From positions 4,306,445 through 4,370,444 of the forward strand of contig OU696581.1 of the NCBI GenBank assembly GCA_916048095.2: DNA of 64,000 nucleotides, written 5' to 3'. The stretch's first letter is position 1; every line of letters starts with the position of its first letter. Shown here piece by piece: positions 1 to 64,000 of the stretch. This stretch comes from Sacculina carcini (taxonomy: Eukaryota > Arthropoda > Thecostraca > Sacculinidae). The notes beneath the pieces are model-generated. The model had not been told where the DNA came from. It ran no database searches and worked only from the letters and a program-made list of their open reading frames with translations. Made by a program: the position numbers and the translations under genes.

Positions 1-1167
1 TTTCTTTATTTCTTGTTCTTCCTTTCTTATTATATATTTCTTATTATATTTTTTCTTTATTCTATACCTAACCCGACCCAACCTAAGTTTTCTTTATTTC
101 TTTATTCTCTTTGTTTCTTATTCTATCTTATGTCACGATACTCATTATATCGGGATCGCCAAGTGGATGTTTGGTAGAGGCGTGAATAGAATTTTTTTTC
201 TCAATAATACTTGAAAGGGGTGTTCTGTTTATAAAAAACGGTTTGACTAAATCGAATTAAAACGATCGCAAAGACGATGCACAAAATTAATGTATATTTT
301 TGCCGAAACGGGGGCGTGTGAATCACTAGCTACGTTAATATAAATTATCTGGTTTATGTCAAATACCGCGATAAGGTAATCGGATTAAAATTCCAGGTGA
401 ATTCATTGGCGTAAAGCCAAGGGTGAATATTTTGAATATATTTACCTCATACACAGGTATGGGATTAAAACATTTGCCGGTCACAAAGACCAAATTATCG
501 CAAAATTTATGTAAATTAAGCTGAAACGAATGCCTGTGAATCACTAGCTACGTTTATATAACGTGTCTGGTGTATGTCAAACACTGACTAAATCGGATTA
601 AAACGCTATTCGACTGTGCCGGAATTGATACAAAAATGACTTGCAACGAAATGATCTTTGTGTATTTTCACTTGATATACAACTATGGCAACTATACAAA
701 CGGAAATCATGTAGAATCATATTGGCGATACGACTCAGCGAACACGTCGTGAACACAAATGTTTGTTGATGTGAATGTGTGTTGTTGATTTTCCGATCAA
801 TTTTGATGAAGTAAATCATATCGTGTGTCTCATATACAATTTTTCAGTTCAGCCGACCATGCATCAGGCACAGAAACACCTTCTTGTAGAGCTTCCGAAA
901 GACACACGTCAAACGATGTGTACTCCTTGTACGATTCGCTGATGATGTATTTGCTATCTGACGAACTACCACAACATAGCGATAGTTATAATTAGGCACT
1001 AGTGTAGCAGGAGAAACATAGCTCATGGTGTTGGATTATTTTCGGACGACTGGAAAAACACAGTCAGACGGATTTCGAACACTTACAAAAACAGCTTAAT
1101 AATATTATGCAACTTGAGCGATATTTTGACCCCTTTTGGAAACTTCGTCGCGGCGCGGTGAGAATGT
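1..1167. other. AT-rich flank with one imperfect direct repeat
   Basis: The first 240 bases are T-rich low-complexity sequence. An imperfect direct repeat is visible at about 249-390 and 464-605: both copies contain a 'gtgaatcactagctacgtt' core (about 317 and 537) followed by a similar 'tctggt.tatgtcaaa' stretch, spaced about 220 bp. Positions 600-1167 hold only short open frames. One minus-strand frame (844-1026) lies just downstream of the capsid-like gene but matches nothing I recognise. No reliable gene is called here. Confidence 0.5.
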
Positions 1168-2355
1168 TTACCAACGAGGAGCGTGGCGTAGATTAGAACG
1201 TGGCGTGGCATCAAACGTGGCGTAGATTATATCGTTGATTGTCTCGGGTAGAGCGTAGGAGAATGCCAACTCACACCTCACATTACCTTGTTCACGCGGA
1301 TGCAAATGATCACCACCACACTGATCCGGAGTCAAATCTATAATAAACAGAGTATAGCCGAACGCATACTCATTATGTGTGATATCCAGGCCCTTGTTTT
1401 CCGTATCGAGGCCGGTGCCGTCAAACAGTGACAGATACGATCTCATATATAGACCTTTTGTGAAATCGGGGCGATAGGGGTGCGTGGGGTACGGCTCGCC
1501 ATTTATATAGAACTGAATACTGTTGAGATGGTAGAGGTGAAAATTCTTTGGGTTTTTCTGTAGCGATCCATGATACGCTTCAGTGCTTACAAGTCCCAGC
1601 AGAATTTGTCGCGGCACTTGTGAGGCGAAAATATTATTCAGCGTTCCACTCATGTTTCCTTTGGGGAGAGTAAAGGTTTTCATGAGAACTCGTGGAATAG
1701 GATATCGGGCTGGTGTTTTCGCCAACTGTCTGTGAAAATTCACCCACATCGAGTCGGAAAGCGTTATTTTCTCGACACGCACACACAGGTCGACAATTTC
1801 AATCTTGTGTTCTCCCTCGGCACCGAGTAGAGCAAACTGATCAGAGTTTCTAATCAGTTTGAGTTTTTCTGAAACTGTACCGGGCAATATACGACATTGA
1901 TGGTTGGTATCCAACTGAAGCGGTATACAAAAATCAAAAACTTTGCTTCCAGCCACCCATTGTTTGCGTTCGTTAAAACCAATGTTCAAAAGTTTGATAT
2001 CATTCAAGTGTCCAGCTGTATCTTTACGCCAAAAACCCGCCCGTAAATGACCGTTTTTAGCGTTCTGGTTATACGACAACAACGTCTCAAGATAGGCACG
2101 ATAGCCATATAGTGCGCTGGAATCCGATACAATAGTATCACTAATCTGGTAGTCAATCTGTTTGAAGAGAGCATGTGGTAGCAGGTTGACAACGCTCACG
2201 TTGGCGTCGTCCACTAGTTCGCTATCGTCACGATTGACAACACGTGCTTTGCCATAGAGCTTGTTTTTTGATGTACGCGTAGACGATTTACCGAGCGCAG
2301 GTGGGTGAAATTCAAACGGACCTTCGCTGTTCAGTTGACTCACGTCCAAAGCCAA
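1168..2355 (-). CDS. F54H12.2-like protein, probable capsid protein of a Polinton/adintovirus-like element
   Basis: An uninterrupted 395-residue frame. It resembles the family often labelled 'uncharacterized protein F54H12.2-like', found with Polinton/Maverick and adintovirus-like elements and regarded as capsid-related. Family-like stretches: LLPHALFKQIDYQI (about residue 60), YGYRAYLETLLSY followed by a KDTAGH-type motif (about 85-115), RILPGTVSEKLKLIR (about 155-170), and a C-terminal YTLFIIDLTPD block preceding the last beta-rich segment. A virion shell role is inference from the family; no catalytic site is expected. It is 34 bases downstream of the pX-like and beta-domain frames on the same strand, which fits a late virion-gene cluster. 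It is the only gene of this module without an obvious break. Confident about the family, less about its exact structural role. Confidence 0.75.
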   Translation of the reverse strand: MALDVSQLNSEGPFEFHPPALGKSSTRTSKNKLYGKARVVNRDDSELVDDANVSVVNLLPHALFKQIDYQISDTIVSDSSALYGYRAYLETLLSYNQNAKNGHLRAGFWRKDTAGHLNDIKLLNIGFNERKQWVAGSKVFDFCIPLQLDTNHQCRILPGTVSEKLKLIRNSDQFALLGAEGEHKIEIVDLCVRVEKITLSDSMWVNFHRQLAKTPARYPIPRVLMKTFTLPKGNMSGTLNNIFASQVPRQILLGLVSTEAYHGSLQKNPKNFHLYHLNSIQFYINGEPYPTHPYRPDFTKGLYMRSYLSLFDGTGLDTENKGLDITHNEYAFGYTLFIIDLTPDQCGGDHLHPREQGNVRCELAFSYALPETINDIIYATFDATPRSNLRHAPRW

Positions 2356-2388
2356 TATAAATGGGTTTTGGACGATTTCACACTGGTT

Positions 2389-2801
2389 TCAAACACTAGT
2401 CGAGAGCATACCTCGGTTATTTGACAAGCGCATTCGTCTACGTTTTGCATTGTCAAAGATGTTGCGTTCCTGTTGACGTCGTTGACCAACACCTTTACGT
2501 TTTGTCGGTCGTCGTGAGGCTGATTGATTCGTCGCACGATTTATAATATTTATACTGGTTTGAAGAATACATTTAGCTTCGTGTCGAGAGCGATTGCGGA
2601 CGGCTTGACTTGCAGTTTCTCCATCGAGAACATCTTGCAGTGTGTCTTCAAGGAGGATTTGGCCAGATGTTTTGTCAGAGGTTGTTTGGCGACAGTTTTG
2701 ATGGCGGGTACCACCACTCTCATTAAGCCTCTGAAAATACTCCCAAGTCCGCTGCCACGCTGTATCATTGGACCTCGAAATATCAACTGAGAACTTGTCA
2801 T
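2389..2801 (-). pseudogene. pX/pVI-like minor virion protein gene of the Polinton-like element, frameshifted
   Basis: An ATG at 2801 opens a frame whose start contains a glycine-rich amphipathic segment (GSGLGSIFRGLMRVVVPAIK). This is the signature of small pX/pVI-like capsid-associated peptides of adintoviruses and Polintons. The frame stops at 2550, but the matching basic C-terminus, rich in K/R and ending in an 'RNIFDNAKRRRM'-type block, lies in the neighbouring reading frame down to about 2395. The frame therefore seems to shift at roughly 2640-2690. Because of this shift the C-terminal half is read as the tail of the upstream beta-domain frame. DNA/capsid bridging is inferred from the family. 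Confidence 0.6.
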
Positions 2802-4286
2802 TGTTGTTTTTGCATAAAATGAACGGTATCAGGTACGAACGGCCGTGGTGAAATGGAACCGATTGCCTATTGCTCTGTCTTATATTCACTCCGAGATCGG
2901 TAATGAACTCATCTTCCAGCGGTACATACTGACTTTGATTGAATGTTCGATGAATTTGAGGTGATTGTATATCGTTCATGTATGGACTGCCAACACGTAA
3001 TACCGGAGCCATAGTATCACCAACCACCTGCGCCTGTAACTTGTCCATGGAGATATACAAAATTGTTGGATTGAGTCGACTTACATCCATCACATTCGAC
3101 GAGCGTGTATGTTTTGCAATAACAACGCGACTATCTGATTCGAGAGCCGTGTTCATGAACCCGAGAGCCCTAGCTATTTTGGTGCTTAGTGATACGTCAG
3201 TGTTCCCACACCATACATACCGACCAGTATCCAGAGTGAGCATCTGCCTACCGCAAACATAGTGGAAATTTTCCAGCAGCGCCTGATTGGACATGTAATG
3301 CCCTGTGATGAGCTGGAATGTCTCACCCTCAATCTCGAATTCATTCCTACTGTTTTCCACATTCAACCAGCGAGTGGAAAATGTAATTTCGGCCAGTCCA
3401 ACAGTCCATGAACGGTCTAGATTCAGTGGCGCCGGTAGCTGAACACGAAATTGAGATGCAGTGTTTCCAGGAAAAGGATGTAGACAACTCGAACTGTCCA
3501 ACGACACATAGAAGCATTGGCTGGACATTTTTCCAAAATGTAGCGTCAAAATTAGCCCTGGGCCGGTAGTGAAAGGGAATTTCTTACGATATTCGTCAAG
3601 GATTCTCACCTGAACAGTAGATATATTGGAATGTGACAAAGGCTTATAATACATTTGATTTAATACCAATTCTTGAACCGGAGAGGTGTCACATACGTGT
3701 ATTTGACTGAGTTGTGGTTGCAGTGAACGATTGACAATTTGTGCAGCTACAAGATCTGTTTCGATAGTCAACGAATGTGTCGAGGCCGGGTCCAATGGAA
3801 ACGGTGTGCACATGAGCATAGTGATATCGCTGGCGTCAAACACACCATAATGTGCATAGCTAAATCGTCGTGTCGATTGCGCTATCGATCCGTTGACATG
3901 CAATAGTCGGGAAAATTGTTCGCTTATGTGCAACACAATGTTTGTAGCCTCCACCCATAAATGATTGTCACGTGACACTTTTACTTTGACATGATCGCTA
4001 TTCACATGCGCTTGAAGCGTCGAAATGAACGTATCGGCAGTATACTTGCCAGCACACACTTTTGATGATTTTTGAGATCGCCTGCATTCGGACTGTACTT
4101 TGAAAATATTATACCCTTGTTGAGGGTCAACCTGGTGGGCAGAGTAACAGAATGTAAGGCCACTTGCCATTGGCGTGTATCTAGGCTTAAAGACTGAGCG
4201 AGATTCACCGAGAATTCAGCAGTGGTGTTATGCGTGAAGGTCTGACTACTTGCCACGCTCGGCAGCGTTACATAAAACCCGTTCAT
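2389..4286 (-). pseudogene. Tandem FYVTLP-domain virion protein of the Polinton-like element, frameshifted
   Basis: The protein begins at the ATG at 4286 with an FYVTLPS motif and an 'NTTAEFSVNLAQSLSLD' strand, continuing in one frame to about 4110. The rest is read from the adjacent frame as a 593-residue stretch. A second copy of the same domain starts near 3517 with CFYVSLDSSS, then GNTASQFRVQLP and WTVGLAEITFSTRW. This beta-rich module is recurrent in Polinton/adintovirus-like clusters beside F54H12.2-like genes and is presumed to be a virion (penton or fibre-like) component. Evident break: a one-base shift at about 4100-4120. At its 3' end the frame reads through into the pX-like gene, so its natural stop is uncertain (about 2750-2800). 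Upstream, 'ATAAAAATA' about 25-30 bases before the ATG could be a TATA-like box. Confidence 0.6.
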
Positions 4287-4372
4287 ATCGACCAGTACAC
4301 TAAGTATTTTTATGCGTTTGTCGATCTTATATACAAACAGGAAACAAACAACAAAATAAATTTATAAAAAAT

Positions 4373-4520
4373 AACACACACACACACACACTCACACGCA
4401 CACACACGCACACACACACACACACAGTCTTGTGGTAACAGTGGTGAGAATCGGTCGTGTCGAGTGGTGTCCGGTGACCTTGAATTTGTGCGTGTGCTTG
4501 AATTGAGTGTTTGTGTGTGC

Positions 4521-4589
<69 letters not shown>
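4373..4589. repeat. Facing (CA)n and (TG)n microsatellites
   Basis: An AC-rich tract at about 4373-4426 is followed, after about 80 bases of unique sequence, by a long TG tract at about 4515-4589. The tracts are complementary and could fold as an inverted repeat. The second ends just before LINE-A. Long frames reading through them are artefacts of the dinucleotide. Confidence 0.9.
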
Positions 4590-4592
<3 letters not shown>

Positions 4593-4727
4593 TGTGAATT
4601 AATGGACATGTAAAGAGCGGTGCTGTGACAATAGGTGATTTGTGTGCTGGAGTGGCTTCAAGCGGCAGACCCGAGTATCTACAAGGGGGCAAGGTGAGAG
4701 CTGACCTGTCGCTTAACCAAAGGCATA

Positions 4728-5627
4728 ATGTCAAGCAAGGGAACTAGGCAAAACCAAAAGAAAGGGGACGGGTCTGAGCTGAGTGTAGAGAAAAATGCCA
4801 CCAAAATTGACGAGATAAGAGGCGAGATAGGGCAATTGAGAGACATTGTCGAGGCTTTGAAAACAATGTAGGTCGAATTGGACAAAGTTCGTGAAAACAA
4901 CAATTAAATCGTTGAAGAGAACAAAAGACTAAAAGGGCAAATGGCTCAACTGCTCAATGAAAACCGAGAACTGAAACAGAGACTCAGTGACACAGAGGAG
5001 CATGACAAAACGCACTCGGAAGACCTGCAAAACATTAAGACGGATCAAGTGGGATGGGCGAAAACGCAAGAACAGAAAGTTGAGGATTTCAAACAGATTG
5101 TAAAAGAGCAGCAAGAGAACAAAAAACAAGAGATGGAGCAGGTATTCGTTCAAGTATTGAACAAGAAAAAGAAGATGGTCAAGGACATGGTTGAAAGAGA
5201 CAGGAACGTCATACTATTCGGTGTGAAGGAAGACGCTGTTGCATCCAGAACTGAAAGAGAGAAACAGGAAAGAAGAAAGGTGAAGGGACTTTTCGATGAT
5301 CTAGATGTAGAGGGGAAGGGACTGGAAAAGAACATCGAAGATGTGCACCGTATTGGAATGTACGAGGCTTGTAAATCAAGACCAATGAGAATCAAATGCA
5401 GCTCAAAATCAGTAGCTGATGAAGTACTGAGGGCCACATGGAGGCTCAAGGACAAAACGGAGTACAAGAATGTGTGGGTGCAGCCTGATTTGAACAAAGA
5501 AGAGAGAGAGAAACTGAGGGAGACCATCAAACAAATGAAGGAAAAAAACGAACAGAGATCGGAGGCCGAGAAGAAGTTCAGGTGGAGAGTGCTGGACGGG
5601 AGAATGAGGAAGTGGTACCTCAATTAG
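4728..5627 (+). pseudogene. LINE-A ORF1, coiled-coil nucleic-acid-binding protein
   Basis: The ATG at 4728 opens a frame interrupted by TAG at 4869 and TAA at 4905, then open from 4908 to the stop at 5625. The central part is charged and heptad-like (QLLNENRELKQRLSDTEE onward, about 110 residues), a coiled coil. The C-terminal half contains RDRNVILFGVKED and VHRIGMYEACKSRPMRIKC, like the RRM-type domain of L1/CR1-group ORF1 proteins. Expected role: trimerise and coat element RNA. The end overlaps the first open codons of the ORF2 frame by about 45 bases. The two early stops make this copy non-coding. Confidence 0.7.
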
Positions 5628-8488
5628 ACGGTATCACTAAACAAAAGGATAAAATACAAAAGTGCAACATACAGAAAAGATTGAAAATAATGTACACAAA
5701 TATAGATGGTCTACTTTCCAGTATGGGTGAGTTGAACAATTACTTGGCAAGAATAAGCCCTGATGTGTTAGCTATAGTGGAAACCAAACTTATAAGGACA
5801 TAGAAGTTGAAGGAATCATTGACAACCGATACAACATATACAGGAGAGACAGGAAAGGGAAACAAGGAGGAGGAGTATTAGTGCTGTCTCAAAGCAATAT
5901 CAAAACACAAGTGGTATACAAAAGAGATAATGCAGAAATTCTTGCTATCAGACTGGACTTAGAGAGCAGAAATAAACATGTTGTGGCAGTATATGTCCCC
6001 CCAGAAGCAGTGCTTGGAATCGTGAAGATTATGAACAAATGCTCGACTGCACACTAGTGGAACTCGGAGAAGTGATGCAGAGGTATACAAATTCCATTGT
6101 GATGGGAGATTTTAATTGCAAAGGTGTAAACTGGGAGGAATGGTCATCAACCGCATCAGAAACTTCTTGGGGAACAAGACTGATGAATTTGATGATGAGA
6201 AATTTTATGAGTCAGTGGGTGAAAGAAAGTACACGATTTCGAGGGAATGACGCACCATCAAGGCTGGATTTGGTGTTCACAGGGCAATCTGAAGAGATCG
6301 ATGCACTGAACTACGACAGTCCAATAGGAAAAAGTGATCATGTGGTAATAGAACTGGACACCACTGGCTCCAGGCATGAAGAGGTTCACTTTGACTATCA
6401 AGGTACTAAGCTGAACTATGATAGAGCAGACATACCGCGACTCAGAGAATTATTTGGGAGAACCGACTGGACTTCACTAACGGAAACAGGAGACATTCAG
6501 CGGAAATATGACCTATTTCTAGAAATATACAATAAAGGCATAGCAGAATACGTCCCTGCAATGAAGAATAAAATAAGATATAGAAAGCCGTGGTTCAATG
6601 CAATATGTGAAAAGGCAAGAATGGAAAAAGAGAAGGCGTGGAACAGAGTACGAAGGAGAAACTCACCTAAAAACTGGAATGCATACAGGACTGCAAGAAA
6701 CAGGTACTTGAGTATAAGGAGAGAGGAGGTGGTAAAATATGAGAAAAACATTGTTGAGAAATGTCAAGATGAACCGAAAATGTTCTTCAATTATGTGAAC
6801 AAGAAGATGAAAAACTACGTGGGCATCAGCGAGATACAATTTGAAGGTACCATGTACACACAACCTAAAGAAATATGCGAAATAATGAATGGAAACTTTC
6901 AAATGGTATTCACAGATGAGGAGCCATTTCATGGGGAGCAAGTGAAATCAGTTTACGAACCGATGCGTGAGATAGTTGTATCCAAAAAAGACCTGCTAGA
7001 GAGATTATCAAAGCTGAAAGGACGAAAATCTGTCGGGCCAGACGGCATCTCGGAAAATATTCTGAAGGGATGTAGTAGTGAACTTATTGAGCCTATATAT
7101 GACATCGTCATGAACAGTCTAAAGCATGGAAAAGTACCGCTACAGTGGAAGAGCTCTTAAATTGTGCCGATACACAAAAAGGTGCCAAAATTGACCCGCT
7201 CAACTACAGACCCATATCGCTGACCAGTGTCTTGTGCAAAATATGTGAAAAAGTAATTAAGGATCAGTGGGTTCGGTACCTGGAAGGAGAGAAGATTTTA
7301 ACAAGTGCTCAATATGGATTCACAGCGTCAAGATCGTGTGTGTCTAGCCTGTTCGGATATTACAACAATATCATTGATGCGATTCAGGAGAGAGGACAAT
7401 GGGTGGACAGCGTGTATCTAGATCTGTCGAAAGCGTTCGATAAAGTACCGCACAACAGACTGTTTTGGAAGCTGGAGCATCACGGAGGTGTGAATGGAAC
7501 ATTACTCAACTGGATGAAGGACTATCTTATCGGAAGGAGGATGAGCACAACAGTGAGAGGAGTTGAATCATTGAGTAGACATGTCAGGAGTGGAGTACCG
7601 CAAGGTTCGGTCTTAGGCCCGATAATGTTTATCGTGTATATCAACGATATGGTAGATAATATCGAGAGCGACATTCATCTGTTTGCTGATGACGCCAAAA
7701 TGATGAAGATGATAAAGGACCAAAACGACTGTATGGCATTACAGCAGGATCTGGATAGAGTGAAGGATTGGGGAGAGAAATGGCAGATGCAATTCAATGA
7801 AAAAAAATGTCACGTGATGAGATTTGGTACAGGTAACTTCAGACCTTCCACGATTTACAGGCTGGGAAACAAATCCTTGCAAGAAGTTCCAAGAGAAAGA
7901 GATCTCGGAATTATTGTGGAAACTGATCTTTCTCCTCAAGGGCACATTAATGACATTTGCGGAAAAATTTATGCTTTGATTGTTAGAATTAAACACACCT
8001 TCGAATTTCTGGATGAGCATATGATTAGAGAGTTGATAGTGTCAGTGATTAGACCCAAGCTGGAGTACGCCGCCGAGGTCTGGTTCCCCCATGAGGTGGG
8101 ACACAAAAAGAAACTGGAAAGACTCCAAAGACTGGCGACGAAACTTGCTCCGAAACTGACGGGCAGGACCTATGAGGAACGACTTCAAGCTCTGAACCTA
8201 ACTAGTCTGGAGGACAGAAGAAAGCGGGGGTATTTGATAAACATATTGAAGTATATGAAAGAGATGGCTACTCCAATAATTACAGGTTTTTATAAGCAGA
8301 TGAAAGGAAGAGGACACAAGTATAAACTAAGGAAACCCCGTTGCAAAAAGGATATATAGAAGTACAGCTTCCCATACAGAGCTATAGATAGTTGGAATAA
8401 ACTACCCACGGATATTGTCGAGAGTGAAAAAATATCAGAGTTTAAAAGTAAAATTGATAGGTTGAGAGACAGGTCAGCTCGAGCTTAA
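5582..8488 (+). pseudogene. LINE-A ORF2, endonuclease and reverse transcriptase, several breaks
   Basis: Endonuclease start: MYTNIDGLLSSMGELNNYL at 5690, with VLAIVETKL near 5770. The frame is lost at about 5803, recovered in other frames through GGGVLVLS (about 5870) and VVAVYVPP, then continues 6039-7160 with GDFNCKGVNW and the SDHVVIEL motif. A TAA at 7158 and a shift near 7180 separate it from the RT (7145-8359): NYRPISLTSVLCKICEKVIK, YLDLSKAFDKVPH, SGVPQGSVLGP and the catalytic FADDAK (about 7683). A TAG at 8357 cuts the last 43 codons. Target-primed reverse transcription is the family activity; this copy cannot make the protein. Confidence 0.85.
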
Positions 8489-8597
8489 GCTCAAATCCTG
8501 TAGAACAACTCGGTGAGTACACAAACAAACATATACACACGCGCGCGCGTGCTGGGGTTCTCGGTAGACCGAAGCATACGCACACGCATACACACTG

Positions 8598-8635
<38 letters not shown>

Positions 8636-8808
8636 ACACACACACACACATATACAAACACACATGGGCGCGTGCGGGGCTCTCTAAATCCGTTTCAACA
8701 CACGCATACACTGACACACACGCACACACAAACATACACGCTGGCGCGCGCGTGCTGGGGTAGACCAATTCAACATGCATACACACACACACACATTTTA
8801 GCGGAAGA
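8489..8808. repeat. Compound CA/CG microsatellite region
   Basis: Mostly (CA)n with (CG)n blocks. Two related segments, 'cgcgcgcgtgctggggt' near 8541 and 8743, are followed by similar 'agacc' text, so the array is partly a duplicated unit. No gene is seen; frames through it are dinucleotide artefacts. Confidence 0.85.
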
Positions 8809-8816
8809 GTTATGAT
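8809..8816. repeat. Left target-site duplication of the hAT element (GTTATGAT)
   Basis: Exactly matches 14389-14396 on the other side of the element. Confidence 0.88.
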
Positions 8817-9315
8817 TAGGGCTGTCAAAAGTTAATAAAGTTACTTTTTCACCTAAAGGTCACTTTTTCATAAGCTACTTAAAACTGCATGAAAAGGTTA
8901 TGTACGATTATTAGTAAAAAAGTTATTAGGTTACCAAAAGTTACTTTTTCATCGTTAGGTTACTTTTTTTGCTTTTAGGTTACTTTTTGTATCGTCAGGT
9001 TAACTTTTGTTATTTTTCTTTTTATTAGGTAAGTTTTCCACGAAGTTTGGTGACTTTTTGTAGATAAGAGGCACAAAAACGGTATATATGAGGATAAAAT
9101 AGGAAATGAAATGGAATATTAGGTTTGAAGATCAAGAAATGTCCAAATTTCTGCTGTTAGGATTTAGCAATTGATCTTCACCTGAAAATCTGTTACTCGA
9201 TATTTATACGTTTTTGGTTACACAGGATAGCGTCATTCCCTTTTAGGAAATGTCCACGAACCGGAGGGTGTCGTGAGATGTTTGGAGCGTGGTATAGTAC
9301 GATGTTTGAGCTCTC

Positions 9316-9643
9316 TGTGATGTAAAATTATTATGTGCGTTATTTGTTGTATGAATGTCATTTCTTGTATACTGTTTAGTTTGCGTAATTGTCTGATGTA
9401 GTGTAACAGGTGACCTTGAAGTTGGTGTTCAAGGTTATGCGTCATGGAGTGTTAACGCGATTTGATTGGCTGTATGACTTGTGACGTAATGAATATTGAT
9501 TTTTGTGTTTAATCGATGAAGTATGTTTGGGAGAAATATGGCAGTGTCGTGAGGAGAGTGACTGTGAATGGAAGTGTGCTGTTAGGATAATTTGTGTACT
9601 AAGTTTCATTGTTCTTATGATATTTTAATACAGTTTTATCACA
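9316..9643 (+). repeat. gypsy-1 5' LTR
   Basis: Starts TGTGATG and ends ATCACA; 328 bp, same length as the 3' copy. Preceded by CTCTC. Confidence 0.9.
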
Positions 9644-9655
9644 AGCTATTTCGGC
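9644..9655 (+). promoter_or_regulatory. gypsy-1 primer-binding site matching the 5' end of tRNA-Phe
   Basis: AGCTATTTCGGC directly follows the LTR end. It is the exact reverse complement of GCCGAAATAGCT, nucleotides 1-12 of the conserved animal tRNA-Phe. The usual PBS starts TGG and pairs with the tRNA 3' CCA end; that is absent here. The match stops at tRNA position 12, exactly at the LTR boundary. Confidence 0.6.
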
Positions 9656-9658
9656 AAA

Positions 9659-10366
9659 ATGGATACCATGAAAATAACGGATATTGTTGGAAGATATGAC
9701 GGCTCTGGAGATTTTCAGATATGGTTGGATAAATTCAAATTAGCCGCCAAATTGAAAGAAGTTGATGAATTGGCCACGTTGCTGCCACTCTTTTTGGAAG
9801 GACGAGCATTTAAAGTTTACCAGCAGATACCGGAAGAAGGTAGGAAATAATTTCCGATAATTGTGGACTCGTTGCGGAAAACATTCGGAGTAACGCCAGC
9901 TGCTGCATATTCTACATTCATTAACCGCAAACTTAGAGATGACGAAACGTTGGAGGATTTTCTGGCCGACCTAAAGTGTATGGCGACATGTGTAGCAACT
10001 GGACAGAATGATGCGTGGATTGCTTGCCAGTTTATGAATGGACTACCCCATGATATACAAGACACAGTGCGGGCAATGCATGGGGCGGAGTTGAGTTTAG
10101 AAAATATTCTCAATTGCGCTAAACAAGTCCAGGCTGGGCTTCAATCGAAACCGAATAGTGTGGGTTATGCCGCAAGTGTGAAATGTTATCGCTGTGGATC
10201 CTTTGGTCATATTTCTCGTCACTGCAGAAAACAACCAAACGTTCAATCAGATCGACTATGTTTTCTGTGTAATAAGCCTGGACATATCGCTGGTTTCTGC
10301 CAGGGAAACGCACAGCGGGGAGAGGTTACATCTGCAGCGCCGTCCGCCTCTCCCCGCGAGCAGTAA
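9659..10366 (+). pseudogene. gypsy-1 gag, nucleocapsid with two zinc knuckles, one internal stop
   Basis: ATG at 9659 with a single in-frame TAA at 9848-9850; otherwise open to 10366 (236 codons). The N-terminal half, with stretches such as FQIWLDKFKLAAKL and EDFLADLKCMA, is like the capsid region of Ty3/gypsy gag. Two CCHC knuckles close the protein: CYRCGSFGHISRHC and CFLCNKPGHIAGFC. Role: packaging of element RNA into particles. Pol follows in a different frame right after the gag stop, so a frameshift would be needed to express it. Confidence 0.85.
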
Positions 10367-10371
10367 TCAAT

Positions 10372-13242
10372 GTGTGGATGGACGGCAGGCATGGACGCGC
10401 ACTAATCGATACAGGTAGTAGTCATTCAATAGTGAACCGAGCAATGATACGAAGATGCAGAAAAAACGTGGAGAAAAATAATCTTCCACTACAAATAATG
10501 GATGGAACTACCTATATGCTTGAAGAATGTGTTCATTGGGATTCAGTTTGTGTAGATGATGGTCGGTGTGTTGCTACTGCTTGTACTTGGGTGTGCAACA
10601 ACAATCACTTGCCCAGTGGAGTTGATGTCATTCTCGGAATGGACACAATAGTCGCTCTTGGTGGCGTTATGATCATGCCAAATGGTGAAATAAAATTTCT
10701 GGGTATGTCACATGCTGGAAGTATGGTGAAAAATGTGGGTAGAATTTCAATTAAAGAAAATGATTTTGACGCTTCATTTGAAAATGGTCGTTGGACGGTG
10801 AGTTGGAAGTGGAAAGAGAAACTACCGCAAAATACTGGATTCAGGCAGAATTATCAGGTGAGGGAAAGTGACAAGGAAGAATTCGAAGACGAAGTCAAAC
10901 GTTGGATTGCCGACGGTATATTGCAAGAATATGACAGACAGAAGCACGGTGAAATTAGAGGTATGATCCCGCTGATGGCAGTACGCCAAGTGAAGAAAAA
11001 TATAGTGCGACCAGTTATGGACTATAGACCGCTGAATGACCACATACTGAGTTCTCCTGGATTAGACAGCGCCGTGTGCGATGAAAAACTGCGAGAATGG
11101 AGGCGTCTGGGAACGTCTATCAAGCTCCTGGACCTTCGCAACGCGTATTTGCAAATATACGTTGATCCATCGCTATGGTGCTACCAAGTGGTGAAATTCC
11201 AAAGAAAGCAGTATGTGATGACTCGACTCGGGTTTGGCTTAAGCATCGGGCCTAAGGTAATGACGAAAGTACTGGATTACGTGTTGAAAGGATGTGATGC
11301 GAAAGAAGCTGTGGACCATTATATAGATGATATCGTTATTGATACAGATCGAATTGATGTGTCGAATGTTCAAAAACACCTCAAGTCTTTTGGACTAGTA
11401 ACCAAACAGCCTGAAGAACTGGATGGTGCTCGTGTTTTAGGTTTGCGTGTTACCGATGATCATGGTCAATATCAATGGGTCAGAGACGGCAGTCTCCCAC
11501 CAATTCCTGAAAAACTTACGAAGCGTGAACTCTACTCGGTGTGTGGCCAGTGGCTGGGTCACTTCCCAGTTGCTGGGTGGTTGAGGGTTGTTTGTAACTG
11601 GCTGAGACGTGAATCATGCGACGAGAGTACGGTGATGGGGTGGGAAAGTATTGTAAGGCCGGATATACGTCGAGTTGTGGAATTAATATCCAAGAGATTG
11701 CTCACGGATGACCCAGTGACAGGTGTGTGGACAGTTAATGGAAGTAGAGGGATCATTTGGACAGATGCGAGCAATACGGCGTTAGGTGTAGTGGTGACTA
11801 TTGATGGAGTGGTGGTGGAAGATGGTTCGTGGTTGAGAAAGAAGCAAGACTCTGCTCACGTTAACGTAGCAGAATTGGATGCGGCAATTAAAGGCATCAA
11901 CATGGCCTTAAAGTGGAAATTAGAAGAAGTTGAAATTGTGACAGACTCTTCTACGGTAAAAGGTTGGCTGAGTAATATTGTGAACAACACCCATCGGCCA
12001 AGAACGCATGGAATGTCGGAGATGATAGTTCGCCGACGTCTTGATGTCGTCAAAGAATTGATAGACACTTATCACTTGTTTGTGACTGTAAGATTGGTTC
12101 CATCCCAAGCCAATCTGGCAGATAAAATGTCACGGATTCCAAAGGATCTAATTAAAGGATTCGACCGTGGAATGTGCTTTTCCGGTACATCGGAAACGGT
12201 TGCTAGACTACATCATGAAACTGGTCATATGGGAGTGGATAGAACGAGTGAAATGCTAGAAGCTAATGGAAAGTCAGTTCCGAAGTCGGTGATTAATAAG
12301 GTGATAAAAAAATGTGAGCGATGCAGCAGAATTGACCCTGCACCACGAGAAAGGTGGTCAAAAGGGGAAGTATCGTGCGATCAAGTGTGGTTACGTCTTG
12401 CGACAGATATAACGTACGTGCATAGACAACCTTTTCTGACTGTCGTTGACTGTGCGTCACGCTTTAACATCTGGCGAAGATTGGCAGGAGAGACAGCAAA
12501 TTCGGTATATGTTGCATTGGAAAGCATCTTTTCGGAATTCGGACCCCCTCATGTGTTGTTGTTTGATAATAGTCCAACATTTTTGAGTTCCACAATCAGT
12601 CAGCTTTTGTCTAGATGGGCGGTGAAACCTCTACAATGTTGTGCATACCGCCATCAAGGCAATGGCATTGTAGAGCGCGCACATAGAACAATAAAGCGCA
12701 TGGTGGAACGATCGGAAAAATGTGTTGCTGAGATGGTTTTTTGGTATAACGCAACCACCAACAGTGTAACTGGTGAAGCTCCCTTCGTGAGTGTTTTTGG
12801 AGCTGTGCCGAAGATGCCTACCATAACAACCAGTAGACGAGTGAAGGCCTCCGGTATTCAACAAGAGTGGACTGGTGAAGAAGACGACACTAACCTGAAC
12901 CCGCTACAAGTCGGAGATTCTGTGTTCTTGAAACCTAGACAACCATCATGTACATCTCACTGGACTGGACCCTTTCAGGTGTCTCGTGTTCCTAACAACT
13001 GGTCTGCTGATATTGGTGATGGAGTAAACAGGCATGTCAGTCATGTGCGACGTGTGTGCGAGGATGACAGTGATCAGGACAACGGAGATGATTCAGATGA
13101 CAATGATCGTGATAGCAGCACGCGTGTTGACGGTGGTGATAACGGAACAACCGATTCTGATCATGCTAATGATTCTGATCCATGGCAGAATAGATTGCGT
13201 GATAGATCCAGATTACAAGTTCCAATGCGCTATAGAGACTAG
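10372..13242 (+). CDS. gypsy-1 pol: protease, reverse transcriptase, RNase H, integrase
   Basis: An open 956-codon frame. Protease: ALIDTGSSHSIV near residue 12. RT: MDYRPLNDHI, then the catalytic HYIDDIVIDTD near 315. RNase H: IIWTDASNTALGVV near 460, AELDAAIKGINMAL and VTDSSTVKGWL. Integrase: HHCC finger (HHETGHMG ... CERC, about 610-645), then the D,D,E core (DITYV about 680, LFDNSPTF about 732, GIVERAHR about 765). The acidic tail (DNGDDSDDNDRDS) is unusual. The RNase H has the compact 'archaeal-like' look seen in some invertebrate elements; that is an impression. There is no ATG at the exact start; gag-pol frameshifting is the likely mode. Pol is intact although gag is not. Confidence 0.9.
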   Translation: MWMDGRHGRALIDTGSSHSIVNRAMIRRCRKNVEKNNLPLQIMDGTTYMLEECVHWDSVCVDDGRCVATACTWVCNNNHLPSGVDVILGMDTIVALGGVMIMPNGEIKFLGMSHAGSMVKNVGRISIKENDFDASFENGRWTVSWKWKEKLPQNTGFRQNYQVRESDKEEFEDEVKRWIADGILQEYDRQKHGEIRGMIPLMAVRQVKKNIVRPVMDYRPLNDHILSSPGLDSAVCDEKLREWRRLGTSIKLLDLRNAYLQIYVDPSLWCYQVVKFQRKQYVMTRLGFGLSIGPKVMTKVLDYVLKGCDAKEAVDHYIDDIVIDTDRIDVSNVQKHLKSFGLVTKQPEELDGARVLGLRVTDDHGQYQWVRDGSLPPIPEKLTKRELYSVCGQWLGHFPVAGWLRVVCNWLRRESCDESTVMGWESIVRPDIRRVVELISKRLLTDDPVTGVWTVNGSRGIIWTDASNTALGVVVTIDGVVVEDGSWLRKKQDSAHVNVAELDAAIKGINMALKWKLEEVEIVTDSSTVKGWLSNIVNNTHRPRTHGMSEMIVRRRLDVVKELIDTYHLFVTVRLVPSQANLADKMSRIPKDLIKGFDRGMCFSGTSETVARLHHETGHMGVDRTSEMLEANGKSVPKSVINKVIKKCERCSRIDPAPRERWSKGEVSCDQVWLRLATDITYVHRQPFLTVVDCASRFNIWRRLAGETANSVYVALESIFSEFGPPHVLLFDNSPTFLSSTISQLLSRWAVKPLQCCAYRHQGNGIVERAHRTIKRMVERSEKCVAEMVFWYNATTNSVTGEAPFVSVFGAVPKMPTITTSRRVKASGIQQEWTGEEDDTNLNPLQVGDSVFLKPRQPSCTSHWTGPFQVSRVPNNWSADIGDGVNRHVSHVRRVCEDDSDQDNGDDSDDNDRDSSTRVDGGDNGTTDSDHANDSDPWQNRLRDRSRLQVPMRYRD

Positions 13243-13267
13243 AGCAGTCGGAACTGACTTGGGGCGG

Positions 13268-13595
13268 TGTGATGTAAAATTATTATGTGCGTTATTTGTT
13301 GTATGAATGTCATTTCTTGTATACTGGTTAGTTTGCGTGATTGTCTGATGTAGTGTAACAGGTGACCTTGAAGTTGGTGTTCAAGGTTATGCGTCATGGA
13401 GTGTTAACGCGATTTGATTGGCTGTATGACTTGTGACGTAATGAATATTGATTTTTGTGTTTAATCGATGAAGTATGTTTGGGAGAAATATGGCAGTGTC
13501 GTGAGGAGAGTGACTTTGAATGGAAGTGTGCTGTTAGGATAATTTGTGTACTAAGTTTCATTGTTCTTATGTTATTTTAATACAGTTTTATCACA
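13268..13595 (+). repeat. gypsy-1 3' LTR
   Basis: 328 bp, about four mismatches to the 5' LTR, followed by the CTCTC duplication. Confidence 0.9.
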
Positions 13596-14190
13596 CTCTC
13601 TATACCAGACCCTGCACTGTAGCACTTGACAGTACGCATTTACTTGAACAGGAATTAGCACGTGATTTTCAGGGCGCGAGATAGCGCCATTTTCCCACGT
13701 TTGACATTTTTAAGACTGTGAGCAAAGGGTGCTACATATGGGACGACGGGGTCATTCACACATTCAGTGTTTACGCTCACACTAATATACAAGCTGTAGT
13801 ACGTGGTATTTGATAAAAAGTTTCATTGAAACAATATAAAGAACATTATTGCGACCATTACTAAAATTATTTACATTTGCAATTAATGTATTTCACCTTT
13901 GTATTAGCTTTCCACTATATATGAATGCATGGATGGTTATGCTCATTTTTGCGATGTTAGCCAAATAATATTACGCCACTTTTGGTGGTTTGTTGTAAAA
14001 ATGGTACCAGGTCGAAGAGAGGCTGGAAAAATAGTACCAACTCGGAAAGAGGATTGAAAAGAAGGACTGGTGTATTTTCTTCCTTCAGAACTGCAAACAT
14101 AAATTGACCTTTTTGAAGGAGGTTATTTTTACGAAAGTTAGGTTATTTTAAGGTTACTTTTTATAGGTTATTAGTTTACTTTATATGTTC

Positions 14191-14297
14191 ACAAACAAAC
14201 AACAAACAAACCGTGTTTTTCATATAGCGCACTAATCAGCAAAGGCGTGATAAACATGTGATATAGCGATACAAAAGTGACAATAACATTAAAACTC
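14191..14297 (-). repeat. LINE-D-like 3' tail fragment inside the hAT element
   Basis: 'ccgtgtttttcatatagcgcactaatcagcaaagg' type text (shown here in parts: CATATAGCGCACTAATCA, then GCGTGATAAACATG) matches the 3' ends of the LINE-D copies at 50511-50600 and 59160-59236. It is preceded on this strand by an AAC/AAAC-rich run, as at the LINE-D ends. It was probably carried by, or inserted into, the hAT element. Confidence 0.65.
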
Positions 14298-14388
14298 ATA
14301 GGTTTTTTAGGTTACTTTTTTAGGTTACTTTTTCACGAAAATAAAGTGACTTTTTCCTTATTTTTAGGTTACTTGTTTGACAGCCCTA

Positions 14389-14396
14389 GTTATGAT
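14389..14396. repeat. Right target-site duplication of the hAT element (GTTATGAT)
   Basis: Exactly matches 8809-8816. Confidence 0.88.
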
Positions 14397-14635
14397 TGTC
14401 ACTTTTCCAAGAGCAAATATTTACGTTTATAAATACGTTTATAAATAAACGTTTTACACGCTGAATCGGGCTTACCTGTTGTATCGACTGTTTTGATGAC
14501 CCATGTTGAAAATAAGATTGGTGAACCGGCAGAGTCACACACGGACTACGACTTTGATTTCTTGTTCGCTCAGATCTACCAACATGTCTGCGATACGGTC
14601 TACCAACTGTGAACACTGCTTTTATTCAAAATTAC
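14397..14635. other. Spacer with no recognisable gene
   Basis: Unique-looking sequence to the right of the hAT target duplication. Short frames only; it may be the continuation of the DNA left of 8809. Confidence 0.5.
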
Positions 14636-15356
14636 ACACACACACGCGCGCGCGCGTGCACGTTTTTGTCACACTCTTCGATTAACCTGTTTGACCCCAC
14701 CCTCCTATCAGTTTAGGTGAGCTGTTTGTCAACAGCCATTTATTTATTGAGCACATACACCCGCAACAAGTCGGTTCCAATTCATTTTTGATACACACAC
14801 ACACTCACACATACACACGTGCGGTGGTTTATTTATTATATTTTTGTACTGAAAAGTCTTTTACAAGGAGTGTAAAACATGCCATTTATTTACTCATTTA
14901 CTTTACTTACTTACTTACACACACACACACGCGCGCGCGTGCACGTTTTTGTCACATTCATCGATTAACCTGTTTGACCCCACCCTCCTATAAGTTTAGT
15001 TGAGCTGTTTGTCAACAACCATTTAATTATTGAGCACATACACCCGCAGCAAGTCGGTTCCAATCTATTTTTGATACACACACACCGATTTCTATAATAA
15101 CGGAAAGCTTCACCTTGATCAGATCTGGGCTGATCAGCACACACACACACGCGCGCGCGCGTGCACGTTTTTGTCACATTCTTCGATTAACCTGTTTGAC
15201 CCCACCCTCCTATCAGTTTAGCTGAGCTGTTTGTCAACAAGTATTTAATTATTGAGCACATACACCCGCAGCAAGTCGGTTCTAATCCATTTTTGATACA
15301 CACACACCGGTTTCTATAACAACGGATAGCTTCACCTTGATCAGATCTCGGCTGAT

Positions 15357-15390
<34 letters not shown>
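14636..15390. repeat. Tandem repeat of CG/CA tract plus unique core, three to four copies
   Basis: A unit made of (CA)n, then (CG)n, then TGCACGTTTTTGTCACA and 'ttaacctgtttgaccccacc' recurs with GTGCACG at 14656, 14939 and 15161 (spacing 283 and 222), with a diverged fourth start near 15390. Later units share 'cttcaccttgatcagatct' and a TGATCAG...CTGATCA hairpin just before the next CA/CG tract. Alternating CG/CA is Z-DNA-prone. The similar minus-strand frames at 14965-15177 and 15187-15396 are simply the repeat translated. Confidence 0.8.
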
Positions 15391-15665
15391 ACACATTACA
15401 TTACATTACATTAAGACATTTATATCGCGCTTTTCACCCGAGGGTCTCAAAAGCGCTCACACACACACACACATACACACACAGACACACACAAAATACA
15501 CACACATACACACACACACACACACACAACAGACTAGTACATATACGCACAAACACAAACATACACTCACGTTTACATACTTAAAAATAAAATACACACG
15601 CACACACACATACATATTGAATAAGATAGCACAGCAGACATACAGCACGGAAGACAACACAACAT

Positions 15666-16001
15666 AAAGGTTAAAGGTTAAATGCCCAAGTGGCAGCTGC
15701 TAAACGGGAAGAAGCCGAAGCTTATGAACACACAGGCGTGCCCCGTGCAGCTCGCTGCCACCGCAGAAACGACCCTCTCCACGCTATGGCGCCACAAGAA
15801 CATAAGACGTATTAGAGAGGGCCACCTCCCCAGAATGCATGACACAACTCATGACTGATATCTGGTACCATCATTTTCTGCTGGGTGGACAGGGGCTGTG
15901 GGATTGTAGAATTCGCCCAATGAAATTCTGCTCCGCCGGGTTTCGAACCACGGACCTCCCGCTTGTGAGGCGGGTGTGCCAACAACTGCACGACGGAGTC
16001 C
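15666..16001 (-). mobile_element. tRNA-derived SINE inserted in the LINE-B 3' UTR
   Basis: On the minus strand it starts with a tRNA-like head: D-arm and A-box region, an anticodon arm CCCGC-CTCACAA-GCGGG (CAC, valine-like) and a B box GGTTCGAAACC. The acceptor and T stems are imperfect, so it is not a functional tRNA gene. A body of about 230 bases follows, ending in a short AACCTTT tandem tail at 15666-15680. The flanks are 'acaacacaac'-rich on both sides and may hide the target duplication. Confidence 0.75.
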
Positions 16002-16978
16002 ACAAAACACAACACATTAAGACAACACATTAAGACAACACAGCAGGCATACAACGACATACACTCAGATTAACAAATAAAAACACAATGGACACTCAAA
16101 TACAAATCATAAAACACAACATAACAGACACACAAAGAAATACACTCAAACAAATAGACAGAGAACACAACACACAGACAGAATACAATGGAGAAACATA
16201 CATACACAAGAACGGAACGCATGAAGCACATACACATAGAAGACAGAATTAGGAAACAATCAGGCCTTATATTCAGTACTAATATATACAATGTTATTAA
16301 GACAGTAATAAGACTTAGTGAGAAAGAAATTTTTACTATGTTTTTTGAAAAGAGATAGAGATTTGATTGAGCGTATTGAGGGAGAAAGCCTATTTTAGAT
16401 ACGAGGTCCGAAGTTAGAGAAACAACGATTGTAGTGAGAATGCCTAGAAGGAAAGGAAGGTTCAACTAGTAGAAAAGGATCGTTAGAAGACCTAAGAGAA
16501 AGAGATGAGGTTTTATAAGAGAGGAGGTCAAACAGATACGCAGGCTTACGAAGATGAAGAGCTGAATGAATAATTATACAAATGCGATACTCAACAAGAG
16601 CCTCAATGGGAAGTAATCTAAGTTTTTGTAAAGAAGAAACATGAGAGCCGAAGCAAGATTTAATATCATACGACAGGCCTTATTAATAATAGATTGAAAT
16701 TTCCTAAGCTGGCGGTGGTTGAGGGATAGTAGAAGAGAATAGCAATACTGAACTTTGCTAAAGATGAATGAGTTGGCTAACTTAAAGGCAGCAGAGATAG
16801 TTATATATCTACGAATGGAATAGATACGCCTTAGTTGAAAGTTACAGCACCTGATAATGTCAGAGATGTGTGAATCAAAAGAAAGAGAGCTATCGAGAAT
16901 GATACCAAGACTACGTACAGAGCAGGATAGAGGTATACTAAGAGAAGTAGTACTATTAGAAGGTGGAAAGAGAATATA

Positions 16979-17660
16979 CTAAGTCTTATCAGGATTAAGT
17001 TTGAGATGACGAGTGGACGCCCATCTTTCTATATCAGATAAGATGGTACTGACTGAAGAGTGAGAAATAGACTCAGACGAGTGAAGGATTTGAATGTCAT
17101 CAGCGAATATCTGGAAGGACATATCGTGACGACGAAGAACTTTCCCTACAGAGGTAAGATACATATTGAAGAGGAGAGGACCTAAGAGAGAGCCTTGAGG
17201 TACACCACAAGTTAGTGGGCAAGCGTCACTACAAGAATCAGCAGAGGTAGAAACAAACTGAAGTCTATCAGAAAGATAAGAGCGAAAGAAAGAGAGAGCT
17301 GTGCCGCTAATGCCTAAATCTAACAGAGTATCAATAAGAAGCAGATGATGAACAGTGTCAAATGCAGCAGAGAAGTCTAGTTGTATAAGTAGAACATCAT
17401 TACCAGAGAGCGTAGATTTGATAATAGAATCATAGAGATAAATTAGAGAAGTTTCTGTAGAGTGAAAGTGACGGAAGCCAGACTGCTCAGGAAGAAACAA
17501 ATTGTCAGATTCAAGATATTCAGATATCTTTATGTAGGCAGCCATTTCAAGAACCTTAGACAGCCAAGGAATTCTAGAGATTAGTCGATAGAAAGCGTGT
17601 TAGCATCCAAATCAGATTTCTTAAGTATTGGGAGAATACTGGCGGTTTTAGATACAAGAA
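16979..17660 (-). pseudogene. LINE-B ORF2 part 3: reverse transcriptase fingers and palm
   Basis: Contains SKTASILPILKKSD (near 17640), EQSGFRHFHSTETSLIYL, LDFSAAFDTVHH, CGVPQGSLLGPLLFN and the catalytic FADDIQILHS. TAG/TAA and shifts occur around 17580 and at 16979. The continuation left of 16979 (to about 16060) still looks like LINE C-terminal coding sequence in several frames. Confidence 0.8.
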
Positions 17661-18545
17661 GATTTTTTTGGGTGTTTTCATTGATAGCAAACTAAATTGG
17701 AAACATCACATACACAAGGTATCATCTCAATTAAGCAAAATAAACTTCATACTCAATAAAACACGGCACATATTTGACACAAAAACAAACACGGTGTTAT
17801 ACAACACATACGAGTTCTCTGATGGCTAGAAGTACTTTAGATCACATCTGCAGTATTGCTGTGAAGCATGGGGCAACACATACCAATCCAATTTAGAGCC
17901 AATTTCAATTGCCCAAAGAAAAGCAATAAGACTCATAAACAATACACATTACCATGACAACACTTCACAACATTTCTTCAAAAAACTCAACATTTTGAAA
18001 TTCAGTGACCAAATCAAATTCAACACACTAGCAAAAATGTTTAGTGCTTTTCATTACCAATTACCTACGAATATACAGAGCAAGTTTGTACTGAATCACA
18101 GACATGCGGATGAATTTACTCTGTCCTATACACGTACAAGAGCAAGAAACATTTCCTTCTTTCATCAAGGTGTAAAACTTTGGAATCGGTTGCAATGTTT
18201 CCTTTAAAAATCTCTCACGATGTCAGCATTCAAGAAGCATATAAAAGCGGAATTCCTGAAACATTACTGATCCCTTTATATGCCGTGATAGTTGATCTCA
18301 ATGGGAGCACCGACGACCTACATGTTTTGTGCGTAAAACCTTCGAATTATCTACGTTCTGTGTCTTGTTTACCCACATATCACACTTTGTCTATGTGTTA
18401 TATAGTTCTTGTACGGTTTGTTTGTATGTTGATCGCGGGCTACACAATCCTTTCGGATTCTCATGCCCTGCCCTTTGCGTATTGTATTGTATACTGAAAT
18501 TGTGTATTGTGAAAGGCAAAATAAATGATGATGATGATGATGAAG
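17661..18545 (+). mobile_element. LINE-C, 5'-truncated non-LTR element inserted in LINE-B
   Basis: Plus-strand fragment beginning inside the RT C-terminal part: FLGVFIDSKLNWKHHIHKV, then CEAWGNTYQSNLEPI and a conserved end ISFFHQGVKLWNRL near 18190. It closes with a (GAT)n tail at 18524-18541. It sits antisense inside LINE-B; GAAGA is present at both edges and can be a short target duplication. One stop occurs near 17830. Confidence 0.75.
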
Positions 18546-19167
18546 AAATTCCCCAAGAGTGAAAGAAGCATTGATGAAATTAGCTAAGAAAGGAAGGAAC
18601 AATTCAATGGAGTGAGGAATCCTGGAAAGATCAATGGGGTCGAGAGATGAAGAATGGATTTTAACATGCTTTACAATAGTTCTACAGTCAGAAAGGGTAA
18701 CTAAAGTAAAAGAGTGAAAAACAGAGGAGGGTAAAGGCAGAGAGTATAATGGTAGAGCAGCAGGGAACAAGCAGCGAATCTTATCGATTTTAGACTGGAA
18801 GAAATTCATAAATAAAGAAGGTAACTGATTAGAGGCAGAATCTGGGAAAACAAGACTACGGAAATTACCTAAAAGGCTGTCAAAAAGCTTCCAAAGTTTC
18901 TTAGAATTGAGACAGGAAGAAATTTTAGAATTATAGTAAGATTTTTTGGCGGAATCACAAAGAAGATGATGATGACGGCGGGCAGAACAGAAAGATTGCC
19001 ACGAAGAGTCAGTCCTGAGACGACGTCATTGGCGTCAAGACGACGCAGGGAGGTTTTTGGATTTTTAATATCAGAGTTAAACCAAGGACAGCGAGTATTA
19101 GTGGAATGGAAGACTTTAACTGGAATAAACGTTGATTTGAGAGAATCGAGGGATGGGTTAAAGTATC
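18546..19167 (-). pseudogene. LINE-B ORF2 part 2: linker between endonuclease and RT
   Basis: Minus-strand frame around 18809-18546 with KIDKIRCLFP and LANFINASFTLGEF. This directly precedes the RT motif 'LLVSKTASILPILKK' on the other side of LINE-C; the two halves join at GAAGA. Upstream (19167-18820) is the RT-preceding coding region in broken frames. Confidence 0.65.
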
Positions 19168-19446
19168 TGTAAAAGCAGACATAATGAACAAAAACAAGAT
19201 GTATTAAAAGACGGGCGCGCGGGGGCATTGCAGCCCCACGCGCGCCCACAAGACACCGCACACCGACACACACTCCACGACGCTCACGCAACAACTCCCG
19301 AAACATGACGCCACCACGTGGCACGCGCAGTCAGCAAACCGGACAATCCACCATTCAAACGCACGCTCATATACACATACATCACCTTCACTCACGCTCA
19401 TACAAAATAATCCTTCATACACAATATCCAGCAATAATCTATTACA
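19168..19446 (-). repeat. TRIM 3' LTR
   Basis: 279 bp; ends TG/CA; one mismatch to its partner (AATAATC versus ACTAATC near the end). Confidence 0.88.
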
Positions 19447-20109
19447 TCTCCCCATGTTTCTCAAGAAACAAAACTGAAAGTTGAACTGAAAATACAAGCC
19501 GAAAAATAAACGCGGAATAAAATTAAACAAGGAATGAACAGGACAAAGACTTCCGACTCCACGACCTCCAGCAGGCGCGCACCATGACTGCGGCGAAGCA
19601 CAACACGGCTGGCCCCAGCGTCGACCGCGCTCCCGCTTCCGCCCGTGCTCTTCAGTGCTCCGCCGCAGCCTGCCGTCTTCTACATCACCGGCTGCCGCGA
19701 CAGGGCACAACACCTCGACCCCAGTGCTCTTCAGCACCCTGCCGCAGCTAGCCGAGACCGCCGTTCACACATACCACGCCGTCTCGCCTTCCTTTCTTCC
19801 AGATCCCCGGCTTCAGCAGCTCTCGCTCCACCAGCCCTCCAGCACCAGCAGCTTCCACCGCCAGCTCAGCGACGTGTCCAGCTCCAATACGGACGGAGTG
19901 AGCATGATCCGCCACAGCTTCCCCGCTGCCTCCAGCCGGCACCATGCCTCACCGCCGTCCGTACAACACGCTTCTGACACGCCACTGAGAACCTCCACTG
20001 CTGCTGTCCTCCCCTGGTGCTGAAGGCATCACCACTGCTGCTGAAGCCGGAACCAAATTTTCAACGATTTCAAATTTCACCAAAACTTCATTCAAACCGA
20101 AATAAAATA

Positions 20110-20140
20110 GCCGAAATAGCTTGTTACAGGCCGGTTAGCT
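20110..20140 (-). promoter_or_regulatory. TRIM double primer-binding site matching 5' ends of tRNA-Ile and tRNA-Phe
   Basis: On the plus strand the LTR at 20141 is preceded by GGCCGGTTAGCT (20129-20140), identical to nucleotides 1-12 of tRNA-Ile(AAU). Before it come TGTTACA (20122-20128) and then GCCGAAATAGCT (20110-20121), nucleotides 1-12 of tRNA-Phe. On the element strand this is LTR end, complement of tRNA-Ile 5' end, an LTR-end-like TGTAACA, complement of tRNA-Phe 5' end. Confidence 0.6.
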
Positions 20141-20419
20141 TGTAAAAGCAGACATAATGAACAAAAACAAGATGTATTAAAAGACGGGCGCGCGGGGGCA
20201 TTGCAGCCCCACGCGCGCCCACAAGACACCGCACACCGACACACACTCCACGACGCTCACGCAACAACTCCCGAAACATGACGCCACCACGTGGCACGCG
20301 CAGTCAGCAAACCGGACAATCCACCATTCAAACGCACGCTCATATACACATACATCACCTTCACTCACGCTCATACAAAATAATCCTTCATACACAATAT
20401 CCAGCACTAATCTATTACA
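20141..20419 (-). repeat. TRIM 5' LTR
   Basis: 279 bp; followed on the plus strand by the GTATC duplication. Confidence 0.88.
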
Positions 20420-21514
20420 GTATCCTAAGAAAAAATTAGGTGGTATATGAACGAAACATTCAGTAGCAAAAGACAAGTGCATATTGACATATAGAGAGTT
20501 CAAATCAGCGTTACGATAATCCGAGAAACTAATAAGTTTGGGAGATTTGTAAGTGATAGAGAGGCGGGCAGAAAATTCAACTAGTGAGTGATCAGAAATG
20601 AAGGAATCAATAGGAAAAACAGTGATATCTCTAATAAGAATAATAGAATCGGAGAAAGAAAGAAGGAGATCAAGTGTGTGACCGTAAACATGAGTAGGGC
20701 AGCATATATGATTACAAAGACCTAATGAATCGATAAATTGTAAAAACATAGAAGAACCAGACTTGAGATGGGGCGCGTCAACCCAAAGGTTGAAGTCACC
20801 ACAAATAACTCTTCTAGAAGAGAAAATTGGAAGAAGTGTGTCTATAAGAGAAGAAAACTCATCAAGAATAATTGAGGAAGAGAAAGAATTAAGACGATAA
20901 ATGTTGACAATACATACAGGCAGAGTAGTTTTACCTATTACTTTACAACATATGTATTCAAATGACTTAATAGGAATTCATACACTACATAGATAGGCAT
21001 TAATGATGTTAGAATTATAGACAAAAGAAACACCACCTCCAGAGCATTTAGTAGGATTAGAGACATTCATAGGGCGACAAATATGAAAAGCTGAGTAGCC
21101 AGCAGGAAAAGAGCTGTCAAAGGAAGATATTTCAGCAGAAGAGAGCCATAATTCAATAACCAGAAAAATATCATACTTAGGAAGGATGTACGCAAAAAGT
21201 GATATTTTAGACCTGATAGACCTGAAATTCAAGAAAGCACATTTTAATAAACCAATTGCATTATTTGATTTAGACCGAGAAATAATAGAAAATGAATCAG
21301 AGAGAGAAGAAAGACACCTATCAGCGGATGAAGTGCTGATTGAAGGAAGCAGAACTGAAGATCCATCATCTTTTTCCGAAGTCGACTGCACAGATGCACA
21401 GCACTGCTGAGCACAATCAGTCAGACCGGAGGTCACATGACGAGATTGAGAATGAGAAATAGGCTCTTTGACGCTGGAGGTGGACGAGGCTGGATCTGGC
21501 TGGTCAAAATTCAC
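20420..21514 (-). pseudogene. LINE-B ORF2 part 1: APE-type endonuclease
   Basis: Frame 21514-20978 carries CAFLNFRSIRSKISLFAYIL (endonuclease start; asparagine motif) and LVIELWLSS. The frame then shifts, and 20749-20420 carries the distal part: FLQFIDSLGL, HTLDLLLSFSD and SDHSLVEFSARL (the catalytic SDH). An open frame continues past 20420 only because it enters the TRIM LTR. Confidence 0.75.
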
Positions 21515-21516
21515 GT

Positions 21517-22844
21517 CTAGTTTCCCGGACGGCAGTCATCGCTGGTCTTGGTGCGGTATATATCTCGAGTTCTCGCCAAGATCAAGCAGGGACACGAGGG
21601 GTCAAACGAAGAGTGGCTGGCGTTGCTACGACCAGCTCGCGAACAGTTGGCGTATTTGCTGGTAACTTTCAGAGAACAAGATTTAGTGGCGTGCTTGTCT
21701 GCACACCAGCCACAGGTGTTCTCTCGGGCCTGGCACTTGACAGCCATGTGACCGTGACGCTGGCACCTGGCACAGCGAGTGCCCTAGTAACGGTCGTGCA
21801 CCACGCACCGTCGGTCACCCAGGCAGAGATATCCTGACTTCATCACGATGTCACGGATGGCAGGAGAGACGGCGGCAACAACTGTCTTTGAGTGGCTTGC
21901 AGACTTCTTTGAGAAAAGCACCTTGAAGTCAGAAGAGTGCTTGATTGTCGTCTTGACTCCATCATTTATGCGGCACACACAGTCGGGGATGTCCTCGTCA
22001 GAGATGTCAGAGCTGACCGATGTAATGGTCAGTTTAGGCATAATCTTGCCACGACAGGAGGCATTGAGCTGTATGTCGCTCTTCATCGCCAACATTGCAC
22101 AGTCTGCAGATTTTGAGTCTGGAAGACTGATTTTGACAGCACCACGCTTGGTTTTTGTCATCTTGACCACTGGCACAGATTTCAGCGCCTCTGACACACG
22201 CTTCTTGTCCACTGAAGCTTGGTCATGCGAGTGCACAATGATCTCTCGTGACACCGCCTGCGCGTATGAACGCGGATGTTGAACAGGCGTTGGCGGAGTT
22301 GGCAGGAGTGGCGGAGTCGGCATCAGTGTCGGGGTCGGCATCAGTGGCGGAATCGGCATCAGTGGCGAAGTTGACATCAGCGGAGGCTTGGGGCAAGTCA
22401 TCCGTTGTAGCTGAGCCTTGATTTCGCTGACAGTCTTAGTCAGCTTCACCAGAGATTGGCTCTCAGTCGGTGATGATTGGGTCATGTCCACCATGTTTTT
22501 TTTTGTCGGCGGTTGTTATGCCGACAAGGCTGTCCAGCCACTCCTCCATTTCTGTTGCAGTCACGAGCGAGAGTGCAACTTTCACACGTGAAGGAAGCCC
22601 TGTTGGTGAAGAAATTCATGGCCATATACTTGGGCATACGGCTGCATCTCACATGCACATGTTTTTTGCATTGTGAACAAAACAACGCACAGGCAGTCAC
22701 GGCCATTTTGCACGTGGTACAAATTGAGCCGTCAGGAGAAGAAGCAACGCGGGACGGTTGAAGCCCGGCAGGCTTGGTGATCGCGGCCATGACGGGCACG
22801 ATAAGATCACAAGCACACGATCTCACACACAGACACACACGCAC
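21517..22844 (-). pseudogene. LINE-B ORF1: PHD-like finger, proline repeats, zinc knuckles
   Basis: The first part (frame from 22844; plausible start MAAITKPAGLQ at about 22790) has a PHD-like cysteine pattern: CTTC, CSQCKKHVHVRC, CESC. After a shift near 22490 the second part (22494-21784) has a proline-rich repeat (PLMPTP units, about residues 38-65) and then an RRM-like C-terminal region typical of ORF1. After another shift the knuckle region CARCQRHGHMAVKC and CGWCADKHATKSC follows near 21780-21680. This combination resembles ORF1 proteins of CR1/L2/Jockey-group elements. Binding of element RNA is inferred. Confidence 0.7.
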
Positions 22845-23060
22845 TCACAGACACACGCGCACACAGACACACGGCCCGCACACGCACACACGCAGGCAGA
22901 CGCGCACACAAACACACGATCTCACACACAGACACACGCGCACACATACACACACACAGGCACACGCGCACACAAACGCACAGATCGAGCACTGAGGGGC
23001 CGTCCCCAACAAGGGGGACGTGCCAGGCACACACACACACACACACACACACACGGAGGG
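22820..23060. repeat. CA/CG/CAGA compound microsatellite
   Basis: Imperfect CACACAGACACACGCGCACA-type repeats interrupted by about 50 unique bases near 22985-23030, then a pure (CA)n. Frames through it are artefacts. Confidence 0.9.
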
Positions 23061-23198
23061 TCGGACCAGGCACATAATTCAGCACCTAGCCGCGAAAACC
23101 TCAACCACTATCAGCAGCACAAATCACCACGAAAACGCAAATAGCCGGAGCGACACAAAAACACATCCGCACAGGACAAGCTCTCAAACAAGAGTGAA

Positions 23199-23237
<39 letters not shown>

Positions 23238-23370
23238 CATGTTAATCGTTGCAGTAAATTTGGGAGCGGTCTAGTTGAATCAGTGACTAAGATACTGACC
23301 TTATTAGGAATACAGTTACCAGGGTGTCGCGCGCACCGAACAAACTGCTTACATTAGTGACACGTCAGCG
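23061..23370. other. Spacer with (CA)n(TA)n microsatellite, upstream of PolB
   Basis: Contains a (CA)n(TA)n tract at about 23198-23238. No gene is recognisable. The last 80 bases are GC-rich and precede a TATA box, so this is probably the 5' flank of the PolB gene. Confidence 0.6.
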
Positions 23371-23374
23371 CGCG

Positions 23375-23382
23375 TATATAAA
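23375..23382 (+). promoter_or_regulatory. TATA box of the Polinton-type PolB gene
   Basis: TATATAAA at 23375-23382, 60 bases before the ATG at 23443. An initiator-like CTCATTCAC lies about 25-30 bases downstream. Position and sequence fit a core RNA polymerase II promoter. Confidence 0.55.
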
Positions 23383-23809
23383 CTGCGGTTCCCTTGAGCA
23401 CAACTCATTCACTCGTTATTCACGTTATTCATCTTATCAACTATGGCAGGAAAGAGACAGTTGGAGGTTGAAGAAGTAGTAGCGAAAAATTAAGGATATA
23501 TACAGTATATACTGTGGTAGGGAATGTAAGTGTAGGACTTCAAAAAATTAGTGAATATTATAGCCGTAGATATAAGACCAATGTAAAAGCCTTCATCATT
23601 CATCTGGACTTCACACGACCCGACGACATCCGACAATGCATCCGCTCGATCGAAACTACAATGGACACCCTCATCAACACCATCAAGGAGGGTGTGCATC
23701 CGTCGGACCTAGTAGGCGTCACTTTGTCGAACGCTACCTTCAAGCATGACGCCTACGTGGTACCCCGACCAGCCAAATATTTCACAGCGTCACTCGTCTT
23801 GGCACAGAG

Positions 23810-23901
23810 GTTAGCAAGATTGCATATTGATTTGAATATATGTTAAGCTTGACTCGCTTGACTACATCAAGTGTTTAAAAATTATTTATGCTGTATTACA
23901 G
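23810..23901 (+). other. Intron 1 of the PolB gene
   Basis: Donor GTTAGC at 23810, acceptor TTACAG ending at 23901; 92 bp. Removing it rejoins an AGA codon and the conserved LAQ-R-LEK reading across the junction. Confidence 0.65.
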
Positions 23902-24348
23902 ACTTGAAAAAATTGCGCAGTCCAACGCGTCGTTTGTCACCGACAATTCCAGTCTCGTGCTCAAGGTGACGCATATTGCCAGACGTCCACCGCACGACAT
24001 CCCGGACGACGAAATGGAGGGCTCGGCGCGGCTCAAGAACACCGGAGATTTCGCCACGTGGTTCTCCCGGAAGAACTGTTTCTGAACTTTGAACTTTGAA
24101 CTCTCTGAACTGTATTAGAACTGCACACAGTGTTTGCCCCGGGCACTGGTTGCTACCAGGTACATTGCGGAGAACCACGCCGCGTCGAGCGCCTTCCGAA
24201 AGCGTGTGCAACGTCTGGCAAGGATCCCCGCAAGTTTCATGTCTGAGGCCAGGGAATTGTGTGAACATTCCGGGGTGGACTTTTCCCTGCCCAGCATGGG
24301 CTTGCGGGAGCTCCAAAAGTTGGTGGCTGGCTGGTCGGAGTACAGGGC

Positions 24349-25223
24349 TGTAACAATGTATATATTTCATGCGGTGTTGCATATAACTTGTATTCTTATA
24401 TCTTTATTTAGTAATCGTTGATTGTTTTGTGCATTGTGTATTGTATGTTGTGCATTGAAAGTGACATAGGATAGAGGTTAGGACAGGAAGTGAAGCGTAA
24501 ACACATGCATCACTGTCAACACAGTAGGTTAGAATACAGAACACAGCATTGGTTGCACACACGTAGACACACACACATACACTGTAAGACATTAAGAGAA
24601 AACCAGAGAAGCACGGGCACACGCATATATCACTCACACCAGTGTGTAAACCTATGTGCGTGTTGCATTGTGGTGACCTTGCGGTCCGTAAATAATGAGG
24701 TCGTGCACAAATAGGAGATAGAGAATGAAGTAGGCGGCGCTAGCTAGCACTATATAAGCACAGTGTTTTTACCATTCAGGGATATAGAGATAGAAGAGAA
24801 GCGGCAGTCGGGATATAGAGATAGAAGAGCAGCGGCAGTATGGAGATAGGAATAGAAGAGCAGCGGCAGTAGGGATATGGAATAGATAGATAGAAGCGGC
24901 AGCGGGAGGAGATAGATTGAGTAGAAGCAGCAGTAGAGGAGATTCAGTAGAGAAGTGGAGAGGTTCAGAGGGAGAATGGAACGGAACAGAGTATAGCAAC
25001 ACCAGAGGATAGAACGGGAGACCAGATAGGATAGAAAACTGGATATAACGTTAGGACACAAATATTTAGGAACAGCAACATTAGTTATAATATCACGACG
25101 AAATACATTGTTTCAACAAAACAACTGTTTGGAATCGGACATCAAGCGTTATCGCGGCGCACAACGTTAAGAGGCCTGCTCCATTAGAACTATCATCCCA
25201 CTTCTGACACCAAAAATGTTACA
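24349..25223 (+). repeat. BEL-like 5' LTR
   Basis: 875 bp. Contains a purine-rich repeat zone (gaagagcagcggcagt units, about 24785-24870) transcribed from a CACTATATAAGC TATA-type promoter at about 24748. The last 30 bases differ from the other LTR and hold an 18-nt tRNA-Leu 3' end. Confidence 0.8.
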
Positions 25224-26963
25224 TTTGGTGCAACGTGATCCGTATCCAAGGAGGTAGATAATTTTGAAAAGAAAACATACATCTTCAACAGCGTGAATAC
25301 ATCTTCAACAGCGCCCGAAATGTATTACATCTGCTTCTGTGACTTCTGGACCTGTTACATCTGGTGCTCAAGAAAGACATCAGCAACGCATTCATCATCA
25401 TTGGTGCTTCAGTATTATTTGTAAGGTACGTGGTTAATCACTGCTTTCCTATAAAATTTTGCATTTCCTTTTTCCTTAAATCAGAAATCAGAGCCATATT
25501 TAGAGTAAAACTAAATGTCTATGATTAAAATGAGCGATACAGTAATGTCAGACGATCTGCACGTCCACGCCATGAATATAAACAACATAATAGTCGCATA
25601 TATCAACAAGCAGTCGATCATTAGGCAAAGTGTAGCCCAAAAAGACGACGATAATCAATAAGACAAGGAAGATTTGGATAGTACGTCATCATCAGAACGA
25701 CTAACACGACCTCAAACATAGCATGTAGGAGTAAATATAGTTGAAGCTAATAAGCAGCGAAATGTACGTCGAGTAAACGAATCGAAGTAATCACAATTGC
25801 ATTAATGACGAGCCAAAGCAAACAAAACAGAAAATATAGTGAAGTTTTGACCGGAAACGTAAAACAAGCCTTAGCGGGGAAGACTACCAGCATAACAAAC
25901 CGACTGACTGATAGACTGACTAATTGACCGGAAGAGGAGGTGAAGGTATATGCCGTAATTCTCATACACTGGTGAGAACAGAAATGAAGGCAGAACGAAG
26001 TAAATGGTTTTCGCATATGGCCGCGAAAATACCGAAGTTAAGTTGGGGCATTTGATATGCAACTTAACGGACAAGAGATATTGAATGATATATCTGGTAA
26101 CAAGGACAGATATAACAAAGCATACAAGGAGAGTATGTATCGACATGCATAGATTGATGCATTGGAACGTGAGGGCACGATACGCCACTAGGTGACTGAT
26201 GACTATATGACTAGATGACTGAAAGTATGAACCGCTACTATGAAGGCCTTGAAACGTCCGTGTATAAGACATTACTAAACTGTAGACAAGACACCACTAG
26301 ATAATTGAATGGCAATGATAGAACGGCGAGAGAATAAAATTACGGTAAAATACAGAAGACGAAATAGAGAGAAGAATTACGAAACAAGATTTATGTGAAA
26401 AATAATACATAGCTCTGCGAATACTGTTCCTATTCCGAACTAATCTTATTAATCCCACGGAATCCTATTCCTTTTCTTGATACCACGCTGATACACGACA
26501 CTGAACAGCAAGGAAAAATCGACGGATTGTCCAGAACTATAAGAACATCAACGATCGACGCAGTAAAGTTGCTCATTACCGTTGGGGGAATGACATTAGA
26601 AGATGTACATGGTGCTCTACAATGTGAACAAGGAACTACCGTCAGCATTCATGCGTGACACCGGCCAAGCCAAACTCCGAAGTGACAAAAGCTGACAACA
26701 GTATCCTGATTACGTATATCTGCGCGATGACATCTGTGAACAACATCAGCCGAAATCATCCACCATGTACGAGGTACCAAGAAGCCAAGTATTCATCGGA
26801 ACGCATGCAAATAAACAACAATCGCGGGGCTCAATTGTACAAATACTCGTCAGCTGAAGATCATCACACGTCTTCAATGAAAGCCCACTTCTGACCACAC
26901 AATAACATGGCCGTGTATAAGCTCTAGTGGCTCGCATTCGCTCGATTGACCTCGCAGTTGTGG
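25224..26963. other. Interior of the BEL-like element, non-coding
   Basis: Contains the primer-site-like segment at 25224-25241 and a weak purine-rich run (GCAGTTGTGG) before 26964. I find no zinc knuckle, protease, RT or integrase motif in any frame. Confidence 0.6.
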
Positions 26964-27837
26964 TGTAACAATGTTTATATTTCATGCGGTGTTGTATATA
27001 ACTTGTATTCTTATATCTTTATTTAGTAATCGTTGATTGTTTTGTGCATTGTGTATTGTATGTTGTGCATTGAAAGTGACATAGGATAGAGGTTAGGACA
27101 GGAAGTGAAGCATAAACACATGCATCACTGTCAACACAGTAGGTTAGAATACAGAACACAGCATTGGTTGCACACACGTAGACACACACACATACACTGT
27201 AAGACATTAAGAGAAAACCAGAGAAGCACGGGCACACGCATATATCACTCACACCAGTGTGTAAGACTATGTGCGTGTTGCATTGTGGTGACCTTGCGTT
27301 TCGTAAATAATGAGGTCGTGCACAAATAGGAGATAGAGAATGAAGTAGGCGGCGCTAGCTAGCACTATATAAGCACAGTGTTTTCACCATTCAGGGATAT
27401 AGAGATAGAAGAGCAGCGGCAGTCGGGATATAGAGATTGAAGAGCAGCGGCAGTATGGAGATAGGAATAGAAGAGCAGCGGCAGTAGGGATATGGAATAG
27501 ATAGATAGAAGCGGCAGCGGGAGGAGATAGATTGAGTAGAAGCAGCAGTAGAGGAGATTCAGTAGAGAAGTGGAGAGGTTCAGAGGGAGAATGGAACGGA
27601 ACAGAGTATAGCAACACCAGAGGATAGAACGGGAGACCAGAAAGGATAGAAAACTGGATATAACGTTAGGACACAAATATTTAGGAACAGCAACATTAGT
27701 TATAATATCACGACGAAATACATTGTTTCAACAAAACAACTGTTTGGAATCGGACATCAAGCGGTATCGCGGCGCACAACGATAAGAGGCCTGCTCCACT
27801 TGAACTATCACGACTGAAGATAAACAACAATGTTACA
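26964..27837 (+). repeat. BEL-like 3' LTR
   Basis: 874 bp, very similar to 24349-25195 over the first 847 bases; the end is CGACTGAAGATAAACAAC then AATGTTACA. Confidence 0.8.
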
Positions 27838-27889
27838 AGGGTCAACGTCTACTCGGCGGATCATTTTGGGCGACTCGGCGCAACCTTCG

Positions 27890-27976
27890 GTGAGTAATTA
27901 AATTAAAAAATATAAATATTCCGTTTATCCGATAGCGTTAATTATTTGCATTAATTCGCATGTGTGTGTGTTTCAG
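27890..27976 (+). other. Intron 2 of the PolB gene
   Basis: Donor GTGAGTAAT at 27890, acceptor GTGTTTCAG ending at 27976; 87 bp, AT-rich. The exons join inside a glycine codon and continue in frame from ATF to GTGHHPLYLYH, as expected for the PolB family. Confidence 0.7.
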
Positions 27977-28510
27977 GCACAGGACATCATCCTCTATATT
28001 TGTATCATCACCATCACCGTTTCGACGCCATCACCAAGATCACGGCATTCCACGACACGAAATATTTCTGCGAGAAATGCCAAACACGCTACACACGTCG
28101 TGGAGATCATACCTGTGCCGGAGGCTGCAAAGACTGCGGAACGCCTCATCGATGCCAGCGGGAAGGTGCGTTATCCCATTGTCCCGAATGTAGTTTATAT
28201 TTCATTTCGAGCTCCTGTCTCGCGGCTCACAAACAATCACGCTGTAAGGTGCGGCTCGGGTGTCCCAGATGTGGTGATGTGCTTTACAAATCGTATAACA
28301 AAACTTGTCATGTCTGTGGCCCCATATGCCCTTACTGTCGTGAACGAGTCACGTACCATGAGCTCATAGGTGCGGAAAACGTCCATCGTTGCTTTCTCCA
28401 GCCTTCGCATCCTTCTTCTGTCAACAAAAAACAAATATATATCTTTTACGACTTTGAGTGTATGATTGACACCAACACCAACCTTCACATTCCTAATCAT
28501 TGTGTCGCAC

Positions 28511-28866
28511 ACGTATGTTGTGAGTCTTGCTTTGACCGCATTGACCGGCCATGCACTGACTGTGGGACAGAGCAGCACGAACATGTGTTATCTGGCCCGA
28601 CGACAAGGCAAGACTTTGGTCAGTGGCTTTTCACGTTCAAGGACGCGAAAGCCATTGCCCATTATGCCCAAGGTTATGACAACATATGACGTATGTTGTG
28701 AGTCCTGCTTTGACCGCATTGACCGGCCATGCACTGACTGTGGGACAGAGCAGCACGAACATGTGTTATCTGGCCCGACGACAAGGCAAGACTTTGGTCA
28801 GTGGCTTTTCACGTTCAAGGACGCGAAAGCCATTGCCCATTATGCCCAAGGTTATGACAACAACAT
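28511..28866 (+). repeat. 178-bp tandem duplication within the PolB exonuclease region
   Basis: 28511-28688 and 28689-28866 are direct copies with one visible mismatch (CTTGC versus CCTGC). 178 is not a multiple of three, so the second copy shifts the frame and an Exo II block appears twice. Confidence 0.9.
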
Positions 28867-29185
28867 TGTTGCCAATTACGCGTTGAGCCAAGGTGTGGTG
28901 CCAGACCTGATCATGAACGGCAAATAAATCCTTTCTATGAAATTCAGAAATTCCAAACTCCGTTTCATTTATTCCTTCTGTTTCCTTCCTATACCTCTTG
29001 CGAAATTTTCCAAACCTTCAACATTCCTGTCCGTAAAGGTTTTTTCCCTCACTTCCTCGACACTACGGACAATCAAAATTATGTGGGTCCTTTTCCTTCA
29101 GCCGATATGTTCGACCCGAGTCGCATGTCCACCGAACATCACGAAATGACTAGATTTTAAGATAATTACAGTGGGAGGGGAAAAA

Positions 29186-29472
29186 ATAATAGGTTTGTTT
29201 CCAGCAAACGCAGGGTCCTTCCCGATTATCGTACCTTCCCGTACGGCTTCACCGACTGACCGACCGACTGACCGACATCATCATCATCATCGTTATTTAT
29301 TGCTATTTATTTGTTGTGTTACCAGTGTTAGTTGTGCTAGGTGTGTTAGTTGTGCTAGATGTATTGGCTTTTAATATAAAAGTGTTAGCTGTGTTAGTGT
29401 GTTAGCTGTGTTAGTGTGTTAGCTGTGTTAGTGTGTTAGTTTTGCTAGCGTGCTAGCTGTGTTAGTGTGTTA
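29186..29472. repeat. GTTAG-type minisatellite upstream of the Helitron
   Basis: From about 29310 the sequence is built from 'gtgttagctgtgttagt' units (about 16-18 bp). It is preceded by (ACCG/ACTG) and (CATCAT) simple runs. No gene is seen. Confidence 0.75.
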
Positions 29473-29619
29473 TCTATATATATAAAAGAGATCCTCTGTG
29501 TGTGTATGTCTGTGTGTGTGTATGTCTGTCTGTCTGTCCCCCCTTCTTGGTCCTTTTTTTATCAGCTGCTACTCGGCCATCACTCGGCGTACCCACTAAA
29601 AATGATACCATCATGTTGG

Positions 29620-30955
29620 AAATTTTCTTGTCTACACTGTAAGCTAAATGTTTAATTTTAAAAATAAAACCAAAAAAAGTTATAGCGGTGAAAAGACAAA
29701 ATGAACCCTGAAAAATGCGATAATTTTGGTCAATTTTCTGCAGACTACTCCTCCTAAACCAGCAATGTTACAACTATACAACGTATACCACCGTGTAGAA
29801 AATTTTTTGTTCTACTCAACAAATTGTAATTTATACCCAAAAATTTAATATAAAATATGTAAAATGGAAAAAAATTAAATCTACATTCAAAATTTTATTT
29901 CAACTCCACGCGTCCGATTTTCTATACTTTTTTCTCTATTTCTCAAAAACTAATTATCACACATCTAAATAAATAATACCATCATGCTGGGAATTTGGTT
30001 TTCTACAACACGGTATAATTTTAATTTTCCAAAATGTATTAAAAAAAAGTTACGGCGGTGTGAAGTCAAGATGACAAAGTCAAAAAGGCAAAATTAGCAC
30101 ACAAAAACGTGAATATTTTGGTCAATATTCCGCTATCTATTCCTCATAAACCAGCAATGGTACAGCTATAAAAATTATACTATTGTGTAGATAATTTTAT
30201 GTTCTACAAGAAAAGTTATAATTTATACCCACAAGTGATACAAAAAACGTGTAAAATGGGCAAAATTCTCAAATACATCCAAAATTACACTTGAACACCG
30301 GGTGACTAAAATTTATTCATTTTCTACCTATTTCTCAGGAACTGTTTGTCACACATTAAAATAAATTATACCATCGTGCTAGAAATTTTGTTTTATACAA
30401 TACGGTATAATTTTTAATTTTCCAAAGTTTATCTGAAGGAAGTTACGGCGGTGTAAAGTCAAAATGTCATGTTGCCAATGTGACATCTATTATGCGCACT
30501 TGCGATTACACATGAATATACACTGATATAATTTCACTGAAATCCAATCACAATTTACGCACTTGTCATTACACAGGAATATACTACTGTGTAGAGAATT
30601 TTGTGTTCTACATGATAAGCTATAATTTATACCCACAAATGATACACAAAACGTGTAAAATTGGCAAAATTATCAAATACATCCAAAATTACACTTGAAC
30701 ACCGGGCGACTAAAATTTATTTATTGTTCTACTATTTCTAAGTAACTATTTGTTATACATAAAAATAAATTATACATCGTGCTAGAAATCTTGTTTTCTA
30801 CAATACGGTATGATTTGTAATTTTGCAAAGTGTATCTGAAGGAAGTTACGGCGGTGTAAAGTCAAAAGGACATATTGCCAATTTGACAGCTATTATGCGC
30901 ACTTGCGATTACACAGGAATATACTACTGTGTAGAAAATGTTGTGTTCTACAAGT
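29620..30955. repeat. Diverged tandem array, unit about 375-405 bp, four copies
   Basis: The landmark 'agttacggcggtgtaaagtc' recurs near 29680, 30055, 30443 and 30849. Other landmarks (TGTGTAGA.AATTTT, CAAATACATCCAAAATTACA, AAATTATACCATCGTGCTAG) recur at the same spacing. AT-rich, no open frame. It abuts the truncated gypsy-2 at about 30956. Confidence 0.8.
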
Positions 30956-30962
30956 GTTGTCT

Positions 30963-31730
30963 TCAGTAAGGGCCTCTCGGTAGAACCTTCACGGCGTAAG
31001 TACACGAACCTGTATTTTTCAGCACAACGGCTTGAAACCACCGAGGATCCCGATCGCGCCGAGGGCCACAGTACAGTGCATAGACGGGGTCTCCATTGTT
31101 GTAATGATTAGGATCTGCCGAAGACCGCAGACAGACAGTTTGATTCTGCTCTTTCACCAACGCAGTTTGTTGACGCTGAGCCTTGTGGACCGGAGAAGGC
31201 AGCAACGTGTCGACCAGCGTACGCATCTGGCGCCCATTGAGCAGTTCGCTGGGAGAGTAGCCGCTCGTCGTGGGAGTGCGCCGAAACTGCATTAGGAATT
31301 CTTGAAGAGCCAACAACGGCGGAAGCGTGGACTTGCGCATCGCACGTTTTAACGTTTGGATCAAGCGCTCGGCTGCCCCGTTGGTGGATGGGTGGTAAGG
31401 GGCACCCGTAAGGTGAGTAACACCCCTCTCGGAGCACCACCTCCCGAACTCCTCCCCCGTGAAGCACGTTGCGTTGTCGGACACAATAGTGTGTGGTTTG
31501 CCGAAATGAGCAAAATCTTGCTCCAGTAGTTCTGTCGCAGTTTTGGTAGAAATCGACTGAGTTGGATGAATGCAGGGGTATTTGGTGTAGGCGTCCGTAA
31601 CCACTAACCAGTTATGTCCGAGAAAATTTATAGCATGGTCCACATGTAACCTCCTCCATGGTTTTTCCGGAAGCATCCACGGATGATTCGGTTTGTTGCC
31701 AGACTGTACTGGTTTCCGCACCGGTACCAC
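30963..31730 (-). pseudogene. gypsy-2 RT start fused to integrase core, RT/RNase H deleted
   Basis: The frame enters from an RT-start segment (YGTPVVPVRKP near 31735) and passes within a few residues into integrase text: PWRRLHVDHAINFLG, the D,D,E core with TIVSDNATCFTGEEF and STNGAAERLIQTLK, and SPSELLNGRQMRT. The normal 500-odd residues of RT, RNase H and the integrase finger are missing, so this is a deletion joint. The frame is cut by the boundary at 30963. Confidence 0.8.
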
Positions 31731-31976
31731 CGGAGTACCATAATCACAAAAAGGAACAGGCTCCCAAAGTCCTCTTTTGATGCCGATATCTTAGCAGTTC
31801 GACAAATCCTCTTGCACAGCAAATGGGACCGCCCGTGGTCTGCAAAAAACTGGTTGTGCACCATCTTTGAACTTCACTTCAAGTTGGAAATCAGTGAGAC
31901 AACCCAGTTCGTCATTGAACAAGTCTGGAAATTGTTCACATAGTGTGTAGCATGACTTTTGTAGGTCGGAATCAAT

Positions 31977-33374
31977 TTAATTGTCGGAGTGACTTCCATC
32001 GACCTTGTAAATGGACAATGGTTCGCCAGCATTCTCGCATGCCTGCTCAACCACTGAGTGTACAGATATCTGTAGTGCTGCAATAGCGTTACGACCCAGT
32101 AAATTCAAGTTGGGTACGGACGTGACCACGAATGGGAGGCAGCAATGCATTGTAGAGCCATGCGCCTTGGTCTGACCTTGAAATTTTCCCAGAATTGGCA
32201 GGGGGTGCTCACTTGCTGACCTGTAGCCGGTTTGCACTTGTTCTAGTGCCGGCTTACCAAGTTTTGACCACACATTTTCGCATATAAAGTTGCCTCCGGC
32301 ACCTGTATCTAGTTCCATAGTGCACGGTAGTCCATCAATTGCAACTGGCACCTCAAACTTTGGCAACTGTAGTTTTTCACGAGAAATTTGTAGCAGGTCA
32401 TCAGTTGAAATTTTTCTGACTCCTGGTGGTTGCCGTGAAAATTTTAGCGATCGCTTTTTCTGTAAACATGCCGCTTCGAGATGACCTTTCTTTTGGCAAT
32501 ACCTGCAAATGTCCTCTTTGTGAGCACACACGTTCGCCTTATGACCCGGTTTGGAGCATCGAAAACATACTGGTGTTTTCAGCTCGGGTGGTGTAGTAGT
32601 AGTGTTGGCATCCGAGCTGCCAGATGCTGTTGAAGCACGCGTGTCGTTTAACTTTTTACGGGACGTTTCTGGGCCCACACGATTCACAGTTTTTGTGGTG
32701 TCGTACACGGTCTCCTTGGCTACTCTGGCCGCTTCTTCGACTTCCAAGGCAATTGTGATTGCTTTGGAGAAATTGAGCTCATCTTCCTGTACCTTGAAGA
32801 GAGCTTTAAGAACCGCCTCGTTGTTGACACTGCATATGAAACGAGTGCGCAGCGCCTCATCTTGTGCATCTTTGATCGCAGAAAAATCACATGTAACCGA
32901 GTCATGACGAATACGCGCGGCTAGTTCTTGTATTGTTTCTCCCGGATTTCTTTGCATGTTCGACCAGAATCTGAATCGTTCCCGTATTACAAACTTTTTC
33001 GGGTTGAACTGATCCTCCATGAAAGCAGTGATCTCGCTCACCGTCAGCTCATTTATGTCATTTGGAGGACTTTTCTGTCGAGCCAAATTGGACAGTAGCT
33101 TGTATGTGGACGGCGATTGATTGGTTAGAAAAACCTGTGCTTGCTTGCCTTCAGCAATGGAGTGTGCACCAAGAAATGTCTGAAATCTGGACCAATAGTC
33201 CGACCATAACTCCGCACTAGCGTCAAACGCCGCAAAATTAGGCACAGCCGCAGTATTACCAGCATTTTGTGAAACCCCTGATGTCAGCAGTGCTTGTGTA
33301 AGCAGTGTCATCTGTTGTTGCTGTTGTAACAGCTGTTCCTGCATCAACTTCAGTACCTCCTGTAGATCGGCCAT
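31977..33374 (-). CDS. gypsy-2 gag-protease polyprotein
   Basis: Open frame of 465 codons. The N-terminus has a glutamine run (LLQQQQQM). The capsid region has FLTNQSPSTYKLLSNLA and RERFRFWSNMQRNPGETI. Two CCHC knuckles follow: CFRCSKPGHKANVC and CRYCQKKGHLEAAC (about residues 270-307). The protease has MELDTGAGGNFI near residue 358 and LLGRNAIAAL. This is the K02A2.6-like Ty3/gypsy arrangement. The frame stops at 31977 just before the RT start, which is read in another frame. Confidence 0.85.
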   Translation of the reverse strand: MADLQEVLKLMQEQLLQQQQQMTLLTQALLTSGVSQNAGNTAAVPNFAAFDASAELWSDYWSRFQTFLGAHSIAEGKQAQVFLTNQSPSTYKLLSNLARQKSPPNDINELTVSEITAFMEDQFNPKKFVIRERFRFWSNMQRNPGETIQELAARIRHDSVTCDFSAIKDAQDEALRTRFICSVNNEAVLKALFKVQEDELNFSKAITIALEVEEAARVAKETVYDTTKTVNRVGPETSRKKLNDTRASTASGSSDANTTTTPPELKTPVCFRCSKPGHKANVCAHKEDICRYCQKKGHLEAACLQKKRSLKFSRQPPGVRKISTDDLLQISREKLQLPKFEVPVAIDGLPCTMELDTGAGGNFICENVWSKLGKPALEQVQTGYRSASEHPLPILGKFQGQTKAHGSTMHCCLPFVVTSVPNLNLLGRNAIAALQISVHSVVEQACENAGEPLSIYKVDGSHSDN

Positions 33375-33858
33375 CTCGCTATCGGTAATATTGCCCTTTA
33401 CGTAAGTACGATATTTTAGCGAAATTGACAGAGCAGTAGTTGAAATGCACGTTGAAAAATTGCCTTGTATGTAGAAACACGCAAAAGTAAATGCAGAACC
33501 AACAAAACACGTCGAAAAACTTCAGAAACAAATCAGCAAATTTCCAGATTTTTCACACATCCAGAAATCCCATCCTCGTCGCCATTCGTTACAACGTAGG
33601 TTCTCAGAATCTGGAAACGCAGGTTCTCAATCACAACCTTTAATACACAATCACACAATAGTCATACACTCGTAGTTTTCGTAATCACAACGTAAACAAA
33701 AACCCACTCTCTCAGCCGAAACTCCACAATCCATATATGCGCAACGTTTGTCGCCCATTATTTTATATGGAGTTGCCAGCTCCATAACAATATGGTAAAG
33801 AGGCACATGGTACATGGACCATGTGGCGCTCTCAATTACAATCCCCCTTGCATGATCA

Positions 33859-34375
33859 ATGGTAATAGGTGATAATAGGTGTATAGCTCCATATTGTCCA
33901 GTACTGTCGACAATTTTCGACGCGCATATCAATGCTGAATATTGTAACTCTGTAAAGTCAATAAAATACGTTTGCAAGTACATATACAAAGGTTCGGATG
34001 CGGCTATGTTTGCCCCTGGAAATGAAGCGACGCACGATGAAGTAACTCAGTATCAGCTTGGTCGATACTTGAGTACCTATGATGCCTTGTGGCGGATATT
34101 CGGCTTTCCCATACACGAACGCTTTCCTGCAATACAGCAGCTGGCTGTTCACCTTGAGAACGGCCAGAGAGTGAGCTTCACCAATGAGACTGCTGAACAA
34201 ACAGCTTCAAATCCTAAAGAAACGACGCTGACTGGGTTTTTCGAGCTGTGTCAGCATGATGACTTTGCCAAGACACTCCTGTACCATCAAGTTCTTTCTT
34301 ATTTCACGTGGAGTAATAACAAGTGGCGAAGGCGAAAGATAGGAATAAATGTTGACGGACACCCAGGGTGAAGAT
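33859..34375 (+). pseudogene. Helitron Rep/helicase fragment, helicase-like domain
   Basis: Frame MVIGDNRCIAPYCPVLSTIF, then KSIKYVCKYIYKGSD, WRIFGFPIHERFPAIQQLAV and ELCQHDDFAKTLLY are the well-conserved central block of animal Helitron Rep-helicase proteins. It is only about 170 codons long and lacks the HUH motif and the Walker motifs. It ends near a GCACGACGGGCGGGTTTT segment (34440) that resembles a Helitron 3' end. Confidence 0.85.
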
Positions 34376-34616
34376 TGACACTACAATAGGCAGAGTTTAC
34401 TCTGTGCACTGAATATAAATTTCATTTTATTAATTGTTCCGCACGACGGGCGGGTTTTACGGGCGGGCTTGTAATAAATGCATAGCATGCCACAAAAAAC
34501 AAGTGCCTTACAAGTTATCCCATGGAATCTTGCATAAATATATTAATGTCTTGTGAATTCTATTCTATTTTATTGAACGAACATTTTCGTTTACAAAATC
34601 ACTGTTTGAAATCGCT

Positions 34617-35844
34617 ATGCCATTTCATGAAAAGTTATTCTCGAAAATGCCTCGAAAAAAATTGGTTATACCCACCGACGTCGGACCCGTGTCCGTACAA
34701 ATCCAAGTGAAAACCCCGACAGCACCCGACGACCTGGTCCATCAACAACCCAAAACATGGGCCGATGTGGTTCGTACACCGACCGAAATTCGGGCTTAAA
34801 AAACCCCCTGGAGGAAATCCACACCAGTGAATACCACCGAACGGTAAAACAAGGAAATCGTCAAAACGCCGGTGAACAGCCGGTTTTGAAGCCAAAAGAC
34901 GATCAAAATGCCGGTGAACAGCCAATGTTGGAGCCAGAAGACGGTCAACAAGACATCAACCCTGGAGAAGACCTCATGGGGGAAATCGGCCAACAACCCA
35001 GTCTCCCATTCTATCAGAATTTCCATAATAATGAGAATGCTCAAAGGCGAGGGGATGCAAGGGTCATATTGGACCGAAGTCCCCGAACTCTAATGAGGCG
35101 GCGCTGGAACGCTGCTAGAATGGCAGCCATCCGAGCTGCTGAGAGTCAGTGTCAGTCTCAGCAGAGGCGATCTGACAACAGAGATAGGACCGCCGCCGCC
35201 CGAGCTGCTGAGACTGAGGCTCAGTCCATTGATACCAATTGGCTCTCCAATCGTGCCATTTTGGCACCAAGAAATTGCACCGTTGCCAAAATCAACGATA
35301 ATCTAATAGACTTATTGTCTGGCGAAGAAAAAATACAAATTGATCGACTGTGTCACAACGGAGGCGGAGGCAATTAATTTTCCAGTCGAATTCCTCAATT
35401 CCCTTGAACTGCCCGGGATACCTTCGCATATCCTGCGATTGAAAGTAGGATGTCTGATAATGATGCTGCGCAATTTATCGCAACCTGATCTATGTAACGG
35501 CACAATACTTGTTGTCAAAAGTCATAGAGGCTGTAATAATATCAGGTTCAGGCAAGGGACAACAAGCCTTCATTCCCCGTATTCCCCTGATCCCTTCTAA
35601 CACACCCTGTGAATTTTAACGTTTGCAGTTCCCTGTTCGCCCATGCTTTGCAATGTCAATCAATAAGTCACAGGGACAGACTCTGAAAACCTGTGGTTTG
35701 CTATTGGAGGAGAATTGCTGCTCACATGGACAATTGTATGTGGCCGCTTCCAGGGTTGGAAGCCGCAATAAATTGTTCACGTGTGCTCCTACGCAAACAA
35801 CTCCCAACATTGTCTACAGAGAAATTTTGGACATCTCAACTTAG
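34617..35844 (+). pseudogene. Helitron protein with N-terminal repeats joined to C-terminal helicase motifs
   Basis: The frame 34757-35377 carries internal repeats (RQNAGEQPVLKPKDD units) and RTAAARAAETEAQS repeats like those near Helitron protein N-termini. It then goes straight to WLSNRAILAPRNCTVAK and DLLSGEEK, which belong to the helicase C-terminus. After a shift, 35340-35600 carries [15 protein letters not shown] and [15 protein letters not shown] stop at about 35615 precedes FAMSINKSQGQTLK and HGQLYVAASRVGS (helicase motifs V-VI) up to 35844. The Rep core and helicase motifs I-IV are missing by internal deletion. Confidence 0.8.
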
Positions 35845-35884
35845 GTTAACATATATATAACAACTCAACTTAGCTTAACATTTA

Positions 35885-35990
35885 TTATAGACAATCAGAG
35901 CGGGTGTCCAACGGTTATGGCACCCGCTCTGAGTCTGAAAGGTCTCTGGTTCGCATTCACCGGCACCCAGGCTAGCCCCTTCCTTTACGT
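35885..35990 (+). repeat. tRNA-like SINE head or fragment
   Basis: GAGCGGGTGTCCAACGGTTA (A-box-like) and CTCTGGTTCGCATTC (B-box-like, about 35936-35950) are spaced as in a tRNA gene, and a GCGGGTG...CACCCGC stem is present. The structure is imperfect, so it is a tRNA-derived SINE or an old tRNA pseudogene, not a working tRNA. Confidence 0.45.
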
Positions 35991-36252
35991 CTTCCAACTC
36001 TTTAGTGCCATAACGTGGATTGTATGACCACCATGCAAAATATATACATATATATACTGCACGACGGGCGACACAGAAACAACATGCTCAATTACACATA
36101 TCCAGTCATTGTGTGGTTGATCGACTGACTGCTGGTTATACGGAAAAGTTAGTGTTTGATGCTGTTACAACTTCAATCATAGTCTGACTAAAACATATCT
36201 GTGCTGACCAACTCAAACATTCTTCCGCACAACGGGCGGGTTTTAATGCTAG

Positions 36253-36420
36253 TCTATAAAATAAAAACGTTATACTGTGTGTGTGTGCACAAACTAGTTT
36301 TTCACATTTTGATGATTTTATGCCACGGTTTTGAGGAAAACTGCTCAACAGAATTTCCAGTTTTTTATATCCACAGATTGGAAATTTCACAGTACAGTAA
36401 ATTTTACAGACAGTGCAATA
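36253..36420. other. Spacer between Helitron and gypsy-3A, possible second Helitron 5' end
   Basis: Begins TCTATAAAATAAAAACG and a (GT)n run, similar in type to the Helitron start at 29473, immediately after CTAG. No gene is seen. Confidence 0.35.
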
Positions 36421-36681
36421 TGTACTGTCGCGTATCGTGCGACACGAAAGATCGATGGGCGTACCCCACACTGGCTATATTATACGGAACAGACACAACC
36501 ATACAACACGACAACTCCTAATCGAATCCTTCTCTTACCTCCCATACTTACCAAGAAGAGTTGACACACCTATGATCAGCTGAACCAGTAGGCGTATCCC
36601 AATACGTGGCCCAGTAACAAATTGCCGCATGAGCGCCACGCTCGGAACATCAATAACGATATGAATATACAGAACACTACA
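36421..36681 (-). repeat. gypsy-3A 3' LTR
   Basis: 261 bp, same length and near-identical sequence to the gypsy-3B 3' LTR at 45608-45868. Confidence 0.9.
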
Positions 36682-36697
36682 TTACCCCCACACATAA

Positions 36698-39600
36698 TTA
36701 ATACGTAACAAAATCAGCCAAGCGAGCAGGACGTCTTCGACAGCGCCCTCTCGTCGACGGGGGAAGATCGTTAATTTCGACGGCTCGACACGGATTATCA
36801 AGGTTGACGACTTGTGATGGAACATCGGCGCCGACGCGCGTCGGATCGTCGGCCTCGACGGAAGTCGGGTCATCGGTTTCGACGCGAGACGGATCGTCGG
36901 TCTCGACGCGGGTCGCATCGTCGGTCTCGACGCTCAGCGACCGGTCGCCAGAAGATCTGACTCGTACTGGAACGGGGATCTCTGCGGATTCCGGTGTAGC
37001 AGGAAGCTGGTAGTGCCCGCTATCGTCCTGACCAGTTGACAGTGCGGCGCCGTTGACGTTACTCGCATCCGGCAATTTGACTTCTCTCTGATGAGACTCC
37101 GGCTCCGCGGTGGGACACACGCGAACCTCGTTCGAGGACGACGGTTTCAACTTGGCGAGGTGTGCGGGGTTGCGCACCGATCCGTCTTCCAGTTGATACG
37201 CTGATCCTCTTCGTCCGATGATCTTCAAAGGCCGACCGAAACGTCTCGTCGCCTTCGATAGATGCCCAGGGCGTCGTACGCGCACAACGTCACCCGGGGA
37301 GAATGCGGCTTCACTGACGCCATGACGACCGTCGTAATTCCGCTTGTTCCGCTGTTGTTGACGAGCAACTCGTTCTTTCACTTGCCCCGTCGGCGCCGCT
37401 CCCGCAACAGGCAACAAAAGTCGCATGGGTCGGCCGTGCAACAGCATTGAAGGTGCGCTTCCCGTAGAACAGTGCGGTGTGGCCCTGTACTTGGCGAGCG
37501 AACGCTGGATGTGCTCCGTCAAGTCACCGTGCCGCCAATTGTGAAGCCACGCTTTGAAGGTACGGTTAAAGCGCTCTACCGCGGCATTACCACGCGGCCA
37601 ATACGCAGACGACTTCACATGATGAACCCCGCCCTTTTCCAGGTAGCTCTCGAACGCCTCACTCGTAAACTGACGCCCATTGTCCGTCACCAATGATTCT
37701 GGAAGACCCTCTCTGCTCCATATGGTGTCCAGAAACTTGATGATGGTTGACGAGTCGACCGTGCTCATCATTCCTACCTCCACCCATTTGGAATAGTAGT
37801 CCACCAGCGTCACTGCATAACGACAGCTGGTTGGAGCGAAGTTGATGGGTCCAACAATGTCGAGCCCCAGCTTCTCCCACGGCTTGGCCGGATGAGCGAC
37901 TGGCTTCAGCGGTGCGACTCTGGCTTTGCCGCAAAGAACTTTGTCGCTCGACTGACAGTTGTCGCACTTGTCGATCTTCTGGCGCACGTCGTTATCTAGA
38001 CCAGGCCACCATGCGATGCTGCGCAGATAATTCTTTGTTCGCACCACTCCTTCGTGGGAAGAGTGAGCGTGCTCCAGGTAAGTGTCCCTCAATGACGCAG
38101 GCACCACGAGCTGGTATCCCGCACGAAGCAGTAAGCCGTTATCCTCGGACAGTTCGTGTCGAACAGCATGGAATGGTCTGACGAGCAGATCACACTCTGA
38201 ACCACGATTAGGAAACCCGCGCTGCAGACACCGAAATACAGCTTGCAGTTGAGGATCGTCTTTGGTGGCGCAGCGCACATCCTTCTCGGTGACGCACGTC
38301 CGGTCGTTTTCGATGGTAGCGACGACCGTGAATTCATCGTCCGTCGCACTTGTCATGTTCCGCTCGTCGACAGGCATCCTCGACAACGCATCTGCTCCCG
38401 GCAGACGTGAACCTGGCACATACTGAATATCATACGAGTATGGAATTAGTCTGGACTGCCAACGGGCAATCCTAGCACCAGCACGGCCTCCATAGTTAGC
38501 CGAAAGAACCGTGCGTAATGCTGAGTGATCCGTCCGAAGCACAAAATGTCTGCCCCAAAGAAAGATCTTCCATTTCTCTATTGCCTGAACGGCAGCAAGC
38601 CCCTCTCGCTCTGTAACAGAGTACTGTGTCTCTGCTGGCGAAAAGCGCCGGCTCCAGAATGCAATTACGTGTTCGTTACCTGATCTGTCGACTTGTGACA
38701 AGACGGCACCAGCGCCTCGCTCACTGGCGTCAGTAGTGACCAGAGTACGTTTTTCTGGGTCGAACACATGCAGCGGCTTAGCCGCCACCAGCCGGGCCTT
38801 CAGTCGCTCAAACGCGTCCTGGTGTCGCCGTGTCCAAGAAAAGGTGGTATGTTTTTGCAACAGCTCGAAGAGCGGCGTGGTCAACTCGGCGTAGCCTGTG
38901 ATGAACTGCGACATCCATCCACATAGGCCAAGAAAACTGCGCAGTTGCTTACCATCTGTTGGGACGGGCGCATCGCGAACGGCTCGCAGATGATCGTCAC
39001 AGAGCGATATCCCTGAATCAGACACCATGTAGCCACAAAACTTAATGCGCATTTGGCACCGTTCGGACTTTGCAGGGTTCAGAGTGATGTTCGCACTCTT
39101 CAGTCGACGCAGTACCTGCTGCACACGGCGGTCGTGCTCCTGCCGATCAGCTCCACATACTGCGATGTCATCAATATAATGACAGCAGCCGGATATTCCT
39201 TCAAGAAGTCGATCTAGTAATCGCTGAAAGGCAGCGCCAGCTGAAACAAGACCAAAAGGCACACGTTTAAAACGAAACAAACCATCATGTGTTATAAATG
39301 CCGTTATCGACCGCGATGATGGATCTAGCAGCATCTGATAATATGCAGAGCGCAAATCGAGTCGAGTGAAATATTTCCCGCGCAATTGCACCTGAAGTTC
39401 CTGTACAGTGGGCAACGGGTGCACTTCGCTGACGATCTGTTTATTTGGACTGCGCAGGTCAACACATAGTCGCAAATCGCCCGATTTCTTGCGGACGACG
39501 ACGATAGGACTTATCCACTCCGATGACTCACATCGTTCGATCGTGTCCTCCTCTTGCAGTTTCTTTAGCATGCTCGACACATTTTTCCGTACTGCCAGAG

Positions 39601-40936
39601 GCAGACAACGGAGCGCTGCTCTGACCGGCTGAGCTCCAGGCTTCAGACGAATCGTGTGCTGGTAGCCGGTGATGGGTGGCAGAGGTGTCGGCTCCTGATG
39701 ATCGAAAACCTCTGTGGTGTCAGAAGACACGGAATATACCAGGCCTTGTTTGGGGTGAATCGTTAGACCCATGCTAGTGAGTGCGTCTAGGCCCAGCAAA
39801 CCTTCTGATGTCTGCGTGTCGATGACGTAAAAATCTACGTCAGCGGTGTGGTTGTTGACACAGACAGTGGTGGGTAAAACACCAACGACGGACAGCGGCT
39901 GATGACCCACACCGAACAGACGTGTTGATGTCGAGCGAACCGTTGTCCCCTTGAAATGTTGCCTGGCCAGTGGCAAACTTAATACTGACACACTGGCTCC
40001 AGTGTCTACTTGGAGCGTGGCTCGCGCCTTCATGCCGGACTCGGACACTTGGATGGTCGCAGCACATGATATTTTATGAGCTGACGGTGCTACGCAGCTT
40101 AACACAGTTAATCCCTTGGCTGTGCTACCACTGCTCGAGTTCTGAGCGACAGCAGTGGTCTGGCCGCAAATCGCAGGCTTATTCTTGCTACGCACCGTTC
40201 GACACACGTTGGCCCAGTGACCCTTGCGTCCGCATGTGTGGCATGTTGAAGATTGAGCCGGGCAGAACTGGTGTCTCGGAAACTGGTGTGTTTTGCCACA
40301 GTGCGTGCAATTTGTGCACTTACCTTGGTTGTCGGTGGTTTTGCCGTGCGCTCTTTGGCTCATTTTGTACACAGCGTGGTTGGTCGGAGACATTACAGCC
40401 GCTTGCTGCTGCGAGAGCTCATACGACTCAGCGATCGCTAACAGTGATGTGAGCGTCAGCTGGCTGTCCTGCAAGCAACGCTCTCGTAGCTTCGGGTGCC
40501 GTGTATGCTCGACGACCTGGTCGCGTATCATTTCATCGCGCAGCGTCGCAAACCTGCACCTCAAGGACAACTCACGCAGTGCGGCAACGTATTCACCTGT
40601 GCTCTCAGTGTTGTGCTGTTTTCGTTGGCGGAAGATAAATCGTTCAGCGATAACGTTAATGTTTGGTGTGTAAAATTCTGCCAAAAGTTGCTTACATTTA
40701 TCGTAATCCGACTCACCTTCAAGTTTTGGGCTGACAGGCAGGGAATTGTACACCCTCTGGCTCTCTGCGCCGACACAGTGCAGCAGCATTGCACAGCGTC
40801 TGCCATCTGAGTACGATTCTCCACCTACTGCCGTGAGATAGTTCTCGAATGAGATTATCCACATAGACCACGTAACCTGTGGTTTACCTGGCTGACCAAG
40901 AAAAGCCGGTGGAGGCGGTACACCCTCAACGTTCAT
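36698..40936 (-). CDS. gypsy-3A gag-pol polyprotein, single open frame
   Basis: 1412 residues without a break. Gag about 1-290, with a CCHC knuckle CHTCGRKGHWANVC near 235-248. Protease: LQVDTGASVSVLSL near 308. RT: SEWISPIVVVRKKSGDLRL near 475, then YIDDIAVCG near 586. RNase H: TTDASERGAGAVLSQ near 735. Integrase: HHCC finger (HSSHEGVV ... CDNCQ, to about 992), then D,D,E with LGLDIVGPI (about 1022), VTDNGRQFTSE (about 1085) and a GNAAVERFNRTF glutamate. The tail has five acidic ETDDPSRV-type 8-residue repeats. It resembles K02A2.6-like elements of aquatic invertebrates. Gag and pol are fused in one frame, so no frameshift is needed. The coding capacity is intact but the promoter LTR is truncated. 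Confidence 0.93.
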   Translation of the reverse strand: MNVEGVPPPPAFLGQPGKPQVTWSMWIISFENYLTAVGGESYSDGRRCAMLLHCVGAESQRVYNSLPVSPKLEGESDYDKCKQLLAEFYTPNINVIAERFIFRQRKQHNTESTGEYVAALRELSLRCRFATLRDEMIRDQVVEHTRHPKLRERCLQDSQLTLTSLLAIAESYELSQQQAAVMSPTNHAVYKMSQRAHGKTTDNQGKCTNCTHCGKTHQFPRHQFCPAQSSTCHTCGRKGHWANVCRTVRSKNKPAICGQTTAVAQNSSSGSTAKGLTVLSCVAPSAHKISCAATIQVSESGMKARATLQVDTGASVSVLSLPLARQHFKGTTVRSTSTRLFGVGHQPLSVVGVLPTTVCVNNHTADVDFYVIDTQTSEGLLGLDALTSMGLTIHPKQGLVYSVSSDTTEVFDHQEPTPLPPITGYQHTIRLKPGAQPVRAALRCLPLAVRKNVSSMLKKLQEEDTIERCESSEWISPIVVVRKKSGDLRLCVDLRSPNKQIVSEVHPLPTVQELQVQLRGKYFTRLDLRSAYYQMLLDPSSRSITAFITHDGLFRFKRVPFGLVSAGAAFQRLLDRLLEGISGCCHYIDDIAVCGADRQEHDRRVQQVLRRLKSANITLNPAKSERCQMRIKFCGYMVSDSGISLCDDHLRAVRDAPVPTDGKQLRSFLGLCGWMSQFITGYAELTTPLFELLQKHTTFSWTRRHQDAFERLKARLVAAKPLHVFDPEKRTLVTTDASERGAGAVLSQVDRSGNEHVIAFWSRRFSPAETQYSVTEREGLAAVQAIEKWKIFLWGRHFVLRTDHSALRTVLSANYGGRAGARIARWQSRLIPYSYDIQYVPGSRLPGADALSRMPVDERNMTSATDDEFTVVATIENDRTCVTEKDVRCATKDDPQLQAVFRCLQRGFPNRGSECDLLVRPFHAVRHELSEDNGLLLRAGYQLVVPASLRDTYLEHAHSSHEGVVRTKNYLRSIAWWPGLDNDVRQKIDKCDNCQSSDKVLCGKARVAPLKPVAHPAKPWEKLGLDIVGPINFAPTSCRYAVTLVDYYSKWVEVGMMSTVDSSTIIKFLDTIWSREGLPESLVTDNGRQFTSEAFESYLEKGGVHHVKSSAYWPRGNAAVERFNRTFKAWLHNWRHGDLTEHIQRSLAKYRATPHCSTGSAPSMLLHGRPMRLLLPVAGAAPTGQVKERVARQQQRNKRNYDGRHGVSEAAFSPGDVVRVRRPGHLSKATRRFGRPLKIIGRRGSAYQLEDGSVRNPAHLAKLKPSSSNEVRVCPTAEPESHQREVKLPDASNVNGAALSTGQDDSGHYQLPATPESAEIPVPVRVRSSGDRSLSVETDDATRVETDDPSRVETDDPTSVEADDPTRVGADVPSQVVNLDNPCRAVEINDLPPSTRGRCRRRPARLADFVTY

Positions 40937-40982
40937 TCTGATATCGATTATCAGGATTGCGTAGGAACACTCGTCGCCAATA

Positions 40983-41144
40983 TGTACTGTCGCGTATCGT
41001 GCGACACGAAAGATCGATGGGCGTACCCCACAATGGCTATATTATACGGAACAGACACAGCCATACAACACGACAACTCCTAATCGAATCCTTCTCTTAC
41101 CTCCCATACTTACCAAGAAGAGTTGACACACCTATGATCAGCTG
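40983..41144 (-). repeat. gypsy-3A truncated 5' LTR
   Basis: Keeps the last 162 of 261 bp; ends abruptly after ATGATCAGCTG. Confidence 0.88.
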
Positions 41145-41171
41145 TACGACAGCAGCAGCAGCTCTTCCCAA
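41145..41171. other. Centre of the gypsy-3 palindrome
   Basis: TACGACAGCAGCAGCAG followed by CTCTTCCCAA, the only non-mirrored bases between the two truncated LTRs. Confidence 0.8.
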
Positions 41172-41352
41172 CTTGGTAAGTATGGGAGGTAAGAGAAGGA
41201 TTCGATTAGGAGTTGTCGTGTTGTATGGTTGTGTCTGTTCCGTATAATATAGCCATTGTGGGGTACGCCCATCGATCTTTCGTGTCGCACGATACGCGAC
41301 AGTACATATTGGCGACGAGTGTTCCTACGCAATCCTGATAATCGATATCAGA

Positions 41353-44300
41353 ATGAACGTTGAGGGTGTACCGCCTCCACCGGCTTTTCTTGGTCAGCCA
41401 GGTAAACCACAGGTTACGTGGTCTACGTGGATATTCTCATTCGAGAACTATCTCACGGCAGTAGGTGGAGAATCGTACTCAGATGGCAGACGCTGTGCAA
41501 TGCTGCTGCACTGTGTCGGCGCAGAGGGCCAGAGGGTGTACAATTCCCTGCCTGTCAGCCCAAAACTTGAAGGTGAGTCGGATTACGATAAATGTAAGCG
41601 ACTTTTGGCAGAATTTTACACACCAAACATTAACGTTATCGCTGAACGATTTATTTTCCGCCAACGAAAACAGCACAACACTGAGAGCACAGGTGAATAC
41701 GTTGCCGCACTGCGTGAGTTGTCCTTGAGGTGCAGGTTTGCGACGCTGCGCGATGAAATGATACGCGACCAGGTCGTCGAGCATACACGGCACCCGAAGC
41801 TACGAGAGCGTTGCTTGCAGGACAGCCAGCTGACGCTCACATCACTCTTAGCGATCGCTGAGTCGTATGAGCTCTCGCAGCAGCAAGCGGCTGTAATGTC
41901 TCCGACCAACCACGCTGTGTACAAAATGAGCCAAAGAGCGCACGGCAAAACCACCGACAACCAAGGTAAGTGCACAAATTGCACGCACTGTGACAAAACA
42001 CACCAGTTTCCGAGACACCAGTTCTGCCCGGCTCGATCTTCAACATGCCACACATGCGGACGCAAGGGTCACTGGGCCAACGTGTGTCGAACGGTGCGTA
42101 GCAAGAATAAGCCTGTGATTTGCGGCCAGACCACTGCTGTCGCTCAGAACTCGAGCAGTGGTAGCACAGCCAAGGGATTAACTGTGTTAAGCTGCGTAGC
42201 ACCGTCAGCTCATAAATTATCATGTGCTGCGACCATCCAAGTGTCCGAGTCCGGCATGAAGGCGCGAGCCACGCTCCAAGTAGACACTGGAGCTAGTGTG
42301 TCAGTATTAAGTTTGCCACTGGCCAGGCAACATTTCAAGGGGACAACGGTTCGCTCGACATCAACACGTCTGTTCGGTGTGGGTCATCAGCCGCTGTCCG
42401 TCGTTGGTGTTTTACCCACCACTGTCTGTGTCAACAACCACACCGCTGACGTAGATTTTTACGTCATCGACACGCAGACATCAGAAGGTTTGCTGGGCCT
42501 AGACGCACTCACTAGCATGGGTCTAACGATTCACCCCAAACAAGGCCTGGTATATTCCGTGTCTTCTGACACCACAGAGGTTTTCGATCATCAGGAGCCG
42601 ACACCTCTGCCACCCATCACCGGCTACCAGCACACGATTCGTCTGAAGCCTGGAGCTCAGCCGGTCAGAGCAGCGCTCCGTCGTCTGCCTCTGGCAGTAC
42701 GGAAAAATGTGTCGAGCATGCTAAAGAAACTGCAAGAGGAGGACACGATCGAACGATGTGAGTCATCGGAGTGGATAAGTCCTATCGTCGTCGTCCGCAA
42801 GAAATCGGGCGATTTGCGACTATGTGTTGACCTGCGCAGTCCAAATAAACAGATCGTCAGCGAAGTGCACCCGTTGCCCACTGTACAGGAACTTCAGGTG
42901 CAATTGCGCGGGAAATATTTCACTTGACTCGATTTGCGCTCTGCATATTATCAGATGCTGCTAGATCCATCATCGCGGTCGATTACGGCATTTATAACAC
43001 ATGATGGTTTGTTTCGTTTTAAACGTGTGCCTTTTGGTCTTGTTTCAGCTGGCGCTGCCTTTCAGCGATTACTAGATCGACTTCTTGAAGGAATATCCGG
43101 CTGCTGTCATTATATTGATGACATCGCAGTATGTGGAGCTGATCGGCAGGAGCACGACCGCCGTGTGCAGCAGGTACTGCGTCGACTGAAGAGTGCGAAC
43201 ATCACTCTGAACCCTGCAAAGTCCGAACGGTGCCAAATGCGCATTAAGTTTTGTGGCTACATGGTGTCTGATTCAGGGATATCGCTCTGTGACGATCATC
43301 TGCGAGCCGTTCGCTATGCGCCCGTCCCAACAGATGGTAAGCAACTGCGCAGTTTTCTTGGCCTATGTGGATGGATGTCGCAGTTCATCACAGGCTACGC
43401 CGAGTTGACCACGCCGCTCTTCGAGCTGTTGAAAAAACACACCACCTTTTCTTGGACACGGCGACACCAGGACGCGTTTGAGCGACTGAAGGCCCGGCTG
43501 GTGGCGGCTAAACCTCTGCATGTGTTCGACCCAGAAAAACGTACTCTGGTCACTACTGACGCCAGTGAGCGAGGCGCTGGTGCCGTCTTGTCACAAGTCG
43601 ACAGATCAGGTAACGAACACGTAATTGCATTCTGGAGCCGGCGCTTTTCGCCAGCAGAGACACAGTACTCTGTTACAGAGCGAGAGGGGCTTGCTGCCGT
43701 TCAGGCAATAGAGAAATGGAAGATCTTTCTTTGGGGCAGACATTTTGTGCTTCGGACGGATCACTCAGCATTACGCACGGTTCTTTCGGCTAACTATGGA
43801 GGCCGTGCTGGTGCTAGGATTGCCCGTTGGCAGTCCAGACTAATTCCATACTCGTATGATATTCAGTATATGCCAGGTTCACGTCTGCCGGGAGCAGATG
43901 CGTTGTCGAGGATGCCTGTCGACGAGCGGAACATGACAAGTGCGACGGACGATGAATTCACGGTCGTCGCTACCATCGAAAACGACCGGACGTGCGTCAC
44001 CGAGAAGGATGTGCGCTGCGCCACCAAAGACGATCCTCAACTGCTAGCTGTATTTCGGTGTCTGCAGCGCGGGTTTCCTAATCGTGGTTCAGAGTGTGAT
44101 CTGCTCGTCAGACCATTCCATGCTGTTCGACACGAACTGTCCGAGGATAACGGCTTACTGCTTCGTGCGGGATACCAGCTCGTGGTGCCTGCGTCATTGA
44201 GGGACACTTACCTGGAGCACGCTCACTCTTCCCACGAAGGAGTGGTGCGAACAAAGAATAATCTGCGCAGCATCGCATGGTGGCCTGGTCTAGATAACGA

Positions 44301-45591
44301 CGTGCGCCAGAAGATCGACAAGTGCGACAACTGTCAGTCGAGCGACAAAGTTCTTTGCGGCAAAGCCAGAGTCGCACCGCTGAAGCCAGTCGCTCATCCG
44401 GCCAAGCCGTGGGAGAAGCTGGGGCTCGACATTGTTGGATCCATCAACTTCGCTCCAACCAGCTGTCGTTATGCAGTGACGCTGGTGGACTACTATTCCA
44501 AATGGGTGGAGGTAGGAATGATGAGCACGGTCGACTCGTCAACCATCATCAATTTTCTGGACACCATATGGAACAGAGAGGGTCTTCCAGAATCATTGGT
44601 GACGGACAATGGGCGTCAGTTTACGAGTGAGGCGTTCGAGAGCTACCTGGAAAAGGGCGGGGTTCATCATGTGAAGTCGTCTGCGTATTGGCCGCGTGGT
44701 AATGCCGCGGTAGAGCGCTTTAACCGTACCTTCAAAGCGTGGCTTCACAATTGGCGGCACGGTGAGTTGACGGAGCACATCCAGCGTTCGCTCGCCAAGT
44801 ACAGGGCCACACCGCACTGTTCTACGGGAAGCGCACCTTCAATGCTGTTGCACGGCCGACCCATGCGACGTTTGTTGCCTGTTGCGGGAGCGGCGCCGAC
44901 GGGGCAAGTGAAAGAACGAGTTGCTCGTCAACAACAGCGGAACAAGCGGAATTACGACGGTCGTCATGGCGTCAGTGAAGCCGCATTCTCCCCGGGTGAC
45001 GTTGTGCGCGTACGACGCCCTGGGCATCTATCGAAGGCGACGAGACGTTTCGGTCGGCCTTTGAAGATCATCGGACGAAGAGGATCAGCGTATCAACTGG
45101 AAGACGGATCGATGCGCAACCCCGCACACCTCGCCAAGTTGAAACCGTCGTCCTCGAACGAGGTTCGCGTGTGTCCCACCGCGGAGCCGGAGTCTCATCA
45201 GAGAGAAGTCAAATTGCCGGATGCGAGTAACGTCAACGGCGCCGCACTGTCAACTGGTCAGGACGATAGCGGGCACTACCAGCTTCCTGCTACACCGGAA
45301 TCCGCAGAGATCCCCGTTCCAGTACGAGTCAGATCTTCTGGCGACCGGTCGCTGAGCGTCGAGACCGACGATGCGACCCGCGTCGAGACCGACGATCCGT
45401 CTCGCGTCGAAACCGATGACCCGACTTCCGTCGAGGCCGACGATCCGACGCGCGTCGGCGCCGATGTTCCATCACAAGTCGTCAACCTTGATGATCCGTG
45501 TCGAGCCGTCGAAATCAACGATCTTCCCCCGTCGACGAGAGGGCGCTGTCGAAGACGTCCTGCTCGCTTGGCTGATTTTGTTACGTATTAA
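41353..45591 (+). pseudogene. gypsy-3B gag-pol with one nonsense codon
   Basis: Same domain order as the 3A polyprotein. The frame is open except for TGA at 42925-42927, in the RT between 'GKYFT' and 'LDLRSAYYQ'. The 3A copy has CGA (Arg) there, so this is a C-to-T change at a CpG. No frameshift is present. The protease (VDTGASVSVL), RT (YIDDIAVCG near 43115), RNase H (TDASERGAGA) and integrase motifs are all preserved. The acidic repeat tail is present at 45355-45480. Non-functional only because of the single stop. Confidence 0.92.
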
Positions 45592-45607
45592 TTATGTGTG
45601 GGGGTAA

Positions 45608-45868
45608 TGTAGTGTTCTGTATATTCATATCGTTATTGATGTTCCGAGCGTGGCGCTCATGCGGCAATTTGTTACTGGGCCACGTATTGGGATACGCCTA
45701 CTGGTTCAGCTGATCATAGGTGTGTCAACTCTTCTTGGTAAGTATGGGAGGTAAGAGAAGGATTCGATTAGGAGTTGTCGTGTTGTATGGTTGTGTCTGT
45801 TCCGTATAATATAGCCATTGTGGGGTACGCCCATCGATCTTTCGTGTCGCACGATACGCGACAGTACA
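45608..45868 (+). repeat. gypsy-3B 3' LTR
   Basis: 261 bp from TGTAGTG to CAGTACA, after the G-rich tract GTGTGGGGGTAA. Confidence 0.9.
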
Positions 45869-46192
45869 GTCTTCTACAAGGTGATCTATTTTTCAAATAT
45901 GTAGTGAACATTTCAAAAGATATAACCGTTTATTCAAGACCATATCATTTCCACCGACGACTGATAGACTTAACACAGCGTTTAACAACAAAGGAGTCTA
46001 TTGTTACAACAAAGGAGCCTATTGAAAATTGAATTGCTGACAAAGGAGCCCATTGAAAAAAATTGAAAACTTCCTAATATCGTGCATTATTTGTGAGCGC
46101 TCTTCCTGTTCAATATTTAAAGTCTGAATTAAATTGAAAACTTCCAAATATCGTGCATTATTTGTGAGGACTCTTCCATCTATCTTCTATAT
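45869..46192. other. Spacer with short direct repeats
   Basis: ACAAAGGAGCC(T/C)ATTG occurs three times at about 45988-46046. A 45-base segment with TCGTGCATTATTTGTGAG is present at about 46062-46106 and again at 46133-46177. No gene is seen. Confidence 0.6.
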
Positions 46193-46371
46193 TGTGGGCA
46201 ATGCCTACATTTTCTTCTGTGATATTTGTTTTACATACACAACACTCATCGTGACGCACTTCATACATTCACACACCGGTTTTAGCAATCTCAATGGCAA
46301 ATACATCAGTTGTGACTTGTACGTATTTCGCAAGGTTCCTACAGTGGTGACCCCGATTCTGGCATTCTAAA

Positions 46372-48552
46372 ATGGATGCAGGTAATAGTATACAGCTTGA
46401 ATTGCCGCAGTTTGATGGATCAGACATAGATACGTGGATTTTAATGTGTGAAAACATAATGTTTGATGCGGGGGTTTCCGAGCAGGCATGCATGTTTCGC
46501 AAAATACTTGCTAAGCTGCCAGCATCGCATTTCCGAATTGTGAAAGATTTATGCATGTCAACCCCTCTGGCCGCCGATTGCTACCAGCAGTTGACCAGCC
46601 GCCTGCGTCAGCGCCTCCAGCTCACACCCGCCGAACGACTGGATCGGCTTAACAATTTGCCTGAGCTTGGATCGCGGAAACCGTCTGACTTGTTTAGCGA
46701 TCTTCATCTGCTCTACCCCCGTGACATTTACCACGAGATCATCAGGGAAACATTTCTGTCTCGTCTACCCAGAACACTGCAATTCATGTGTCGTGAGTGG
46801 CTGAACTCCATCTCACTGGCCGACACAGCACTCAAGGCCGACGCGTTTCACCAGCCGGTCGTCGCGCGTTCACCTCGGCCAGAGGATTGCAGCAGTAAGT
46901 GCTCCGCAGCGGTTATTCAGCTCTCTGGCAAACGAGCGTCTGCAACAGATGCTCTCCAACTGCCATTTGAACACGAAACACCAGTGCGCCGACAGCGCGA
47001 CAGGTTCGTGAATCCCTGGTGCGCTTCACACCGCAAGTTTGGGCCCTCTGCTCGCAGCTGTTGCAGCCCGTGCACGTTTCGATCCGACGTAAAAGCTACG
47101 CGGACCGCTCCGCCAGAACTGGTAGCACACGACAGCTGCAGCGCCGTGTGTAATCTCCTTCATGTTAATGATCGTAGTGGTCGTCGGTATCTTGTAGACA
47201 GCGGCAGCGAGGTTTCCCTGCTACCAGGCACACGCTTGCACAACACACCGCTGTCTTCACCAGTCCTACGAGCAGCGAACGGCTCGAGCGTTCCCGTGTA
47301 CCAAAGTGATTTTCGCCTTGAGGTCGACCTGGGTCTTGGTAGAATTTACCCATTCACATTTCTGGTAGCGGGCGTGCCTTCACTCATTCTCGGAGCCGAC
47401 TTTCTCCGCGAATACGGTCTGGTACTCGACATGCGAAACCGACGTCTGATTGACAGTGTCACGCATCTGTCCACTCCCAGCAGCCGCGCGGAAACGCTGC
47501 CTCATCCCGACGTGGCTCATATCAGCGCGGTAAATCAATCCGACTGCGACGGCATTGGTTTCGAAGACATTCACCGTAGCGACCCGTTTCAGCGCCTCTG
47601 TGCACCTCCCACTGGATTCCCGGCGATAAACTTACCGGGGGTAGAGCACCGCATAGTCACCAAGGGTTCCCTGGTTTACGCGCGCTCCCGACCACTAATG
47701 CCTGGCAAGATGGATGCGGCGCGGCGCGAACTTGACGAACTACTCGCCCGCGGTATTGTTATTCCTTCGTCATCACCTTGGGCCAGTCCAATACACCTTG
47801 TCGAGAAGGACGGAGGCTCGGCGTATCGCATGGTCGGGTGTTACGAGCGGTTAAACGCCATAACAACACCGGATCGTTACCCAATCCCACACCTTCAGAG
47901 CTTCGCTGATCTGCTCGACGGCGCTAGCATATTCAGCAAGCTCGGTCTGGCTCGTGCGTTCGCACAGATTCCAGTTGCTGAAGAGGATCAGCAGAAAACT
48001 GCTAAAATCACGCCATTCGGTTTGTTTCAGTACACCCGGATGCCCTTTGGCTTGTGCAATGCAGCCCAGACATTTCAGCGTCTGATTGATTCGGTGCTGC
48101 GCGAGATGCCTCGCGTATATGCATACATAGATGACATTCTGTTATATTCACCCGACGCCGAGACAGACCAACGAGATCTTCAAGAACTTTTCAGGCGGTT
48201 AGGCAGCGTCGGTCTCGTCGTGAAATCTGAAAAGTGTGTCTTCGGCTGCGAGAAGGTACGTTTCCTCGGCTTGGAGGTATCGCCTCAGGGTATATGCCCT
48301 CTTCCACATAGAGTGGCCGATTTGTGTGCCATGCCACCACCGCGCGCGGCCACTGAGTGTCGCCGATTCATCGGCATGGTGAAATTTTTTTCACAGGTTC
48401 ATCCCTCGTCTCGCATCAGTTTCAACGCCACTACACGCAGCAGTGCATGGTTCACCTCGCTCATTTCTGTGGGGAGATTCTCAGGAAGCCGCATTCCAGA
48501 AGGCGAAAACAATGCTGGCTACAACTTCACGCCTGGTGTATCCTCAACATGA
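46372..48552 (+). pseudogene. CsRn1-like gag-protease-RT
   Basis: Open for 726 codons. Gag has the CsRn1 look: LELPQFDGSDIDTWILMCEN, and a CHCC-type finger with WCASHRKFGPSARSC near residue 220. Protease: YLVDSGSEVSLLPG near 272, then LGADFLREYGL. RT: SPWASPIHLVEKDGG, MPFGLCNAAQTFQRL and YIDDILLYSPD near 585. The RT end (RRFIGMVKFF, about 48380) loses frame, so the last 50 codons are spurious. The continuation is in the next frame. Confidence 0.85.
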
Positions 48553-50312
48553 CTCCCCAACGCAGGTCATCGCTGACGCTTCAGATGTCGCTGTTGGTGC
48601 CGTCATCCAGCAGTTCCAACACAGCCGGTGGGTTCCACTGGCATATCATAAGCGCGCGCTGACCAAAGCGGAGCTGAAATGGAGCACCGGCGACAAGGAA
48701 CTGTTCGCTCTGTTCAGCGTCGTCAAGTGGTTTTGCCACCTGCTAGAAGGCCGGCCTGGCCTTCGCCTGCTGACAGATCATAAGCCGCCTGCTCATGCTT
48801 TTTCCAGTGCAAGTGAGAAGTCAGCGCGTGTACAGCGTCAGCTCACTTTCATTAGCGAATTCATGACTGACATTCAGCATCTGCCCGGGACTAAAAACTC
48901 CGCCGCCGATTATTTGAGCCGTTCTCCTCTTGCGACAGTTGCAGAAGTGACTCAGACGTACGGCGAACAGAGCATCGATCTGAGACGTCTGGCTTCAGCC
49001 CAGGTGGACGCACCGGATATCGCCGTGTTGGCTAAGTGCCCGTAAGGTCGAGCGTCGCCCAATCACTGGAATCGCTTCTGGCCTCCTCGTGTCAACCTCT
49101 ACTGGCGTCGAAAGTCCACTGTTACCTGAACCACTTCAGCGAGAGATCTTTGAGCGATTTCACAATCTGCACCATCCCAGCGCTCGAGCGTCTCGTCGAC
49201 TGATATCGGAACGATTCGTTTTCCAGCGAGTGTCTTCCAAGGTGGCCGAGTGGACCAAGTCATGCATCAAGTGCCAAATGTGCAAGGTGTCCCGTCACCA
49301 GCACACGCCACTGAAGCGCCCGCCATTGCCGAGCAGTAGATTTGAGTCCCTTCACGTTGATATTGTCGGCCATTGACAGAAGTGAACGGTTACCGATACC
49401 TCTTCACAGTCATAAACCGGTTCACTCGCTATCCCGAAGCAGTGCCTATCTCAGACGCCACCGCGCAGTTTTGCGCCAAGGCGCTGTTGGACTGGATCTC
49501 GCGGTTTGGTGTCTGCTTGAATATCACTTCGGATTTAGGCCAGCAATTTGTCTCGGATCTGTGGAAAGACGTTTTGGTCCCTGCTGGGCGTAAAGCTCAT
49601 TACCACCTGCGCATATATGCCTCAACGAAATGGCATCGTTGAGCGGGTTCATAGACAGCTGAAAGCGTCTCTTATGGCGTCTCTACGCGTTGATGCGGCT
49701 TGGCCGTCGGCGCTACCAGTCGTTCTGATGGGCCTCAGGGCGACCCACAAACGCGACCTTGGCACATCACCCGCTGAAGTCGTGTTTGGTGAGCCCATCC
49801 GCCTCCCAGGTCAGTTTTTTGCTGGAACCTCGTCCATACCCGCCACGGAGATGGCTCGCCAACTGACAAGAGCCATGTCGCGTCTCCGACCTGTGCCAAC
49901 TTCATGGCACCGACGGTACGACCGAGACAAGACATTCGTATCTCCGTCGCTGTCATCTGCGACACATGTTTTTGACCGAGTCGACGCGCACAGACCACCG
50001 TTGACACCGCCATATCAAGGGCCGTACGCAGTGGTAAGTCGAGGAGACAAGACGTATGTCTTTGACCGCGGTGGTCGTCGGGACACAGTGGCGGTTGATC
50101 GGCTGAAACCAGCCTTTCTGGAGAACGAAGATTCTGTACAATCACTACCGCCCGAACCAGCAGCACCTCGTCCAGCTCAGCCGAGTCCGCCGACCGAACA
50201 GTCCGTCCGTCCCGCAGTCGCGTCCGTCCCGCGTCTAGTCCGTCCCGCAGTACATCGCCAACGCCGTCGGCTCATGGTCCGCGTGTCTGGTCGCGCCGGA
50301 GCCGACCAGTGA
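48390..50312 (+). pseudogene. CsRn1-like RNase H and integrase, multiple frameshifts
   Basis: RNase H at 48443-49045: VIADASDVAVGAVIQQF, KELFALFSVVKWF, LLTDHKPPAHAF. After a stop and shift, 49089-49376 has the integrase finger (FHNLHHPSARASRRL ... CIKCQMCKVSRH) and SLHVDIVG. 49373-49600 has the core (FTVINRFTRYPEAVPI, NITSDLGQQFVSDL). 49600-50312 has NGIVERVHRQLKASL and FGEPIRLPGQFFAG, with a proline-rich tail. At least three shifts. Confidence 0.85.
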
Positions 50313-50510
50313 GACTGCCGGTGCGCTTTCGCTAGTCGGTGCTCCGCACCTGGAGGGGAGCTGTGGGCAACGCCTACATTTTCTTCAGTGATATTTCATT
50401 TACATACACAACACTCATCGTGGCGCACTTCATACATTCACACACCGGTTTTAGCAATCTCACTGGCAAATACACCGGTTGTGACTTGTACGTATTTCGC
50501 AGGGTTCCTA

Positions 50511-52365
50511 CTACAACAACAACCAACAACCGTGTATTTGATATAGCGCACTAATCAACAAAGGCGCGATAAACATGAGATATAGAGATACAAGACAATA
50601 ATTACATCAAAACAAGAGCTCAAAAAGAAGAAAACAAGAGCTAGCAAGGACAAAAATATGACATGGAAGATAAACACCGAAATAATTTATGCTGAAAAAA
50701 CAACCACAAACACATGAACTAACAAATACGAACACTGGCGCACGTCACATACAAGCACGATTAGCACAACATAAGATCAGGGGCTGTGGGCGGAATCAAA
50801 AGCACAACAGGAAAACAAAACACAAAGTTCAGTATTATTTGTAAGAGTATATACATGGCGAGAATACGGAGATACGAAAATATGGAGATATATATACAGA
50901 GGTAGTGTCAATGCAATCTATAAGGAGGTGTAAGCGGCGACGGAAGAGAAAGCAGGTACTTATGCAGCGCAGAGGAAAAGGAAGAATATGATTTATGACG
51001 AAGGATATGAGGAGGAAGAGAGTTGTATAATCGGGGGGCAGAAAAATAGAAAGATTTCGCGGACCACTTTGATAAGTGGTCGGCGGGAGGGCAAACAAGA
51101 GGTGCAGGACGGCGGTTGAAAGGACGATCTGAGAAGTTAAGAAGTAAGAAGAAGTACGAGGGAGGAGAAGATATGTGGAGATGTTTAAATACAATGCAAC
51201 ACAGCTTATGTTGCATCCTTGAAAGAGCTGGCAGCCAGCAGAGTTCTCGAATATGAGCGGAGGTGAATATCTTAGGAGGAAGGCGAAGAACGAAACGACA
51301 AGAAAGATTGATGATAGATTGAAGAGAGCGACTTGACTTCTTAGGAAGATGAAAGAATAAGGAATTACAATAGTCGAGACGAGAAAAAATAAACGAGTTC
51401 ACTAAGAGGAGAGCAGACGCAATATCAATATGAGAGCGGATCGGGTAGAATTGGCGCAAGGTGAAACGACAGAGGCGGGTAATTTTTGAAAGATGCTGAG
51501 AGAATGTTAGAGAGGGATCGAGAACAACACCCAGATTACGTATATGAGATGAAAGAGGCAAGTTGACAGAACAAGGAGCAATACTGGGAGGGTGAAATAA
51601 GAAATATTCAGTTTTTTTATAAGTAAATCTGTAAAAAATTTCAGAAGTAAATCTGTATATCGTCTGCATATATGAAACGATATGGGGTAAGACCGGAGTA
51701 TGGGGCAGAGGGATGAAATATACAGATTAAACAGAATAGGGCCGATAAGAGAACCTTGAGGGACACCGGAATCCAATGGAAGGGGAGAGGAAAACTCGGA
51801 GCTGCAGCGAACTGTATATGAACGATTTGTAAGATAGGAAGTTAGAAGAGATAGAGCTGAAGTAGATACACCAATATGGGCTAGAACTTTACAAAGAATC
51901 GAGTGATAAACGAGATCAAAGGCGGAAGAGAAATCTAGGGAGATGAGTATTACGGAGTTGCCTGAGGAAAACGAAGCGAAGATGTCGTTCAATAAAGATA
52001 GAAGGAGAGTCTCAGTTGAGCGAATAGAAATGAAACCGGATTGACGGGGGTCTAGGGCAGAAAATATGCAAGGCGGAGTTGAGGAAGGATGGCAGCCTCT
52101 AGAAGCTTAGAAGATAGTGGAAGCAAAGAAATGGGCCTATAACTACTTGGAATACTAGTATCCAGGCAAGGCTTTTTAAGAATAGGGGAAACAACAGCGT
52201 GTTTAGAGGCCAGGAAAGTACCGTGGAGGAAGAAAGTGCTCACCAGATGAGTAAGAAATGGATAAAGGAGTATGATGGAGTCGCAAAGTGCGCGGAAGTT
52301 TATTGGACCAGACGGACACCTGGAGGATTGAAGTTTTTTCATAAATTTACAGTATTTGTCTTATA
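50511..52365 (-). mobile_element. LINE-D copy 1, 5'-truncated non-LTR element
   Basis: Minus strand. The 3' end at 50511 carries GTGCGCTATATCAAATACAC followed by (GTT)n. RT remnants: PILKKPCLDTSIPSSYRPIS (about 52200), ISLDFSSAFDLVYH, SGVPQGSLIGPILFNLY (about 51750) and C-terminal text SRLDYCNSLFFHLPK. It is broken by several shifts. Similarity to copy 2 is lost upstream of the MKKLQSSRCPS start at about 52342-52365. Confidence 0.82.
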
Positions 52366-53364
52366 CTTCGCCAAGTCAAGTTATCGGGGGGTATACCTTG
52401 AATCTAATCTAACCTGACATTACGATGCGAAATTTCATCGCCCGGAAGATATTTTCAGAGGTATATATGACATTCATTCTCCAGGAACCTTTTTCGTAAC
52501 TGCCCATTTTGACACTGGCTTAATGCAAACTTTTTTTCGTAATTGATTCATTTCTAATTAATAAATGCAGGAATATAAAAAACATACTTGTGCACCTGGC
52601 GACAAATGTAGAGCTTGCCAATTGACTGCTAACATGCCAACAACACAATACCGAGTACACATACACAGCTGCAATCATTCGCATTTTAGTGTCAAAAACG
52701 GGGGCGCAATCGACGTTCATTCAATGAAAACGCACGCGTTCATTGACCCATGCCCGTCCACCAGATGATATTGGTTTATTGTCCATTCGGTCATGTCTTG
52801 GGTTGGGTTGGGTTCCGGTATGTATGCGCGTGTGCGTAATAGTAGAGTTGATCATGGATGAGCGCACGTGCCGTGATGCATAAAGCTTCCCCTTGCAAAG
52901 CTAAAAACTATACTGCTCCACGGTGAGAGTAACGATATGCAATGTTTGCACGGCTTTTTTTGCGAGCAGTAATAGATATGAACACATACGCTAATACGAA
53001 TACGCACATACGAAATTGGGAAGGAGAAAACACGAAACGACAAGATTTAGTAATAACATGTTGCAGGATTCTCAGAGAGGAGCGAGGTATATGCGAGCGA
53101 CACCAATATGTTGTTGAAATGCTTATCTTCGTCGTTCGGCTAATCGTGATGTCTTGATAGTTCCTCTTGATGTTGTGTTCCGCAATAACAAGTAATAGTC
53201 ACCCAGTCTTAGTTTAATTGTATATTTGCAGCAACCAGTCAAATCTACTACCTTAAAGCTAATCTTAAAACTTAATGAAGTCCTGAACCTAATGCATAGA
53301 TACAAAACTGAGTAGAATGACAGATATAAAACTGGTCTGATTATAACTTTGTTATACTAGTGTC
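52366..53364. other. Unexplained spacer between the two LINE-D copies
   Basis: No TE motif is recognised. A plus-strand frame 52565-52768 (67 codons, CAPGDKCRACQLTAN, several cysteines and histidines) follows a pyrimidine tract ending in ATGCAG that could serve as a splice acceptor. It is too short and isolated to call a gene. A GGGTT run lies near 52803. Confidence 0.4.
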
Positions 53365-53603
53365 GGCCACTTGATGCCTCAACTCTGGCGACTCTCTAGC
53401 TCGTTCTCTGGCGACGGTTTCGGACCGACGCTAACTGGTCCATGTTTTGTCAGGCTCGTAAATCCTTTTTATCATTCCTTGATGCCGCAAAGTCTCTTTT
53501 CTTCTCGTTCTCGTTCTCGCTCTGAGCTTTCTTCGTGCACTTATTCCTCCCGTTCCAGATGGTCGACCCTGAAACATATCACTGGCTCATCGAATTCTAA
53601 CCC

Positions 53604-54665
53604 TTGTTCAATATCTTCTTCCAGTTTTTCATCCTTCTTTCGAGACAAGATTGCCACGCCATATCCAAATTACCTCGGTCCTCCCTTCCACTATCTTTTC
53701 CTTCTTCAAACACCTCTCTATCCTCTTTCTCTCCAATTTCTCCAGCCATGACTGCCAAATTTATGAAAAAACTTCAATCCTCCAGGTGTCCGTCTGATCC
53801 ATTAAACTTCCGGGCACTTTCCGACTCCATCATACTCCTTTCTCCATTTCTTACTCATCTGGTGAACACTTCCTTCCTCCACGGTACTTTCCTGGCCTCT
53901 AAACACGCTGTTGTTTCCCCTATTCTTAAAAAACCTTGCCTGGATACTAGTATTCCAAGTAGTTATAGGCCCATTTCTTTGCTTCCACTATCTTCTAAGC
54001 TTCTAGAGGCTGCTATCCTTCCTCTACTCCGCCCTTGCATATATTCTGCCCTAGACCCCTGTCAATCCGGTTTCGTTTCTAATCACTCTTCTGAGATTCT
54101 CCTTCTATCTTTATTGAACAACATCTTCGCTTCCCTTTCCTCAGGCAAATCCGTAATATTCATCTCACTAGATTTCTCTTCCGCCTTCGATCTCGTTGAT
54201 CACTCGATTCTTTGTAAAGATCTAGCCTATATTGGTGTATCTTCTTCAGCTCTATCTCTTCTAACTTCCTATCTTACAAATCGTTCATATACGGTTCGCT
54301 ACAAATACGAGTTTTCCTCTCCTCTTCCACTGGATTCCGGTGTTCCTCAAGATTCTTTTCTAGTCCCTCTTCTGTTCAATCTGTATATTTCATCCCTCTG
54401 CCCCATATTCCGGTCTTACCCCATATCGTTTCATATATATACAGACGATATGCAGATTTACTTTCCCCTTTCCTCCTCAAATATCGGTCAAATTTCTCAA
54501 CTTCTATCGCACATCGCTGCCTGGGCGTCTTCAAGAAATCTTTTTTTGAATCATGAAAAACTGAATGTTTCTTATTTCACCCTCCCAGTATTGCTCCTTG
54601 TTCTGTCAACTTGCCTCTTTCATCTCATATACGTAATCTCGGTGTTGTTCTCGATCTCTCTCTAA
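53604..54665 (+). pseudogene. LINE-D copy 2 reverse transcriptase, longest fragment
   Basis: 353-codon frame. The natural entry is MTAKFMKKLQSSRCPSD at about 53747; the preceding residues belong to the endonuclease-RT linker. Palm motifs: FISLDFSSAFDLVDHSI (first catalytic D) and YTDDMQIY in place of the usual FADD. The PQG motif reads PQD here, a likely inactivating change. The frame continues with a shift into 54611-55111, the thumb and C-terminal domain, which runs up to the gypsy-4 insertion. Confidence 0.82.
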
Positions 54666-55523
54666 CATTCTCTCAGCATCTTTCAAAAATTACCAGCCTC
54701 TGTCGTTTCACCTTGCGCCAATTTAACCCGATCAGCTCTCATATTGATATTGCGTCTGCTCTCCGCTTAGTGAACTCGTTTTTTTTTCTCGTCTCGACTA
54801 TTGTAATTCCTTATTCTTTCATCTTCCTAAGAAGTCCAGTCGCTCTCTTCAATCTATCATCAATCTTTCTTGTCGTTTCGTTCTTCGCTTTCCTCCTAAG
54901 ACACCCACCTCCGCTCATATCCGAGAACTCTGCTGGCTGCCAGCTCTTTCAAGGATGCAACATAAGCTGTGCTGCCTTGTATTTAAACTCCTCCACACAT
55001 CTTCTCCTCCCTCGTACTTGCTCTTACTTCTTAACTTCTCTGATCGTCCTTTCAGCCGCCGTCCTGCACCTCTTACAACTCTCCTACAACTATTATACAA
55101 CTCTCTTCTGATCAAAAGACCTTCTCGTATGGGTGGACCATGTAATTCCAACGGAATGATATCAGCTGGCAGAAACAAAATACACAATATAAGCCGATAA
55201 AAATAACTGAACACTTAACATCACTAGCGCCAAAGGATTATATACCAAAATAAACTTGACTATCGCTCGTAGTTATTGTTTACGATTAGTTGTTGTTTGC
55301 GATTCATACAGGAAGTTTTATAATACGAAAATACATTGAAAATATAAACACTTACTTATAAACAAAGCGACGCAAGTTTATACGTGCATAAACAACAAAT
55401 CACATGAGTTGACCATCTAGTGATGGGCCAAGTATGGATATTCAAATGATATCGATACCACCTTCCGATTCCGATACTCACGTATACCGATACCAACATC
55501 CCCCCCAGTTTACGCAAGTAAAT

Positions 55524-57315
55524 TCACAAATCAACCACATAATCTTGCAAGTATGCCGGCTTTCGGCGGCGCCGCTGTGGCCGTTCCGCGGGTGACGTGG
55601 ACGGTGTCTCTGGTGTGGCCGCGTCGTTAGGTCCGTCTGGGCCGTCCTCCTGAGGCGTCATCGACTCCGCGTCTGGTGCCGGAGACACCGATATAGAGGG
55701 CGACTGTCGTGGTGGCCGTGCGCGCGGAGACTGTGGTGACGACGCACGGGTTGGTGACGACGATGAGGGTAGCGGCGATGAGCGTTCGGCGGGCGAAGCG
55801 TCCAGCATCAGTGATGTGTGCGATTCGGAATTTCCGGATCGGGACAGCGCAATCTGTTGATCTCCGGTCTGTTGACTTTTGGAGTCCTGCCGGCTGCTCT
55901 CCGCCCGCCGACCTATGGTGATGTCCGGAATGCCGTGCCGACCACTGGAAAGCTCCCCGATGTGTCGCAAGAACTGGCGATTTCGGAGCGTAACCCTACC
56001 GGATCCGTCTACCTTCACCATGTACTGGTCATAAGGCAGGGTCTCGACGATCGTGCCGGACCGGTCCCAGTGGTTGCGGTGGCGCCCTGTCTGGTTCTGC
56101 ATTAAAACCCTGGAGCCGGGTACCAGGGGGCGCAGACATCGAGTACGCCGGTGGAGACTATCGAATTGCCTGGCAAACCTCACGCGTAGGGCGTCCTCTT
56201 GTTGTCGCCAGGTGTCCCGCCACACTGGGTGAACATTGTTTCGACTAAACACTTGTGTTCTTGGTGGAACAGGAAGCAGATCATTGGTGGGTCGTCCGAA
56301 TACGATATGTGATGGCGACAAACCTGTGTCGGGATCGGGCGTGTTCCGATATTGCAGTAGCCCCGCTGCCACGGCCTCTGTTTGCACACAACCGTCGTTG
56401 TTCGTATTGGTCAATAGCAGTCGTTTCATCGATTTAACCGCGACTTCCGCTCGTCCGTTGGATTGAGGGAAGTACGCGGAGGACAGTCGATGATGCACGC
56501 CCCACCTTGCCAGGAACTCCGTGGTTTCCTTAGCGGTAAACTCCGATCCGCCGTCGGTGCTTAGCTCTAGCGGGACGCCGAATGTGGCAAAATAATGGAT
56601 GAGTGTCTTGATGGCACCTTTGGCACCGTCTGATGCTGTGACAATGTGCGAGCCACGATTCCATACGGTCCCTCGTGTGCATAGATGGATGGAACGGAAG
56701 TTGTCGAGGACGACCTGGAGGCGCGGTTCGCGCTGGACATCCGCATGGTGCTGTGGCTGTGGATATTGGAGCGGTCGACTGTGTCGTTGTGGCTCCCGCG
56801 ATCGATGCTCCAACCTTTGGGAAGTCCGAACCGACAATGCCGAGATCGATCATTGCTGATCTGCTCAGATAGAAACGGTCTGTGGAATTCGTGACATAAG
56901 CTATGACTGACGTTTTAAATTGCCTGTTCTGATCGTCTTTGCCGGAAAGCTTTAGACAAATTGCCCCGATGATGTTGATATCGGCGCTGTTCGCGGCTAT
57001 AATGCGCTTCGTTACTTGACTAAGATGTTCACGGCGCAGCCCGACCTTTTTTAACGCGGACATTCCCATCAAGCACACTTGAGCGCCAGAATCGGCGATG
57101 GCAGTAATGATCGCTGTGCGCTGTGGGGGCGGGTTGATTCGCGCCTGTTGGTACGCATCAGCGTCGATCGTCACTCTTAGTCTCACAGTTGGGTGTGGGC
57201 GAGCTTCGGCTTGCCACCATCCGGGTGTGTCAAACGGCGATTTGTCCATTGCCAGAGTGCCGCGATGGCGCCTACTGATGATACCCACCGTCGGAGCATA
57301 AGACGTTTTTACCAC
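55524..57315 (-). pseudogene. gypsy-4 protease joined to integrase, RT/RNase H deleted
   Basis: The first frame (57315-56530) has the protease: AIADSGAQVCLMGMSAL near residue 72. It then loses similarity at about 56740-56700. The second frame (to 55524) has integrase core text: ASDGAKGAIKTLIHYF, LSTDGGSEFTAKE, YFPQSNGRAEVAVKSMK and LSPSHIVFGRPTND. A C-terminal SH3-like domain and an S/P-rich tail follow (SPLPSSSSPTRASSPQSPRA). No YxDD, RNase H or integrase zinc finger is present, so an internal deletion joins protease to integrase. Non-autonomous. Confidence 0.8.
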
Positions 57316-57423
57316 CTGTGCCGCGGATACATGGTGGAATAGCGCCTCTGGAGGCTCGGACTTGGCGGATGGTTGTGTACGCGACCTTGCCTTTTTCCAG
57401 CACTCGAGACACGTGTTGAACTC

Positions 57424-58293
57424 TCATATTTTTCCTCGAATCAGTCCATACTTCTGGGTGTATCGACCGCATTCGCACCTGAATTTACGCCGCAATTTAG
57501 CCGCGTCCTCCCGATTTGGCGAAGCGCATGCTGCTGGTGAGCGCTGAGAGGCCTGACGTTTGTAGGCACTTGCTGCTACTCCAGCGCTTTCAGTCATCAT
57601 TGCCCTGTTGGCGATTTCTTTTCCATCGATGATGGCAATCACCTCGTTCAGCGACAGATCGTCGACGTTTGCCGTGCTTAGTACATCTTTTTTTATCTCT
57701 TCGTCGGCGAGGCCGTTCATCAGCACCAGTTTTATTATTTCCTCGGTGTAGTTAACGTCCGTGACACCGCTGCATTTTGGCATGGAGCATGATGACGACT
57801 TGTGCCACTGACATACACCGGCCATGCCTCGGAGGCGCGCGACGTACTGCCGAACCGGTTCCGCGGCATCTTGACTCGACTGGAGTAGCTGCGTCCGTCT
57901 CACACTGAGTGCAACGCTCAACACGGCCAAGCGTTTCATGGATGACAGTATTCCTGCCTCAGTTTTGGTGGCGATATTCGGGTCCTCCCTGAATAGAGTC
58001 GCCTCTAGCTCTGGCTCGCAGCAAGCGATGAGTTGGGCTGCTGCGTTGGTTGGTGTAAGGTCAGTGCCCCTCCTGAAGACTTCCCATCTTCTGACAAACG
58101 CCATCCACTCGTCCTCGCTGATCGCCTGCTGAAGTGTCGGCCGGTTAATACGCGGAGGCTTCTGGCGTGCTTCCTCAGATGCATCATGTACATTTCGTTG
58201 GTGCAACTGCATAAGAGCCACACATGTAGCGATGTCGTCGGCCGACTTCACCTCGTTGCAACCGCTTGCCTCGCATTTGAGTGTGATCGGCAT
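57424..58293 (-). CDS. gypsy-4 gag
   Basis: 289 codons. The N-terminal CEASGCNEVKSADDIATC finger-like start and MQLHQRNVH, then PTLQQAISEDEWMAFVRRWEVF, RLRGMAGVCQWHK and KLVLMNGLADEEIKKDVL, match a gag type common in elements of marine invertebrates. The C-terminus has CECGRYTQKYG, and the expected knuckles are partly lost. The stop at 57424 separates it from the protease frame (57315 onward), which lies in a different frame. Confidence 0.8.
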   Translation of the reverse strand: MPITLKCEASGCNEVKSADDIATCVALMQLHQRNVHDASEEARQKPPRINRPTLQQAISEDEWMAFVRRWEVFRRGTDLTPTNAAAQLIACCEPELEATLFREDPNIATKTEAGILSSMKRLAVLSVALSVRRTQLLQSSQDAAEPVRQYVARLRGMAGVCQWHKSSSCSMPKCSGVTDVNYTEEIIKLVLMNGLADEEIKKDVLSTANVDDLSLNEVIAIIDGKEIANRAMMTESAGVAASAYKRQASQRSPAACASPNREDAAKLRRKFRCECGRYTQKYGLIRGKI

Positions 58294-59236
58294 GTTGCAG
58301 ATAGCGGGTGCGACTTGCGTTTCCTAAGTAGCAATAACTGATATCATGATCAAAAGACCTTCTCGTATGGGTGGACCATGTAATTCCAACGGAATGATAT
58401 CAGCTGGCAGAAACAAAATACACAATATAAGCCGATAAAAATAACTGAACACTTAACATCACTAGCGCCAAAGGATTATATACCAAAATAAACTTGACTA
58501 TCGCTCGTAGTTATTGTTTACGATTAGTTGTTGTTTGCGATTCATACAGGAAGTTTTATAATACGAAAATACATTGAAAATATAAACACTTACTTATAAA
58601 CAAAGCGACGCAAGTTTATACGTGCATAAACAACAAATCACATGAGTTGACCATCTAGTGATGGGCCAAGTATGGATATTCAAATGATATCGATACCACC
58701 TTCCGATTCCGATACTCACGTATACCGATACCAACATCTTCCTCCTCATATCCTTCGTCATAAATCGTATTCTTCCTTCTCCTCTGCGCTGCATAAGTAC
58801 CTGCTTTCTCTTCCGTCGCCGCTTATACCTCCTTATAGATTGCATTGACACTGCCTTTGTATATATATCTCCATATTTTCGTATCTCCGTATTCTCGCCA
58901 TGTATATACTCTTACAAATAATACTGAACTTTGTGTTTTGTTTTCCTGTTGTGCTTTTGATTCCGCTCACAGCCCCTGATCTTATGTTGTGCTAATCGTG
59001 CTTGTATGTGACGTGCGCCAGTGTTCGTATTTGTTAGTTAATGTCTTTGTGGTTGTTTTTTTCAGCATAAATTTTTTCGGTGTTTATCTTCCCTGTTATA
59101 TTTTTGTCCTTGCAAGCTCTTGTTTTCTTCTTTTTGAGCTCCCGTTTTGATGTAATTATTATCTTGTATCTATATATCTCATGTTTATCGCGCCTTTGTT
59201 GATTAGTGCGCTATATCAAATACACGGTTGTTGTTG

Positions 59237-60707
59237 TTGTTGTTTGTCTCTGAAAGCGTGCTGTTTCTGTAGATGTATGTGTGTGTGTGCACGATTTGAT
59301 TGCGAGTGCGCTCCGAGAACAGTATCTCTATACAAAGTCGCTGACACTGATATATTCCTCATAAAGTAAAGGCTGATAAAGTTCCTCATAAAGTAAGCAC
59401 ATACTATACATATCTGCATTGTAAGTGTAGTACATATATCACATAATTATATAGTACATAATAAGTAGTACATATCTGTATTGTAATTGAATTGAGTATA
59501 ATTAAATAATTAAAATAGTTATACATATATAAATGCACTGGTTAGCACTATAGTGGGCTTATAGCTGAAATAATTCCTTTATCACTTTATTTTATTCAAC
59601 ACTTCGAAACATTTTCAATGCATACTCATAAATTGTGAAATAACATGGATCTAATCCATTTTCACTTTTCTCAAATATATTTTCACATTTCTCAAATCAA
59701 ATTCCAAATCGAGTATAACATACATTGTGGTTCTAGTTGAGACAATTTTGATTTCTGTTGGGACAATTTTGATTTCAGTTGGGACAATTTTTATTTCAGT
59801 TGGGACAAATTTGATTTCACTTGGGACAATTTTGATATAAGTTGGGACAAATGAAACTGTAAAAGTTATAGATTCCACACAAATGCCCAGAACATGCCTG
59901 CTGTTGTTGTTGTTAACTTACAGACTATTGACTAGATTCGTTGAATTCACCACACACTCACATACACACACGCGCGCGCGCCCAGTTCAACCACTCGCAG
60001 GCAATCGACCAATTAGCGACGATCTGGTCACTTGTTCACCGCCGCGGGGCATGAACATTTCACAAACACGCAAATCGAGTTAAAGCCTCTTGATTTTGAC
60101 ACGCGCGCACACACGCGCACATGCGCACACACGGACACAGCCCTACACACTCTAACTCGTTCACACACGCTCTCACAGAATACACAATCAACCCCACATT
60201 CTTCTAACAACCGATGCAATTTTAAGTGCTACTGGGTCCAATGTAATGGTATGTGATGTCAATCAATAAAGTCAGTAATGAAAAAAGTGTGATATTGGAA
60301 AACAAATATTTATGGATTTGTGCCATGTCCCATGACACCCATTTAAATGGGCGCATACTTTCTACGGATTACAGAAATCAGAAGAAACAAAAATATGGCA
60401 TATTGTTTAATAATTGTCATAAACGCCTCTTTGGTCAAAATAGTCGCCAATGAAATCAATAATTGAATAAATGATGTGTGCGTTATTAGCAAAATGACTT
60501 GCATGTGCTAGATGCAAAATGATGTAAATTGAGATCGGAACGAGAACAATCAACCTCAGTGGTATTATTTTTCGTCTAATAATGATTATTCAAGCTTGAA
60601 AACATGAGAACAGGACGATTTGATTTTGAATTATGTTAATTCAAGTATGTGTTTCCTCCCATCCATATGGGCGCTTTGCGCCTTAGTTACAACAATCATC
60701 ATTGGTT
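59237..60707. other. AT-rich spacer with minisatellite and CA/CG tracts
   Basis: 59237-59735: no gene. 59736-59850: a 21-bp tandem repeat. 59960-60170: CA/CG-rich runs. 60170-60700: unique AT-rich sequence with only short frames. This is the 3' side of the IR pseudogene. Confidence 0.6.
59736..59850. repeat. 21-bp minisatellite, five to six copies
   Basis: Units of GTTGGGACAATTTTGATTTCA. On the minus strand each unit reads as the heptapeptide VPTEIKI, so an open frame passes through it (59651-59878), but nothing else supports a gene. Confidence 0.85.
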
Positions 60708-62531
60708 TTATTTAACAACTCTGCTATACATTACTTCACACAGAAACACCATTATAGATAGGGCCAACCCCGAACCCAGAACAACAAATGCGACCGCAAG
60801 AGATTATATAGTCAGTGTAATTTCCTCAGTTTCATTAGCATATGGAATACATAGCATCACTATATTCATAGAGAAAATCCGCCTCCCAATGTTGTCGAAG
60901 ACCACTGGCCGCCAAGTCCAGGAGAAGCGTGTCGATAACAGGAAGGCAGCAGAAGTTTTCTCTCATCGAAAACCCGATTCCAGTTGGAAATATTCCTCTA
61001 GCTGTTACTAATATTTCTCCAGTTCGTATTCTTTCCGTCAGCGAATATAATAGGGATGTGCGTTCTTTAACGAAAACTGATTTAGCATCGAATTTATCAA
61101 CGTGAAAATCAGTATGGAGGAAAAATGGGCTGCCGTTGTAAAATTTTTTTCGAGCATATTCTCTGGTATCTGCAATAGTTTCCAGGTACCATTGTATCAC
61201 TGTGGCCTTATAGTAAACGAGACTGTAATCAGAGTTTCCTACTTCTTCCAGCGATCCCATAATTTTTGGATATGTCACAACAGAAAGTCTGGACGTCAGT
61301 TCACTCGCGTAGTTGGTTCCGATTATAATAGTGTAGAACCACCACATCGCCACAAAAATTCTCGGGCGTATTTTCTCGGGCGGATTTGAGGAGACTGAGG
61401 TATGCACTAACGCTCCCCATAGAAACAGCACAAATGCGGACAGTTTGTCAATGTCTGAATCACCAGGTTTCCTGGGTGTTGTCAGTATATACACAAAAAT
61501 GGCCGACATAAAACTGAAAACAATGATGATGATGATGATGATGATCCAAGCAAATATTTCAAATGGCTCAATGATGACAGTCAGTCTGGAATTAGGAGGA
61601 GGCTTTCTTATAGCAAGCACATTATCTGCAACGAATTGCGGGTATGTGAAATTGACAGCGTGTGATCTCAAATATGTGACGGATACATCACCAATGGCAA
61701 CATCACATTCGTTCCTCCTAACTTTTCCCACAACACCGGCCCATGTTCCGTTGTTTGTCCTCCCCATGGTGTTTTTTGTGGATCGCCTGAATAAGTTATC
61801 CTGAAACCAAACAATTTTGCGAGTGTTTCAATGATAAATATATCAATGCCAGAACGAACTCGCATTCCATTTTTTTCAGTGTAGTATGCATATAAAGTGG
61901 CGCCATAAGCTGTTGTACTCATCCGTAAAGAAACTTCAGATAATACCAGATTATTTTTGGAGTACAGTTCTTTCGATACAGCTTTATGTCTGGTACTGTT
62001 AAAGACCAGCACAGTTTTGTACGCTCTAGAGACACAGTTAAGGACGTATTTATATCCATACACTGTCTGGCGATCGTCACTTATCATTGTAGAAATGAGT
62101 GTGTCCACAGCCTCGTAATTCACCAATTTGAGCGATGTGAATTCTGATATGTTCCTCATGGATTCCAGAACTAGAATTTTCGTACACGTGAGTCTTCAAT
62201 TTCTTGTGAATTCCGAAAAATTCTGCAGTATACTGTGGCTGGCTGCTTCGTCTCCAACATATATGGCACACGTGCTTGATTTTTTTCCAATCATGACGAA
62301 TCTGTCCATAAGTTCTTCATCAATTACAATAACTGATTTCCAGGCTGTGTATTCCAGTGTATCCCATAAAAGTGAGCGTTTTGTTCCGATCGGTACAATA
62401 ACCACGTCTTGGCTAGTGGTGACTTCAGAAAGAACCTGAGCTACAATACTTGTACCTGCAGGCATACCTTCCGAGTTGGCCAAAATAAGGGACAAAATGC
62501 TTAATTCAATTGTAACGTTTATCGAGTTCAT
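60708..62531 (-). pseudogene. Ionotropic receptor (IR), glutamate-receptor-like chemosensory channel, pseudogene
   Basis: Ligand-gated cation channel family (IR/iGluR). From ATG 62531: an N-terminal region (62531-62196); TGA at 62193; then S1 of the ligand-binding domain (SGIDIFIIETLAKLFGFRIT, about 61850); a shift at about 61765-61770; then GDVSVTYLRSHAVNFTYP, TM1 (FAWIIIIIIIIVFSFMSAIF, about 61570), the pore region and TM2 (FVLFLWGALVHTS ... WWFYTIIIGTNYASELTSRL), and S2 up to 60835. The fourth membrane segment lies beyond that stop in another frame (AVAFVVLGSGLALSIMVFL, about 60730-60800), ending at TAA 60708, after a further in-frame TAA. The full domain set is thus present with at least two stops and two shifts. 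The ligand is unknown. Confidence 0.82.
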
Positions 62532-62976
62532 GTTTGCTGAATCGGTGAGAACACCTCAGGACGCAAACATTTGACCTCATAGGATCCTATCATACACAGT
62601 TTCGGTTCAGTATTGGTAAAAATCAGCACAACATCCGTATTTGAAACTTCATAACGTTAAATAATGCCAGCGATATTGACAGTTTGATTGACTGCTGCTC
62701 CTTCCAATGGCTGGCAAATGAATTATAAACCTGGCCAATAATTTCATTAGGAAATCAAGCGTACAATTCAATAGCTTGATATATATTTATAATATCGATC
62801 ACCTGTAGGTCTCAGGATAACAGGAGACCACACCAAGACAACAATTGCTCGATGTCAATATATTGAAACGGCGAGAAGCGGCTATCGGCCTGACAACTGA
62901 TACAATAATTTTCCTTCGGTCGACACGTTGAACATTTATATAAGGTTGATCATGTGGCCCATATTGACACGCAGTC

Positions 62977-62982
<6 letters not shown>
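62532..62982. other. Spacer upstream of the IR pseudogene
   Basis: Unique AT-rich sequence, probably the 5' flank of the IR. No open frame with recognisable content. Confidence 0.5.

Positions 62983-63058
<76 letters not shown>
62983..63058. repeat. (AC)n microsatellite, about 38 units
   Basis: Uninterrupted AC dinucleotides, ending directly at the start of LINE-E. Confidence 0.97.
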
Positions 63059-63059
<1 letters not shown>

Positions 63060-63060
63060 C

Positions 63061-64000
63061 GCGCCAAGACGGACATAAATAATTACAGATTGATATCCTT
63101 ACTACCAGTCATGAGTAAAATCTATGAAAAGGCCATTGCATGCAGACTCATTGATTTTCTTGAAGCAAAAAGTCTTATATCTCACACCCAATTTGGATTT
63201 AGAAAAAATAAATCAACTCAGTCGGCTCTTCTGCATTTTGTTTCGACGATATATGAGCAATTGGATAGAAAGCGATATGTGGCTGCAATTTTTATAGACA
63301 TTTCCAAAGCATTTGACTCCTTGAACCATCGCATTTTACTTGCTAAATTAAAAAACGCTGGATTGAGAGGGCCCGTTCATAAATTATACGAAAGTTATCT
63401 CTCCGGACGGAAGCAATTTGTTGTCTGTAACAATTCGCCTTCACAATATAAATACATTCACCATGGAGTACCACAGGGATCTATATTGGGACCAATCTTA
63501 TTTTTGCTATACATAAATGATATAACAAATGTTGCAAAAGAAGCACACTTAACAATGTACGCTGACGACACGAGCATCCTTGTTTCCGCAGATGATTTAC
63601 AATGCCTTCACTCTAGACTGACACAAACACTGGTTCTCGTGAACTGTTGGATGAATGCAAATAAACTGAAAATAAATACATCTAAAACCAATATAATGCT
63701 ATTTCAGAACAGATCACTCACACATCACCTGGACACAGTGATGTTAAATGGAGAAGTGGTGCATCGAGTACAAACAGTGAAATTCTTGGGGGTGTTAATA
63801 GATGAATATATCAACTGGAATAATCACATCGACAACCTATGCAAGAATTTATCCATCATTGCCGGCATTATGTATAGGGTTCGTAATAAGCTTAGTACAG
63901 AAGCAATGCGGACGATATACTACACTCTGTTATTCAAAACTTATATATTGTATATCTGTCTGGGGGTGCACTTGGCCTTCGTTTTTGGACAAATTATTCG
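63061..64000 (+). mobile_element. LINE-E, 5'-truncated non-LTR element, reverse transcriptase open to the window edge
   Basis: One open frame from about 63063 to 64000 without a stop. Motifs: DINNYRLISLLPVMSKIYEK, HTQFGFRKNKSTQSALL, IFIDISKAFDSLNHRIL, GVPQGSILGPILFLLYIND and the catalytic MYADDTSIL (about 63565), then thumb region VKFLGVLIDEYINWNNHI. CR1/Jockey group. The 5' end coincides with the end of the (AC)n tract, so the element is truncated there. Because the frame is intact, it is the best-preserved LINE RT in the window; the C-terminus and 3' tail lie outside. Confidence 0.9.

Follow-up and report, generated by a model that had tools for sequence, protein, structure and literature searches.

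A survey of primer usage in LTR retrotransposons lists, in the sections accessible to us, three primer kinds, i.e., the complete tRNA, the half-tRNA and the self-primer (PMC6317226). According to the accessible parts of the same survey and of a second source, half-tRNA priming occurs in Drosophila copia, yeast Ty5, plant Osser, Bryco, Gymco-II and Bianca as well as in fungal Copia and Helenus TRIMs (PMC6317226, PMC10886601). The TRIM studied here lies in a window of 64,000 nucleotides from Sacculina carcini (the window being the whole stretch of DNA that was analyzed). It does not carry the usual complement of a tRNA 3' end but instead the complement of tRNA 5' nucleotides 1-12.

The element shows all features of a TRIM: two LTRs with TG..CA ends that form a direct repeat of 279 nt each with 99.6% identity (19168-19446 and 20141-20419), a 5-bp target site duplication (TSD; GTATC on the plus strand at 19163-19167 and 20420-20424, corresponding to GATAC behind the 3' LTR on the sense strand), a polypurine tract and an internal part of about 690 nt without coding capacity; no match to pol was found in the TRIM loci. 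Its sense strand is the minus strand because the purine tract CATGGGGAGA (19447-19456; ..CAGGGGGAGA or ..GGGGAAGA in relatives) precedes LTR 19168-19446, the short-type 3' LTR, on that strand, and both primer sites are therefore complements of tRNA 5' ends. The plus strand reads GCCGAAATAGCT (20110-20121), TGTTACA (20122-20128) and GGCCGGTTAGCT (20129-20140), with the LTR starting at 20141, exactly the letters given for 20110-20140 in the preliminary description. In sense orientation, the 5' LTR (20141-20419), ending ..TTTTACA at 20141, is followed on the minus strand by the outer primer site AGCTAACCGGCC (20129-20140), the complement of tRNA-Ile(AAU) nt 1-12, the heptamer TGTAACA (20122-20128) and the inner primer site AGCTATTTCGGC (20110-20121), the complement of tRNA-Phe nt 1-12.

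Element gypsy-1, encoded on the plus strand of the same window, has a 5' LTR (9316-9643, ending ..ATCACA) and a 3' LTR (13268-13595, preceded by TTGGGGCGG) that form a direct repeat of 98.8% identity and are flanked by the TSD CTCTC (9311-9315 and 13596-13600). The 5' LTR is abutted by AGCTATTTCGGC at 9644-9655, i.e., by the site for tRNA-Phe nt 1-12, so that the cut-off at tRNA nucleotide 12 is common to gypsy-1 and the TRIM, as had been described; the two elements are also alike in that the site abuts the LTR and in their 5-bp TSDs. An ATG located 3 nt past the primer site opens the gag region (9659-10366, one in-frame stop), while pol (10372-13242) encompasses protease, reverse transcriptase (RT), PF23088/DUF7047, RNase H (RVT_3/RNase_H type) and integrase. 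The presence of protease, RT, RNase H and integrase in this order between LTRs identifies gypsy-1 as a Ty3/Gypsy-type element, and the residues read as catalytic (RT D319 and D320; RNase H D465, E501, D525 and D584; integrase D679, D732 and E768) are invariant across 14 alignment rows.

Further LTR elements are present in the window. Two of Gypsy type (46193-50511 and 36416-41144) have, by eye, ordinary TGG-type (3'-tRNA) sites, TGGTGACCCCGA and TGGCGACGAGTG, near the LTR end. A third (24349-27810) consists of 847-nt LTRs (98.2% identity) and a 1.8-kb internal part and, read on the minus strand, exhibits a purine-rich end; a TGG-type site is lacking, as is a clear 5'-tRNA site.

Shuffled versions of the window contained, with at most one mismatch, a mean of 0.15 matches to the Ile 12-mer and of 0.27 matches to the Phe 12-mer, compared with one and two, all exact, in the window itself. 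Genome-wide searches covered the 264-Mb assembly (43 contigs), with reversed patterns as controls. The 31-nt double motif occurs at 69 places (up to three mismatches; control 0), the LTR end ACA followed by the Phe 12-mer at 1844 and ACA followed by the Ile 12-mer at 368 places (reversed controls 0 in both cases), the 69 double-motif places being partly contained in both of the latter counts. The occurrence of tRNA 12-mers beside LTR ends is not due to chance. The corresponding search for the 5' end of tRNA-Lys yielded 2 matches vs. 3 in the control and that for tRNA-Val 50 vs. 24; only two of these 50 fit tRNA-Val through nucleotide 12, whereas 48 lack the complement of nt 11-12, 46 of them reading ACATTC and resembling one unrelated repeat. 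Among the four tRNAs looked at (Phe, Ile, Lys and Val), primer-site use is selective. The claims that two 5'-tRNA-type primer sites are arranged in tandem and that chance does not account for them thus stand, also against the genomic background.

The extent of the match was assessed with the first 30 loci listed per type (L009-L038 for Phe and L072-L101 for Ile), a non-random sample drawn largely from contig 1 and the beginning of contig 2 that comprises 19 (Phe) and 12 (Ile) groups defined by their LTR (U5) ends. The 15-mer itself had served as search key; beyond the 12 nt, the groups differ in sequence. The letters directly past the 12-mer differ from group to group, and the match therefore stops at tRNA nucleotide 1. 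At the opposite edge, AG directly after the LTR is constant in both site types. This constancy can also be read in another way: the primer might end at nucleotide 10, with AG being the dinucleotide trimmed by integrase, which would look tRNA-like since tRNA-Phe and tRNA-Ile both have CT at positions 11-12. Retroviral and Ty3-like integrases do remove two bases, and GCT at positions 10-12 is common to both tRNAs. However, AG is equally complementary to positions 11-12 of either tRNA, and the letters that precede TG at the other LTR end vary (GA, GG). We regard a primer ending at nucleotide 10 as possible but rather unlikely.

Regarding the identity of the RNAs, GGCCGGTTAGCTCAGTTGG occurs at 10 places in the assembly, and all five that were fetched are tRNA-Ile(AAT) genes according to ARAGORN, which places nucleotide 1 at the first G in four of the five predictions and one base earlier in the fifth, which has the same letters. 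The tRNA-Ile(AAU) encoded by this genome begins with the Ile 12-mer. The label "Phe" goes back to the animal consensus, the 12-mer presumably representing nt 1-12 of animal tRNA-Phe with its usual start. A tRNA-Phe gene was absent from the assembly in a search with a gapped 5' pattern; a 73-nt query, as well as a 25-mer with three mismatches combined with an anticodon-arm pattern, retrieved tRNA-Cys only, and none of the listed occurrences in the assembly of GCCGAAATAGCTC plus 18 letters not ending in T was tRNA-like by eye. Rfam reported a single tRNA in the window. Genes for tRNA-Ile and tRNA-Cys, unlike tRNA-Phe, were found in the assembly. One could therefore propose that the Phe-type primer is another RNA ending in GCCGAAAUAGCU, given that the assembly has no gene in which GCCGAAATAGCTC at the start is combined with a tRNA-like D arm, and none with a Phe anticodon arm. 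Yet the Ile site, which occupies the same position, corresponds to a genuine tRNA 5' end, the Phe 12-mer presumably equals the usual start of animal tRNA-Phe, and a tRNA cluster missing from the 43-contig assembly would explain the gap, all of which makes another RNA improbable.

The TRIM family itself occurs with two LTR lengths: the short LTR ends before the Ile site and the long LTR 19 nt later, before the Phe site. Among the nine double-site copies obtained first (the window copy and L001-L008), the 3' LTR ends with TTTTACA in seven and runs through AGCTAACCGGCC to TGTAACA or TGTGACA in two. A search for AGCTAACCGGCCTGTAACA plus 12 letters, the last not being T, retrieved 66 places. At 54 of these the Phe site or a near form follows (29 exact, 15 AGCCATTTCGGC, 10 other), while unrelated DNA comes next at 12; all 12 were fetched, and 11 belong to the TRIM family while one, L131, does not clearly do so. 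The long-LTR class comprises 14 copies (L003, L008, L072, L079, L086, L126-L130 and L132-L135; of the first five, four come from other lists and two, L072 and L086, belong to the 12 fetched places; L132 was classed as long by reading and L133 was read by hand), 12 of which are testable for TSDs since L128 and L129 are devoid of a 5' LTR end. In 11 of the 12, the final 7 nt of the LTR are TGTAACA, and an exact 5-bp TSD stands before the LTR and directly after this heptamer (L003 TTGTG, L126 GCCGC, L127 TTCAG, L072 AAATG, L079 CGGTA, L086 GTAAT, L130 GCCCT, L132 GTACC, L133 AGAAG, L134 ACTCT and L135 CTTTT); L008 has no matching TSD. For the short copies (window, L001, L002, L004-L007, L087 and L095) the TSD is exact in eight of nine, L005 matching in 4 of 5 bases. 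The LTR end therefore coincides with the edge of a 12-mer in 8/9 short and 11/12 testable long copies.

Where an insertion stops at TGTAACA and is flanked by a fresh TSD, the DNA it came from must have had an LTR with this end, as priming at the inner Phe site would give, and both sites of the double unit thus appear to have primed. The preliminary description had considered the inner site a fossil. In line with such a dead inner site and an Ile site that alone works, seven of the nine first copies are of the short, Ile-primed type, and the inner site differs from the Phe 12-mer in 25 of the 54 copies in which it is recognizable. The 11 long insertions contradict this view. Even L127, a member of a TRIM subfamily (15 of the 66 places) with the inner site AGCCATTTCGGC, is a long-LTR insertion, so that this changed site (AGCC..) is, judging from L127, still usable; we consider a dead inner site highly improbable. 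Slightly less remote, though still very unlikely, is the idea that the 12-mers are captured pieces of tRNA or a packaging signal while priming takes place elsewhere: a tRNA could conceivably anneal without acting as primer, but the LTR ends coincide with the site edge in both types and shift by 19 nt with the other site, and by eye no TGG-type site is found between the primer site and gag in gypsy-1. Tf1-like self-priming, in which the element's own transcript would fold back so that its 5' terminus pairs with the site, was rejected because complementarity to the LTR is too weak and is as implausible as the dead inner site: the TRIM LTR does contain GTCCGGTTTGCT, which matches the Ile primer in 10 of 12 positions 176-179 nt before the site (sense position about 103-114), but an equally good match arises in 113 of 5000 shuffles of this LTR, other TRIM copies reach 9/12 and coding Ile elements about 6-8 of 12, as by chance, for the Phe 12-mer the best match within 400 nt upstream of the site is 6-8 of 12 (30 loci), and the 12-mers equal tRNA starts instead.

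We thus favor, as the probable explanation, priming of minus-strand DNA by the 5' part of host tRNA-Phe or tRNA-Ile via nt 1-12 with the 3'-OH at nucleotide 12, such that the TRIM toggles its LTR length according to the primer. From the sites, their frequency, the LTR ends and the duplications, all seen in the sequence, we infer that the tRNA itself serves as primer RNA, that cleavage takes place at its nucleotide 12 and that the RNase H of the element is the enzyme responsible. The 5' part of the tRNA would anneal through nt 1-12 in place of the tRNA 3' end, DNA synthesis would begin at the last base of the LTR, and the inner edge of the primer site would correspond to tRNA nucleotide 1, where the template ends. 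Priming at the outer Ile site would result in a copy with 279-nt LTRs and priming at the inner Phe site in LTRs that are 19 nt longer and contain the Ile site within their U5, and either product would give rise to 5-bp target duplications on integration. The enzymes for the TRIM are likely to come from coding elements of the PF23088 lineage, which have the same two sites, and the RNase H of the element may cut the tRNA at nucleotide 12 (or 10). The RNases H of retroviruses and Tf1 measure off roughly twelve bases, starting from the 5' end of an RNA.

With regard to the origin of the double unit, the genome contains Phe-only TRIMs that have the LTR core (GGCGCGCGTGGGGC..) in common with the double family and terminate with ..TTACA before the Phe site; by eye, exact TSDs are present in four of six testable Phe-only copies and lacking in two. 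In an alignment with these, the double family exceeds them by about 20 nt, and the Ile site lies within this stretch. As the Phe-only sister TRIMs lack these nucleotides, the comparison indicates that a Phe-primed ancestor acquired the Ile site, which agrees with the primer switch from Phe towards Ile suggested previously. A tRNA-Ile piece may have mis-primed at the Phe site (the 3'-end TAGCT is common to both), and an unusual second strand transfer could then have left both sites. Locus L131 (contig 11, 7512394), where AGCTAACCGGCCTGTAACA follows ..GCTTTACA without a recognizable TRIM LTR, was considered as donor of the Ile unit on account of its GCTTTACAAGCTAACCGGCCTGTAACA-like letters but dropped, also from the long-LTR count, as there is no pol in the 5 kb downstream.

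The sites are not restricted to TRIMs. In the sampled loci, pol related to that of gypsy-1 follows in the same orientation within about 1.5 kb downstream of 15/30 Phe and 20/30 Ile sites, and an open frame with a minimum length of 147 aa begins 0-34 nt past the site in 15 of the 31 loci that represent the groups. TRIMs make up many of the sampled loci without pol: 9 of the 30 Phe loci have a pair of LTRs within 3 kb, and the double-site TRIM accounts for 7 of the 30 Ile loci (L082 and L091 being the same places as L001 and L002). In many coding Ty3/Gypsy-type elements of the PF23088/DUF7047 lineage, the internal region begins with one of the two putative primer sites, and the preliminary description is upheld in related elements as well, TRIM copies being double or Phe-only and coding elements carrying Phe or Ile sites. 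A pol tree was calculated from 26 rows, nine metagenome proteins and 17 sequences from the Sacculina carcini genome, i.e., gypsy-1, L075 and the 15 that remained of 19 fetched stretches after exclusion of L107 and L109 (no pol match) and L119 and L120 (pol in opposite orientation). The Ile elements fall into two groups with Phe elements close to either, and at least two Phe/Ile changes are required. The metagenome sequences, available as proteins, fall between the Ile and Phe groups, and the lineage is therefore old and wide. It is also abundant in metagenome and read-archive assemblies. The DNA evidence stems entirely from one genome: scans of viral contigs with pol confirmed no relative, none of the 75 stretches matched in a genome-contig collection was confirmed, and tblastn against a phage collection gave no match. 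The 33 viral stretches matched by the 15-mer ACAAGCTATTTCGGC were taken as chance since none of them encodes a pol relative. That the whole PF23088/DUF7047 lineage of Ty3/Gypsy-type elements employs a fourth primer kind, a 5' dodecamer of tRNA-Phe or tRNA-Ile cut by its own RNase H, with TRIMs as two-site parasites whose LTR length follows the primer, appears to us an evenly balanced proposition.

When compared with described systems, the proposed mechanism resembles half-tRNA priming in that a 5' piece of a tRNA offers an internal 3'-OH and the site abuts the LTR. Here, the match comprises nt 1-12 and not the complement of an anticodon stem-loop, the proposed cut is at nucleotide 12 (or 10), the site extends to tRNA nucleotide 1, and integrase follows RT and RNase H as in Gypsy-order pol, not as in Ty1/copia. 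In half-tRNA priming, as far as the accessible parts of the sources go, the elements are of Ty1/copia type, and their primer tRNA is cut in the anticodon stem-loop (PMC6317226, PMC10886601). With ordinary Ty3/Gypsy priming by tRNA 3' ends, the elements have in common the host tRNA, the site beside the LTR, the polypurine tract and the 5-bp TSD; the difference is that the site here corresponds to the opposite tRNA end. Self-priming as in Tf1, Tj1 and sushi likewise relies on a very short 5'-terminal RNA piece that primes after cleavage, the self-primer of Tf1 measuring 11 nt. There, however, it is the 5' end of the element's own mRNA (PMC4600332, accessible part), whereas the sites described here match a host tRNA and not the LTR. 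Animal TRIMs and Helenus/Ajax are equally short non-coding LTR elements, but the animal Helenus families use tRNA 3' ends according to the accessible part of the source (PMC10886601), in contrast to the two 5'-tRNA sites of the window TRIM.

None of the accessible parts of PMC6317226, PMC10886601, PMC4600332 and PMC3286476 names a tRNA 5'-end primer, and a title search of literature, one that most subscription journals lie outside of, returned nothing on such priming. A tRNA 5' dodecamer would represent a fourth primer kind besides those established. If true, priming of this type needs an as yet undescribed cut in the D arm and would escape control by 3'-tRNA fragments, and programs that find primer sites with the help of tRNA 3' ends would miss such elements. 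The two-site TRIM would moreover constitute a natural assay in which each insertion records the tRNA that primed it, such that primer choice could be read from the genome.
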